This document shows positions 1-64,000 of a stretch of DNA of 64,000 bases, in pieces (within the stretch, counting starts at the first letter, position 1; the number at the start of each line of letters is the position of its first letter). Location: NCBI RefSeq assembly GCF_019285735.1, contig NZ_CP079107.1, positions 1,302,001 to 1,366,000 on the forward strand. The letters run 5' to 3'. The notes below the pieces were generated by a model. The model was not told where the DNA came from. It ran no database searches and saw only the letters and a list, made by a program, of their open reading frames with translations. This DNA comes from Paeniglutamicibacter sp. Y32M11 (lineage in GTDB: Bacteria; Actinomycetota; Actinomycetes; Actinomycetales; Micrococcaceae). A program made the position numbers and the translations under genes.

Positions 1-812
1 ACAGCGGCGAGTTCCTGGCCGAAGGCCCGCAGGCCGTGCGCGAGGCACTGCGCCAGCACCTCGAGAACGCCGAGAACAACCGCGACGCGGTAGTGAACAC
101 CATTTATGCCACCGACGATTGCCTCGATCGGTACCCCGAATTTGAAGAAATGGCTGCCAAGGCCAAGGGCGTACGCAGCCGCGTCGTCAGCCCCGAGGTC
201 CTGGCCGGCATGGCCGATACCGTGACCCCACAGGGCATCGTGGCAGTCTGCCGAATCCCCGAAATCAGCCTCCAGGACGTTGTTGCGGCCAAACCGCGCC
301 TCGTCGCGGTGCTGTGCCGCGTCCAGGATCCGGGAAATGCCGGAACCATTCTGCGTGCGGCCGATGCCGCAGGTGCCGACGCGTTTATCCTCACCGGCGG
401 CAGCGTGGATATCTATAACCCCAAGGCCGTCCGCTCCACCGTTGGGTCCCTCTTCCACTTGCCGATCGTCACCAACGTCTCCCTCGAGGAAACCGTGGAG
501 GCCTTCAAAAACGCCGGAAGCACCGTTTTGGCAGCCGACGGTTACGGAGCAACCAATCTCGATACGCTTCTTGACGCCACCGCCGCGCGACGCGCTGATC
601 TCGAGACTCCCGATGCACCGGATATGCCGGTTCTGGAGAACCCCACCGTCTGGCTCTTCGGTAATGAAGGTGCGGGACTCAACGAAGCGGAACTTGCCAG
701 GGCCGATCACCGCGTCGCCGTGCCGCTGTATGGTGTTGCCGAGTCGCTGAACGTTGGAACGGCCGCGGCCGTGTGCATGTACGCCTCGGCGCGGGCACAG
801 CGCACCAGCTAA
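1..812 (+). CDS. TrmH/SpoU-family RNA 2'-O-methyltransferase (5' end outside window)
   Basis: SPOUT-class enzyme that methylates a ribose 2'-OH in rRNA or tRNA using S-adenosylmethionine. The reading frame is already open at base 3 and the first residues, FLAEGPQAVREAL, are the usual N-terminal substrate-binding segment, so the true start lies left of the window. The SpoU motifs are present: NPGNAGTILRAADAAGAD-type motif 1 (written VQDPGNAGTILRAADAAG here), the central LFGNEGAGL and the C-terminal SLNVGTAAAVCMY. The last two form the knotted SAM site. It lies ahead of pheST as does M. tuberculosis tsnR, but here six other genes and a lipoprotein PBP intervene. The target nucleotide cannot be told from sequence. 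Confidence 0.93.
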   Translation, partial: SGEFLAEGPQAVREALRQHLENAENNRDAVVNTIYATDDCLDRYPEFEEMAAKAKGVRSRVVSPEVLAGMADTVTPQGIVAVCRIPEISLQDVVAAKPRLVAVLCRVQDPGNAGTILRAADAAGADAFILTGGSVDIYNPKAVRSTVGSLFHLPIVTNVSLEETVEAFKNAGSTVLAADGYGATNLDTLLDATAARRADLETPDAPDMPVLENPTVWLFGNEGAGLNEAELARADHRVAVPLYGVAESLNVGTAAAVCMYASARAQRTS

Positions 813-890
813 CCTCGCCCGGAGCCCTATCAGAGTGAGAACACGTCCTCGCTGCCTACCCCCGCGGAACAATAATTGCTCCAGCTCTTT

Positions 891-932
891 GTGCTGTTAG
901 GGACCTCGCACCCACGCGGTCCCTAACAGCAC
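891..932. terminator. 15-bp perfect inverted repeat after the methyltransferase gene
   Basis: Arms gtgctgttagggacc (891-905) and its exact complement (918-932) enclose a 12-base loop. The hairpin lies 78 bases after the methyltransferase stop and 55 before the CDF start. There is no run of T after either arm, so it is a weak candidate for an intrinsic terminator and may instead be an mRNA 3'-end stabiliser or a regulator site. Confidence 0.45.
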
Positions 933-987
933 GGCGAGAAGCGTGCTTGACTGGACGGACCATCCCCGAAGGAAAGTTGGTGCGGAC

Positions 988-1923
988 ATGTCGGCTACTG
1001 GTGGATCCAAGGCCGTGATTGCGGCACTTGCCGCAAACCTGACCATCGCGCTGTTCAAGTTCGTGGCGTGGGCCGTGACTAGCTCATCCTCGATGTTGGC
1101 GGAGGCCATCCACTCGGTGGCCGACTCCGGGAATCAACTCCTGCTGCTTTTGGGTGGGAAGAAGTCCCGACGGGAAGCCGACGAGGCGCATCCCTTTGGC
1201 TACGGGCGTGAACGCTACGTTTACTCCTTCATTGTCTCCATCGTGCTCTTCAGTCTCGGTGGACTCTTTGCACTCTATGAGGCCTGGCAGAAATTCCAGC
1301 ACCCCCATGGCATCGAGGGGCGCTGGTGGTGGGTTCCGCTCGCGGTGCTGATCGGCGCGATCGCTGCCGAGTCATTCTCTTTCCGCACCGCCATCAGGGA
1401 AGCAAATCCCCAGCGTGGCCAACAGTCTTGGGTATCGTTTATCCGCACGGCGAAGGCACCCGAGCTGCCGGTGGTTCTGCTCGAAGACTTCGGTGCGCTC
1501 ATCGGTCTGGTTCTGGCGTTGTGCGGCGTCAGCTTGACGTTGCTGACCGGCAACGGGATATACGACGCGGCCGGCACCGCCTGCATTGGCCTGCTGCTGG
1601 TGATGATCGCCATCGTGTTGGCCATTGAGACTAAATCTCTGCTGCTCGGTGAATCGGCGCGGGACCACGTCGTGCAGGCCATCACCGCTGCCATCACCGC
1701 CAACGGGGCCAAACTGATCCACCTCAAGACCCTGCATCTTGGGCCAGAAGAAATCTTGGTGGCGGCAAAGGTATCGGTCCCGCTCAACTCCACCGGCGCC
1801 CAGATCGCCGCCGCCATCGATGAAGCGGAAGAACGCATTCGTGCGGCGGTTAAGCTCAGCTGCGTGATCTACATCGAACCCGACATCATGGTGAACCAGA
1901 ATTCCGAAACGGAAGGAAAATAG
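988..1923 (+). CDS. cation diffusion facilitator (CDF) family transporter
   Basis: Predicted inner-membrane proton/divalent-cation antiporter (Zn, Fe, Mn or Co type) of 311 aa. The N-terminal part has the CDF signature with the metal-binding His/Asp pair in AEAIHSVADSGNQ. Several hydrophobic segments follow (around YSFIVSIVLFSLGGLFALY, VPLAVLIGAIAAE, DFGALIGLVLALCGVSLTLL and CIGLLLVMIAIVLAIE), then a cytoplasmic C-terminal dimerisation domain. An in-frame GTG at 943 would add 15 residues, but the ATG at 988 follows a ggaaag motif and opens directly into the conserved region. The mutT start is 5 bases after the stop, so the two are probably co-transcribed. Metal specificity cannot be assigned. 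Confidence 0.9.
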   Translation: MSATGGSKAVIAALAANLTIALFKFVAWAVTSSSSMLAEAIHSVADSGNQLLLLLGGKKSRREADEAHPFGYGRERYVYSFIVSIVLFSLGGLFALYEAWQKFQHPHGIEGRWWWVPLAVLIGAIAAESFSFRTAIREANPQRGQQSWVSFIRTAKAPELPVVLLEDFGALIGLVLALCGVSLTLLTGNGIYDAAGTACIGLLLVMIAIVLAIETKSLLLGESARDHVVQAITAAITANGAKLIHLKTLHLGPEEILVAAKVSVPLNSTGAQIAAAIDEAEERIRAAVKLSCVIYIEPDIMVNQNSETEGK

Positions 1924-1928
1924 TAGAC

Positions 1929-2363
1929 ATGCCCTACAAACAAATTGTTGCAGCTGCCATCGTTGATTCCTTGGTGGCACCCACCAAGCTGTTGGCAGCC
2001 CGTCGCACAGCTCCGCCGGCACTGGCCGGGATGTGGGAGTTTCCGGGAGGAAAGCTCGAAGTGGGGGAGGAGTGCACCGAGGGCGTGAAGCGAGAATTAC
2101 GCGAGGAACTGGGAATCGAGGTGGAACTTGGTTCGGAGATTTTTGGCCCCATCCCCGAGGGCTGGGTGCTCAATGAGAGTGCAGCGATGCGTGTCTGGTT
2201 TGCGCAGATCACCGGCGGCGTCCCCGATACCTTGGAGGATCACGACCAATTAGCCTGGGTCGAGCTGGAAAAACAAGCCCTTGAGGCACTCAGCTGGATT
2301 CCCGCCGATTTTCCCATCGTGCGTGCGGTGTTAGCCGACACCATGGCCGGGGCCACTCGTTGA
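1929..2363 (+). CDS. mutT: NUDIX hydrolase, MutT-like (8-oxo-dGTP diphosphatase type)
   Basis: A 144-aa protein whose Nudix box starts at GGKLEVGEE and ends REELGIE, giving the G-x5-E-x7-REUXEE-x-G-U pattern with all metal-binding glutamates. The segment GMWEFPGGKLE is typical of MutT enzymes that remove oxidised guanine nucleotides from the pool. It starts 5 bases after the CDF stop (aaggaaa supplies the ribosome site within the upstream gene) and its stop codon overlaps the next start, so CDF-mutT-pcp look like one transcript. Another NTP substrate is possible; the family call is firm, the substrate inferred. Confidence 0.9.
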   Translation: MPYKQIVAAAIVDSLVAPTKLLAARRTAPPALAGMWEFPGGKLEVGEECTEGVKRELREELGIEVELGSEIFGPIPEGWVLNESAAMRVWFAQITGGVPDTLEDHDQLAWVELEKQALEALSWIPADFPIVRAVLADTMAGATR

Positions 2364-2971
2364 TCCTGCTCACCGGCTTTGAGCCATTTGCGAGCAGCGA
2401 CTTCAATCCATCAATTGTCATCGCGCGGCACGCGGAGAAGATTCTGAGAGAACAGGGTCACGAAGCCGTGGCCGCGGAATTGCCCTGTGTTTTTGCGCAA
2501 GCTCCGCGCCTGCTTCACGAGCTGATCACGTTGCATCGCCCGCAGGTGGTGCTCAGCCTGGGCTTGGCTCAGGGTCGGGAAAAGCTGGGCATGGAGAAAG
2601 TTGCCATTAACCTGATCGATGCCCGCATCGCCGACAATGCTGGCGCTCGGCCGATCGATGTCCCGGTGCTCGCCGACGGGCCAGCCGCCTACTTTTCTAC
2701 TCTTCCGCTGAAGGCGGCGCTCCAAGAATTGGGCTCCGAAAACGTGGAAATCTCTTATTCGGCCGGTACCTATGTCTGCAATCAGGTATTTTATTCACTC
2801 ATGCACCAGAGTCGGACCGATCCAGAGATCCGAGCCGGTTTCATCCACGTGCCCTGGGTAGCTGCCCATGACGCACAATTGCTGGTCCACGCCCGGGCGG
2901 TGGCGCAGATAGCCGTCCTTGCCTTAGCAGGCGCAAACGAACCACGACTCAGCGCCGGAAAAGAAGACTAA
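2360..2971 (+). CDS. pcp: pyroglutamyl-peptidase I (peptidase family C15)
   Basis: Cytoplasmic cysteine peptidase that removes N-terminal pyroglutamate from peptides. The catalytic triad is visible: Glu79 in LGMEKVAIN, Cys140 in AGTYVCNQVFY and His163 in GFIHVPW. The N-terminal LLTGFEPFASSDFNPS is the classical C15 opening. At 203 aa it matches the family length (about 205-220). The start is the TTG at 2360, whose bases overlap the mutT TGA stop (ttga), implying translational coupling. The 3' end overlaps by four bases the end of the convergent SIMPL gene, leaving no room for a terminator between them. Confidence 0.92.
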   Translation: MILLTGFEPFASSDFNPSIVIARHAEKILREQGHEAVAAELPCVFAQAPRLLHELITLHRPQVVLSLGLAQGREKLGMEKVAINLIDARIADNAGARPIDVPVLADGPAAYFSTLPLKAALQELGSENVEISYSAGTYVCNQVFYSLMHQSRTDPEIRAGFIHVPWVAAHDAQLLVHARAVAQIAVLALAGANEPRLSAGKED

Positions 2972-3621
2972 TCCTCCGCTGGCGCTTGCCCATGATCCAG
3001 AAGTTCCCACTGTATTTCTAAGTTCACCGCAAGTTCCTGGGATCCGGCAAGCACCGGCATGGACTTAGCGGCCATGGCTCGGAGCCCGGCACGTTGCAGG
3101 GGCACGGCCGAGTCGGGTCCGGTTTCGCGGATCTGCAGCGCCTGCCCCAGGTGCCGCCCGGCCAGCTGTGCCAGTTCTGCCGCCTTGGTATGAGCGTCGT
3201 TGAAGGCCAGCTCGCGGGCGGCCCGCAGTGCACTGATGGGATCCGAAACCTCCGAACGCAGTGAATGGATCCGCAGGTCATCGCCTCCGGTCTCTACGGC
3301 GGCTGCCAAGACCGCCGAAATGGCGTCGAGGGGAACGGACGTGGCTTCGAGAGTGGTTGATGCGTCGTAGCCCAACAGCACATTCATCTCATCGCGCCAG
3401 GCCGTCCGCGCAGAGAGCGTGACCCCGCTGGTGGACAAGTTGGTTTCAGGGGCGACACTCAGCACCGCGGTGATCAGCGATTGCGCACCAGCGGAAACCT
3501 GCTCGAAGGCCTCTGCCGCCTGCGCGTGGTGGTTCTCTACGGCAAGAGAAAGGCTCATCGTATCCGGGACGGCGCTGGCGCTGGCGCTGCCTTGCACGGT
3601 GATGCTGTTGTTGTGGTTCAC
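2968..3621 (-). CDS. SIMPL domain (DUF541) protein
   Basis: A 217-aa protein that is one SIMPL/DUF541 domain from end to end: it opens with ITVQGSASASAVPDTMSLSLAVE, has the central GYDASTTLEAT and the helix ALRAARELAFNDAHTKAAELAQLAG. SIMPL proteins are mostly secreted or envelope associated in other bacteria, but no signal peptide is visible here, so this copy is probably cytoplasmic. Molecular function is unknown for the family. It is translationally coupled to the upstream HExxH gene (start ATG overlaps that stop by 4 bases) and meets pcp tail to tail. Confidence 0.85.
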   Translation of the reverse strand: MNHNNSITVQGSASASAVPDTMSLSLAVENHHAQAAEAFEQVSAGAQSLITAVLSVAPETNLSTSGVTLSARTAWRDEMNVLLGYDASTTLEATSVPLDAISAVLAAAVETGGDDLRIHSLRSEVSDPISALRAARELAFNDAHTKAAELAQLAGRHLGQALQIRETGPDSAVPLQRAGLRAMAAKSMPVLAGSQELAVNLEIQWELLDHGQAPAED

Positions 3622-4103
3622 TGGGTGTCTCCTGAGCTCGTGGGGGTGACTGCCGGGTGCCTGCGCAACCGTGCGGCGATAACCGGGAGTAATTTACGCG
3701 TGGGCCGCTCCAGATACCCGCCGGCCTGCAGATTGGCTCCGCGTTCAAACACATTTCTTGATGCTGGATCGCCGGTGCGCAGAAGCGAATATCCTGCCGC
3801 CAGAAAGTACAAGGGGAGGAAGGGCAAGCCCAGACACCAGGCGTACTGGGTAGCGTGTGTTTCCTCGTGACTGAGCAATTCGCGACGCTGTTCCGCTCCG
3901 CTGAGGGACGGACGGAAAAAAATAACGTTCCCCACCGTGAAGGCCCCGGCCTTGGGCAAGGCCGGTCGGTAAAAACGGGCCAGGATGAGGCCCCGAGGAC
4001 CACGAGTGATTTCGCAGCCGGTGGCGCGGGCTAGGCCCAGTCCGCTGAGCGTGCTGAGATTTATCGCGTTACAGACCTGGCGTAGGCGTTCCCGGTTCTC
4101 CAT
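3618..4103 (-). CDS. small HExxH-motif protein (putative metallopeptidase-like, function unknown)
   Basis: A 161-aa protein with an HEETH motif (SHEETHATQYAW), the zinc-binding HExxH pattern of zincin peptidases, preceded by a beta-rich segment (GLILARFYRP...FTVGNVIFFRPSLS). A hydrophobic stretch LPFLPLYFLAAGYSLL lies directly after the motif, and a Glu in RNVFERGANLQAG could act as third ligand. This resembles the short DUF4157-like proteins that carry only the peptidase helix. Upstream, TACACT at 4112-4117 on the minus strand lies 8 bases before the ATG, suggesting a near-leaderless message. Peptidase activity is an inference; the family is not known to me by name. Confidence 0.7.
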   Translation of the reverse strand: MENRERLRQVCNAINLSTLSGLGLARATGCEITRGPRGLILARFYRPALPKAGAFTVGNVIFFRPSLSGAEQRRELLSHEETHATQYAWCLGLPFLPLYFLAAGYSLLRTGDPASRNVFERGANLQAGGYLERPTRKLLPVIAARLRRHPAVTPTSSGDTQ

Positions 4104-4241
4104 GATTTCTCAGTGTAGCCATTGACGAGGCCGGAGCCGAGGGCGGCCGAATTACTGACCGGGGCGCCCAACCACTAGAGTTGAAGGCAGAACCCGGGGG
4201 CGTCGAACGCCGATCTGCGCCCCAACTGTTGAGGAGTATTG

Positions 4242-4898
4242 ATGAAGAAGATCGTATCCATCATTGGTGTCATGGTGGCACTGGTGTTGAGCCTGACCGG
4301 TTGCATGAAGATGGATGTGGATCTGGTCGTTTCAAGCCCGGAAAAAGCAACCTACGACATGGTGATGGCCTTTGACAAGAAGGTTATTGGCGACATTGGT
4401 GTTGCCGAGGTCCTGACCAAGATGGGGACCACCGAAGAAGCGTTCCTGGCCAGTGTCCCGGAAGGCGTTACCGCCTCGCCCTACGAAAAGGGTGATTTCC
4501 GTGGTTACACGCTGTCCCTCAAGGACAAGTCGCTGACCGAGATCAGTGACACCTCCGGTACCTTGGGCCAGAAGGTCAGCGTGGAGTACCGCGATGGCCA
4601 GTACTTCTTCGCCGCTCAGGGTCTCGCCGCTGAAATGGCAACGGCTGTCACCGAATCCACCATGACCGTGACCTTCCCCGGCGAAGTGGTTTCTGCCACC
4701 GAGGGCGCTCACATCGAGGGCAACACTGTGACCTTCGACCTGCTCACCGCAAAGGGCGACCTCACGGCCGTGGCCCACGAAAAGGACAACACCGCGTTGT
4801 ACCTGTCCTTGGCATTCGGCGGACTGGCCCTGCTGGGCGCCGTCGTGGGCGTTGTCATGATGCGCAAGCCCGAAACAGCAGAAACTCTGCACGCCTAA
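4242..4898 (+). CDS. LppM-like (DUF3153) membrane-anchored lipoprotein
   Basis: A 218-aa protein with a lipoprotein signal peptide (hydrophobic VSIIGVMVALVLSLTGC, lipobox LTGC with Cys21 of the mature anchor) followed by MKMDVDLVVSSPEKATYDMVMAFDKK. That segment matches LppM of mycobacteria. The soluble domain runs to about residue 185, then comes a C-terminal membrane helix (LYLSLAFGGLALLGAVVGVVMM), so the protein is anchored at both ends outside the membrane. A TTG at 4239 is also in frame, but gaggag at 4231-4236 sits 5 bases before the ATG at 4242. The mechanism of LppM proteins is unclear. It is monocistronic: a strong terminator follows. Confidence 0.85.
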   Translation: MKKIVSIIGVMVALVLSLTGCMKMDVDLVVSSPEKATYDMVMAFDKKVIGDIGVAEVLTKMGTTEEAFLASVPEGVTASPYEKGDFRGYTLSLKDKSLTEISDTSGTLGQKVSVEYRDGQYFFAAQGLAAEMATAVTESTMTVTFPGEVVSATEGAHIEGNTVTFDLLTAKGDLTAVAHEKDNTALYLSLAFGGLALLGAVVGVVMMRKPETAETLHA

Positions 4899-4942
4899 AG
4901 ACAACGAGCACCAAACGCCCGGATTGATCGGGCGGTTTAACC

Positions 4943-4975
4943 AGTGAAGGACCGGCCAATGGCCGGTCCTTCACT
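4943..4975. terminator. bidirectional terminator between LppM-like and PBP genes
   Basis: Perfect 15-bp stem (agtgaaggaccggcc and its complement) with a 3-base loop, between two convergent genes. Confidence 0.85.
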
Positions 4976-5003
4976 CATTAAGCGGAGGTGTTGCGCGGCG
5001 GTG

Positions 5004-6911
5004 CTACTGACTCTTGGTGAGGAAATCGGCCACGATTGGGCCGGCCGTCTGCGCGCCACCACTGCCGTCGCCAACGAATACCGCAACGGCCAGATCACCT
5101 TGGGAAGCGATGACCCAGGCATGTGCGTTGCGTTCCTCGTCGTACTCGGCCGTTCCGCTCTTGCCGATGATGGTGCCACCGGGGACCTTGGCGAGCTCCT
5201 TGAGCGTGCCATGATCTACGACCTCGGACATCATGCCCGATAGTGCTTTGGCCTCATCCTTGGTCAGTGGGTTCTTGGGCTTCGGCGCTTTAGCCGGCGC
5301 CGGATCCACCACCAGATGCGGGTAGACGGTCGCGCCGTTTTTCACCGACGCTGCCACCGTGGCCATACCTAGCGCGGAGGCTTCAACAACACCCTGGCCG
5401 ATGCCATTGGCTGCCAGTTCGGTGCCGGTGGAGGTATCTGGCACCGAGCCGAGGAATGCTGCTGCACCGGTGGAGGGGCTCAGGTTCAGACCCAGCGAGG
5501 CGGCAGCGTCCGAGAGGGCGGCGGCCTTCACCTTGGTGGCGCCGGTCAGGAACACGGTATTACACGATTGTGCCAGGGCCTCGGAGAGTGGGATGCTGCC
5601 CAGCGCGCTGGAGGGGTAACCGTCGTAGTTCTTGAACGCCTTGCCATCCACCGACAGGGTCGCCGGGCAGTCGACAGTCGTGGTGGGGGTGTCGCCCGAG
5701 CGCAACATGGCCAGTGCCGTGATGACCTTAAACGTTGATCCCGGGGCGTACTTGCCCAGTAGTGCCGTGTTCGCCGCGTTGGTCTCCGGTCCCGCCGCGG
5801 CGGCCAAGATGGCACCGTCCGAGGGTCGCACCGCCACCAGCGCGCTGTCGCTGGCCGAGTCAGCCAGCAGTGACTCGGCCAGGGTCTGCATGTCCAGATC
5901 CAGGGTGGTCTTCAGGCTTTTGCCATCAACGGCCTCGGCGGTGAGCAGCGAGGAGACTTCGTTTTTGTCCTTGTCGAAGATCGAGATGGAGTAGCCCTTG
6001 GTACCGGCCAAGGTGTCCTGGTACTCCTTTTGCAGGCCCGAGAGGCCCACCTGTTGTCCGGCGCTGATGCTTCCCTTGGACTCGGCGACGATTTCAGCGC
6101 TGGCCTCGCCCACGGTGCCCAGAATGGCCCGGGCGAAGTTGCGGCTCTTGGCCAGCGGCACGGTGCCCGGCTGGGCCAGCACCCCGTCGATCGCGTCGAG
6201 TTGAGCGTCGGTGACGGTTCGGTCCTTGTCATCACGCAGCACGATGGCCTGGACGAAAGCCTTGGGGCCGGCGGCGGCGACGGACTTGGCATAGGCCGGC
6301 GCATCAATCTCCACCAAGGCGGCCAGCTTTTTGGCCGAGGTCTCCCACTTGGACGGGTCCAGGGCGTTTTTATCGATGCCGATGCGCAGCACCGGCCGCT
6401 CGGTGACCAGTCCCTGGTTGTTGTTGCCGAGAATATCGCCGCGCGCAGCGGCGGTGTTGCGCTTGGCCACGTATTGACCCGCGGCTAGGCCAGGGACTGC
6501 CAGCTCGGGGGAGTAACGCAGCTCCCACGAATCGGACTCATCATTAAGTTCGAGGGTGCCTTGGGTTGTATAGCTCCAGTCGGTGTCGCTGGCATCAATG
6601 TCCCACACCGTTTTCAGCGTGGCGGTGGCCGTGTTGGGGTCCTTTGATCCCTCGTCCTCGGTCACCGATTCCAGGGTGACGGTGCGTGGGATCGACTCCA
6701 GGGGTGCCAGCGCCTCGCCGAGTTCGGTAGATACGGTGGTGGCATCGGCCCCGGCCAAGCTCAGGCCAGCGAAGTCCAGGGACTGCAGGGAGGTGGCCAG
6801 TTGATTTGCCGTGGCATCGGGCGTGGGGGCGGCATTTGTGCAGGCTGCCAGCGAGCCCAGCATCAGAAAGGCGGCCGTGGGCAGGGCAATTCTTCGAAGA
6901 ACGCGTGACAT
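5004..6911 (-). CDS. penicillin-binding transpeptidase lipoprotein with MecA-type N-terminal domain
   Basis: D,D-transpeptidase that cross-links peptidoglycan outside the membrane; 635 aa. It has a lipoprotein signal with lipobox LAAC (Cys24) in place of the usual membrane helix. Residues about 30-145 form an NTF2-like MecA_N domain, then comes a PBP dimerisation region, and the transpeptidase domain occupies about 335-635. The active-site motifs are present: Ser392-x-x-Lys395 in GSTFK, S-x-N in QSCNT (449-451) and KSGTAE near residue 590. This architecture resembles class B PBPs such as actinobacterial PbpA-like proteins and PBP2a. Membership does not imply beta-lactam resistance. It is transcribed alone, divergent from pheS. 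Confidence 0.92.
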   Translation of the reverse strand: MSRVLRRIALPTAAFLMLGSLAACTNAAPTPDATANQLATSLQSLDFAGLSLAGADATTVSTELGEALAPLESIPRTVTLESVTEDEGSKDPNTATATLKTVWDIDASDTDWSYTTQGTLELNDESDSWELRYSPELAVPGLAAGQYVAKRNTAAARGDILGNNNQGLVTERPVLRIGIDKNALDPSKWETSAKKLAALVEIDAPAYAKSVAAAGPKAFVQAIVLRDDKDRTVTDAQLDAIDGVLAQPGTVPLAKSRNFARAILGTVGEASAEIVAESKGSISAGQQVGLSGLQKEYQDTLAGTKGYSISIFDKDKNEVSSLLTAEAVDGKSLKTTLDLDMQTLAESLLADSASDSALVAVRPSDGAILAAAAGPETNAANTALLGKYAPGSTFKVITALAMLRSGDTPTTTVDCPATLSVDGKAFKNYDGYPSSALGSIPLSEALAQSCNTVFLTGATKVKAAALSDAAASLGLNLSPSTGAAAFLGSVPDTSTGTELAANGIGQGVVEASALGMATVAASVKNGATVYPHLVVDPAPAKAPKPKNPLTKDEAKALSGMMSEVVDHGTLKELAKVPGGTIIGKSGTAEYDEERNAHAWVIASQGDLAVAVFVGDGSGGAQTAGPIVADFLTKSQ

Positions 6912-7063
6912 AAGGCTAACTATTGCGTAAAACCCCGGTGGGTGTCCATAACGCCACAGCTAAGACGACCGGGGCGGTGATTGAAGCTGCGCCGGGGCCA
7001 GCACATAGAATGAGAAGTAGAAGCCAACAAGACAATCAACAGTGAAAAGGGCCGTAGAACCCC

Positions 7064-8152
<1,089 letters not shown>

Positions 8153-8155
8153 GAC

Positions 8156-10696
8156 ATGCGTATTCCACTTTCATGGCTGCGCGAATACGCGCAGGTTCCC
8201 GCCGAAGCTTCGGCCGAGGACGTTATGGCCGAACTGGTTAAGGTCGGTCTTGAGGAAGAGGACGTTCACCGTCCCAGCGATTCCATCTCCGGTCCCATCG
8301 TGGTGGGTCAGGTGCTCTCCCTGGTGAAGGAAGAGCAGACCAACGGCAAGACCATTAACTGGTGCCAGGTTCGTGTGGTGCCCGAGGGCGCAACACAAAA
8401 CCTCACCAACGAGGGTATCGATCCCTCGGGTGTGCAGGGCATCATCTGCGGTGCACACAACTTCGTGGAGGGTGACAAGGTTGTTGTCACGCTTCCGGGC
8501 GCCGTGCTGCCCGGGGACTTCCGGATTACCCCGCGTAAGACCTATGGTCATATTTCGGCCGGCATGATCGCCTCCGCACGCGAGCTGGGCCTCGGCGAAG
8601 ACCACGATGGCATCATCGTGCTCTCGAATCTGGGTCTTGACCCGGAGGTCGGCACCGACGCGATGGAACTGTTGGGTCTCTACGATCAGGCAGCAGAAAT
8701 CAACGTCACCCCGGACCGTTCCTACGCGTTCTCCATCCGTGGGGTGGCCCGCGAATACGCGCACGCCACCAACACCCCCTTCACCGATCCTGCCTCCTTG
8801 GTCACCGTGGATACCGCCACCGCACCGGGTCACCAGGTGACCTTGGCCGATGCCGCGGGGATCTACGGCAAGGCCGGCTGCGATCGCTTCATCACGCGCA
8901 AGGTCACCAACGTGAATGCGGCGCTGCCCACCCCACCGTGGATGGCTAGCCGACTGAATCTGGCTGGCATGCGTTCGATCTCCCTGATCGTGGATATTTC
9001 CAACTACGTCATGTTGGAACTGGGTCAGCCGCTGCACTTCTACGACGCGGATCAGCTCACCGGTGGTATCACCGTGCGCCGGGCCACCGAGGGTGAGACG
9101 CTGACGACCCTCGATGCCAAGGTGCGCAAGCTGCACGTCGAGGATCTGTTGATCACCGATGAATCCGGTGCCATTGGCATTGCCGGAGTCATGGGTGGAT
9201 CTGCCACCGAGGTTTCCGGAACCACCACCAACGTGCTCATCGAGGCAGCTCACTTCGAAGCGATCTCCATTGCGCGTTCGCGTCGTCGCCACAAGCTGCC
9301 CTCCGAGGCTTCCAAGCGTTACGAACGCGGAGTGGACTGGCAGGTGGCTGACAAGGCCGCCCAGCGTGCCGTGGACCTCTTGGTTCAGCTGGCCGGTGGC
9401 ACCGCCACCACCGAGATCACCGATGCGGGTACCGCTCCGGAACCAACGGTGATCAACCTGCCCGCAGATTTCGCCTCGGCACTGATCGGGATCGACTACA
9501 CCGCCGAACAGGTGACCTGGGCACTGAGCGAAATTGGTGCCGAGCTTGAGGCCACCGCGGACGGCTACAGCGTCACGGCACCGTCATGGCGCCCGGACCT
9601 CACCACCAAGCAGGACCTAGTGGAGGAAATTGCGCGTCTGGTGGGTTACCACCTGATTCCTTCCACCCTTCCCACGGCACCTCCGGGCCGCGGTTTCTCC
9701 CGGGTGCAGGGCCAGCGTCGTCGTGTGGTTGCTGCCCTAGCGGACTCGGGCCTGACCGAGGTCCTCTCCTACCCGTTCGTTACGGCGGTGCAGAACAACA
9801 CCTTCGGTGCGCCCGTGGCCGGCGAGGTCAAGGCCGTAAAGCTGAATAACCCGATGTCTTCGGAGTTCGGATTCATGCGGACCTCGATGCTGCCGGGCCT
9901 GCTGGGCATTGCCCGTCGCAACCACGGTCGCGGCTTCCGCGATCTGGCACTCTACGAGGCCGGACTGGTCTTCCTGCCCGGAGATACCCTGGGCACGGCA
10001 ACGATCCCGCCGGTGGGCATCAAGCCCTCTGAGGCAGAGCTCGAGGCACTGTACGGCGGTCTGCCGCACCAGCCGATGCACATTGCCGCTGTCCTCAGCG
10101 GCAACGATTCGCCGGTTGCCGCAGCGCACACCCCGCGCGTCTACGACTGGGCCGATGCCCTGGATACCGCACTGCTGGTCGCCGACGTGTTGGGCGTTGA
10201 GGTGGTTACCTCGCAGGGGGCCCACCAGGCCTTCCACCCGGGCCGTACCGCCGCACTTGCACTGCGCGACGGCACGCACCTTGGTTATGCCGGTGAGCTG
10301 CACCCGAAGCTGCTGGCGGAACTCGATCTGCCGGCCCGCACCGTGGCCATGGAAATCAACGTTGACGAGCTTTTTGAAGCCGCAGCGGATGTCATTGTGG
10401 CCAAGGAAATTTCGACCTTCCCGATCTCCACTCAGGACGTTGCCCTGGTTGTTGATCAGAGCGTGGTGGCTTCGGACGTACTCGAAACCTTGCGTGAGGG
10501 TGCAGGGGAGCTGTTGGAAGACATTGCTCTCTTCGACGTGTACACCGGTACCGGCATCGAGGACGGCAAAAAGTCATTGGCCTTCGGCCTGCGCTTCCGC
10601 GCCACCGACCGCACGCTGACCGCCGATGAGGCCTCCGAGGCGCGTGCCGCGGCGGTGGCACTTGCCGCCGAGCGATTCGCGGCCGTGCAGCGCTAA
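8156..10696 (+). CDS. pheT: phenylalanyl-tRNA synthetase beta subunit
   Basis: Beta subunit of PheRS, 846 aa, which binds tRNA and edits mischarged Tyr-tRNA-Phe. Domain order follows the family: N-terminal MRIPLSWLREY, OB-fold tRNA-binding domain (VGQVLSL...CGAHNFVEGDKVVV), B3/B4 editing domain (about 230-400, with the signature YERGVDWQVADKAAQRAVDLL), B5 domain, the inactive synthetase-like fold (RRRVVAALADSGLTEVLSYPFV) and the C-terminal FDX-ACB anticodon domain (STFPISTQDVALVVDQ). It starts 3 bases after pheS and ends at a strong terminator. Confidence 0.97.
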   Translation: MRIPLSWLREYAQVPAEASAEDVMAELVKVGLEEEDVHRPSDSISGPIVVGQVLSLVKEEQTNGKTINWCQVRVVPEGATQNLTNEGIDPSGVQGIICGAHNFVEGDKVVVTLPGAVLPGDFRITPRKTYGHISAGMIASARELGLGEDHDGIIVLSNLGLDPEVGTDAMELLGLYDQAAEINVTPDRSYAFSIRGVAREYAHATNTPFTDPASLVTVDTATAPGHQVTLADAAGIYGKAGCDRFITRKVTNVNAALPTPPWMASRLNLAGMRSISLIVDISNYVMLELGQPLHFYDADQLTGGITVRRATEGETLTTLDAKVRKLHVEDLLITDESGAIGIAGVMGGSATEVSGTTTNVLIEAAHFEAISIARSRRRHKLPSEASKRYERGVDWQVADKAAQRAVDLLVQLAGGTATTEITDAGTAPEPTVINLPADFASALIGIDYTAEQVTWALSEIGAELEATADGYSVTAPSWRPDLTTKQDLVEEIARLVGYHLIPSTLPTAPPGRGFSRVQGQRRRVVAALADSGLTEVLSYPFVTAVQNNTFGAPVAGEVKAVKLNNPMSSEFGFMRTSMLPGLLGIARRNHGRGFRDLALYEAGLVFLPGDTLGTATIPPVGIKPSEAELEALYGGLPHQPMHIAAVLSGNDSPVAAAHTPRVYDWADALDTALLVADVLGVEVVTSQGAHQAFHPGRTAALALRDGTHLGYAGELHPKLLAELDLPARTVAMEINVDELFEAAADVIVAKEISTFPISTQDVALVVDQSVVASDVLETLREGAGELLEDIALFDVYTGTGIEDGKKSLAFGLRFRATDRTLTADEASEARAAAVALAAERFAAVQR

Positions 10697-10719
10697 GCAG
10701 CACCGCGGGTAGTAGTACC

Positions 10720-10761
10720 AAAGGCCGGCAGCCTCCCCACACGGGAAAGCTGCCGGCCTTT
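10720..10761 (+). terminator. Rho-independent terminator of pheST
   Basis: Arms aaaggccggcag (10720-10731) and ctgccggccttt (10750-10761) with an 18-base loop, 23 bases after the pheT stop. Confidence 0.88.
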
Positions 10762-10769
10762 GTTCTGCC

Positions 10770-10922
10770 ATGGTCACCAGGCTCGGGGCACGGATTAGCG
10801 CCGATCTCTGGGGCGCCACGTCCGTCACGGAGGACACCACCGAGGTTTTAGACGATGCAATGGCGTGCTTCGCCAAACTAATCGAGCGGCTCACCGCCGA
10901 ATCTCTTGTTGTATCCGGTTGA
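10770..10922 (+). pseudogene. possible short ORF or gene remnant (50 codons)
   Basis: ATG at 10770, directly after the terminator tail, opens an uninterrupted 50-codon frame ending in TGA at 10920-10922, with codon use like real genes here. The ending ...LDDAMACFAKLIERLTAESLVVSG looks like the last helix of a larger soluble protein. No ribosome site is visible. I do not recognise the protein. A leftover C-terminus of a deleted gene is the most economical reading, but it could be a chance ORF. Confidence 0.3.
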
Positions 10923-10952
10923 CTCTTCACAAACGTCAACATAATGTTGACG
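10919..10952 (+). promoter_or_regulatory. promoter with 19-bp palindromic operator at a leaderless start
   Basis: TTGACT at 10919-10924 and CATAAT at 10940-10945 (15-base spacer) form a plausible promoter. A perfect palindrome, cgtcaacat-a-atgttgacg, spans 10934-10952, covers the -10 element and ends one base before the ATG at 10954. A protein bound here would block polymerase directly. The HTH protein encoded two genes downstream is the obvious candidate regulator (inference). Confidence 0.6.
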
Positions 10953-10953
10953 C

Positions 10954-11208
10954 ATGAGTGAATCCCAACGAAAGCTGAGAACCTACCAACGGATTACCGG
11001 AATTGTCCTTCTCGGTGGCCTTGGAATATTGCTGGTGACCCTTCTGATCGGTGTTGCGGTACCCGTCATGGTGCTTGCGCCGGCAAGTCTCATTTTTCTG
11101 ATCCTCGCCATCGTCTGGGTTATTTGCATCCTCATGGAACGCAGAAACGCGCAGCTTAACGCCACGTCAGGTCGATCTTGGCTGCCGGATTCCCGAGATG
11201 CCCACTAA
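10954..11208 (+). CDS. small two-helix membrane protein of unknown function
   Basis: An 84-aa protein with two adjacent hydrophobic segments (ITGIVLLGGLGILLVTLLIGV and VMVLAPASLIFLILAIVWVICIL), a positively charged N-terminus (SQRKLRTYQR) and a short polar tail. The mRNA probably begins at or next to the ATG because the -10 element ends 8 bases upstream, and no Shine-Dalgarno is present. The last 11 bases overlap the HTH gene, so the two are co-translated. It could be a membrane partner or sensor for that regulator. I recognise no family. Confidence 0.72.
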   Translation: MSESQRKLRTYQRITGIVLLGGLGILLVTLLIGVAVPVMVLAPASLIFLILAIVWVICILMERRNAQLNATSGRSWLPDSRDAH

Positions 11209-11749
11209 CGCGGAATCTGACTCGGCACTGAAGGCGGCCCTGGCACAGCTCAGCCTGTCCCAGTTACCCCTTTCCGACTCCGGGGAAGAGCTGAGCCCGG
11301 AGCAGCTGCTGCAACAGGTGAGGCAGCTTTATCTCATCCATTCGGAGACAGGAAAACTGTTGCACGAAGCAGTGCTTGCTGCCCGTGCCGCGGGGCTGTC
11401 GTGGGCCGTTATCGGTGACCGTTTGGGGGTGAGCAAACAAGCCGTCCAGCGACGCTTTGGTACCAGCGTAGAGCTGGCACGAGATGCTGCGACGGAGCGT
11501 ATTCTTGGCCCGGTAAACCGTAGCAACGAGATAGCGATTCTTAACGAGTCGGGCCGGTCCGGATGGAAGCTGCTTTCCTCCAAGCATGGTGAACACCTCG
11601 TGCTTCGGACCAATACCCTCTGGGAGGTCAAACGAACCCTCCTATCGGCACCGCTGGCGCTGGGCAAGGGCGGGCGCGAGCGCTGGCAGCTTGCCAGCGT
11701 CAGGTTCCCGGATGTCTTCTTCACACGTGAATGGCATGACGGCGAATGA
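11198..11749 (+). CDS. helix-turn-helix DNA-binding protein
   Basis: A 183-aa protein with one clear HTH near residues 66-89 (GLSWAVIGDRLGVSKQAVQRRFG), of the sigma-70 region 4-like type that in actinobacteria often accompanies small regulatory modules. The N-terminal 65 residues are helical (PEQLLQQVRQLYLIHSETGKLLHEAV). The C-terminal half is of unknown fold, with a conserved-looking GGRERWQLASVRFPDVFFTREWHDGE. It overlaps the preceding small membrane-protein gene and presumably autoregulates the pair through the palindrome at 10934-10952; this is inferred from position alone. Confidence 0.75.
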   Translation: MPTNAESDSALKAALAQLSLSQLPLSDSGEELSPEQLLQQVRQLYLIHSETGKLLHEAVLAARAAGLSWAVIGDRLGVSKQAVQRRFGTSVELARDAATERILGPVNRSNEIAILNESGRSGWKLLSSKHGEHLVLRTNTLWEVKRTLLSAPLALGKGGRERWQLASVRFPDVFFTREWHDGE

Positions 11750-11786
11750 ATCTCCACCCATTCATCGATGATGAACTTTAAACCCG

Positions 11787-11831
11787 GAAGGCCGGTAGCA
11801 TCTCTCTGATCGAGGGAAACTACCGGCCTTC
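11787..11831. terminator. terminator between HTH gene and ppk2
   Basis: 12-bp perfect stem: gaaggccggtag (11787-11798) pairs with ctaccggccttc (11820-11831), followed by acttttact. It serves two convergent genes. Confidence 0.85.
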
Positions 11832-11849
11832 ACTTTTACTGGGTTGTGA

Positions 11850-12734
11850 CTAGAACTCCTCGCCGGCCGCCACAACTGCCGAAGCAGGTCCAACAATGTG
11901 CGGATCCGGGGTACCGACCAGTTCGTGATCCTTGCCCTCATAATCGAAGAGACTCAACACATGGCGCATGGCCTCAATCCGAGCGCGCTTCTTATCGTTG
12001 GATTTCACCACGGTCCAGGGTGCCCATTCGGTGTCGGTGCTCTGGAAGGTCTCTTCCTTGGCCTCGGTGTAGGCTTCCCATTTATCCAGCGACGCAAGGT
12101 CCGTGGGGGAAAGCTTCCACTGCCGTACCGGATCGATCTGACGGATGGTAAAGCGCGTCAGCTGCTCTTGGCGCGAGACCGAGAACCAGAACTTCACCAG
12201 GGTGATTCCCTCATCAACCAATTGCTGCTCGAAGGTCGGAGCCTGGTTCATGAACCTATCGAACTGTTCCTTGGTGCAAAAGCGCATGACACGTTCAACA
12301 CCTGAGCGGTTGTACCAAGAACGGTCGAAGAGGACCATTTCGCCGGCCGCTGGAAGGTGCGCAATATAGCGCTGGAAGAACCACTGCGTGGATTCGCGCT
12401 CGCTGGGCTTCTCGAGGGCAACCACCCGGGCGCCACGAGGATTGAGGTGCTCGGTGAAACGTTTGATCGTTCCGCCCTTGCCCGCGGCGTCGCGGCCCTC
12501 AAAGAGCACGACCAAACGGCGTCCGGTGGCCTTGATCCAGACCTGTAATTTCAGCAGCTCGATCTGGAGCAGCCGCTTGTCCATCTCGTACTGGGTGCGG
12601 TCCATCCGTGAAGAATATGGATAGTCTTCACGCCAGGTGTCCACTACATCGCCGGCTGACGTTAACAACACCGGGTCGTCGTCGTCATTGTCGCGGACGG
12701 AGTAGCCATGTGCGGCCAAATCAAGCATTTGCAT
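11850..12734 (-). CDS. ppk2: polyphosphate kinase 2 (PPK2 family, single domain)
   Basis: Transfers phosphate between polyphosphate and nucleotides, usually making GTP or ATP from the diphosphate. The 294 aa hold one PPK2 domain with Walker A GRDAAGKGG (80-88), the lid region EKPSERESTQWFFQRYIAHLP and Walker B FDRSWYNRSGVERV (136-148). The C-terminal part runs SRQEQLTRFTIRQIDPVRQWKLSPTD. The ATG at 12734 is preceded on its strand by TAGCCT with exactly six bases between, indicating a leaderless message and supporting this start over the Met two codons in. PPK2 class (ADP or AMP use) is not decided by what I can see. Confidence 0.93.
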   Translation of the reverse strand: MQMLDLAAHGYSVRDNDDDDPVLLTSAGDVVDTWREDYPYSSRMDRTQYEMDKRLLQIELLKLQVWIKATGRRLVVLFEGRDAAGKGGTIKRFTEHLNPRGARVVALEKPSERESTQWFFQRYIAHLPAAGEMVLFDRSWYNRSGVERVMRFCTKEQFDRFMNQAPTFEQQLVDEGITLVKFWFSVSRQEQLTRFTIRQIDPVRQWKLSPTDLASLDKWEAYTEAKEETFQSTDTEWAPWTVVKSNDKKRARIEAMRHVLSLFDYEGKDHELVGTPDPHIVGPASAVVAAGEEF

Positions 12735-12811
12735 AGGCTGAGGCTATCTGAACGCCATGAACGGAAGGTGAACGTTTGGAGACCTAGTGGGGTCGGGGTA
12801 CCCGTCTCTGG

Positions 12812-14215
12812 CTAGGCGTTTTTCTCCGCGGCAAGCTGCGGCAAGGCAGTTTCAAAGAGCCATGGCCGCAGGAAATCGGCTGCCGACACGGACAGCGGCA
12901 AATGAGCATCAACGTGCTCCAGAAACTGCTCACAGGTGACGGTCGAATGGCGCCGCGCACCGACCCAAGACCGGAGCATCGCAAAGAACGCGCGGTCCCC
13001 GGCGGCCAATCGCAGCGCATGAAGTGCTAGTGCGCCACGCTTGTACACCCGGTCATCAAACATGTCGGCTGCACCGGGATCCCCGATGGTGATATCACTT
13101 TCCAGGGAATCCAGACGGCTCCACGCATCTCGCGCACGCTCATCGGCACTGAGGTTGCCGGCGGCTTCGGACCAGATCCACTCGGCGTAGCAGGCAAAGC
13201 CCTCATGCAACCAGATATCCCGCCAGGTTCCAGCGGTCAGGGAGTTGCCAAACCATTGATGCGAGAGCTCGTGGGCGATGAGTCGCTGCTGCTCCCAGCC
13301 CGGAGCCAGGTGGTTATTCCCCAGTATGGAGAGGCCGTGGGCCTCCAGCGGGATCTCGAGATCGTCCTGGGTGACAACAACGGTGTAGTCGGCGAAGGGA
13401 TAGGGGCCAAAGGCCTCGATAAAGGTTTCCATCATTCGTGGCTGGTCGGACAGGGCAGAACCTGCCCGCCGCAGCTGCGAGCCATTTGCCGCCACGCGTT
13501 GGATGACGGGGGTTGGGGCATCTGCATGCGCACCTCCGGTAACACTGGCCGCCGTGGCGGAGCCAGCTAACGCACGCAACTCATAGCGGCCGATCTGCAG
13601 CGTTGCCAGGTAGGTGGCCATCGGCTCAAGGACCTCATAGGTCCAGGCCTCACCACGTGAACGACGTTGGCGGTCTATCAACTGGCCGTTGGAGACCGGG
13701 CGGTATCCGGCATCGGTGTTCACGGTGATGCGGTAGGTGGCCTTTTGGCTGGGGTGATCATTACAGGGGAACCAGGTGGCGGCACCATTGGGTTGGCCCG
13801 CAACGAGCACCCCATCTGTGAGTTCTTCCCAGCCGACCTCGCCCCAGATGCCTTGACGCACATTTGGCACGCCCCCGTAGCGGATCTCCACACTAAATTC
13901 CTCGCCCTTGGCCACGTCCGAGGGCAGGTGGAGCACCAGCTTTCCCGATTTCTGGGTGTACTTGGCGATCTTGGTGCTGTTGACCTGGCAGCGTGAGGCA
14001 CGCAAGCCGGAAAAGTCCAGGCTAATACGATCGAGTCTGGTGGTGGCCACCGCCGTGATCGTCGCCTTGCCGTCCAAGCGATTACCGCCGAGTTTGCAAT
14101 CCAGATCCAGGTCATAGTGCATCACCCGGTAGTCGGCGCTTCCGGAGCGTGGCACATAGGGATCCGGGATGAAGCTGGGGACGGTGGTCGTATCAACTGG
14201 CGTGGTCTTGCTCAT
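12812..14215 (-). CDS. M1-family zinc metallopeptidase linked to the Pls-type synthetase
   Basis: A 467-aa peptidase of the aminopeptidase N family. The zinc site is intact: His315-Glu-x-x-His319 in AHELSHQWFGNS and Glu338 in WLHEGFACYAEW. The usual GAMEN exopeptidase motif is replaced by EIPLEAHG, as in a divergent M1 subfamily; the helical C-terminal domain of APN is absent. There is no signal peptide, so it is cytoplasmic. A longer frame begins at 14257, but the ATG at 14213-14215 overlaps the synthetase stop codon (atga), showing translational coupling. In epsilon-poly-lysine producers a zinc aminopeptidase degrades the polymer, so processing or self-protection is a reasonable inferred role. 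Confidence 0.9.
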   Translation of the reverse strand: MSKTTPVDTTTVPSFIPDPYVPRSGSADYRVMHYDLDLDCKLGGNRLDGKATITAVATTRLDRISLDFSGLRASRCQVNSTKIAKYTQKSGKLVLHLPSDVAKGEEFSVEIRYGGVPNVRQGIWGEVGWEELTDGVLVAGQPNGAATWFPCNDHPSQKATYRITVNTDAGYRPVSNGQLIDRQRRSRGEAWTYEVLEPMATYLATLQIGRYELRALAGSATAASVTGGAHADAPTPVIQRVAANGSQLRRAGSALSDQPRMMETFIEAFGPYPFADYTVVVTQDDLEIPLEAHGLSILGNNHLAPGWEQQRLIAHELSHQWFGNSLTAGTWRDIWLHEGFACYAEWIWSEAAGNLSADERARDAWSRLDSLESDITIGDPGAADMFDDRVYKRGALALHALRLAAGDRAFFAMLRSWVGARRHSTVTCEQFLEHVDAHLPLSVSAADFLRPWLFETALPQLAAEKNA

Positions 14216-17200
14216 GCGTTCGGCTGGCTCCAAGGCTGTACGGGGTTGCCCATCCAATAACTCGACGGGGGAACGTTTTCTCCGCGCATGACCAGCGAAC
14301 CCGGTCCCACGGTGGAGCCTTCCGACAGTGATGCAGCCGGCAGGATGACTCCGTGGGGACCCATCGTGGATCCTGCGGAGAGTTCTACCGTATCAATAGC
14401 CATGACCCGGTCGTGGAAGAGGTGGGTCTGGATGACCGTTCCGCGATTCACCGTGGAGGAGTCGCCGAGGGTGACCAAGTCGGCTTCGGGAAGCCAATAG
14501 CTTTCGCACCAGACGCCGTGGCCAATCTTGGCACCCAGGGCGCGCAACCACCAGACCAGGGCGGGGGAACCCGCCGCCGAATGGGCGAACCACGGAGCGC
14601 ACACCATTTCGATGAAGGTGTCCACCACCTCGTTGCGCCAGATGAAGGAGCTCCATAGGGTATGTTCACCCGGACGGATGGGACCGACCAGCACCCATTT
14701 GGCAACCACAGCCGAGGTGGCGGCAACGGCGCCGGCGAGCAGCATGATCGCTCCACTGAGCAGGGCGGCAGTCAGATAACCATAGTGGATGGCCAGCATA
14801 TCCAGCAGTACCAGGACCAGGGTGGCTACCGCGACGCTGGTGATGACCGGCAGAATACGGCACAATTCCCACAGCGCGCGGGCGATCTTGAGGCGAAGCG
14901 GCGGAGCATAGGTCAGCGAGGAATCCGCATCAACGGTGGTGCGGCGCAACCGAACCGGAGGACTGCCCAACCAGGAGGTCCCGGCCTTGGCCTTGGCAGG
15001 TGTTGCCGAGAGAACCGCGACCAGCCCATTACGTGGCACCCGTCGCCCGGCACCGGCGATACCTGAGTTACCCAAGAAGGCGCGCTTGCCAATCTTGGCG
15101 CGTCCCACCTTCATCCAGCCGCCGCCGAGCTCATAGGTAGCGACCATGGTGTCATCGGCCAGGAAAGCACCCGAGGCGATGGTGGTCATCTTGGGAATCA
15201 GCAGGACGGTGGAGGCCTCAACGTTGCGTCCGACCTTCGCGCCCAGCAGGCGCAACCAGACGGGAGTAAACAGCGATGCGTACAGCGGGAAGAGCAGATC
15301 CCGGGCCATGTCCAGGAGTCGTTCGGTGGCCCAGACCTGCCAGCCGATGCGGCTATCGACGCGATGCCATCCCTCACGCAGGCCAAGGCCCAAGATGCGA
15401 GTGGCGCCCAGAATCAGGAGCATGTTCAGCACAAACCATGTCACGGCGGCAACGGGAACCACGTAAAGCAACGTGAGCCACGAATCGCTGAGCGAGGTGC
15501 CCCCGCGCAGCAGCCACGCGGCAATCACCAGCGCACCAAGGATCGACAGCAGTGGCAGGGCTCCCAAGGCCATCGAAGCCACGGAGAAAAACGAGCTGGC
15601 CACTCGGCGGGCAGTGGTGATGGTCTGGGGCCAGGCCGGTTTGGCCTTGCCCAGGCGCGTGGCCGGGGAACCGGAGTAGGCGGAGAACGCCCGGGTAGGA
15701 CCGGCGGCAACAGAGCCGGCGGCCAGAGTGACACCCTCGGCGATGCTGGCACCGGGCATCAGCGTGCTGCGTGCCCCAATGCTGGCATCTGCACCAATGG
15801 TGATGGCGCCGACGTGCACACGATCTCCGTCGATCCAGTAGCCGGTCAAATCAACCTCGGGTTCGATGTTCGCTCCGCTGCCCACGGTGAGTAGACCGGT
15901 GACCGGAGGTACCGAGTGCAATTGCACATCGGGGCCAACCGTGGCGCCCAAGGCTCGGGCGTAGAACTGAATCCAGTGGGCGCTGCCCAGAGACACGGGG
16001 TCGGCCAAATCGGAAATTTGTTGGGCCAGCCAGAGACGCAGGTGTACCTTGCCCGAACGCGGGTAATTTCCGGGCTTCACTCCGCGCAGCAACATACGTG
16101 CCGAGATCACGGAGATGGCCATGCGTCCCGGGGAGGAGACAAAGACCAACCAGAGCACCAGCACCGTCCACCAGGACAACCGTGGTGCCTGCGTGAAGAC
16201 GCCCAGCGCGTCAAGCACATTGTTGCCGAGTGCCAAATACACCAGCCAGCGCATGCCCACCAGAATGAAGGTGGGGATGCCCATGAGCGTCTGGAAGATC
16301 TGGGCGCGTCGGGTGGTTCGGGCCACGATCCGGGGCTCCGGTTCCACCCCGGTGCTGGTGCCCAGGGCTTCAAGCAAGGAACCGATGCGTGGGTGGGAGT
16401 AAATTTCCCCCACCGTGATGGTGCGGTAGCGAACGCGTAGTGCGGAGACCAGTTGAGCTGCGGAGAGGGATCCGCCGCCCGAGGCAAAGAAGTCGGCATC
16501 AAGGGAGGAGACCTCGGTACCCAGTACCCGTCGCCATTGCTCGATGACCCAGCTCGCGTCCTCGCCCAGCTCGGGCAGTACCGAGGAGGAGGTATCGGCT
16601 GCCGTGGCCAACGGCCACGGCAGGGCGTTCCGGTCAACCTTGCCACTGGTTTTTGTCGGTAGCGTATCCACCACCGTGAGTAACGGGATCAGCGCGGCCG
16701 GGAGCATGTCGGCCAGTCGGGTGCGGGCAGCGATCGTGTCATAGGAGGCATCGGCGGCCAGGTAGCCGACCAAGATCTGGTTTCCGGCGGCGGTGGTCTT
16801 CACCGCCGCTGCGGCTCCGGATACCTCGGGCAACGATTGCAGCGCGGCATCAACCTCGCCGAGCTCAATGCGTCGGCCACCGAGCTTGACCTGTTCATCC
16901 AGACGACCCAGGAAGATCAGGCCCTCGGGGTCGGCCTGCACCAGGTCACCGGAGCGGTAGGCACGGTCCCAGCCGAGGGTGGGGAACGGAGCGTATTTTT
17001 CCGCATCCTTTGCCGGATCCAGGTAGCGACCCAGCCCGACTCCGCCAATGATCAATTCTCCGCTTTCACCAGGACCCACCGGGATACCCGAGGCATCAAC
17101 GACGGCGAGATCCCAACCGGTCAGCGGCAGACCGATACGCACCGGGTCAACACCGTTCATCTGGGCACCGCAGGCCACCACCGTCGCCTCGGTGGGTCCA

Positions 17201-18231
17201 TAGGTGTTCCAGAGTTCACGTCCGGTGACGGCCAGCCGGGCGGCCAGCTCGGGTGGGCAGGCTTCACCACCAAAAATCAACAGGCGCACATTTTCTAGGG
17301 CCTCGGCGGGCCAAAGCGCCGCAAGGGTGGGAACGGTGGAGACGACCGTGACACCGCGAGTTACCAGCCACGGCCCCAAATCCATACCCGAACGGACCAG
17401 CGCGCGTGGTGCTGGCACCAAGCAGGAACCGTGGCGCCAGGCCAACCACATTTCTTCACAGGACGCATCAAAGGCGACCGAGAGGCCGGCCAACACGCGG
17501 TCTTCGGGTCCCATCGGCTCACTCTGGAGGAAGAGTGCCGCCTCGGCGTCAACAAATGCCGCGGCCGAGCGCTGGGTGATGGACACGCCCTTGGGGGTAC
17601 CGGTGGAGCCGGAGGTGAAGATGATCCAGGCATCGTCACCGAGTTCCGCCTCCCGAGCCGGTGAGGTATTGGCCTCGCTGCGCAGTACGGCGATTTCTCC
17701 CTTGTCACCCAAGACGGCAGCAACGTTGGCCTCGGAAAAGACCAACTGTGCTCGTTCCTCCGGGTCATCGGCATCCACCGGGACGTAGGCGGCGCCGATC
17801 ATCATCGTGGCAAGAATGCCAATGTAGAGCTCGCGGGTGCCAGAGGGGATACGGATGCCGACTCTGTCGCCGGCCCCAAGACCGGCGGTTCGCATGCGTT
17901 CGGCCTGCTCATCGATACTCACCATGAGTTCGGCATAAGTGAGCGCGCGCTCGCCGTCATCTAGTGCGGAGGCTTCGGGGTGAGCGGCCGCACTGGCTTC
18001 AAGGATGTTCAGCAGGGTGCGGGGAGCCGGGGCCAAGTCACTGCCGGGGTACTGGGGCAGATAAATTGGGGTAGGAGTACCTTGGTCGGAAATGCTGCGA
18101 GTCGATTCCACTGTGGCTTTCTTGACGTGGCGCTTGGCCTTACCAAGGGTAGGGGTCGACCCAAACGCTGGGACCCAACCAGGAGCCGGAAGCGCGCCGC
18201 CGAAGCGTTCGCGACCGCCCGGTCGGCACAT
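14212..18231 (-). CDS. Pls-type membrane NRPS (A-T-six TM segments with three C-like domains), lysine-like specificity
   Basis: Single-module non-ribosomal peptide synthetase of 1339 aa with the architecture of epsilon-poly-L-lysine synthetase (family length about 1300). The adenylation domain (about 70-535) has A3 IIFTSGSTGTPKG, A5 NTYGPTEATV, A7 YRSGDLV and A10 Lys531. Aligned by eye to GrsA, the pocket is D255 A256 E259 S298 I319 G321 T343 V351 V352 K531; bacitracin's lysine module is DAESIGSVCK. The carrier domain has GGGS with Ser588. Beyond it come six hydrophobic helices and three hexapeptide-repeat C-like blocks that in Pls catalyse iterative amide formation. TAGGTT ends 8 bases before the ATG at 18231; a TTG at 18240 is also in frame. 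Homology to Pls begins near residue 68 (APRTLLNILEA), so the exact start is unsure. Confidence 0.9.
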   Translation of the reverse strand: MCRPGGRERFGGALPAPGWVPAFGSTPTLGKAKRHVKKATVESTRSISDQGTPTPIYLPQYPGSDLAPAPRTLLNILEASAAAHPEASALDDGERALTYAELMVSIDEQAERMRTAGLGAGDRVGIRIPSGTRELYIGILATMMIGAAYVPVDADDPEERAQLVFSEANVAAVLGDKGEIAVLRSEANTSPAREAELGDDAWIIFTSGSTGTPKGVSITQRSAAAFVDAEAALFLQSEPMGPEDRVLAGLSVAFDASCEEMWLAWRHGSCLVPAPRALVRSGMDLGPWLVTRGVTVVSTVPTLAALWPAEALENVRLLIFGGEACPPELAARLAVTGRELWNTYGPTEATVVACGAQMNGVDPVRIGLPLTGWDLAVVDASGIPVGPGESGELIIGGVGLGRYLDPAKDAEKYAPFPTLGWDRAYRSGDLVQADPEGLIFLGRLDEQVKLGGRRIELGEVDAALQSLPEVSGAAAAVKTTAAGNQILVGYLAADASYDTIAARTRLADMLPAALIPLLTVVDTLPTKTSGKVDRNALPWPLATAADTSSSVLPELGEDASWVIEQWRRVLGTEVSSLDADFFASGGGSLSAAQLVSALRVRYRTITVGEIYSHPRIGSLLEALGTSTGVEPEPRIVARTTRRAQIFQTLMGIPTFILVGMRWLVYLALGNNVLDALGVFTQAPRLSWWTVLVLWLVFVSSPGRMAISVISARMLLRGVKPGNYPRSGKVHLRLWLAQQISDLADPVSLGSAHWIQFYARALGATVGPDVQLHSVPPVTGLLTVGSGANIEPEVDLTGYWIDGDRVHVGAITIGADASIGARSTLMPGASIAEGVTLAAGSVAAGPTRAFSAYSGSPATRLGKAKPAWPQTITTARRVASSFFSVASMALGALPLLSILGALVIAAWLLRGGTSLSDSWLTLLYVVPVAAVTWFVLNMLLILGATRILGLGLREGWHRVDSRIGWQVWATERLLDMARDLLFPLYASLFTPVWLRLLGAKVGRNVEASTVLLIPKMTTIASGAFLADDTMVATYELGGGWMKVGRAKIGKRAFLGNSGIAGAGRRVPRNGLVAVLSATPAKAKAGTSWLGSPPVRLRRTTVDADSSLTYAPPLRLKIARALWELCRILPVITSVAVATLVLVLLDMLAIHYGYLTAALLSGAIMLLAGAVAATSAVVAKWVLVGPIRPGEHTLWSSFIWRNEVVDTFIEMVCAPWFAHSAAGSPALVWWLRALGAKIGHGVWCESYWLPEADLVTLGDSSTVNRGTVIQTHLFHDRVMAIDTVELSAGSTMGPHGVILPAASLSEGSTVGPGSLVMRGENVPPSSYWMGNPVQPWSQPNA

Positions 18232-18310
18232 ACGGGACAAACCTAATCAGCAAAGGTTAACGGAAGGTGTCTAGCGGATAGACACGATAAGTTCACCGTA
18301 ATGTAGAGCC
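18232..18310. promoter_or_regulatory. divergent promoter region with 19-bp palindromic operator (pls / PPTase)
   Basis: GTGTCTAGCGGATAGACAC at 18267-18285 has perfect 7-bp arms around a 5-base centre, a form typical of TetR or GntR operators. It lies between the minus-strand -10 element TAGGTT (18240-18245) of the synthetase and the plus-strand -10 element TAATGT (18299-18304) six bases before an ATG at 18311. One regulator bound here could control both directions. No regulator gene is adjacent. Confidence 0.55.
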
Positions 18311-18379
18311 ATGGCAGATTTGCCCCCGGGGCAGTCAAGAGCCCAGCCAATCGGCCGATCATCACGGAGGGAGGCACCG

Positions 18380-19147
18380 ATGCGCAGTGAAAAGCACTCC
18401 GCAGTGGGTCTTATCACCCCGGGCACCGAGCCCTGCTGGTCCGCGACGCGGCTGAGTGATGCGGCCCTGTACCCAGAGGTTTTGTTGAACAGCATCGAGC
18501 AGCAACGCGCTCGGAGCTACCACGAAGGAACACCGCGGCAGAACTTTAGCAACGGACGTATTTTGGTTAAGGTCCTTGCCGCAAAGATGCTCAACCGCGA
18601 CCGTGAACCCAGTACGAAACTGAGCCCGGCCGATCTAACCATCGAGCAGCTCTGTCCCGGATGTGCCTCGACACGGCATGGGAATCCGCGATTGCGGCTA
18701 CCCGATCGTGGGGGGAGCCTGACCCTCTCGTATGCCCGTACCGGGGGCTGGCTGGTGGTCGCGGTTTCGCGTGCGGAACAGCTGCTTGGTATCGATGTGG
18801 CAGATGCCGCAGATCCGGCCTTTGCGCCGGGATCCGGCGAACTATTGGACGACTATGCCTTTTCGCCCCAGGAACGCGCCCACCTACAGAGAATGAACCT
18901 ACCCCAACGAATCCACCAACGAGCTAGCTGGTGGTCGCTGAAGGAAGCCGTGGCCAAGGCCAGCGGTGTTGGTCTTGCGGGGGAGGACGGTATCCCCATC
19001 GTGGAGGGGGACGGTAAGCACGTACTGCTGTCCTCTCCCGGAACCCGCATCCTTGCCCTGAATTCGCACACCCCCGACTCCCTGGGCCACCTTTTGCCCG
19101 ATACCTTAGTCGGCACCCTGCTCTGGGCACCGCGAAGCACCAAATGA
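18380..19147 (+). CDS. 4'-phosphopantetheinyl transferase (Sfp superfamily)
   Basis: Activates carrier proteins by moving the phosphopantetheine arm of CoA to the carrier serine. Sfp-type motifs are visible: LLGIDVADAA (the G-I-D metal site) and WWSLKEAVAKASGVGL (the W-x-x-KEA motif). From the ATG at 18380 it is 255 aa, normal for the family, and GGAGGGAGG at 18366-18374 lies 5 bases upstream. An in-frame ATG at 18311 preceded by TAATGT plus six bases could also serve as a leaderless start, adding 23 residues. It is divergent from the Pls-type synthetase, whose Ser588 is the likely target. Confidence 0.9.
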   Translation: MRSEKHSAVGLITPGTEPCWSATRLSDAALYPEVLLNSIEQQRARSYHEGTPRQNFSNGRILVKVLAAKMLNRDREPSTKLSPADLTIEQLCPGCASTRHGNPRLRLPDRGGSLTLSYARTGGWLVVAVSRAEQLLGIDVADAADPAFAPGSGELLDDYAFSPQERAHLQRMNLPQRIHQRASWWSLKEAVAKASGVGLAGEDGIPIVEGDGKHVLLSSPGTRILALNSHTPDSLGHLLPDTLVGTLLWAPRSTK

Positions 19148-19158
19148 GCATGAAAAAT

Positions 19159-19194
19159 GCGGAGGCGCTCGCCGAATAGACGAAGCGCCTCCGC
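19159..19194. terminator. terminator between PPTase and ABC permease genes
   Basis: 11-bp perfect stem gcggaggcgct / agcgcctccgc (19159-19169 and 19184-19194) between convergent genes. Confidence 0.85.
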
Positions 19195-19220
19195 GTCGGG
19201 GTGAGGTTTAGCGTTGTGGT

Positions 19221-20108
19221 CTAGCCCTTGACCGAGCCACTCATCAAGCCGCCAACAAAGTACTTGCCCAGCAGGATGTAGACGATCAATGTTGGAACCG
19301 AGGCAATCAGCGCACCGGCCATGGAGGCGGCGTAGTCGGTGAGCTGCCCACCGGCTAGGAAGCTGAGCGCGATGGTGACCGGGCCATTACGTCCCGAGGA
19401 GAAGAACGCGGCAAAGAGGTAGTCGTTCCAGGCCGAGGTGAATTGCCAGATCAGTACGACAACAAAGCCGGGCGCCGAGATCGGAAGGATGACCGAGGCG
19501 TAGGTGCGCAGAATTCCCGCACCGTCCATCCTGGCCGCCTCAATCAGCTCGCTGGGTACCGACTCGTAGTAGTTGCGGAAGATCAGCGTACAGATCGGCA
19601 AACCGTACACGATGTGCAGCAACAACAGTGAGGGAATGCCTTGGGCTATCCCAATATTGCTCATCAGCTGCGTCAGCGGGATCATGACTGCCTGGTATGG
19701 GATGAACATGCCAAAGAGGATCAGCGTGAACACCAGATTGGCACCGGGGAAACGCCATTTGGAGAGTACATAGCCGTTGATAGACCCCAGCGTGGCAGAG
19801 ATCAGCGCCGCAGGAATCACCAGCAGGAAGGTTCTCCCCAGGGCGGGGGCCAGCGTCGTCCAGGCCTTGTCCCAGCCGGCTGTTTCCCAAGATTGGGGCA
19901 GCAGCCAGGCGCGTGATGGATCTGCATCCGAGGTGCCCTTGAAGCTGGTGATGAACAGGACGTAGGCGGGGATCAAGATGATGATCACGAAGAAGATCAG
20001 CAGCGCGTACTTCAACGTCCGGTTAATGCGGCGGCGTCCCTTATTTGGTGCCGAAGCTGCACTTTGCGGGGCTGCGTCGCGGGGTCGGGTCAATGTTGAG
20101 GTAGCCAT
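19221..20108 (-). CDS. carbohydrate ABC transporter permease, MalG type
   Basis: Inner-membrane permease of a sugar importer, 295 aa with six predicted membrane helices. The first is YALLIFFVIIILIPAYVLFI. The cytoplasmic EAA loop that docks the ATPase reads ELIEAARMDGAGILRTYASVILPISAPG. It overlaps the next permease gene by one base (start at 20108), so both are translated together. No ATP-binding subunit is encoded nearby; in actinobacteria such importers often share an MsiK-like ATPase encoded elsewhere. Confidence 0.93.
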   Translation of the reverse strand: MATSTLTRPRDAAPQSAASAPNKGRRRINRTLKYALLIFFVIIILIPAYVLFITSFKGTSDADPSRAWLLPQSWETAGWDKAWTTLAPALGRTFLLVIPAALISATLGSINGYVLSKWRFPGANLVFTLILFGMFIPYQAVMIPLTQLMSNIGIAQGIPSLLLLHIVYGLPICTLIFRNYYESVPSELIEAARMDGAGILRTYASVILPISAPGFVVVLIWQFTSAWNDYLFAAFFSSGRNGPVTIALSFLAGGQLTDYAASMAGALIASVPTLIVYILLGKYFVGGLMSGSVKG

Positions 20109-21013
20109 TAGCGCTTCTCCGCTCGCGAGGTGTACATGAGGTACGGGATGACGACGATCGCTACGAGCACCAGCAGGATCATGCCGATGGCTGCGGCATC
20201 CGCGTAGTCGCTGCCGATGTACTTAACCCACATCATGGTCGCCGGAACCTGGACATCGTAGGTGTTGGCATCCGGGACGATCGCACGAATCAAGTCAAAG
20301 AGCTTCAAGGACATGTGTCCGATGATGATCACGGCAGAGAGCATCACCGGGCTCAGCTGCGGGAAGATCACGTGGCGGTAGAGCTTCCATTCGCTACAGC
20401 CGTCAATCCGGGCAGCCTCGCGTAGTTCCTCGGGAATGCCCCGGAAACCGGCAAGGAACAGGGCCATGACGTAGCCCGAGAGCTGCCAGATGGCGGGTAC
20501 GGCGATGGCGGCAATGCCCCAGGTGGGGTTGGACCACCAGTCGTTTTGCATAAAGCCCAGTCCAACGGAATCCAAAAGACGGTTCAGGCCGGTGGTGCGT
20601 TCACCGCCGGGTTGATCCGTTTGCAGGCTGGAGAGCAACCACCGCCAGACAACACCGGAGGCGATAAAGGAAATCGACATCGGGAACAGGTAGACGGCGC
20701 GGAAGATGCCTTCGCCCTTCGCCGGCTTATCCAGCAACCAGGCCCACAGGAATCCGAAAATCAACGTTCCGGCGAGGAAGACGACGGTGAGGATGAGCAG
20801 GTTCAAGAGCGAATGTTGGAAGTTCGAATCGGCCAGCAGATTGCTGTAGTTCGAGAATCCAACGTAATCGTTGCTGGGTTTTGCGGTGTGCTGGTTGGTG
20901 AGGCTGACTCGGAAGTTTTCAATGATGAGCCAGTAGACGAAGACGCCAACCAAGATGATGGTGGGTGCCAGGAGCAAGAGTCCCGGGCCCCAGTGTTTTA
21001 CGCGCGCAAACAT
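20108..21013 (-). CDS. carbohydrate ABC transporter permease, MalF type
   Basis: Second membrane subunit of the importer, 301 aa. It has six membrane helices beginning with GLLLLAPTIILVGVFVYWLI and the EAA loop ELREAARIDGCSEWKLYRHVIFPQLSP. It lies between the binding protein and the MalG-type permease on the minus strand; a hairpin in the 96-base gap before it probably sets the lower expression of permeases relative to binding protein. The start ATG at 21013 is preceded by aaaggaaa on its strand. Confidence 0.93.
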   Translation of the reverse strand: MFARVKHWGPGLLLLAPTIILVGVFVYWLIIENFRVSLTNQHTAKPSNDYVGFSNYSNLLADSNFQHSLLNLLILTVVFLAGTLIFGFLWAWLLDKPAKGEGIFRAVYLFPMSISFIASGVVWRWLLSSLQTDQPGGERTTGLNRLLDSVGLGFMQNDWWSNPTWGIAAIAVPAIWQLSGYVMALFLAGFRGIPEELREAARIDGCSEWKLYRHVIFPQLSPVMLSAVIIIGHMSLKLFDLIRAIVPDANTYDVQVPATMMWVKYIGSDYADAAAIGMILLVLVAIVVIPYLMYTSRAEKR

Positions 21014-21047
21014 GGTTTCCTTTCAGAGGAAAGTCGCGTCACAAACA

Positions 21048-21092
21048 TTTGGGGGCGCATCACGAACCGTTGTGGTTGTGAGCGCCCCCAAA
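21048..21092 (-). promoter_or_regulatory. intercistronic stem-loop between binding-protein and permease genes
   Basis: tttgggggcgc (21048-21058) pairs with gcgcccccaaa (21082-21092), an 11-bp perfect stem with a 23-base loop and no T tract in reading direction. Such hairpins commonly stabilise the upstream binding-protein mRNA and lower permease expression. Confidence 0.7.
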
Positions 21093-21109
21093 CGCGTGGT
21101 GGAGAGTGC

Positions 21110-22402
21110 TTACTTGGCGAACTTCTCTGCGGTAGTTGCAGCGGATTCCTGCAGGGCTGCCACATCGTTGTCGCCACCAAACTTGCTGACTGCCGTGCTC
21201 AGGTCATTGAGCCAGGCCACTGGCACCGCGGCGCCGTGTGCCAGGGAGGAGACGATCTTGTCCTGCGAGAAGTCCTTGATGGCGCTCTTCTGGTACTCGG
21301 AGAAGTCATCCGTCTTGGCGGTGGTGTTGGCCGGAATTGATCCCTTGGCCTTGTTGAAGGCTGCCTGGCCCTCGGCCGAACCGATCGTTGTCAACCAGGC
21401 CTTGGCTCCTGCCGGGTTGGGCGCGCCCACCGGCAGGGTGAAGGAATCGGCGAGGAAGTTGAAGACACCCTTGGTTCCCGGCATCGGGAAGTAGGTGTAG
21501 TCGGTGCCCGCAACGTCTCCGTCTTGAGCGAATTTGGCCTCGGCCCAGTCACCCATGAGGTTGTAGCCTGCCGCGCCGTCTTGGACCAGCTGGGTGGCTG
21601 GTGCCCAGTCGCTGAGTGAATCGCGGTCGGTATTGGTGTAGCTCAAGACCTTCTTGTATGACTCGATGGCCTTGGTGACATCGGCGCCCTTCCAATCCGT
21701 TGCTCCATCCCAGAGGCCGTTGTAGCCGTCGACGCCGAGGCTGGAAAGCAAAACGTTTTCAAAGAGCTGGACCTGTGTCCAAGAACCGGCGACCGCTAGC
21801 GGGGTCTTCCCGCTGGCCTTGATCTTTTCCAGGTCTGCGATCCAGGCGTCGAGGTCTTCGGCGGGTTTGGTCGGATCCAAGCCCGCGTCCTTCAGGACCT
21901 CAACATTGGCCCAGACGACGTTTGAACGGTGAATGTTGGAGGGAACCGAGTAGATCTTTCCATCCACGGTGAGCCTGTCGACCAGGTCCTTGGGGAACTG
22001 GTCGGTGAGGTTGTTGTCGGTATAGAAGCTGGTGAGATCCTCAAGCTGCTCCGCATCAATGTAGTCCTGGAGCTCAGCACCGGCGTGTGCCTGGAAGGAA
22101 TCTGGCGGGTTGCCCGCCTTCAGCTGGGCCGCCAAGACGCTCTTGGCCTGTGAACCAGCACCGCCGGCTACGGCCAGATTGTCGAACGTGAGACCGGGGT
22201 AGTCGGTGTTGAATACCTTCACCAAGGCATCAAGTCCGACCTTCTCCGAACCGTCGGCCCACCACGTGAACACACCGACCTTGCCGGTGGCCTCACTGGC
22301 CGGAGCCGCGGTGTCCGAGGGAGTTTCGGCTGCACCGCCGCACCCAGCAAGGGTCAGTCCCAATGTTGCGGCCGCTGCGATGAGCGATAGACGACGGCGC
22401 AT
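21110..22402 (-). CDS. extracellular sugar-binding lipoprotein of ABC importer
   Basis: Family 1 solute-binding protein, 430 aa. The signal peptide ends in a lipobox (LTLAGC), tethering it to the outer face of the membrane; the mature part opens VGVFTWWADGSEKVGLDALVKVFN, typical of MalE/MsmE-like proteins. The ATG at 22402 is preferred over a TTG at 22414 because ggagg lies just upstream of it. It is the first gene of the operon with two permeases and lies directly behind the ROK regulator. The sugar is not evident. Confidence 0.92.
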   Translation of the reverse strand: MRRRLSLIAAAATLGLTLAGCGGAAETPSDTAAPASEATGKVGVFTWWADGSEKVGLDALVKVFNTDYPGLTFDNLAVAGGAGSQAKSVLAAQLKAGNPPDSFQAHAGAELQDYIDAEQLEDLTSFYTDNNLTDQFPKDLVDRLTVDGKIYSVPSNIHRSNVVWANVEVLKDAGLDPTKPAEDLDAWIADLEKIKASGKTPLAVAGSWTQVQLFENVLLSSLGVDGYNGLWDGATDWKGADVTKAIESYKKVLSYTNTDRDSLSDWAPATQLVQDGAAGYNLMGDWAEAKFAQDGDVAGTDYTYFPMPGTKGVFNFLADSFTLPVGAPNPAGAKAWLTTIGSAEGQAAFNKAKGSIPANTTAKTDDFSEYQKSAIKDFSQDKIVSSLAHGAAVPVAWLNDLSTAVSKFGGDNDVAALQESAATTAEKFAK

Positions 22403-22483
22403 ATTTGCCTCCAAAAGTTGTTTGAAAATGTGAGAATTTGTCGAGTGATGTGTCAGGGATCACCTAATGGTTGCCTACGTCAC

Positions 22484-22512
22484 AGTTTGTCGTCAACTAC
22501 TTAACGCAAACT
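22484..22512 (-). promoter_or_regulatory. inverted repeat in promoter region of the sugar operon
   Basis: agtttg (22484-22489) and caaact (22507-22512) form a 6-bp inverted repeat with a 17-base spacer containing ttgacg on the minus strand as a possible -35. It is a candidate ROK-repressor site. Confidence 0.35.
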
Positions 22513-22539
22513 TTCCCGAATCGTTGCCAAAATGGAGGC

Positions 22540-23730
22540 CTAAATCTGACGTGACTGGCCTTGGCGGAGCACCAGTGCTGACGCGCCGAGTGCCTCGGCG
22601 CGGTCACCCAGGGCCGCCATGCGCACCACCGTATTCTCACCAATGATGGGGATGGCGTGGCGGAATAGGCCGCGACGAACTGGCTCGAGCAGTAGCTCAC
22701 CGAGCGGTGCCAGTGGTCCTCCGATGACAATGACCTCGGGGCTGAGCAAGTTGGAAACGTTGGCCAATGCATGGCCAACAGACGCGCCGACATCTCCAAG
22801 GATGCGAAGTGTTGCCGAGTCCCCGGATTGTGCGCGCTCAATCACCGCCTCGATGCCGATCGGGGTGCCCTCGCTTTGGCTGAGGAGATCGATGATGACT
22901 CCCGTGGAAGCCACGGTCTCCAGACATCCTCGATTTCCACAGCGGCAGATTAATCCCTGATTGAAGATTGTTGAATGCCCGATTTCTCCGGTAATGCCTA
23001 GGCTTCCGTAGTACAGCGACCCGTTGAGCACCAGGCCGGCGCCGATGCCACTGCCAATCTTGAGGAAACAGAGATTTGAGCATTCTTGATGCTCACCCCA
23101 CGTCACTTGGGCCAAGGCTCCCAAATTGGCGTCATTGTCAATGAATACGGGCAAGTTGAGAGCGGCTTGGAGCTGGGATTCGATATTGATACCCACCCAT
23201 TGCGGCAGGATCGCGCCCCTGATGACGGTCATGGTTCTGTGGTCTATGGGTCCGGGGATGCCAATGCCCGCGCCGAGGAGCTGGGCGTGGTCGACGCCGA
23301 GATTGGTGCAAAGCTTTTTGAGCATCGATGCGGCGATCGAAATGCTTTCCTCCGCGCGGTGGCCCACTGGTAATGCCGTATGGTCCTCGCCGAGCAGACG
23401 GAACCCGGCTCGGGCGAGGACAACGCGAACGTGGCTACGTCCGAAATCGATGCCTACCGCGACATCCGCCGCGTCGATGATGCTCACGCCCATCGCCCGA
23501 CGCCCCGAGCTGGTGGTGGGGGCGGTTTCCACGCGCTGTGTGGCCACGAGGGACTTGACGATGTTTGAAATCGTAGCGGTGGATAAACCCGTAGAGCGGG
23601 CCAGTGCGGCTTGCGTCAGCGTCCCATGGCTGCGCAGCATGGCAAGGATTCGTTCTTCGTTTAATTCGCGTAGCGCCGACTGTGAGCCGGGGTTTATAGC
23701 GGTGGGGGAGCTGCGTTGATCTGGACCCAT
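22540..23730 (-). CDS. ROK-family transcriptional regulator
   Basis: Sugar-responsive repressor of the NagC/XylR type, about 396 aa. The N-terminal winged helix includes TQAALARSTGLSTATISNIVKSLV. The ROK sugar-kinase-like domain follows, with VGIDFGRSHVRVV, GAGIGIPGPID, the conserved EIGHSTI and zinc-binding CRCGNRGCLET. It is encoded on the same strand just ahead of the ABC operon and presumably controls it in response to the imported sugar. A TTG at 23751 would add 7 residues; the ATG at 23730 is taken here because MGPDQ leads into the HTH, but the start is uncertain. Confidence 0.9.
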   Translation of the reverse strand: MGPDQRSSPTAINPGSQSALRELNEERILAMLRSHGTLTQAALARSTGLSTATISNIVKSLVATQRVETAPTTSSGRRAMGVSIIDAADVAVGIDFGRSHVRVVLARAGFRLLGEDHTALPVGHRAEESISIAASMLKKLCTNLGVDHAQLLGAGIGIPGPIDHRTMTVIRGAILPQWVGINIESQLQAALNLPVFIDNDANLGALAQVTWGEHQECSNLCFLKIGSGIGAGLVLNGSLYYGSLGITGEIGHSTIFNQGLICRCGNRGCLETVASTGVIIDLLSQSEGTPIGIEAVIERAQSGDSATLRILGDVGASVGHALANVSNLLSPEVIVIGGPLAPLGELLLEPVRRGLFRHAIPIIGENTVVRMAALGDRAEALGASALVLRQGQSRQI

Positions 23731-23755
23731 GTCTAGTAGCGTGCGTGACAAATAC

Positions 23756-23782
23756 TCTTGCGGTCAAGACATGAACGCAAGA
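23756..23782 (-). promoter_or_regulatory. inverted repeat upstream of the ROK gene
   Basis: tcttgcg (23756-23762) and cgcaaga (23776-23782) are perfect 7-bp arms with a 13-base spacer, 26 bases before the ROK start. It is a possible autoregulatory operator. Confidence 0.4.
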
Positions 23783-23980
23783 TTAATCGATTGCGTTACT
23801 TCTTGAAGTCAGCAAAAGCGCGACCAATGGCCCTCTTGAGGGTGATGAACGTTGACGCGCGTTGATCTGCCGGGCACCGGATCGGCGTGGCGGTAGCCCG
23901 TGGAGGTGCACTGCCCCTCAGAGTAGAAGCAGGCAGCCCTGTTTGAATGTCTGCTCGGAATCATGAGGGAAAGACGAAAC

Positions 23981-24453
23981 ATGACAAATCCGAACCTTGA
24001 GGTCTGGCCTCCCACGGGAAACGAATATCGCCGTTCCGAAGTTTCGGCGCAGATTGGCAGCAGTCAGCTGTTTTGGGAGCGAGCCTCGACCCGTGTTCTG
24101 GAATGGGGTGTAAAGACTGCCAGCGGTTTTAGCGTGAGCTCCTCCGCTGCGGTGACGCCGGGGGACCGGATAGAGGTCACCGCGGAACTTTTTGGTCTGC
24201 GGATCCTTGAACCAGTGGAAGTCGTTGCCGTTGTAAATGAAGTAGACCGCGTCGGTTTTTCCTACCGAACGCTTCCCGGACATCCGGTGTCGGGGAGGAA
24301 GCCTTTATTGTCAGTCGCCATGGTGACGCGGTACATATCACCATCCGATCGCTGACCCGGGCTGCTGCGCAGCAGCCTTGGCGAGCGCTGTACCCACTGC
24401 TTCTGGTCGTGCAGCAAATTGTTCGGCGAAGGTATCTCCGAGCTCTTCGTTAA
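23981..24453 (+). pseudogene. DUF1990 family gene broken by a one-base frameshift
   Basis: The frame from 23981 encodes EVWPPTGNEYRRSE...DRVGFSYRTLPGHPVSG, the DUF1990 signature, but then runs into an unrelated tail ending at 24355. In the neighbouring frame the expected family C-terminus continues without a break: GEEAFIVSRHGDAVHITIRSL up to LRALR and a stop at 24451-24453. The switch falls in the gggg run at 24292-24295: one extra g would join the two halves as HPVSGEEAF. Either a real one-base deletion in a homopolymer or a sequencing error. An ATG at 23963 is also in frame; gaggga precedes 23981. Function of the family is unknown. Confidence 0.85.
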
Positions 24454-24598
24454 CTGCCCGTAGAAACTCAACATGAGTTCCTAGGTGATACCAAGTCGCC
24501 GTGACTGGACACCAGCCAACCGTTTAACGGCCACGCGCCGCGCTCTCGCCTCAGATCGGTGAAGTACGGCCCGTGGTTTCGGGAAAAGGAATGATCGA

Positions 24599-25567
24599 TC
24601 AGGGAATGAGGATGGTCTTTCCCGTGGTGGAGCGCGATTCGAGCGCGGTGTGGGCTGCTCCGGCCTCGGCCAATGGGAAGCTTGCGCCAATACGAACATC
24701 AAGCTTGCCGTTCGAGACCAGCTCAAAGAGCTCGCCGGAGCGCCAGCGTCGTTCTTCGGCATTAAGCAAGAAATCGGCAATCTTGGGGCGAGTTACGCTC
24801 AGTGATCCGTGCGCGTTCAGGCGCTGGAGATCAAAGGGTGGGACCTGGCCCGAGGCTCCGCCAAAGAGCACCAACGTGCCGCGGATCTTCAGGGCAGCGA
24901 GGGAGCCATCAAAGGTGTCTTTGCCGATGCCGTCATAAACGACGTCCACGCCCCGGCCGTCGGTGATCTCGCGGACCCGGGTGGCGACCTCGTCGTAGGT
25001 CAATACGTGATCGGCTCCGGCGGCGCGCGCCAATTCCGCCTTTTCCGGCGTTGACGTCGTGGTGATCACGGTGGCACCGCGTAGCTTCAACAGCTGTATC
25101 AGGAGTAGTCCGACTCCTCCCGCTCCGGCATACGTGAGCACCATGTCACCGGGCTGCACGTTGTAGCTGGAATTGATGAGGTAGTGGGCGGTGATGCCCT
25201 GTAGCGGGAGTGCCCCGGCGGTTTCCAATGACACGTTTTCGGGAACGGGCAGAGCCTTATCGGCATCCAGCAGGGTGTGGGTGGCATAGGTTTTTGAGCC
25301 CTCGGTGGTGGCGACCCGATCTCCGATGGCAAAATCCGTGACACCTTCACCTACCGCTTCGACGATTCCGGCGCATTCGCTGCCCGGGGTGAAGGGGTAC
25401 TTGACCTGATAGACGCCCGAGCGCTGGTACGTCTCGATAAAGTTCACGCCGATGGCGGCGACCTTGATCAGCAGCTGTCCGGCTTCGGGGGAGGGGAGAG
25501 CGGAGGCAACATAGTCGAATACTTCCGGTCCGCCGGCCTGGCGGGCAATAATTGCATGGGAACTCAC
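24599..25567 (-). CDS. quinone oxidoreductase (zeta-crystallin-like, MDR superfamily)
   Basis: Zinc-free medium-chain reductase that reduces quinones with NADPH; 322 aa from the chosen start. Landmarks: IGVNFIETYQRSGVY, PGSECAGIVEAVGEGV, nucleotide-binding TYAGAGGVGLLLIQLLKLRGA and VVYDGIGKDTFDGSL. The GTG at 25567 has aaggag 8 bases upstream; the longer frame from 25609 lacks this. It is monocistronic and convergent with the DUF1990 remnant. Physiological role is probably detoxification of quinones. Confidence 0.9.
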   Translation of the reverse strand: MSSHAIIARQAGGPEVFDYVASALPSPEAGQLLIKVAAIGVNFIETYQRSGVYQVKYPFTPGSECAGIVEAVGEGVTDFAIGDRVATTEGSKTYATHTLLDADKALPVPENVSLETAGALPLQGITAHYLINSSYNVQPGDMVLTYAGAGGVGLLLIQLLKLRGATVITTTSTPEKAELARAAGADHVLTYDEVATRVREITDGRGVDVVYDGIGKDTFDGSLAALKIRGTLVLFGGASGQVPPFDLQRLNAHGSLSVTRPKIADFLLNAEERRWRSGELFELVSNGKLDVRIGASFPLAEAGAAHTALESRSTTGKTILIP

Positions 25568-25673
25568 GTGTTTCACTCCTTGGTCGACCTCTGGATCAGC
25601 TTCCACCATAGCGGTGTGGCTTCTTAAGATCGCAGACGCTGGGCGGAAGTATTGCGGCAGAAGTCACTGTGCG

Positions 25674-25714
25674 TGAATATTTATTAGCCGGGATGCATAA
25701 ATGCGTAGTAGGAT
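25674..25714 (+). promoter_or_regulatory. paired ARG boxes and -10 element of argC
   Basis: TGAATATTTATTAG (25674-25687) matches the ArgR consensus TGAATAATTATTCA at 11 of 14 positions. A second, weaker site, TGCATAAATGCGTA (25694-25707, 8 of 14), begins exactly 20 bases later, the spacing expected for an ArgR hexamer. TAGGAT at 25709-25714 is six bases before the ATG, so ArgR would cover the promoter of a leaderless message. Confidence 0.7.
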
Positions 25715-25720
25715 TGGTTT

Positions 25721-26752
25721 ATGACGTTTTCAGTAGCTGTATCCGGAGCCAGTGGGTATGCCGGCGGCGAGGTTTTGCGCTTGCTGTCGAACCACCCAGA
25801 CGTGACCATCGGAGCGATCACCGCTCACTCCAACGCCGGACAGCGACTGGGAGAACTCGCTCCGCATCTACACTCGTTGGCCGACCGCATTCTGGTGGAG
25901 ACCACCGTGGAGCAGCTCAGTGGCCACGATGTCGTCTTCCTCGCCTTGCCGCACGGAGCCAGCGCAGAAATCGCCGCTCAGCTGCCTGAGAGCACCCTGG
26001 TAATTGATGCGGGTGCCGACCACCGTCTGGAATCTGCCGAAGACTGGGAAAAATTCTACGGATCCCCCCACGCCGGCACCTGGCCCTACGGATTGCCCGA
26101 ATTGCCCGGTGCCCGGGCCAAACTCGTCGGAGCCAAGCGCATTGCCGTGCCCGGCTGCTACCCGACCAGCGCCCAGCTGGCCCTTGTCCCCGGTTTCGCA
26201 GCAAACCTCCTGGAACCCGATGATGTGGTGATTGTTTCCGCATCGGGAACCTCGGGCGCCGGCAAAAGCGCCAAGGTAAATCTCATTGGCTCCGAGGTCA
26301 TGGGCTCGATGAACCCCTATGGCGTCGGCGGAGGTCACCGCCACACCCCGGAAATGGAGCAGGGCTTCTCCAACGCGGCGCGTGTCCCGGTACGCGTTTC
26401 CTTCACCCCGACTCTGGCTCCCATGCCCCGCGGCATCCTGACCACCGCCACGGCCAAGGTTAAGCCGGGTGTCGACGCGGGGACGTTGCGCGCGGCCTGG
26501 GAAAAGGCCTACCGCGACGAACCCTTTGTGCACCTGCTGCCCGAGGGCCAGTGGCCCGCCACCTCCTCGGTCATGGGCTCAAATCACGCGCAAATTCAGT
26601 TGGCCTATGACGCCCACACCAACCGGGTGATCGTCACCTCCGTGATCGATAACCTCACCAAGGGCACCGCCGGCGGCGCCGTCCAATCCATGAACATTGC
26701 CCTCGGCCTGAACGAAACCGCCGGGCTGGCCTACGAAGGAGTAGCACCGTGA
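25721..26752 (+). CDS. argC: N-acetyl-gamma-glutamyl-phosphate reductase
   Basis: Third step of arginine synthesis: NADPH-dependent reduction of N-acetylglutamyl phosphate. The 343 aa begin with the NADP-binding [17 protein letters not shown]. The catalytic Cys lies in [13 protein letters not shown], and the motifs [12 protein letters not shown] and [13 protein letters not shown] are typical. First gene of argCJBDFR; it appears leaderless with paired ARG boxes overlapping its promoter. Confidence 0.97.
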
Positions 26753-27927
26753 GCACGACCACTAAGGGAATCACTTTTCCGGCAGGATTCAGCGCCTCCG
26801 GCATCACCGCTGGCCTCAAGGTCTCGGGCAACCCCGATCTGGCCCTGGTGCGAAACAACGGACCACGCTTTGACGCAGCCGCGGTATTCACCTCCAACCG
26901 TGTAGCAGCGGCTCCGGTGCACTGGTCCCGCCAAGTGATTTCCGATGGCCGCGCTGATGCCGTGGTATTGAACTCCGGCGGCGCCAATGCCTGCACCGGA
27001 CCCGAAGGTTTTGCCAATACCCACGCAACCGCCGAACACGTCGCCGCGGTATTGAATGTTGCCAGCGGGGACGTACTGGTCTGCTCCACCGGATTGATCG
27101 GTGAGCAGCTGCCGATGGACAAGATTTTGCCCGGCGTCGATGCCGCGGCAGCGGCCCTGGACACCGGCAATCAGTTCGACGGGGGAGCGGCGGCGGCCAC
27201 CGCCATCATGACCACCGACACCGTGAGCAAGCAGGCCGGGTTCGCCGGCACCGGCTACAGCATTGGTGCCATGGCCAAGGGTGCGGGCATGCTCGCCCCC
27301 GGGCTGGCCACCATGCTGGTGGTCATCACCACCGACGCGATGCTTGATGCGCCACAGCTTGATGCGGCCCTGCGCGAAGCCACCCGTGTGAGCTTTGACC
27401 GGGCGGACTCCGATGGCTGCATGTCAACCAACGACACCGTCATCCTGATGTCCTCCGGCGCAAGCGAAACCACTCCGGACATCGCCGAATTCACCGCCGG
27501 CCTCAAGGGAGTCTGCGTCGAATTGGCCCAGGCGCTGATCTCCGATGCCGAGGGCGCCGCCCACGAAATCACCATCCGCACCTTCAACGCCGCCACGGAA
27601 GATGACGCGGTGGAGGTCTCCCGGACCGTGGCGCGTTCCAACCTGTTTAAGACCGCGATCTTCGGCCAAGACCCCAACTGGGGTCGGGTACTCTCCGCGG
27701 TGGGCACCACCAAGGCCGCCTTCGAGCCCGATGAACTCAACGTGAGCATCAACGGGATCCAGGTCTGCCGCTTGGGCGGTGTGGGAGATGACCGGAATCT
27801 GGTGGATCTAACGGGTCGTAACGTTCTGGTGGAAATCGACCTGAACGCGGGAATTGATGAAGCCAGCCTCTGGACCAATGACCTGACCCACGACTACGTC
27901 CACGAGAATTCGGCCTACAGCAGCTAA
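26749..27927 (+). CDS. argJ: bifunctional glutamate N-acetyltransferase / ornithine acetyltransferase
   Basis: Recycles the acetyl group from N-acetylornithine to glutamate (EC 2.3.1.35) and may also use acetyl-CoA (2.3.1.1). The 392-aa precursor contains the self-cleavage site in [16 protein letters not shown], where the Thr becomes the nucleophile of the beta chain. [11 protein letters not shown] near the N-terminus and the ending [20 protein letters not shown] are typical. The GTG start at 26749 overlaps the argC stop by 4 bases. The presence of argJ shows a cyclic acetyl pathway. Confidence 0.96.
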
Positions 27928-27940
27928 GTGCCACGTGCCT

Positions 27941-27973
27941 TGGGAGGAGTAACGGGGATTGAACCCGCGACCC
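27941..27973 (-). other. tRNA 3'-end-like fragment between argJ and argB
   Basis: Read on the minus strand, gcggg-ttcaatc-cccgt is a textbook T-arm (5-bp stem with one G-U pair, TTCAATC loop). Seven acceptor bases, a discriminator and an encoded CCA (27943-27941) follow at the right distances. No matching acceptor 5' strand, D-arm or anticodon arm is present, so it is not a tRNA gene. A leftover attachment site of an integrated element or chance resemblance are both possible. Confidence 0.4.
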
Positions 27974-28024
27974 CCACCGGCACTCCCATTTGGCTCAATT
28001 GTTTCAGTGAGGAACACCCCGAGC

Positions 28025-28951
28025 ATGTCTGAGAACAAATCCACGCCAACACCCATGGACGTGGCGCAACGTAAGGCCGAGGCCCTGATCGAGGCACTGC
28101 CCTGGATCCAGCGCTTTGCCGGCTCCACCATGGTCATCAAGTACGGCGGCAACGCCATGATCAACGAGGATCTGCGCCGCGCCTTCGCCGAAGATATCGT
28201 CTTCCTGCGCCACGTGGGCATCAACCCGGTGGTGGTGCACGGTGGCGGTCCGCAGATCAACTCCATGCTGTCCCGGCTGGGTATCACCTCCGAGTTTAAA
28301 GGTGGACTGCGCGTCACCACGCCCGAGGCCATGGACGTGGTGCGCATGGTGCTCACAGGACAGGTGCAGCGCGAGCTGATCGGTTTGATCAACTCGCACG
28401 GACCCTACGCGGTGGGACTTTCCGGGGAAGACGGTGCGCTGCTGCGCGCCGTGCGAACCGGGACCTACATTGCCGGCCAACACGTAGACCTCGGACTGGT
28501 GGGTGAGGTGACGGGTGTGAAGCCCGATCAGATTCTTGACTTGCTGGCGGCGGGGAAGATCCCGGTGATCTCCACCGTGGCCCCCGAGGTCGACGAACAC
28601 GATAACCCCACCGGTCAGGTGCTCAACGTCAACGCCGACACCGCAGCAGCGGCCCTGGCCAGCGCGTTGGGTGCCTCCAAGATGGTCATCCTCACCGACG
28701 TTGAAGGTCTCTATGGTGCCTGGCCCGATAAATCCTCGCTGATCACCTCTCTTGATACCGAGGAATTGCGAGCCCTGATGCCGCGGCTCGAATCGGGCAT
28801 GATCCCTAAGATGGCTGCCTGCCTCAAGGCCGTGGACGAGGGCGTGGGCCAGGCCCACATCGTCGACGGACGCCAACCACACTCCATGCTGCTCGAGGTC
28901 TTCACCTCCGCGGGCGTGGGCACCCAAGTTACTCCGAAGGACCGGGCATGA
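28025..28951 (+). CDS. argB: acetylglutamate kinase
   Basis: Phosphorylates N-acetylglutamate, the controlled step of the pathway in organisms with argJ. The 308 aa show [10 protein letters not shown] (phosphate loop), [14 protein letters not shown] and [14 protein letters not shown], all typical. The N-terminal helix ([16 protein letters not shown]) is the kind found in arginine-inhibited hexameric NAGKs. The frame extends upstream to 27959, but the ATG at 28025 with gagga upstream begins the conserved part. Its stop overlaps the argD start (atga). Confidence 0.96.
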
Positions 28952-30192
28952 ACCAGATTATTGAACAGGAAACCGGGGCCCTCGGTTCGCTGCAGGGCAG
29001 TGAGCTTTTGGCCCGCTACAACCATTCGCTGCTGGGTGTTTTCGGTACCCCGCAGCGCGTCCTGGTTCGCGGTGCCGGCTGCCATGTATGGGATGCCGAC
29101 GGCAAGGAATACCTTGATCTACTCGCCGGCATTGCCGTCAACGCCTTGGGCCATGCCCACCCGCTGCTCTCCAGTGTGATCTCCTCCCAGCTGGCCACGC
29201 TGGGACACATTTCCAACTTCTTCACCAGCCCCACGCAGATCGCTCTGGCCGAGAAACTGCTGGCACTGAGCGAAGCCCCGGAGGGCTCCAAAGTCTTCTT
29301 CACCAACTCCGGGACCGAGGCGAACGAGGCGGCCTTTAAGCTCGCTCGGCGCAACGCCGGTACCCCCGAGGTGCCGCGAAAAAAGATCATCGCGCTCGAG
29401 CATGCCTTCCACGGCCGCACCATGGGTGCCTTGGCTCTGACCTGGAAACAGGCCTACCGCGAACCCTTCGAGCCGCTTCCCGGTGGCGTTGAATGGATTC
29501 CGGCCGGGGACATCGAGGCGCTGCGTGCGGCGGTTGATGAGACCACCGCCGCGGTATTTATCGAACCGATCCAGGGCGAGGCGGGGGTGATCGAATTCGC
29601 GCCCGGCTACCTTCAGGCGGCGCGCGAGATCACGGCAGAGGCCGGAGCCCTACTGGTCTTTGACGAGGTCCAGACCGGTATCGGTCGCACCGGACAGTGG
29701 TTTGCCTCCGCCGGCGTACTTCCCGATGCCATGACCCTTGCCAAGGGGCTGGGTGGCGGCTTCCCGATTGGTGCGTTGATCGTCTTCGGGACTCGCGCCA
29801 CCACGCTGTTGACCCCCGGTCAGCACGGAACGACCTTTGGCGGGAACCCGGTGGCCACCGCGGCCTCGCTGGCCACCCTGCACGTGATTGAGTCCCAGGA
29901 ATTGCTGGCCCACGTCGAAAGCGTCGGTGCGGATCTGCGCAGCAAACTCGCGGCCCTCGACTTCGTCACCGACGTTCGTGGACGCGGTCTGTTGATCGGT
30001 CTGGACCTGGAGAAGGCCGTAGCCCCCGCGGTGGTCAACGCGGCCTTGGAGGCCGGGTTCATCATCAACGCGCCGGGCCCGCATACCCTGCGCCTGGCAC
30101 CACCACTGATCGTCACCACCGAACAACTCGACACCTTCGTCGCAGCTCTGCCGACGCTCTACGCCGGCGTTGTTGCCGATACCAAGGAATAG
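28948..30192 (+). CDS. argD: acetylornithine aminotransferase
   Basis: PLP enzyme converting N-acetylglutamate semialdehyde and glutamate to N-acetylornithine; 414 aa. The substrate-binding [42 protein letters not shown] and the PLP lysine in [14 protein letters not shown] are all present. It overlaps argB by four bases and precedes argF by 14 bases within the operon. Confidence 0.96.
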
Positions 30193-30206
30193 GAAACCCA
30201 CGCACC

Positions 30207-31175
30207 ATGAGCAATTCAGTTCGCCACTTCCTGACCGACCTTGACCTCACGCAGGCCGAACAGACCGAGGTCCTTGATTTGGCCCTGGCCATGAAAAATG
30301 ACAAATACGGATACAAGCCGTATGCCGGTCCGCAGACGGTGGTCGTCTTCTTCGATAAGACCTCCACCCGGACCCGGGTGTCCTTCGCCGCTGGTATTGC
30401 CGAACTTGGTGGTTCCCCGCTGATCGTCAACTCCGGTGAATCCCAGCTGGGCCACAAGGAATCGATCGCCGACACCGCAAAGGTACTTGAGCGGATGGTC
30501 TCCACCATCGTGTGGCGTACCTACGCACAGTCGGGACTCGAAGAAATGGCCGAGAACTCCAGTGTCCCGGTCATTAACGCGCTCTCCGATGATTACCACC
30601 CCTGCCAGTTGCTGGCGGATTTGCTCACCGTGCGCGAGCACAAGGGTGCGCTTGGCGGCCTGTCCATGGCCTACCTGGGTGACTCGGCCAACAATATGGC
30701 CAACTCGTACCTGCTGGCCGGCGTCACCGCCGGTATGCATGTACGTATTGCCGGCCCCGCCGGCTACCTGCCCAGCGCCGAGATTATCGCTGCGGCGCAG
30801 GAACGTGCGGCAGAAACCGGCGGTTCGGTGCTCATCACCACCGATGCGGCAGAAGCGCTAGCGGGTGCCGACGTCGTGGCCACCGACACCTGGGTGTCCA
30901 TGGGGCAGGAAGATGAGAAGGCGCAACGCATGGAACTGTTCCGTGAGTACGCTGTTGATTCCGCCGCGATGGCCCACGCCGATAAGGACGCAGTAGTTCT
31001 GCATTGCCTCCCGGCGTACCGCGGTTACGAAATTTCCGCGGACGTCATCGATGGCCCGCAGTCGGTCGTTTTTGATGAGGCCGAAAACCGAGTTCACGCG
31101 CAAAAGGCGATCATGGGCTGGCTGATGGCCAAGTCAAACCTGGCCGAGGTCGCCGGAGTAAGCGCCGATCGATGA
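30207..31175 (+). CDS. argF: ornithine carbamoyltransferase
   Basis: Makes citrulline from ornithine and carbamoyl phosphate; 322 aa. The carbamoyl-phosphate motif is FFDKTSTRTRVSF, and the carbamoyl-binding HPCQLLADL is intact. The ornithine motif with its catalytic cysteine reads VVLHCLPAYRGYE. It starts 14 bases after argD; its stop overlaps argR (atga). Confidence 0.97.
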   Translation: MSNSVRHFLTDLDLTQAEQTEVLDLALAMKNDKYGYKPYAGPQTVVVFFDKTSTRTRVSFAAGIAELGGSPLIVNSGESQLGHKESIADTAKVLERMVSTIVWRTYAQSGLEEMAENSSVPVINALSDDYHPCQLLADLLTVREHKGALGGLSMAYLGDSANNMANSYLLAGVTAGMHVRIAGPAGYLPSAEIIAAAQERAAETGGSVLITTDAAEALAGADVVATDTWVSMGQEDEKAQRMELFREYAVDSAAMAHADKDAVVLHCLPAYRGYEISADVIDGPQSVVFDEAENRVHAQKAIMGWLMAKSNLAEVAGVSADR

Positions 31176-31687
31176 GCACCCCCGCATCCTTCCAGCCCAC
31201 CACCAAGATCGCCCGCCAAGCTCGGGTGAGCGCCATTTTATCGACAAAAACCGTTCGGTCACAGGCCGAATTGGTGGCCTTGTTGGCCGATGAGGGAATG
31301 GCCGTCACTCAGGCGACGCTCTCACGCGACCTAGTGGAACTGGGTGCGGTGCGGGTTCGCGGCGTCGATGGTGGATTGGTATATGCCGTCCGTCAGGAAG
31401 GTGGAGATCGCAGCCCACAGGCAGGCGTCACGCAAGAAGTGCATGATGCCAAACTGGCCAAGCAATGTGCGGAACTGTTGATTACCGCCGAGGCCTCGGG
31501 AAACATCGTGGTGCTTCGTACCCCACCGGGCGCCGCGAGCTTCCTGGCATTGTCCATCGACCACTCGACGATGCCGCAGATTTTGGGCTGCATCGCCGGA
31601 GATGACACGGTCATGTTGGTGACGCGCGACGTTGATGGCGGTGCCGATGTCGCGGCCCGCTTCCTGGCGTTGGCTGACCCGCAGTAA
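31172..31687 (+). CDS. argR: arginine repressor
   Basis: Arginine-responsive hexameric repressor, 171 aa. The N-terminal winged HTH is RVSAILSTKTVRSQAELVALL...VTQATLSRDLVELGAVRVR. The C-terminal oligomerisation and arginine-binding domain includes VVLRTPPGAASFLALSIDHS and CIAGDDTVMLVTRD. It is the last arg gene of this operon and probably acts on the paired ARG boxes ahead of argC and argH. The argG gene that follows argR in related genomes is not here. Confidence 0.96.
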   Translation: MSTPASFQPTTKIARQARVSAILSTKTVRSQAELVALLADEGMAVTQATLSRDLVELGAVRVRGVDGGLVYAVRQEGGDRSPQAGVTQEVHDAKLAKQCAELLITAEASGNIVVLRTPPGAASFLALSIDHSTMPQILGCIAGDDTVMLVTRDVDGGADVAARFLALADPQ

Positions 31688-31734
31688 ATGAGTCGAAAAG
31701 CCGAGTAGTTGACCCCATGAAACGGAGTGGGCCA

Positions 31735-31914
31735 ATGGCATCGTCCAAGAGAGCAATTGTTGTGGGCGCCATTGTGCTTGTTCTTCTCTTGCTGCTCATC
31801 GTCGTGGGCATCATCGTCGGGGGCCTCGGAGCGCTGAATGCCAGCAGCACCGTGGCGTCCGGAAGCAACGCCCACGGAGAGGCGCGGGAAGCGCTCGCAA
31901 CTACCGGTCGGTAA
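31735..31914 (+). CDS. small single-helix membrane protein
   Basis: A 59-aa protein: short basic N-terminus (MASSKRAIVV), one long hydrophobic helix (GAIVLVLLLLLIVVGIIVGGLGAL) and a polar tail. The ATG at 31735 has ggag 7 bases upstream (31724-31727); an ATG at 31717 would add six residues. It lies between argR and the strong terminator at 31930, so it may be read as the last gene of the arg operon. No family recognised; coding status rests on the ribosome site and helix. Confidence 0.5.
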   Translation: MASSKRAIVVGAIVLVLLLLLIVVGIIVGGLGALNASSTVASGSNAHGEAREALATTGR

Positions 31915-31929
31915 GTCTTGTGTGGCTCC

Positions 31930-31963
31930 AGCCCCTATGCAACCATGATGTTGCATAGGGGCT
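31930..31963 (+). terminator. terminator ending the argCJBDFR transcript
   Basis: Perfect 14-bp stem agcccctatgcaac / gttgcataggggct with a 6-base loop and a short T run. Confidence 0.88.
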
Positions 31964-31984
31964 TTGCCATTTGAGGGGGATCTG

Positions 31985-32425
31985 ATGGACACAAAACGCC
32001 AAGATGCAATTGAGGCGTCCATCGACATTCACTCCACCGCGTCATCGGTGTGGAAACTTGTCAGCGAACCCGGATGGTTTATCAATGGTGGCGTCATTAC
32101 CGAGCACCGCATTGAGCGGCGGGGGGCATTTTCCACCGTGCATGACGCTATTTTCGGGACGTTTGAATTTGAGACTGTCCGGCTGGAGGAACCTGGGTAT
32201 GCAGCGTTCCGCTCGTTGGGTGGGGACGAATGGGATGACCCGGTCCCGAATACCCTGATTGAGTTTTGGGTTGAAACCACCCACTCCGGCGACGTCCGCC
32301 TACGGGTGATGGAAAGTGGTTTTACCGCGTTTGGCGATGAGGAGTACGACCGCGTCATCGGAGCTAATACCCGGGGCTGGGCGGCAGAGATGCTTGCAGC
32401 ACAGAGATATTTGAGCGATTCATGA
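31985..32425 (+). CDS. SRPBCC (AHSA1-like) domain protein
   Basis: A 146-aa START/SRPBCC-fold protein: IEASIDIHSTASSVWKLVSEPGWFINGG at the N-terminus, the central strands and a long C-terminal helix (GANTRGWAAEMLAAQRYL) typical of AHSA1-like small-molecule or lipid binders. The ATG at 31985 has a gaggggga ribosome site; the frame also reaches 31964. It overlaps by 4 bases with an ArsR-type regulator, a common pairing in actinobacteria, where the regulator controls its SRPBCC partner. Ligand unknown. Confidence 0.85.
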   Translation: MDTKRQDAIEASIDIHSTASSVWKLVSEPGWFINGGVITEHRIERRGAFSTVHDAIFGTFEFETVRLEEPGYAAFRSLGGDEWDDPVPNTLIEFWVETTHSGDVRLRVMESGFTAFGDEEYDRVIGANTRGWAAEMLAAQRYLSDS

Positions 32426-32715
32426 GTTCTTGGTCGGTTCCCGAGGCGACGCGGCAGGTCTTTGCCGCGCTTGCGGATCCCACTCGGATTAGGGTGCTTA
32501 ATCTCCTAGGCGAAAACGCCTCCAGTGCATCACGATTGAGTGTTCCCCTGGGGATCAGCCGCCAAGCGGTAGCCAAGCATCTGCGGATCCTTTTGGCGGC
32601 GGGCTTGGTCAAGCCAGATCGAACCGGTCGGGAGACTGTTTTTGAGACGGTGGTGGAGGGCTTGGTCCCGGTCTCGCAATTTATCAACCAGCTGCGGGGA
32701 GATCGCCGCGCCTAA
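32422..32715 (+). CDS. ArsR-family winged-helix regulator
   Basis: A 97-aa protein covering one ArsR domain: VFAALADPTRIRVLNLLGENASSASRLSVPLGISRQAVAKHLRILLAAGLVKPDRTGRETVFE. No metal-binding cysteines are present in the recognition helix, so it is not an As/Cd/Zn sensor of the classical type. It overlaps the SRPBCC gene (atga) and ends 74 bases before a strong hairpin; probably regulates its own operon. Confidence 0.88.
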   Translation: MSSWSVPEATRQVFAALADPTRIRVLNLLGENASSASRLSVPLGISRQAVAKHLRILLAAGLVKPDRTGRETVFETVVEGLVPVSQFINQLRGDRRA

Positions 32716-32788
32716 AATTCCCTCAAACGGGGCATCTCGTCGGGGTATTTTATGAAGGCCGTTCGGAGACGGGCCGGTGATTTTCGGC

Positions 32789-32824
32789 TGTGACGGCACG
32801 TTCGCTTGCGAACGTGCCGTCACA
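32789..32824. terminator. 16-bp perfect hairpin after the ArsR gene
   Basis: tgtgacggcacgttcg (32789-32804), loop cttg, then its exact complement (32809-32824). It lies between the convergent ArsR and lipoprotein genes, without a marked T tract. Confidence 0.7.
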
Positions 32825-32845
32825 GACCTGATGGAAAGCTTCGAC

Positions 32846-33622
32846 CTAGAGTCCGGGAATCGTCACCGTATCCGAAGACTCCGGGGCTGAATGCACTGGT
32901 ACCGCATTCCAATCGCTAAAGGTCATGGTTCCCGCGTCGTCTCCGGCCGTTCCGTCGCTAGACATCTTTAGGAGGAAGGGTTCACCCTAGGCAGCGAACC
33001 ACATGTCGGTCTCATCGTCGGAGTATTTGAAGGCTTTTACTCCGTTGACATCCTCGAGGGCGCCCGGCTCTATTTTGGCCAAATCTGCTTCTTGGAGGCC
33101 ATCTTCACCGAACGAGTCGATGAGGCTGCCCACACTGAAGTCTCCAAACTGACTGGTGTCAGAGACGGAGATCCATTTATCCCCGGCGACGAGGTCAATC
33201 ATCTTGGCCGCATCCTCACCGGCTTGTTGAGAGAAGAATGATTTGTCAGCCTTGAGGTATCCGGTGCCCCCAACGTTGAGAATCTGTACGGTCGCCCCCT
33301 CGGTGGTGACTTCTGCCAACGTGTTGGATCCATCGCGCGTTCCGGAGAGCTTGAGATTCATAGTTTCGGAACCCCGCGTGAGGTCACCGATCAGAGCGGC
33401 CGAAGATGCCGACTGCATTGCTTCTAGGGCCCGCGGAAAAATGTCGGAAGCCTCCGGAGCGACGATGGTGGGTGCCTCGGCGGCGGCGTCCCCACTCCCG
33501 GTAGTCGTGGTCGAAATTGATGATTGATCCGGTGCTTGGGATGCGCCATTGCAACCGGCCAATGCCAAAGCCAAGCCGGCAGTAATGGGAATAAGTGCGA
33601 TCTTGTTCGTGAACGTCTTCAT
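32846..33622 (-). pseudogene. lipoprotein gene (LppX/LprG-like) interrupted by an in-frame amber codon
   Basis: Translation from the ATG at 33622 (ggaggg upstream) gives a signal peptide with lipobox ALAGC (Cys24). A Ser/Thr-rich linker and a domain with AMQSASSAALIGDLTRG, NVGGTGYLKADKSFF and ALEDVNGVKAFKYS then follow, as in mycobacterial LppX/LprAFG-type proteins. A TAG at 32987-32989 stops it at 211 aa. The same frame continues past it as GEPFLLKMSSDG...AGTMTFSDWNAVPVHSAPES to a stop at 32846-32848, which is exactly the expected family ending. A nonsense mutation, stop readthrough or a base-call error could explain it; the truncated protein would lack its last strands. Confidence 0.8.
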
Positions 33623-33800
33623 GTTGGCCCTCCAAGGTGCGAATCTTCGGTTGATGGGGTGCCTCAGTACAAGTGACGTGAGCTAGGCACCCTAGAAGAC
33701 TACCTGATGGATATATTCGACGAAGATCCTCGTGGGGACCGCGATCGTTCTAACTTGAATATTGGGTGAAGTAGCGGTGCTGATGGGTTCGGCACGGAAA

Positions 33801-33846
33801 AAGGCCTCCGCGCCCGGCCCCTGAAGGACTGGAGAGCGGAGGCCTT
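33801..33846 (-). terminator. terminator of the macrodomain gene
   Basis: gcggaggcctt / aaggcctccgc 11-bp stem. On the minus strand it is followed by ttttt. Confidence 0.88.
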
Positions 33847-33861
33847 GCCTACTCTTTTGGG

Positions 33862-34422
33862 TCATGGACCGTGGACGAGCTGGCTTTCGACTTGAGGTGT
33901 TTCAAAAGCCTTGCGGAACGCCGTCTCGACCTTGTCGTTGAACGCGACGAGCACTACGCGGTGAATCGATGTCGAATGGCTGTACATTTCAAACCACTCG
34001 TGAATCGTGCGGGCAGCAATAGATGCGACATCTTCGGGCGACCAACCATAGGATCCTGCGCCGATGGCGGGAAAAGCGATGCTGGTGGCGCCAAGCCGTG
34101 AGGCAACGTAGAGCGAATTGCTGAAGCACTTCTCCAAGGTCTTGGGATTTACCTGTCCCACGTGCCTGTTGGGCCCGGGAGTATGGATGACCCAGCGTGC
34201 CGGAAGATTGCCGGCGCCCGTTGCCAAGGCGAGCCCCGAGGCAAGCCCGTCGGGGTGGCTCGTGGCTCGCAGCTGTCGGCATTCGGCCAGCAAGGAGGGG
34301 CCAGCTGCCACGTGGATCGCATCGTCGACGCCGCCACCGCCTAGCAGTGAGGGGTTTGCGGCATTAACGATCGCATCAACCTTTTGTTCGGTGATGTCTC
34401 CGCGCACGATCTCGATCAGCAT
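33862..34422 (-). CDS. macrodomain protein (O-acetyl-ADP-ribose deacetylase type)
   Basis: A 186-aa protein consisting of one macrodomain that binds ADP-ribose and, in MacroD-type members, hydrolyses O-acetyl-ADP-ribose or mono-ADP-ribosyl esters. Hallmarks: GDITEQKVDAIVNAANPSLLGGGGVDDAIHVAAG (the catalytic-loop NAAN and GGGGVD) and AFPAIGAGSYGWS. aggagc precedes the start on its strand. It is single-gene, flanked by terminators, with no adjacent ADP-ribosyltransferase. Confidence 0.93.
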   Translation of the reverse strand: MLIEIVRGDITEQKVDAIVNAANPSLLGGGGVDDAIHVAAGPSLLAECRQLRATSHPDGLASGLALATGAGNLPARWVIHTPGPNRHVGQVNPKTLEKCFSNSLYVASRLGATSIAFPAIGAGSYGWSPEDVASIAARTIHEWFEMYSHSTSIHRVVLVAFNDKVETAFRKAFETPQVESQLVHGP

Positions 34423-34619
34423 TTTTCTGCTCCTGTCAGTGATCTAAAACACCTGATAAGCAACACAATACGCCCGGGTATCGGTCTTGTGGAGGGACGC
34501 ACAGCGGATTCTCAGTTGTGACCGAGAAACGTGCGAGGATGCTGTGAACGGCTGGCTGATAAGCGGTGTTTTGTGACGCTGGATAACCTGGCGCGGACAA
34601 GAACCGCTGAATTGCTAAG

Positions 34620-34648
34620 ACGCGGTGGGACTGCCAACCCCACCGCGT
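34620..34648 (-). terminator. hairpin downstream of the ankyrin gene
   Basis: acgcggtggg / cccaccgcgt, 10-bp stem and 9-base loop, 20 bases after the ankyrin stop. Confidence 0.65.
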
Positions 34649-34667
34649 TTTGGCAGCGCTTTGGGAC

Positions 34668-35078
34668 TTAGAGGTATTCGCTGAGCATGGCTTTGAGTTC
34701 CGGTAGGTCAAACATCTCGGTGACGGCAATGGCATTTTGTGCCCCCAGCTGCGGGTCCGCCCCGTTTTCGAGCAAGAGACGGGTGAGTGCCTCATTTCTG
34801 CGGAACACTGCGCACGTCAACGCGCCTTGGCCCTTGTCGTTGAGTCGATTGACATCGGCTCCACGCTCGAGAAGTCCCGCTACGATCTGGTGGTGGCCGT
34901 TGTAGGCGGCCAGGATCATGAGCGTGTCACCCTTGGAGTCCGTCAGGTCGGCCGGTACTCCGTGGTCGATGACGGCCATGAGTTTTTCGGTACTTCCCTC
35001 GCGGGCAAGATCAAAGATTGAGTGAAGGTAGGCGAGTTCTTCGTCGGACAGTGGCGCGGAGGCGTTCGGGTCAGTCAT
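34668..35078 (-). CDS. ankyrin-repeat protein
   Basis: A 136-aa cytoplasmic protein with two to three ankyrin repeats: DSKGDTLMILAAYNGHHQIVAGLLERGADVNRL, then NDKGQGALTCAVFRRNEALTRLLLENGADPQLG, then a capping repeat. It is a protein-protein interaction module of unknown partner; similar small ankyrin proteins accompany catalases in some bacteria, but none is here. The ATG at 35078 is preceded by TACGAT with six bases between, pointing to a leaderless mRNA and favouring it over the Met two codons upstream. Confidence 0.88.
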   Translation of the reverse strand: MTDPNASAPLSDEELAYLHSIFDLAREGSTEKLMAVIDHGVPADLTDSKGDTLMILAAYNGHHQIVAGLLERGADVNRLNDKGQGALTCAVFRRNEALTRLLLENGADPQLGAQNAIAVTEMFDLPELKAMLSEYL

Positions 35079-35130
35079 AGCCAAATCGTACCGGCGGTAT
35101 GGGGCGAGGGAGTCATGAGGCGCAAACGAC

Positions 35131-35164
35131 TGAATATTTATGTAGACTTATGAATAAGTATTAG
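35131..35164 (+). promoter_or_regulatory. paired ARG boxes upstream of argH
   Basis: TGAATATTTATGTA (35131-35144) and TGAATAAGTATTAG (35151-35164) each match the ArgR consensus TGAATAATTATTCA at 11 of 14 positions and start exactly 20 bases apart. They lie about 110 bases before the argH start, so argH appears to have its own ArgR-controlled promoter. Confidence 0.78.
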
Positions 35165-36688
<1,524 letters not shown>

Positions 36689-36709
36689 AGGGAACCGGCC
36701 CCGATGCAA

Positions 36710-36749
36710 AAGGTAGGGTTCCCCGCCACCACGGTGGGAACCCTACCTT
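36710..36749 (+). terminator. terminator of argH
   Basis: aaggtagggttccc / gggaaccctacctt, 14-bp perfect stem, 12-base loop, 21 bases after the argH stop. Confidence 0.85.
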
Positions 36750-36786
36750 CGCCATTTAACGCACCTCGTGCGGCTAGGCTGTGGGC

Positions 36787-37524
36787 ATGAGTGAGCTGAC
36801 ACAACAAGAACTGACCGCCAAGATCGTTGCCTCCTTGACCACGCTGCGCGCGCTGGTGGCCACGATTGATACCACGGCAGCGGCCGAACCCAGCGCCCTG
36901 CCCGGCTGGAGTCGTGCTCACCTCTTAGCCCACATCGATGGATTTGCCCGGGCGGCTACCCGGCAACTTGAATCAATCGGGGCAACCGAACCTTTCCCCA
37001 TGTATGACGGGGGAGCAGAGGGTAGAAACAATGCCATTGAGATGTTGGCATTGATGCGTGCAGACGCCCTGGTCGAGCGAGTTGATCAAGCCCTCGCTGC
37101 TCTGGGATCTGCCGTGAACGCCATCAAGGCGGAACAATGGGAACTAGCCACCGGATTCCGTGGCACAGGCTCCGTGGCAGAACTTTTTGCCGCCATCTGG
37201 CGCGAAAGTGTCATCCACTCCTCGGACCTGTTGCGCTCGCACTCGCCAGCTAACTGGGAGCCAGAATTTAATGCCCACCTATTCACCGAGCTGGCATCTC
37301 GTGTCCCGAAGTCCAAACGCTATATTTTGCAGCCACATGGTGCCCAGCGCATCGCGCTTGGCTCGGGCGACGAAGTCGTTGTCCTCAGCGGCACCGACTT
37401 CGATCTGGCCGCGTGGCTGGCCGGTCGTCAGCCGCTGGGTCCGGTGCAGGCCACCGCCGGCGCGGACGGTGCCGACCTTCCGGAGCTGGGCCCCTGGCCC
37501 TCCGGGCTGAAGGCCCGCAACTAG
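36787..37524 (+). CDS. maleylpyruvate isomerase-family (MDMPI, mycothiol-dependent/DinB-like) protein
   Basis: A 245-aa protein with the N-terminal four-helix MDMPI domain: LPGWSRAHLLAHIDGFARAATRQLE has the W-x-x-x-x-x-x-H-x pattern that supplies the metal histidine. IWRESVIHSSDL gives the later ligands, and the C-terminal SCP-like region runs RIALGSGDEVVVLSGTDFDLAAWLAGR. Members use mycothiol, the actinobacterial thiol, in isomerisation or S-transfer reactions; the substrate here is unknown. TAGGCT six bases before the ATG indicates a leaderless start. The mpg gene follows after 26 bases. Confidence 0.87.
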   Translation: MSELTQQELTAKIVASLTTLRALVATIDTTAAAEPSALPGWSRAHLLAHIDGFARAATRQLESIGATEPFPMYDGGAEGRNNAIEMLALMRADALVERVDQALAALGSAVNAIKAEQWELATGFRGTGSVAELFAAIWRESVIHSSDLLRSHSPANWEPEFNAHLFTELASRVPKSKRYILQPHGAQRIALGSGDEVVVLSGTDFDLAAWLAGRQPLGPVQATAGADGADLPELGPWPSGLKARN

Positions 37525-37550
37525 CACGAGTCCCGGAGGGAGGAGCGACG

Positions 37551-38201
37551 GTGCCGGACATGGAAGATCCGTTGCTGCGGCTGGGTTCGCTGCAGCTGGC
37601 GCCGCACCTGCTCGGCGCCCATGTCTCGACCTTCATCGGCGGGCAGCTGGTGGTGGTCCGGCTGACCGAGGTGGAAGCCTACGGCGGTGCCCTGGACCCC
37701 GGATCCCACGCTTATCGGGGAAAGACCGTACGCAACGCCGGCCTGTTCTGCCCGCCGGGCACCGCCTACATCTACTTCACCTACGGGATGCATTTTTGCG
37801 CCAATGTGGTGTGCGGGACCGAAGGCACGGCCTCGGCGGTGCTGCTGCGCGCAGGCGAAGTCGTCTCCGGCCTCGAAACGGCGACGGCCAGGCGCGGCCA
37901 CCCCGGGGGACCGGCAGCCAGGCTGCTCAGCGGCCCCGCGCGGTTGGCCCAGGGCCTCGGGCTGACGCTGGAACACAACCTCGCGCGTTTCCGCCGAGGC
38001 ACCGCGACACCTCCGGGCCCGGACCTCGGCCTGGACAGGCTGGCCACAACCCCGTCGGCGCACCTTACCGGCCCGCGCACCGGCGTGGCCGGCAGCGGCG
38101 GCGGGGACGAGTACCCGTACAGGTTCTGGCTTCCGGGCGAGCCCAGCGTCTCGCCCTACCGGAAGGCGGCGCCGCGCAGGGCCCGCGGCCCAAGGGACTA
38201 G
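37551..38201 (+). CDS. mpg: DNA-3-methyladenine glycosylase (AAG/MPG family)
   Basis: Base-excision repair enzyme removing alkylated purines; 216 aa. Diagnostic segments: TEVEAYGGALDPGSHAYRGKTVRNAGLF (the catalytic Glu in VEAY), GTAYIYFTYGMHFCANVVCG, and GPARLAQGLGL. The GTG at 37551 has ggagggaggag (37535-37545) 5 bases upstream; an ATG at 37560 is an alternative. The gene is visibly more GC-rich than its neighbours (two 60-base lines counted at 75-78%). In M. tuberculosis mpg also lies directly before tyrS. Confidence 0.93.
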   Translation: MPDMEDPLLRLGSLQLAPHLLGAHVSTFIGGQLVVVRLTEVEAYGGALDPGSHAYRGKTVRNAGLFCPPGTAYIYFTYGMHFCANVVCGTEGTASAVLLRAGEVVSGLETATARRGHPGGPAARLLSGPARLAQGLGLTLEHNLARFRRGTATPPGPDLGLDRLATTPSAHLTGPRTGVAGSGGGDEYPYRFWLPGEPSVSPYRKAAPRRARGPRD

Positions 38202-38210
38202 ACTTATTGG

Positions 38211-38747
38211 GTGAATCCAGAGCCCGAAACCATTAATGACCTTCTTGACCGGTTGAGCGAAATCGTTCCCGATTACCCCTCCGCCGGCATTTCCTTCAAG
38301 GACCTCACCCCGGTCTTTGCCGATCCGCAGGGTCTGCGCCGCATTGTTGATGAGATCATCGCACCCTTCGCCGGACAGTTTGATGTCATCGCCGGTCTTG
38401 AGGCGCGCGGCTTCGTGCTGGCTGCCGCGGCTGCCTACGCCACTGGCACGGGCATGATCACCATCCGCAAGGCCGGCAAATTGCCACGTGCCGTACACCG
38501 CGATGATTACACCCTTGAATACGGGACCGGGACGCTAGAACTGCACCGCGACGATATTGCTCCGGGAACCCGTGTGCTGATCCTTGACGACGTGCTGGCC
38601 ACCGGCGGTACCGTCGGCTCCGCCGCCCGCTTGCTCGGTATGGCCGGTGCACACGTCGCCGGGATCGGCGTGGTCCTTGAACTTCAAGAACTCGGTGGCC
38701 GTGAAAAACTCGAGGGACTCGAAGTCCATTCCCTCCAATTGGTCTAG
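38211..38747 (+). CDS. apt: adenine phosphoribosyltransferase
   Basis: Purine salvage: adenine plus PRPP to AMP. The 178 aa contain PDYPSAGISFKDLTPVF, GLEARGFVLAAAAAYA and the PRPP motif VLILDDVLATGGTVGSAARLL. TAGACT (38199-38204), overlapping the end of mpg, lies six bases before the GTG at 38211, so the mRNA is probably leaderless; no Shine-Dalgarno is seen. Confidence 0.95.
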   Translation: MNPEPETINDLLDRLSEIVPDYPSAGISFKDLTPVFADPQGLRRIVDEIIAPFAGQFDVIAGLEARGFVLAAAAAYATGTGMITIRKAGKLPRAVHRDDYTLEYGTGTLELHRDDIAPGTRVLILDDVLATGGTVGSAARLLGMAGAHVAGIGVVLELQELGGREKLEGLEVHSLQLV

Positions 38748-38852
38748 TCACCGCACCTCGTCCGGAAATCTTTATGACATCCGGTCAAACCCCTCCTTCG
38801 ACAGAGCGTAAACTGGTCTGTCCACGATTTCGCAACATCATCGGAGTGCTGA

Positions 38853-41141
38853 ATGCCAGAGTCCACGACCGTTCAACCGGAGCTCGAAGCCGAACGCAAG
38901 TACGTTTCGATGCTTTACTCCCGCCTGGATGAACTGCGCGCCGAGAAGCTCGCACAGCTCACCCGGACCCGCCGCGGCGGTGCCCAGGGATCCATCCAGA
39001 ACGTGTCCGAACGCGACTCCTTTGCCGCGCTCTACGAGGACCGCCTCTCACAGCTCAACGCGGTAGAGGACCGACTGGTCTTCGGTCGGCTAGATCTGGA
39101 CGATGACGTGAACCGTGCCGGTGAGGAAGCCGGTGCCCCGCGCTACATCGGTCGCATCGGTATGACCGACGATGACCTCACCCGCTTGATGGTGGACTGG
39201 CGTGCCCCCGAAGCCGCAGCCTTCTATCAGGCTACCGCCCTGCGCCGGCAAGGAGTGCGGCGTCGGCGGCACCTGATGCTACGCGGACGCACCGTGCTGG
39301 GCATTGACGACGAGGTTTTGGACACCGACCTTTTTATCGAAAACGACAACCTGCAGGGCGAGGGCGCGCTCATGGCGGCCCTGACGCAAAAACGCACCGG
39401 TCGCATGGGCGACATCGTGGGCACGATCCAGGCCGAACAGGACGCGATCATCCGCTCCCCGCTGGCCGGGGTGTTGGTTGTTCAGGGTGGTCCGGGAACC
39501 GGGAAGACCGCCGTGGCTCTGCACCGCGCAGCCTTCTTGCTCTACGAACACCGCGAGCGACTCAACACCGCCGGCGTCCTGCTGGTGGGCCCCTCGTCCT
39601 CCTTCATGCGCTACATCGAACGCGTCTTACCTTCCCTGGGTGAGACCGGCGTGGTGATGTCATCGGTCGGCGAACTCTACCCGGGCCTGGTCGCCGTGCC
39701 CGAACACAACCGCGAAACGGCGCGCATCAAGGGCAAGGCTTTCATGGCCAAGGTGGTCGCCAAGGCGGTGTCCAACCGCCAACGCTTGCTGCACGAAGAC
39801 CGCCGCGTGGTGGTGGAGGGAACCCGGCTGGTGCTCAGTCGCGGACAGGTTCGCCATGCCCGTGAAAAGGCGCGTGCATCGCGCAAACCACACAATGAGG
39901 CCCGCGAGGTATTCACCAAGATTTTGGTGCGCGAGTTGGCGGCACAATTGCAGCAGATCCTCGAGGACTCCTCGGGCAACGGCAACGCCGTGGACCGCAG
40001 CTACCTGGTCCAAGAGGTCCGCGAATCGCGAGACGTGCGCATCGCGTTGAACCTGTGCTGGATGCCGATGACTCCGCAGTCGCTGCTGGAGGAGCTGTTC
40101 GCCAAGGAACACCTGCTGGCCGCCGCCGCGCCACAGCTGCGCCCGCACGAACTCAAGGCGCTGCAGCGCACCCCCGGTTCGCCCTGGACCGAGGCCGACG
40201 TCCCTTTGCTTGATGAAGCGGCAGAATTACTCGGCGAGTTCAAGGCAGTGGGCAACGCAGATAACGGAACCGAAGCGCAGCTGAAGCGAGATCTCGAGAA
40301 CGCCGAGGCGACACTGCGCAATGTGGGCGAAATGATGTTTAACGCCGGCATTGACGGTTTGGTCGAGGCCCAAGATCTGGCGGACATGAATCAGGAGACC
40401 GCGGTGCGGCAATCAGCCGCCGAACGCGCCGTCGCCGACCGCTCATGGGCCTATGGTCACGTGGTGGTGGATGAGGCGCAGGAACTTTCCCCCATGCAGT
40501 GGCGTTTGTTGATGCGTCGGTGCCCGCTCAAATCCTTCACCGTGGTCGGCGACATTGCCCAGACCTCGTCGGCCTCCGGCGCCACCAGCTGGGCGCAGGC
40601 CATGAAACCGTTTGTTGCCGAGCGCTTTACGCTCGAGGAACTCACCGTCAACTACCGCACGCCGATGCAGATTGCCGAGGCAGCCACTCGTGTTGCCCAT
40701 GCGGCAGGACTAAAAATCTCGACCCCGAAGGCCGTGCGCGAGGGCCAATGGCCGCCGTTGGTTGATCGCTTGGCCCCGGGAGAGCTGCTGCCCAAGCTGC
40801 GCGAGGTGCTGCCCGGTGAGGTGGCAATCGCCGATGGCGGGCTGCTGGCAGTGATCGTTCCCGAATCTCGGCTCACGGTGGTGCGCGCGGCCGTGGTGGA
40901 GCAATTTGGTCGCCGCGTGGGAACCGGATCCGGTGGACTGAGCCAAGACATCGTGGTGCTTGGCGCACGCGAAGCCAAGGGTCTGGAATTTGATGTGGTG
41001 CTGGTGCTGGAGCCGCAGGAACTGATCGACGAGGTAGAAGGCACCGTCGGTGACCTCTACGTCGCGATGACCCGCACGACGCAGCGCTTGCGCATTCTGG
41101 CTGAGGGGACGATTCCGGCGGGCATTGACTCGGAGAAGTAA
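38853..41141 (+). CDS. helR: HelD/HelR-type RNA polymerase recycling ATPase (UvrD-like SF1)
   Basis: A 762-aa protein related to UvrD helicases but with the HelD layout. The N-terminal coiled coil (LEAERKYVSMLYSRLDELRAEKLAQL) that inserts into the secondary channel of RNA polymerase comes first. Walker A GGPGTGKT (212-219), a large insert, Walker B VVDEAQELSPMQWRLL, motif III VVGDIAQTSS and the C-terminal VLGAREAKGLEFDVVLV...LYVAMTRTTQRL follow. HelD clears stalled polymerase from DNA; actinobacterial HelR homologues also displace rifamycins. No rifamycin-associated promoter element is visible. The symbol is by family; distinguishing HelD from HelR needs alignment. cggagtg precedes the ATG. 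Confidence 0.85.
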   Translation: MPESTTVQPELEAERKYVSMLYSRLDELRAEKLAQLTRTRRGGAQGSIQNVSERDSFAALYEDRLSQLNAVEDRLVFGRLDLDDDVNRAGEEAGAPRYIGRIGMTDDDLTRLMVDWRAPEAAAFYQATALRRQGVRRRRHLMLRGRTVLGIDDEVLDTDLFIENDNLQGEGALMAALTQKRTGRMGDIVGTIQAEQDAIIRSPLAGVLVVQGGPGTGKTAVALHRAAFLLYEHRERLNTAGVLLVGPSSSFMRYIERVLPSLGETGVVMSSVGELYPGLVAVPEHNRETARIKGKAFMAKVVAKAVSNRQRLLHEDRRVVVEGTRLVLSRGQVRHAREKARASRKPHNEAREVFTKILVRELAAQLQQILEDSSGNGNAVDRSYLVQEVRESRDVRIALNLCWMPMTPQSLLEELFAKEHLLAAAAPQLRPHELKALQRTPGSPWTEADVPLLDEAAELLGEFKAVGNADNGTEAQLKRDLENAEATLRNVGEMMFNAGIDGLVEAQDLADMNQETAVRQSAAERAVADRSWAYGHVVVDEAQELSPMQWRLLMRRCPLKSFTVVGDIAQTSSASGATSWAQAMKPFVAERFTLEELTVNYRTPMQIAEAATRVAHAAGLKISTPKAVREGQWPPLVDRLAPGELLPKLREVLPGEVAIADGGLLAVIVPESRLTVVRAAVVEQFGRRVGTGSGGLSQDIVVLGAREAKGLEFDVVLVLEPQELIDEVEGTVGDLYVAMTRTTQRLRILAEGTIPAGIDSEK

Positions 41142-41170
41142 TTCCGCGCGGAGACTGCTAATTTAGTAGG

Positions 41171-42487
41171 GTGTCTGAAATTGAGCAGAATCCCGCCTTG
41201 TCGGGACAGAGTAATGATCCGTCGTTTGCCAACATTTGGCAGGAACTGAAGTGGCGTGGCCTGGTCCACGTTTCCACTGATGAAACCGAGCTCGAAAAGG
41301 TGCTCTCCGAGGAGATAATTACCTATTACTGCGGGTTTGACCCCACGGCAGCCTCGTTGCACCTGGGCAACTTGGTCCAGTTGCTGAATATGCGTCGACT
41401 GCAATTGGCCGGTCACAAGCCTCTCGGACTGGTGGGTGGTTCCACCGGGTTGATTGGCGATCCGCGCCAGACCGCCGAACGTGTCCTGAACACCAAGGAG
41501 ACGGTGGCCGAATGGGTCGGTAAACTCCAAGCGCAGGTTGCTCGCTTCTTATCCTTCGAGGGTGAGAATGCCGCGCGCATGGTCAACAACCTTGACTGGA
41601 CCGCCAACCTCAGCGCCATCGACTTCCTGCGTGAAGTGGGCAAGTACTTCCGCGTGGGCACCATGATCAAGAAGGAAACCGTTGCTGCTCGCCTGAACTC
41701 CGATGAGGGCATCAGCTACACCGAATTCAGCTACCAGGTGCTGCAGGGCTACGACTACCTGCAGCTACACAAGCTCTACGGTTGCACCCTGCAGACCGGT
41801 GGCTCGGATCAGTGGGGAAATCTCACCAGCGGTACCGACTTGATTCGCAAGGCCGAGGGCAAGAGCGCGTACGCCTACGGAACGCCATTGATCACCAACT
41901 CCGATGGCACCAAATTCGGCAAGTCCGAGGGTAACGCCATTTGGTTGGACGCGGAGATGTGCAGCCCGTACGCCTTCTACCAGTTCTGGCTGAACACCGC
42001 CGATGCCGATGTGGCTTCGCGGTTGAAGGTCTTCACCTTCCTGACCCGCGCCGAGATCGAGGCTCTGGAGCAGGAAGTGGCAGATCGTCCCTTTGCCCGC
42101 AAGGGCCAGAAGGAACTTGCCTACCTGGTTACCTCGTTGGTCCACGGAGTTGATGCAACCGAGAAGGTTATCGCAGCATCTGCAGCACTCTTTGGCCAGG
42201 GCGAACTGAGCGACATGGATGAAGCGACCCTTCGCGCCGCAACCCAAGAGCTGACGAGCACCACTATTAACGGTGATGACCTAGACATCGTTTCGGTGTT
42301 GATGGCTTCGGGACTCTCTGAATCGAAGTCGGCGGCTCGCCGTACGGTGAATGAGGGTGGAGCATACGTTAATAACGTGAAGTACTCGGACCTTGATGCG
42401 GTTATTAACAAGGATGATTTGCTTCATGGTCGCTACCTCTTGGTACGACGCGGAAAGAAGAACCTGGCTGTCGTTGAAGTTGCCTAG
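41171..42487 (+). CDS. tyrS: tyrosyl-tRNA synthetase
   Basis: Class I synthetase charging tRNA-Tyr, 438 aa. The HIGH-like motif is in PTAASLHLGNLVQLL, the tyrosine pocket includes YDYLQLHKLYGCTLQTGGSDQWGN, and the KMSKS-like loop is KFGKSEG. The C-terminal S4 RNA-binding domain (DIVSVLMASGLSESKSAARRTVNEGGAYVNN) is present. TAATTT (41159-41164) six bases before the GTG indicates a leaderless message, and no T-box leader exists. A strong terminator follows. Confidence 0.97.
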   Translation: MSEIEQNPALSGQSNDPSFANIWQELKWRGLVHVSTDETELEKVLSEEIITYYCGFDPTAASLHLGNLVQLLNMRRLQLAGHKPLGLVGGSTGLIGDPRQTAERVLNTKETVAEWVGKLQAQVARFLSFEGENAARMVNNLDWTANLSAIDFLREVGKYFRVGTMIKKETVAARLNSDEGISYTEFSYQVLQGYDYLQLHKLYGCTLQTGGSDQWGNLTSGTDLIRKAEGKSAYAYGTPLITNSDGTKFGKSEGNAIWLDAEMCSPYAFYQFWLNTADADVASRLKVFTFLTRAEIEALEQEVADRPFARKGQKELAYLVTSLVHGVDATEKVIAASAALFGQGELSDMDEATLRAATQELTSTTINGDDLDIVSVLMASGLSESKSAARRTVNEGGAYVNNVKYSDLDAVINKDDLLHGRYLLVRRGKKNLAVVEVA

Positions 42488-42522
42488 TTAGGGGAACAAC
42501 GCCCGGTTTGCCGAAAGGCAGG

Positions 42523-42580
42523 AAAAGTCGGGGTGGGGGAGTGTTGCTGATCACTGCAGCTTCCCTGCCCCGACTTTTTT
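42523..42580 (+). terminator. terminator of tyrS
   Basis: aaaagtcgggg (42523-42533) pairs with ccccgactttt (42568-42578), followed by more T. Confidence 0.85.
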
Positions 42581-43123
42581 GTTTCCGAAAGGACCTAGGA
42601 TCCCTATATATACGGGGTTTTCGCGGTTTTTGGTGGGGGAGAGGGCTGATTTCCTCTTCGGGTGTTTTGTGTGTATAGTTTTCTAAGTCGCCGCGAGGGA
42701 CACCACGGGAATACTGCGGAGAGAATCGCCGGGCGACCGAATTTCTACTCAATCCCCTTCCAAAATTTTGTTCGGTGCTTTGTTGTGCCGAGGAGATGGT
42801 GGGAGCTGAGTGTTGGGGCAGTGTTCATCAGTGATGGTGGATTTGTTCTTCGACACGCGGTGGGGTAAGGTAGACAAGTTGCTCCAGAGCGAAGCGCCGG
42901 CAGGAAACGTTAGTCCGGGTCGTGGATGTTGGAAGTGTCTGTTGTTTGAGAACTCAATAGTGTGCCAAGTTTGTTGATACCAATTTATTTATTTTATTGG
43001 TGAATGGCTTCAAGGTTTGCACCCCCCGGTGTGGATGCTTGAGGCAATTTGCCAGGATGTTTTTACTTGGTGCAACCCGGTCGACTTTTTCCAGTTGGCG
43101 TGTTGGTTGTGTCTGTATATTTT
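42581..43123 (+). promoter_or_regulatory. promoter and leader region of rRNA operon A
   Basis: No gene is seen in these 543 bases. Two promoters are plausible. P1: TTCCTC (42651-42656), 17 bases, TATAGT (42674-42679). P2: TTGTTC (42843-42848), 17 bases, TAAGGT (42866-42871). The block gttgtttgagaactcaatag (42941-42960), shared exactly with operon B, resembles the antitermination and processing leader of actinobacterial pre-16S RNA. P1 and P2 elements recur ahead of operon B while the DNA between them differs. Confidence 0.65.
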
Positions 43124-48370
<5,247 letters not shown>

Positions 48371-48547
48371 CAAACACCACGCATCAACTTTGGTTGGTGT
48401 TGGCAAGAAACGCTGCGTCCACTATACGGTCCCGAAACAACAAACCCATTTGTTTTTCGCGGATACAACAACATACAACCACTATTGTGGTCGTAACCCA
48501 TAGATTCACCATGCTCTACCCTTTGTGGTTAGAGCAGTGGTACTAGA

Positions 48548-48666
48548 GTTACGGCGGTCATAGCGTGGGGGAAACGCCCGGTCCCATACCGAACCCGGAA
48601 GCTAAGACCCACTGCGCCGATGGTACTGCACTCGGGAGGGTGTGGGAGAGTAGGTCACCGCCGGAC
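48548..48666 (+). rRNA. rrf: 5S ribosomal RNA (operon A)
   Basis: About 119 bases: helix I is formed by ttacggcggt and accgccgg, and the conserved ccataccgaacccggaagct is at 48583. It lies 177 bases after the 23S end. Confidence 0.95.
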
Positions 48667-48678
48667 AATATTTTGTTC

Positions 48679-48717
48679 CGAAACCCTCAAACACTGACGT
48701 GTTTGGGGGTTTCGATG
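48679..48717 (+). terminator. terminator of rRNA operon A
   Basis: cgaaaccctcaaacac and gtgtttgggggtttcg form a 16-bp stem with one G-T pair and a 4-base loop, starting 13 bases after 5S. Confidence 0.85.
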
Positions 48718-48759
48718 TTTAACACCCACCAGACCACTCCTTGATGGGGTCGGGTTCTG

Positions 48760-50084
48760 GGCTTATAGGCAAAAAAGTGTGTCTGCCCCGGGTGTGTCAC
48801 CCGGGGCTGTGCCATGTCAGAGCATGATTCAGCAGGGTCTGCCGGCCCATCCTTTTCTGACCCAGAGCCCTTCGGCTTCAGTCAGTGCGGTGCCGATGAG
48901 TTCCGGCCCAATCGTTTCCTCCTGGATCTGCTTCTTCACTGGTTTCGTGTTGAGGTGTTCAGGCCGGATGAGAGTGTGCGGTTCAGTTGGTTTCTCACTG
49001 TGGGAGTAGAGCCACCATTCGACCGCCCGTTTCGCATGGGCCGGCGGCATGCCACGGTGCCCGCGCAGCAGCGCACGGAGCTGAGTGTTAACGCCGCCCT
49101 CGATGTGGTTGGTTGTCGAAGCGATGGCCAGCCCATCAAATTCTGGCTCCAGGTAGGTGAAGAGCTCACCACTGCGCACCAGCCGTTCGAGGAGTTTGTA
49201 GGCCGAACGTAGGCGAGTGTGGGTGTACCACCAGGTTTGGGTGGGCTTCACACCTTTGGGCCGGTGGCCGCCAGGTCCCGCCGGGTAGGTGCGTTCCTTG
49301 ATCACGTCCCCGAAGGTGTGGTGCCATTCCTGCAGCGCTTGCATCCACTGGGTGGCGTGTTCTCGGGTCTTGATGCGTGTCAGGGCAAGGGAAATTCGCC
49401 GAAGGGCTCTTCCCGCGTCCGTTCGTGGTCGCAGGGTCAGATAAGTGCGCACGTTGCGTTGGACATGGACCAGGCAGCGTTGAACGCGAGTCTCTGGCCA
49501 CGCTTGCGACAGTGCTGCCGCTAGCCCAGAGCCACCGTCAATGATCACGACCCGGGGTGCTGGGAACTGTTCCAGCAACGCTATCCAGGCCACCCTCTTT
49601 TCACTATCGCACCACTGCCAGCCAATGGTTTTGCCGTTGGCAATCGCGATCAGGCAACACCACCCACGTCCTAGATAGATGCCGTCCATTTGGATCTGCA
49701 GGTGGACTTCGCCGGTGGGCGCTAGGGATGGTTCGATCGCCCAACACCACTGGGTGTTATGTCGGAGGGTTCTACCCGTGCCGGGGTTGTAGGAGGCCTG
49801 GGACTGTTTCCCCAAGATCCATTGGAGGAACAGGTTTAGCTCGGCTCGACGTTTCAGGTCAGGGCGCTTCTTGACACTGCTGGCCCCGCAGTGGATGCAC
49901 CTCCAGCGTTGGGTTCCGACTGAGGTCTTTCCATTGCGTTTCAGGGCAGATCCGCATACTTCACATTGCTTCGATTTTCCAGAACCATTCACGGTTAATG
50001 GCTCAAAGGTATAAGAAACCTCGTTCTACTGCGCCATCGTTGGGAAGCAGGCCCCTCGCGGACACACTTTTCGGCCTATACGCC
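48760..50084 (-). mobile_element. complete IS1249-type insertion sequence (IS256 group), 1325 bp
   Basis: Terminal inverted repeats of 27 bp at 48760-48786 and 50058-50084 agree at 23 positions. Immediately outside both ends is the 8-bp direct repeat gggttctg (48752-48759 and 50085-50092), a clean target duplication of the size made by IS256-group elements. It contains one intact transposase gene on the minus strand. A 10-bp hairpin gccccgggtg / cacccggggc (48785-48807) between the transposase stop and the left end may end its transcript. Confidence 0.93.
48829..49992 (-). CDS. IS1249-family transposase (IS256-type DDE, with zinc ribbon)
   Basis: A 387-aa transposase that looks intact. An N-terminal zinc ribbon (Cys10, Cys13, Cys32, Cys35: CEVCGS...WRCIHCGAS) is followed by a helical DNA-binding part. 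The RNase H-like catalytic core has Asp103 in QMDGIYL, Asp152 in IIDGGSG and Glu298 in TNHIEGG. CLVHVQRNV is the C/D-x-x-x-x-H-type segment shared by the MULE/IS256 superfamily. It fills most of the 1325-bp element. Confidence 0.92.
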   Translation of the reverse strand: MNGSGKSKQCEVCGSALKRNGKTSVGTQRWRCIHCGASSVKKRPDLKRRAELNLFLQWILGKQSQASYNPGTGRTLRHNTQWCWAIEPSLAPTGEVHLQIQMDGIYLGRGWCCLIAIANGKTIGWQWCDSEKRVAWIALLEQFPAPRVVIIDGGSGLAAALSQAWPETRVQRCLVHVQRNVRTYLTLRPRTDAGRALRRISLALTRIKTREHATQWMQALQEWHHTFGDVIKERTYPAGPGGHRPKGVKPTQTWWYTHTRLRSAYKLLERLVRSGELFTYLEPEFDGLAIASTTNHIEGGVNTQLRALLRGHRGMPPAHAKRAVEWWLYSHSEKPTEPHTLIRPEHLNTKPVKKQIQEETIGPELIGTALTEAEGLWVRKGWAGRPC

Positions 50085-50212
50085 GGGTTCTGTCGGCTCA
50101 CGCCGACAGAACCCGACCCCTTTTTGCGTTAACCAGCCGAACTGAACACGAAGTGTAAGTTGAAGTTTTGATTACATACATAAACGCTGAAACTGTAAGT
50201 ATAGTGAAAGGC

Positions 50213-51430
50213 ATGCTTACACCTTCTCTCAGCGTGCCGGCCGTTACATATGCGACGCAACACTGGATGGCCGAACAAGACGGAATGAGCTCGCGTGCAC
50301 AGTTGGCTCGAGGTTCCGGTGAATATAAGTCGGCCGTCCCGACTAAAATAGCGGCGTTGGATTTCAGCGTCCTGAATAGTGCAGCCGCCGACATCGAAGA
50401 CGCCGTCACCGCGTTGATCCGCTTTGATGAACATGCTCGCGGCCGGCTTGGCTTCTCATCTCCGACACTAGGTCCAATGTCCTCGATTCTGCTGCGCACG
50501 GAATCGACCTCTTCGTCACAGATTGAGAACCTGACTGTTGGCGCGAGGCAATTAGCCTTGGCTGAACTGAACCAGTCATCTTCTGCGAATGCGATCTCTG
50601 TTTCCGCAAATGTCCTGGCCATGGAAGCCGCACTCGAACTTTCGGATCGTGTGGATAGGACTGCGATTCTGACGATGCACGAGAAATTGCTGTCTGGACA
50701 ACCCGGGTGGGAACACCACGCCGGCAAATTCAGGCAGCAACTTGTCTGGGTAGGTTCCTCCGGGCTGAGTCCTCGCGGTGCTTCTTTCGTTGCACCCCAG
50801 CATGACCTCATTGACGAATTCATCGCGGACCTTGTTCAATTTATGGGCCGTGACGATCTGCCCGTCCTTGTCCAGATAGCTATTGCACATGCCCAGTTCG
50901 AAACGATTCACCCGTTTGTGGATGGCAACGGACGAACTGGACGTGCACTTGTACATGCCTTGCTTCGTGGAAAGGGCATCGTTAGATCCACCACCGCGCC
51001 TGTATCTGCTGGCCTTCTGAGAAATACCGAATCCTACTTTGCGTCACTGACGGCGTATCAAAACGGCGATGCCCTTCCCATCGTTGAGCAGTTCGGAAAC
51101 GCTGCGCGTTTTGCCGCATCTTCTGGCACCCAACTCATAGATCGCCTGGGCGCGGAGCTAGATCATTCAAGCGAAATGTTGGAGGGGCTGCGACCCCAAG
51201 CAATGGCGTGGAAACTGCTTCCTCATTTGATTTCACATCCAGTGATGAACAACGAACTCGTGGCCAGTTTGTTGGCTACTTCGCAGACCAGTGCGTTACG
51301 AGCTTTGCAGCAGTTGTCTTCCGTCGGGGTAGTGAGCGAACGTTCGGGCCTTAAGCGAAATCGAATTTGGCAACACGATGGAATCCTCTCGGTCCTGGAC
51401 GACTACGCAGTGAGTCTGCTGCGAAAGTAG
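50213..51430 (+). CDS. Fic-domain protein, class II (self-inhibited), with C-terminal winged helix
   Basis: Fic enzymes transfer AMP or other nucleotide parts to target proteins. The 405 aa show the inhibitory helix SSQIEN (101-106; S-x-x-x-E-N with Glu105) before the Fic core. The catalytic motif HPFVDGNGRTGR has His233 and Arg241, and the C-terminal winged helix resembles bacterial Fic/DOC proteins of the SoFic type. All active residues are present, so it should be a competent AMPylase kept off by its own helix. TATAGT ends 7 bases before the ATG at 50213. It sits alone between IS and rRNA operon B; its target is unknown. Confidence 0.9.
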   Translation: MLTPSLSVPAVTYATQHWMAEQDGMSSRAQLARGSGEYKSAVPTKIAALDFSVLNSAAADIEDAVTALIRFDEHARGRLGFSSPTLGPMSSILLRTESTSSSQIENLTVGARQLALAELNQSSSANAISVSANVLAMEAALELSDRVDRTAILTMHEKLLSGQPGWEHHAGKFRQQLVWVGSSGLSPRGASFVAPQHDLIDEFIADLVQFMGRDDLPVLVQIAIAHAQFETIHPFVDGNGRTGRALVHALLRGKGIVRSTTAPVSAGLLRNTESYFASLTAYQNGDALPIVEQFGNAARFAASSGTQLIDRLGAELDHSSEMLEGLRPQAMAWKLLPHLISHPVMNNELVASLLATSQTSALRALQQLSSVGVVSERSGLKRNRIWQHDGILSVLDDYAVSLLRK

Positions 51431-51702
51431 CACCTTCCAACTAGCTGATTTTTCGGGTTCGAGAGCTGAAGCTCGACTGCTGCCGGAAGAGTTCAACCAG
51501 GCCATGGTGAACCAGCAGATGCATCTAGACGTTTTTGAACTTGGTTCGTGTAGTTGAGTGGAAGAATCTGTTTGAGCGCAGCGGGTATGTGGCAGTGTCG
51601 CGGGGGTCACGGTGATGTTTTTTGGTGTTTTAGTCGAGCTGGGGCGTGTGGGGACTGGTTTTGGGCTGGTTTGGCGGGGTTTTTGGTGGGGAGAGGGCTG
51701 AT
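51431..51702. other. intergenic DNA after the Fic gene
   Basis: These 272 bases hold no supported gene or strong hairpin. The sequence becomes T/G-rich towards the rRNA promoter region. Confidence 0.6.
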
Positions 51703-52174
51703 TTCCTCTTCGGGTGTTTTGTGTGTATAGTTCTTTGAGTTGCCGGGATGAGGACAGCGGAAGTTTTCGCTGAGGATCTCCTGGTTGACCATCTTCCTTT
51801 CCTTAGATATCTGATCATTATGGTCGGCGTTTTTGAATGCCTTCGATTTTTGTCTGGTTCTGGGTGCTGGAGAGCGAGTATCACCTTGATGGTGGATTTG
51901 TTCTTCGACACGCGGTGGGGTAAGGTAGACAAGTTGCTCCAGAACGAAGCGGCCGGAACATTGTTTTCTGGTTGTGGTGTTGGAAGTGTCTGTTGTTTGA
52001 GAACTCAATAGTGTGCCAAGTTTGTTGATACCAATTTATTTATTTTATTGGTGAATGGCTTCAAGGTTTGCACCCCCCGGTGTGGATGCTTGAGGCAATT
52101 TGCCAGGATGTTTTTACTTGGTGCAACCCGGTCGACTTTTTCCAGTTGGCGTGTTGGTTGTGTCTGTATATTTT
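51703..52174 (+). promoter_or_regulatory. promoter and leader region of rRNA operon B
   Basis: Same elements as ahead of operon A: P1 TTCCTC (51703-51708), 17 bases, TATAGT (51726-51731); P2 TTGTTC (51898-51903), 17 bases, TAAGGT (51921-51926). The shared leader gttgtttgagaactcaatag lies at 51992-52011. The stretch between P1 and P2 and the part just after P2 differ from operon A, which points to conserved function of the matching blocks. Confidence 0.65.
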
Positions 52175-57427
<5,253 letters not shown>

Positions 57428-57604
57428 CAAACACCACGCATCAACTTTGGTTGGTGTTGGCAAGAAACGCTGCGTCCACTATACGGTCCCGAAACAACAA
57501 ACCCATTTGTTTTTCGCGGATACAACAACATACAACCACTATTGTGGTCGTAACCCATAGATTCACCATGCTCTACCCTTTGTGGTTAGAGCAGTGGTAC
57601 TAGA

Positions 57605-57723
57605 GTTACGGCGGTCATAGCGTGGGGGAAACGCCCGGTCCCATACCGAACCCGGAAGCTAAGACCCACTGCGCCGATGGTACTGCACTCGGGAGGGTGT
57701 GGGAGAGTAGGTCACCGCCGGAC
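57605..57723 (+). rRNA. rrf: 5S ribosomal RNA (operon B)
   Basis: Identical to the operon A copy in the bases compared; helix I ttacggcggt / accgccgg and the central ccataccgaacccggaagct are intact. Confidence 0.95.
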
Positions 57724-57735
57724 AATATTTTGTTC

Positions 57736-57774
57736 CGAAACCCTCAAACACTGACGTGTTTGGGGGTTTCGATG
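57736..57774 (+). terminator. terminator of rRNA operon B
   Basis: Same 16-bp stem as after operon A (cgaaaccctcaaacac / gtgtttgggggtttcg). Confidence 0.85.
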
Positions 57775-58050
57775 TTTAACACCCACCTGCCATTTGGTGG
57801 GGTCGGCCACTGAAATAGCCAGGAAGTTTTTCCATCTGCTACATCCAATGCCGTAGTATTGGTCAGTTGCGTTGCGCACTATTGGCACAATTCACTAAGC
57901 CGACTGGGTACCCTCGACTAAGATAGATGAAGGTGTCGAGTGCCCTATGAGGGCAACAAGATTTTAGTGTGGGCTTCCGTGAGATGCGGTGGTCCACTAG
58001 TTTATGCGTGGGGTCCAAAACTGAAGACCCTTTTGAGAGGAACACATCTA

Positions 58051-60627
58051 GTGTCATACGAAAACAAGGGCTTCGGGTCAAAGGACAACCGCGACCGTGA
58101 CGGTTCAAAGTCGAGCAACGACGGTGCATTCCGTCGCGGTGGCGACTCCAATCGCGAGGGTGGCTTCAAGCCCCGTGAAGACCGTGGCGGATACCAGGGT
58201 GGCGACCGTCGTGAAGGCGGTTTCAAGCCTCGCGAAGATCGCGGTGGATTCCGTGGCGGCAACGACCGTGGCGGATACCAGGGCGGTGACCGTCGTGAAG
58301 GCGGCTTCAAGCCTCGCGAAGATCGCGGTGGATTCCGTGGCGGCGACGATCGCCGTGAAGGCGGATTCAAGCCCCGTGAAGACCGTGGCGGAGACCGCGG
58401 TGGTTTCAAGCCTCGCGAAGACCGCGGTGGATTCCGTGGCGGCGACGATCGCCGTGAAGGCGGATTCAAGCCCCGTGAAGACCGTGGCGGATACCAGGGT
58501 GGCGACCGTCGTGAAGGCGGATTCAAGCCTCGCGAAGACCGCGGTGGATTCCGTGGCGGCAACGACCGTGGCGGATACCAGGGTGGCGACCGTCGTGAAG
58601 GCGGCTTCAAGCCTCGCGAAGACCGCGGTGGATTCAAGCCCCGCGAAGATCGCGGCGGAGACCGCGGTGGTTTCAAGCCCCGTGAAGATCGCGGTGGATT
58701 CCGTGGCGGCGACGATCGCCGTGAAGGCGGTTTCAAGCCCCGTGAAGATCGCGGTGGTTTCAAGCCTCGCGAAGACCGTGGTGGATTCCGTGGCGGCGAC
58801 GATCGCCGTGAAGGCGGTTTCAAGCCCCGTGAAGACCGTGGTGGTTTCAAGCCTCGCGAAGACCGTGGTGGATTCCGCGGCGGCGACGATCGCCGTGAAG
58901 GCGGCTTCAAGCCCCGTGAAGACCGTGGCGGAGACCGTCGCGAAGGCGGATTCAAGCCTCGCGAAGATCGTGGCGGCTTCAAGCCCCGTGAAGACCGTGG
59001 CGGATTCCGCGGCGGCGACGATCGCCGTGAAGGCGGATTCAAGCCCCGCGAAGACCGTGGCGGAGACCGTCGCGAAGGCGGATTCAAGCCTCGCGAAGAT
59101 CGTGGCGGCTTCAAGCCCCGTGAAGACCGTGGCGGATTCCGCGGCGGCGACGATCGCCGTGAAGGCGGATTCAAGCCTCGCGAAGATCGCGGCGGAGACC
59201 GCGGTGGTTTCAAGCCTCGTGAAGATCGCGGTGGATTCCGTGGCGGCGACGATCGCCGTGAAGGTGGATTCAAGCCTCGCGAAGACCGCGGCGGAGAACG
59301 CGGCGGCTTCAAGCCCCGTGAAGATCGCGGTGGCTTCAAGCCTCGCGAAGACCGTGGCGGAGACCGTCGCGAAGGCGGATTCAAGCCTCGCGAAGATCGC
59401 GGCGGAGAACGCGGCGGAGAACGCGGCGGCTTCAAGCCCCGTGAAGATCGCGGTGGCTTCAAGCCTCGCGAAGACCGTGGCGGAGACCGTCGCGAAGGCG
59501 GATTCAAGCCTCGCGAAGATCGCGGCGGAGAACGCGGCGGAGAACGCGGCGGCTTCAAGCCCCGTGAAGATCGCGGTGGATTCAAGCCCCGCGGAGAATC
59601 CAGCACCGCTGATCTCGAAGCTATGCGTGGCGACGAAGCATCGCGCCGTGCGCACAACCCTTCGGACCTGCGCAGCTCGAATAGCCCGGAACGCGGACGC
59701 TCACCGGAAATTGATGACGATGTAACCGGCAAGGAACTGGACCGCATTACCCGCGCGGAACTGCGTTACCTTGACGACGTCAACAACGAATGGGTCTCCA
59801 AGCACCTGGTCATGGCCGGCCGCTTGATCGCTATCGATCCGCAGTTGGCGTACGAGCACTGCATCGCAGCTTCCCGTCGTGGCGGCCGCGTTGCAGTTGT
59901 CCGAGAAGCCGTTGGTCTGGCTGCATACGCTGCCGGTGATTTCGCCGAAGCACTGCGCGAATTCCGTACCCACCGTCGCATCAGCGGCAACAACCTGCAC
60001 CTGCCCCTGATTGCCGATTCCGAACGTGGAATTGGTCGTCCGGAAAAGGCACTGGAAATTGCCCACAGCGATGTCATCGAGACACTGGATACCAACGGCA
60101 AGGTCGAAATGGCCATGGTTGCTTCCGGCGCCCAGAACGACTTGGGTAACCTCGACGCAGCCTTGGCCGAACTCGAGATCCCGCAGCTGGATATGAACCG
60201 CGCGTTCAGCTACAGCCCGCGTCTCTTCTCGGCTTACGCCGATGCACTTGAGAACTTGGGTCGCAACGATGAAGCAGCAACCTGGCGCAAGCAGATCTCC
60301 GTAGCCGAGGAAGCTCTTGGCACCGGCGAATTTGCCGAGCCGGAGATCGTTGACCTCGGTGAAGACGATGAAAGCGATGCCCGCCGTCCGCGTGCCCGTG
60401 ATCTCGTTGAGTCTGAGACTCCTTCCTCGGAAGAGGGCGAAGCAACGTCGGAAGACGCTCCTGAAGAGGGCATCGCTGACGAAGACGCCGTCGAAGAGGT
60501 TGAAGCATCGGTCTTGACCGAGGCAACCGAGGAATCCAACCCGGAGCTCGACGACGAAGTTTCGGCAGTATCGGATGACCAGGGCGCTTCCCCGGCCATC
60601 GATCAGGACGAAAACGACGAAAAGTAG
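58051..60627 (+). CDS. Arg/Gly-rich repeat protein with TPR-like C-terminal domain (Rv1691-type position)
   Basis: An 858-aa protein of unknown biochemical role. Residues 1-36 are polar; about 37-517 are made of some 30 copies of FKPREDRGG joined by FRGGDDRRE, YQGGDRRE, GGDR or GGER spacers. This is a highly charged RGG-type disordered region likely to bind RNA. Residues about 556-756 are helical and TPR-like (YEHCIAASRRGGRVAVVREAVGLAAYAAGDFAEALREFRTHRR, DALENLGRNDEAATWRKQI). The last 100 are very acidic. The GTG at 58051 with agagga upstream is preferred; the open frame reaches 57940. The gene position matches Rv1691, a TPR protein between tyrS and the HAD gene, so the TPR part is the conserved core and the repeats a lineage addition (inference). 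Confidence 0.85.
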   Translation: MSYENKGFGSKDNRDRDGSKSSNDGAFRRGGDSNREGGFKPREDRGGYQGGDRREGGFKPREDRGGFRGGNDRGGYQGGDRREGGFKPREDRGGFRGGDDRREGGFKPREDRGGDRGGFKPREDRGGFRGGDDRREGGFKPREDRGGYQGGDRREGGFKPREDRGGFRGGNDRGGYQGGDRREGGFKPREDRGGFKPREDRGGDRGGFKPREDRGGFRGGDDRREGGFKPREDRGGFKPREDRGGFRGGDDRREGGFKPREDRGGFKPREDRGGFRGGDDRREGGFKPREDRGGDRREGGFKPREDRGGFKPREDRGGFRGGDDRREGGFKPREDRGGDRREGGFKPREDRGGFKPREDRGGFRGGDDRREGGFKPREDRGGDRGGFKPREDRGGFRGGDDRREGGFKPREDRGGERGGFKPREDRGGFKPREDRGGDRREGGFKPREDRGGERGGERGGFKPREDRGGFKPREDRGGDRREGGFKPREDRGGERGGERGGFKPREDRGGFKPRGESSTADLEAMRGDEASRRAHNPSDLRSSNSPERGRSPEIDDDVTGKELDRITRAELRYLDDVNNEWVSKHLVMAGRLIAIDPQLAYEHCIAASRRGGRVAVVREAVGLAAYAAGDFAEALREFRTHRRISGNNLHLPLIADSERGIGRPEKALEIAHSDVIETLDTNGKVEMAMVASGAQNDLGNLDAALAELEIPQLDMNRAFSYSPRLFSAYADALENLGRNDEAATWRKQISVAEEALGTGEFAEPEIVDLGEDDESDARRPRARDLVESETPSSEEGEATSEDAPEEGIADEDAVEEVEASVLTEATEESNPELDDEVSAVSDDQGASPAIDQDENDEK
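58155..59600 (+). repeat. coding tandem repeat (about 30 FKPRED units, 1.4 kb)
   Basis: A 27-base core encoding GGFKPREDR recurs in simple form and in larger blocks of 45, 60 and 84 bases. Codon choice varies between copies (ccc/cct for Pro, cgt/cgc for Arg, gat/gac for Asp), so repeats are not all recent, but a block near 59320-59560 is repeated almost exactly. Confidence 0.92.
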
Positions 60628-60642
60628 GAATTCGAATAATCC

Positions 60643-61635
60643 ATGCTGATTTCAGGTTTTGACGCACTGCTTTCCGATCTTGACGGCGTCGTATATGCAG
60701 GCAACGGAGCAATCCCCAAGGCTATAGATGCCTTGAAGCGGTTGGACGAAAACTCCGTTGCCCTGGCATACATTACAAACAACGCCTCACGATCTCCGGG
60801 AGCGGTTGCTCAACACCTGATTCAGCTAGGCGCACCCGCGTCTGCCGAGCAAGTTTTTGGCTCGGCAGACGCGGGAGCCGAACTCCTCGCACAAAAACTG
60901 CCACATGGCTCCAGAGTCCTTGTGGTGGGCAGTTCTTACCTGCGCGACTGCGTCAGTTCCTTCGGAATGCAAATAGTCGCCAGCCACCTCGATAAGCCCG
61001 TGGGCGTCATCCAGGGATTTGATCCCTCGATCGGTTGGCAAGATCTAGCCGAAGCCGCCTACGCAATCCATGGTGGCGCCATCTGGATCGCCACCAACAC
61101 CGATCGGACTATCCCGCGCGCCGAAGGCATTGCCCCGGGCAACGGTTCGCTGGTTGAGGCCGTCAGCGCCGCGACCAACACCGAACCGTTGGTCGCCGGA
61201 AAGCCTGAACCGCTGCTCTTCCGCCGCGCGGCCGAGACCTTTGAAGCCACGCACCCGCTTGTTGTCGGTGACCGATTGGACACGGACATCCTCGGCGGTA
61301 ACAAGGCCGGATACAGCACCGTGTTGGTCCTGACCGGGGTAGATTCCGTCCACAGTGCTCTGGCAGCACGCTCAGCGGAGCGCCCCGATTACATCATCAA
61401 CGACCTCTCGGGTCTCTATGAGACGTACCCGATCATCGAAGTCACCGGTTTCGGGATCCGTTGTGGCTCGGCCCTCGCCTCGGTCAAAGACGGAACTATC
61501 ACCATTGTCGGTGATGAGTCAGACCTCGACGCGTGGCGCGCAGCGTGCTCGGCATGGTGGTTGGCCCACCCGCATCAGGACACCGCCGTGCAACCCACCG
61601 TGGTCTTCTCACAAACTGTCCTCACCACGCCGTAG
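60643..61635 (+). CDS. HAD-IIA family phosphatase (NagD/PGP-like)
   Basis: Haloacid-dehalogenase phosphatase, 330 aa. Motif I is LLSDLDGVVYAGNGAIPKA with the Asp nucleophile and acid/base Asp. The C2-type cap follows (motif II near YITNNASRSPG). Motifs III and IV are seen as VAGKPEPLLF and VVGDRLDTDILGGNKAGYSTVLVLTGVD. Likely a phosphoglycolate or nucleotide phosphatase; substrate not fixed by sequence. It begins 15 bases after the repeat-protein gene, as Rv1692 follows Rv1691. Confidence 0.92.
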   Translation: MLISGFDALLSDLDGVVYAGNGAIPKAIDALKRLDENSVALAYITNNASRSPGAVAQHLIQLGAPASAEQVFGSADAGAELLAQKLPHGSRVLVVGSSYLRDCVSSFGMQIVASHLDKPVGVIQGFDPSIGWQDLAEAAYAIHGGAIWIATNTDRTIPRAEGIAPGNGSLVEAVSAATNTEPLVAGKPEPLLFRRAAETFEATHPLVVGDRLDTDILGGNKAGYSTVLVLTGVDSVHSALAARSAERPDYIINDLSGLYETYPIIEVTGFGIRCGSALASVKDGTITIVGDESDLDAWRAACSAWWLAHPHQDTAVQPTVVFSQTVLTTP

Positions 61636-61645
61636 GCTCAAAGTG

Positions 61646-61867
61646 ATGATGAGTAAGCGCCCCAATACACTTCCCAGCAATGTACCGGCCGGTCCGGTAC
61701 CCGGCCCGCGTCCCGCGGCGCCGCTGAACCCGCAGGCCCCAAGCACCGACCTTGATGTCTTGGAAACCCTCGCCGAACGACCCGTTAGCGAACATCTGGC
61801 CGTTTTCGAGGAGCTGCAGGCGTCCCTGACAGCTGATCTTGACTCCACTTCAAAGGACCGCCCGTGA
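61646..61867 (+). CDS. small conserved protein between HAD phosphatase and tlyA (Rv1693-like position)
   Basis: A 73-aa protein, MMSKRPNTLPSNVPAG..., with a Pro-rich first half and a helical second half (LDVLETLAERPVSEHLAVFEELQASLTADL). It starts 10 bases after the HAD stop and overlaps the tlyA GTG by four bases. Rv1693 occupies the same place in M. tuberculosis, which supports it as a real gene. The frame is open further upstream inside the HAD gene, but that part is a shadow. Function unknown. Confidence 0.8.
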   Translation: MMSKRPNTLPSNVPAGPVPGPRPAAPLNPQAPSTDLDVLETLAERPVSEHLAVFEELQASLTADLDSTSKDRP

Positions 61868-62670
61868 GCCGCCTTGACCAGGAGTTGGTCACCCGCTCCC
61901 TCGCCCGTTCTCGCACCGACGCGGCCCGCCTCATCGCGGAACAGCGCGTCATCCTAAACGGCTCCGTGGCCGCCAAGGCCGCAAAGACCGTCAACGAGAC
62001 CTCAAAGATTTCCGTGAAACCTACGGACACCGAGGAATTCGTCAGCCGTGCCGGGCACAAGCTGGCCGGCGCCCTAGTGGCGTTCTCGCAGATCGAGGTC
62101 GAGGGCAAACGCTGCCTCGACGCTGGCGCCTCAACCGGTGGATTCACCGACGTGCTCCTCCGCCGCGGCGCAGACCACGTTGAGGCAGTAGACGTGGGAC
62201 ACGGGCAACTTGTCGCCGAACTACGCGCCGATGCCCGAGTGCATGTCCATGAGGGCATGAATGTTCGCTACCTCAAGGCCGAGGACATTGGGGGACAGGT
62301 AGCCCTCGTCGTGGCGGATCTATCCTTCATCTCCCTGACCATGGTCATGAACGCACTGGCCAACGCCACCGAGCCCAACGGCGATCTGGTGCTCATGGTC
62401 AAACCCCAATTTGAGATCGGCCGCGAGCAACTCGGACGCACCGGTGTGGTCTCCGGCGCCTTCCAACGGCGCAAGGCCGTCGACATTGTGATTACCTCCG
62501 CAGTCGGTGCCGGCCTCAGTGTGCGCGGCTTGGCCCGGAGCCCACTGGCCGGACAAGACGGCAATGTGGAATTCTTCCTCTGGCTGCGCCGAACCACGGA
62601 TCCAAAAACTCAGGCTTCCCCACAATCCCGCGTCGGGACAGCTGCCTGGCCGGACGTTGACTATTCTTAG
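61864..62670 (+). CDS. tlyA: TlyA family rRNA 2'-O-methyltransferase / hemolysin-like protein
   Basis: 268-aa enzyme that in mycobacteria methylates 2'-OH groups in 16S and 23S rRNA (C1409, C1920), the modification needed for capreomycin sensitivity. An N-terminal S4 domain (RLDQELVTRSLARSRTDAARLIAEQRVILNG) is followed by the conserved VSRAGHKLAGAL. The FtsJ-like methyltransferase has its SAM loop in CLDAGASTGGFTDVLLRRGA and VEAVDVGHGQL, with the catalytic Lys near MVKPQFE. The GTG start overlaps the preceding stop (gtga). Confidence 0.95.
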   Translation: MSRLDQELVTRSLARSRTDAARLIAEQRVILNGSVAAKAAKTVNETSKISVKPTDTEEFVSRAGHKLAGALVAFSQIEVEGKRCLDAGASTGGFTDVLLRRGADHVEAVDVGHGQLVAELRADARVHVHEGMNVRYLKAEDIGGQVALVVADLSFISLTMVMNALANATEPNGDLVLMVKPQFEIGREQLGRTGVVSGAFQRRKAVDIVITSAVGAGLSVRGLARSPLAGQDGNVEFFLWLRRTTDPKTQASPQSRVGTAAWPDVDYS

Positions 62671-62725
62671 ACTTGCCGGCATCTGAATCGATGTCCCAAC
62701 CTTCGGTCCGCCGAGGAAGGAAATC

Positions 62726-63760
62726 ATGCGCAGGATCTTGATCCTCACCCATACAGGCCGAACCGATGCCCTTCTCGCTGCCGTGGAAACATGCGCCAAG
62801 TTGCGAGCCGCCGGACTGATCCCGGTCATGCGTCGATTGGAAATGCAAGCGGTCCGCAATATCCCCGAAGGCGAAAATCTCCAAGTTGAAATTCTCGACG
62901 AGGATGTCGCCCTCGAATCGATCGAACTTGGGATGGTGCTAGGAGGGGACGGAAGCGTGCTGCGCGCAGCCGAACTCGTTCGGGGTGCGGGAGTTCCACT
63001 GCTAGGTGTAAACCTCGGACACGTGGGATTCCTGGCCGAAAGCGAACGCACGGCGTTGGAAGAAACCGTCCAATGCATCTGTGACCGACTCTTCACCGTC
63101 GAAGAACGTATGACCATTGACGTGCAGGTTTGGCTCGACAACCGCCGCATCGCCCACACCTGGGCGTTAAACGAAGCCGCGATCGAAAAGGCCAACCGCG
63201 AACGCATGATCGAGGTGGTCATGGAGGTCGACGGGCGCCCGCTGAGTACCTTCGGGTGTGATGGGGTGGTCATGGCTACCCCCACCGGATCCACCGCCTA
63301 TGCCTTCTCCGCCGGCGGCCCCGTCGTCTGGCCCGAGGTTGAGGCCCTGGTGATGGTTCCCATCAGCGCGCATGCACTCTTCGCCAAACCATTGGTTGTT
63401 GCTCCCACTTCGTTGCTGGCCATCGAGATCCTCACCCGCACCGATGCTGCAGCGGTGCTGTGGTGCGATGGACGACGAACCATCGAGCTACCGCCCGGTG
63501 CCCGTATCGAAGTGACGCGTTCCGCCACACCAGTACGCCTGGCTCGAGTGAATCAGACACCATTCTCCGAACGCCTGGTCAACAAGTTCGAGCTTCCCAT
63601 TCAGGGTTGGCGCGGACCGGTTGAGCCGCGCGAGCGGGAAACCGCCACCACCGCGTTGCCGGTGATCACCCCCTCAATGCAAATAGTTGAACCACGGCAC
63701 CACGACCCCAAAGCGGAGCCGGATTCCCTTGCTCACAAGGACCACCGGAGGCAGCTATGA
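62726..63760 (+). CDS. nadK: NAD kinase
   Basis: Makes NADP from NAD and ATP or polyphosphate. The GGDGS motif is in MVLGGDGSVLRAAELVRG, the following GVNLGHVGFLAES is typical, and the second conserved region is FGCDGVVMATPTGSTAYAFSAGGPVVWPEV. At 344 aa it carries a C-terminal extension of about 40 residues beyond the core. gaggaagg lies just before the ATG at 62726. Its stop overlaps the recN start, and the order tlyA-nadK-recN is conserved in actinobacteria. Confidence 0.96.
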   Translation: MRRILILTHTGRTDALLAAVETCAKLRAAGLIPVMRRLEMQAVRNIPEGENLQVEILDEDVALESIELGMVLGGDGSVLRAAELVRGAGVPLLGVNLGHVGFLAESERTALEETVQCICDRLFTVEERMTIDVQVWLDNRRIAHTWALNEAAIEKANRERMIEVVMEVDGRPLSTFGCDGVVMATPTGSTAYAFSAGGPVVWPEVEALVMVPISAHALFAKPLVVAPTSLLAIEILTRTDAAAVLWCDGRRTIELPPGARIEVTRSATPVRLARVNQTPFSERLVNKFELPIQGWRGPVEPRERETATTALPVITPSMQIVEPRHHDPKAEPDSLAHKDHRRQL

Positions 63761-64000
63761 TCCAAGAAATCCGCATTAGCGACCTGGGCGTCATTTCCCA
63801 AGCGACCCTGCCGCTGGGCCCTGGCTTCAGCGTTGTCACCGGTGAGACCGGTGCCGGCAAAACCATGGTCATCACCGCACTGGGCCTGCTCCTTGGGCGC
63901 CGCGCAGATGCCGGGGCAGTACGCCACGGAGCTAAGCAAGCCGTCGCGGATGCAACGATTCTGCTCCCGGCCACCAGCAAGGTACTTGACCGTGCCGAGG
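63757..64000 (+). CDS. recN: DNA repair ATPase RecN (3' end outside window)
   Basis: The first 81 codons of an SMC-like repair protein acting at double-strand breaks. MIQEIRISDLGVISQATLPLGPGFSVVTGETGAGKTMVITALGLLLGRRAD holds the Walker A loop GETGAGKT in the typical RecN context. The ATG overlaps the nadK TGA by bases atga. The gene continues past the window edge. Confidence 0.95.
   Translation, partial: MIQEIRISDLGVISQATLPLGPGFSVVTGETGAGKTMVITALGLLLGRRADAGAVRHGAKQAVADATILLPATSKVLDRAE

What the first reader, a model, noticed from the sequence alone, without database searches (positions are those of the whole stretch)
12812..19147. Candidate epsilon-poly-lysine-like homopolymer pathway: Pls-type NRPS, M1 peptidase and PPTase
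The 1339-aa synthetase has one adenylation domain, one carrier domain, six membrane segments and three C-like hexapeptide blocks, the layout of the iterative poly-lysine synthetase Pls. The ten pocket residues read by ungapped alignment to GrsA are D-A-E-S-I-G-T-V-V-K, differing from the bacitracin lysine code D-A-E-S-I-G-S-V-C-K at two places. The peptidase start overlaps the synthetase stop and the PPTase is divergent, so production, activation and polymer trimming or immunity genes are together. Product, chain length and purpose in this organism are unknown.
Basis: partly seen in the sequence, partly recalled or inferred. Interest (0 to 1): 0.78.

Follow-up and report, generated by a model that had tools for sequence, protein, structure and literature searches.

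The report
Ordinary epsilon-poly-lysine synthetase operon
A soil-type bacterium carries the well-known gene set for making, and probably trimming, the antimicrobial polymer epsilon-poly-lysine; related actinobacteria carry it too, so the finding is correct but not new.

Summary
The 1342-aa protein (14212-18240, minus) is a Pls/PosA-family synthetase (TIGR02353, 669.5 bits, cut-off 423.1). Its best solved match is 7WEW, an epsilon-poly-L-lysine synthase adenylation domain. The M1 peptidase starts inside the synthetase stop (ATGA), as at a Streptomyces pls locus, and lies downstream on the same strand within 600 bases in 108 of 111 lysine-code pls genes compared. The genome has one Pls-family gene over the cut-off, two carrier domains and two PPTases. 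Of 148 genomes, 57 of 63 with a Pls-family gene have two or more PPTases, against 23 of 85 without (not corrected for kinship); this supports the PPTase as Pls activator. A Pls-peptidase operon is published for Corynebacterium, with Pls homologues listed in Arthrobacter and Glutamicibacter (PMC8117764). No product was tested; biological use is inferred. The mildly new point is the linked PPTase, whose position differs between lineages.

The parts
14212..18240 (-). pls: Pls/PosA-family NRPS (A-T-six TM/C1-C3), predicted epsilon-poly-L-lysine synthetase; start codon uncertain (TTG 18240 or ATG 18231)
   Evidence: TIGR02353 669.5 bits, cut-off 423.1; PF00501, PF00550; 7WEW best PDB hit; code DAESIGTVVK
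12812..14215 (-). M1-family metallopeptidase, PldII-like by position and family, predicted epsilon-poly-lysine hydrolase; start overlaps the pls stop (ATGA)
   Evidence: PF01433 86.3 bits, PF17900 71.1 bits; overlap; same layout in a Streptomyces plasmid, 41.6% identity over 449 aa
18380..19147 (+). Sfp-type 4'-phosphopantetheinyl transferase, predicted activator of the Pls carrier domain (ORF listed from 18311; 18380 likelier by ribosome site)
   Evidence: PF01648 37.8 bits; WSLKEA motif; ribosome site; co-occurrence with Pls-family genes in relatives

Best explanation
This is an epsilon-poly-L-lysine operon. The A domain adenylates L-lysine and loads it on the single carrier domain, which the neighbouring PPTase has armed with phosphopantetheine. 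The membrane-embedded C1-C3 domain joins lysines iteratively through their epsilon-amines without a thioesterase, giving a cationic chain (25-35 residues in known cases). The coupled M1 peptidase hydrolyses the polymer for self-protection or length control. Shown here: gene identities, the lysine code, the overlapping genes and the conservation of the pls-peptidase pair. Inferred from characterised relatives: substrate, linkage, chain length, peptidase role. Inferred only from co-occurrence: the PPTase-Pls pairing. Ecological use is unknown; competition with other microbes is the default guess.
For: TIGR02353 well above cut-off. 7WEW E=8.7e-197, all ten pocket residues identical. The same code in 110 of 111 lysine-type pls genes, window excluded, 48-97% identical over the aligned part; these 111 were chosen for this code or its one-letter variant, so this shows spread and is not a test. 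M1 peptidase downstream on the same strand within 600 bases in 108 of the 111 (misses: L060, L077 and the second copy in L085). A Streptomyces locus with a 4-base pls/M1 overlap. Published: the C. variabile homologue made epsilon-PL of 26-35 residues in S. coelicolor, and pls homologues were found in Arthrobacter and Glutamicibacter (PMC8117764, results and discussion read). PldII is translationally coupled to pls in S. albulus and described as self-protective (PMC9223678, passages). Own genome: one Pls-family gene over the cut-off, two carrier-domain matches, two PPTase matches. Two or more PPTases in 57 of 63 genomes with a Pls-family gene versus 23 of 85 without (typed).
Against: No product evidence. 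C. variabile itself made no detectable epsilon-PL and C. glutamicum expressing its Pls made none, so the operon may be silent. A second Streptomyces plasmid record with a related synthetase shows no peptidase annotated beside it, though that gene table is incomplete. The window peptidase has no hydrophobic N-terminal stretch, and neither do 112 homologues by the same crude scan, although PldII in S. albulus is described as outside the membrane and the Streptomyces homologue has a start that looks like a signal peptide by eye. Six of 63 genomes with a Pls-family gene have a single PPTase match. My PPTase profile found one within 4.5 kb of only 40 of 111 pls genes: a lower bound, since L076 and L099 hold one that it missed, but it found none at the Nocardia, Rhodococcus and Mycolicibacterium loci. 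Sequences of S. albulus PldII and of full-length Pls were not fetched.
Confidence: 0.93

Rival explanations
1. The synthetase makes a different cationic homopolymer (ornithine, diaminobutyrate, diaminopropionate or beta-lysine).
For: The same family makes several such polymers (PMC10522769, sections read).
Against: PosA (ornithine) has M at the second code position and the PDAP synthetase F, where lysine enzymes have A; this one has A and the full code of 7WEW. Paralogues with F exist in relatives (L078, L081, L082) and lack the peptidase.
Confidence: 0.04
2. The operon is decayed or permanently silent in this organism.
For: C. variabile Pls protein was not detected and no epsilon-PL was found in its cultures. 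The family is patchy: 63 of 148 genomes over the cut-off.
Against: All three frames are open with intact catalytic motifs, and the synthetase is 97% identical in a near relative that also has the peptidase and the PPTase (L086).
Confidence: 0.1
3. The PPTase is a general enzyme that only happens to lie here.
For: The profile found none near pls at the Nocardia, Rhodococcus and Mycolicibacterium loci; 6 of 63 genomes with a Pls-family gene have one PPTase match only.
Against: It is one of two PPTase matches in a genome with two carrier-domain matches. In the same genus, 3 of 4 genomes without a Pls-family gene over the cut-off have a single PPTase match, while all 11 with one, window genome included, have at least two.
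Confidence: 0.2

Closest known systems
Epsilon-poly-L-lysine synthetase Pls (Streptomyces albulus; A-domain structure 7WEW, its source organism recalled)
   Same: Domain order, ten-residue lysine code, coupled peptidase gene
   Different: Host lineage; no PPTase is annotated in the Streptomyces pls region read, whose gene table is incomplete
Corynebacterium variabile Pls-peptidase operon (PMC8117764)
   Same: Pls and peptidase operon in a coryneform actinobacterium
   Different: Different genus; its sequence was not fetched here
PosA, delta-poly-L-ornithine synthetase (Acinetobacter baumannii, PMC10522769)
   Same: Same family and architecture
   Different: Code DMEHNGTVSK, ornithine, reported as a single-gene operon
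PldII, epsilon-PL-degrading enzyme of S. albulus (PMC9223678)
   Same: Peptidase gene translationally coupled to pls
   Different: No hydrophobic N-terminus in the window protein; compared only with a Streptomyces sp. homologue, not with PldII itself

Membership tests
Pls/PosA cationic homopolymer synthetases | A and T domains followed by the TIGR02353 domain, no C or TE domain | tested here: met
   TIGR02353 covered 2-695 of 695; only AMP-binding, PP-binding and hexapeptide models matched in Pfam
Pls/PosA cationic homopolymer synthetases | Six membrane segments in three pairs | tested here: met
   crude hydropathy scan, intervals merged by eye
Epsilon-poly-L-lysine synthetase | Lysine pocket code as in 7WEW | tested here: met
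   10 of 10 residues identical
Epsilon-poly-L-lysine synthetase | pls operon with a peptidase gene | tested here: met
   ATGA overlap; pair conserved in 108 of 111 genes
Epsilon-poly-L-lysine synthetase | Product is epsilon-linked polylysine | not testable with these tools
   needs mass spectrometry
PldII epsilon-PL peptidase | Metallopeptidase catalytic motif | tested here: met
   M1 domain, HELSH and LHEGF; that PldII itself is M1 was not tested on its sequence
PldII epsilon-PL peptidase | Location outside the cell membrane | tested here: inconclusive
   no hydrophobic N-terminal stretch in the window protein or in 112 homologues by a crude scan
PldII epsilon-PL peptidase | Hydrolyses epsilon-PL | not testable with these tools
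   enzyme assay needed
Sfp-type PPTase | ACPS-superfamily domain with WxxKEA (motif recalled) | tested here: met

The most novel reading that the evidence does not exclude
The PPTase is a dedicated third member of a self-contained pls-peptidase-PPTase cassette in Micrococcales with few other carrier proteins. It lies divergent upstream in this genus and mostly convergent downstream of the peptidase elsewhere. Lack of a compatible PPTase could be one reason why C. variabile Pls gave no polymer in C. glutamicum; the authors favour regulation, and C. glutamicum does have a PF01648 match (control), so this is speculation. The peptidase reads IPLEAHG where the two other M1 peptidases of this genome have GAMEN, possibly an adaptation to a polymer whose every residue carries a free alpha-amine.
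Probability: 0.5. Interest if true: 0.3.

Novelty: new member of a known kind. Interest (0 to 1): 0.15.

Why it matters
It adds one more genome with a full epsilon-poly-lysine gene set and ties a PPTase to it by co-occurrence, a practical hint for heterologous production. It does not open a new question.

Tried and rejected
Considered and rejected: ornithine, diaminobutyrate or diaminopropionate specificity (wrong second code residue). A chance neighbourhood of the peptidase: rejected, the pair is conserved in 108 of 111 genes. PPK2 and the sugar ABC genes as pathway members: left out, because nothing ties them to pls; their conservation was not tested. No structure prediction or fold search was run; the 7WEW match made it unnecessary.

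Rows dropped: four loci that repeat others, judged by equal contig length (L086, L087, L153, L102), were left out before the count of 111, and three genes with code DFECLSVVTK were not counted as lysine type. L079, L080 and L084 did not pass the 1e-100 cut-off and are not in its table. The match list was capped; its per-genome counts were not.

Literature: (poly-L-lysine, Pls, phosphopantetheinyl transferase) gave two papers, seen only in the listing and not read, so I cannot say whether a pls-linked PPTase is in print. One search (Paeniglutamicibacter, poly-L-lysine, polylysine, NAPAA) found 1,327 papers, 15 listed; no listed title or abstract start names this locus.

Full report
What is there. 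The synthetase (14212-18240, minus) reads 1342 aa from a TTG or 1339 aa from the ATG three codons later. The peptidase ATG lies at 14215-14213 and overlaps the synthetase TGA as ATGA, so the peptidase is 467 aa. The PPTase ORF is 18311-19147, but ATG 18380 behind GGAGGGAGG is the likelier start.

What the synthetase is. It scores 669.5 bits against TIGR02353, 'Pls/PosA family non-ribosomal peptide synthetase' (cut-off 423.1), with one AMP-binding and one PP-binding domain and hydrophobic intervals that I merged into six segments in three pairs. The best solved match is 7WEW, labelled epsilon-poly-L-lysine synthase, E=8.7e-197. The pocket residues read DAESIGTVVK (P0001 positions 258, 259, 262, 301, 322, 324, 346, 354, 355, 534), and the printed alignment to 7WEW shows the same ten. 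The positions were placed from recall of GrsA; eight of ten were then checked against PosA, whose published D217, M218, E221, H260, N280, T304, V312 and S313 fall on the mapped columns of the alignment with a constant offset of 2.

The peptidase. Pfam gives M1 with its N-terminal domain. HELSH and LHEGF are intact, while the GAMEN of the two other M1 peptidases in this genome is replaced by IPLEAHG. In 115 aligned rows (window, a Streptomyces homologue and the pls-linked relatives) the twelve commonest forms of this stretch, 96 rows, all keep the glutamate. A Streptomyces plasmid record annotates a Pls/PosA synthetase (locus 5965-9927) followed by an M1 metallopeptidase (9924-11327), the same four-base overlap; its peptidase is 41.6% identical to this one over 449 aa and its synthetase 52% over 1293 aa, with the lysine-code motifs present. 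A second Streptomyces plasmid record has no peptidase annotated beside its synthetase (that gene table is incomplete). In S. albulus, PldII is translationally coupled to pls and regarded as self-protective (PMC9223678, passages).

Organism and spread. In 148 genomes, window genome included, 63 have a TIGR02353 match over the cut-off. In 111 distinct lysine-type genes, window excluded, the code is DAESIGTVVK in 110 and DAESIGTVIK in one, and the M1 gene lies downstream on the same strand within 600 bases in 108 (largest gap 535). These genes were chosen for similarity to Pls and for the code itself, so they show conservation of the neighbourhood, not the family's full diversity.

The PPTase. 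The own genome has one Pls-family gene over the cut-off, two carrier-domain matches, one of them in Pls, and two PPTase matches, one of them this gene. Across the 148 genomes, two or more PPTase matches occur in 57 of 63 with a Pls-family gene and 23 of 85 without (Fisher p about 2e-15, not corrected for kinship; within the family, 44 of 50 versus 13 of 40). By my profile a PPTase lies within 4.5 kb of 40 of 111 pls genes. Of all 42 placements found, 33 were convergent downstream, 7 divergent upstream (one of them 7.2 kb away) and 2 downstream on the same strand; the seven upstream cases are all in the window's genus. This is a lower bound: L076 and L099 hold a PPTase that the profile missed, and in the capped list I picked out 14 genomes with a PF01648 match 1.5 to 5.1 kb from the TIGR02353 match. 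The profile found none at the Nocardia, Rhodococcus and Mycolicibacterium loci.

Known status. PMC8117764 (results and discussion read) reported Pls homologues in Corynebacterium, Brevibacterium, Arthrobacter, Microbacterium, Glutamicibacter and others, the peptidase operon in C. variabile, and epsilon-PL of 26-35 residues on expression in S. coelicolor. Genome papers report an epsilon-poly-lysine cluster in Leifsonia, Agrococcus and Microbacterium (PMC10628120, PMC12067966, passages) and a NAPAA (non-alpha poly-amino acid) cluster without similarity to a known cluster in Pseudarthrobacter (PMC12025171, passages). This is therefore a new member of a known kind. Whether the linked PPTase is in print I cannot say: the one search for it gave two papers that I did not read.

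Limits. No product, expression or enzyme data exist here. The peptidase shows no hydrophobic N-terminus, so where it meets the polymer is open. Ecological function is not addressed by any result here.

Noticed in passing
L079 2947-6345 (-), L080 2926-6057 (-), L084 5801-9199 (+): In relatives (G002 of the same genus, G074 of the same family) a Pls-type polymerisation domain is preceded by tandem carrier domains (four PP-binding stretches in L079 and L084, three repeats by eye in L080) and no adenylation domain; beside it in L079, partly overlapping, lies an open frame with an adenylation domain and one carrier domain. This looks like a homopolymer synthetase loaded in trans and deserves its own study.
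   Followed up: partly
L078, L081, L082: Second Pls-family copies with code DFECLSVVTK and no adjacent M1 peptidase, possibly poly-diaminopropionate type, since the PDAP synthetase is reported to have F at the second position.
   Followed up: partly
L085: Two Pls genes lie divergently about 1.3 kb apart, one with code DAESIGTVIK, with a PPTase 1.9 kb beyond the second copy.
   Followed up: no
window 42000-58000: GC falls to 0.52-0.57 with GC skew up to 0.24, against 0.57-0.64 in the rest of the window, possibly an island or prophage.
   Followed up: no
window 11850-12734 (-): Polyphosphate kinase 2 (PPK2) gene next to the peptidase gene; any relation to the cationic polymer was not tested.
   Followed up: no
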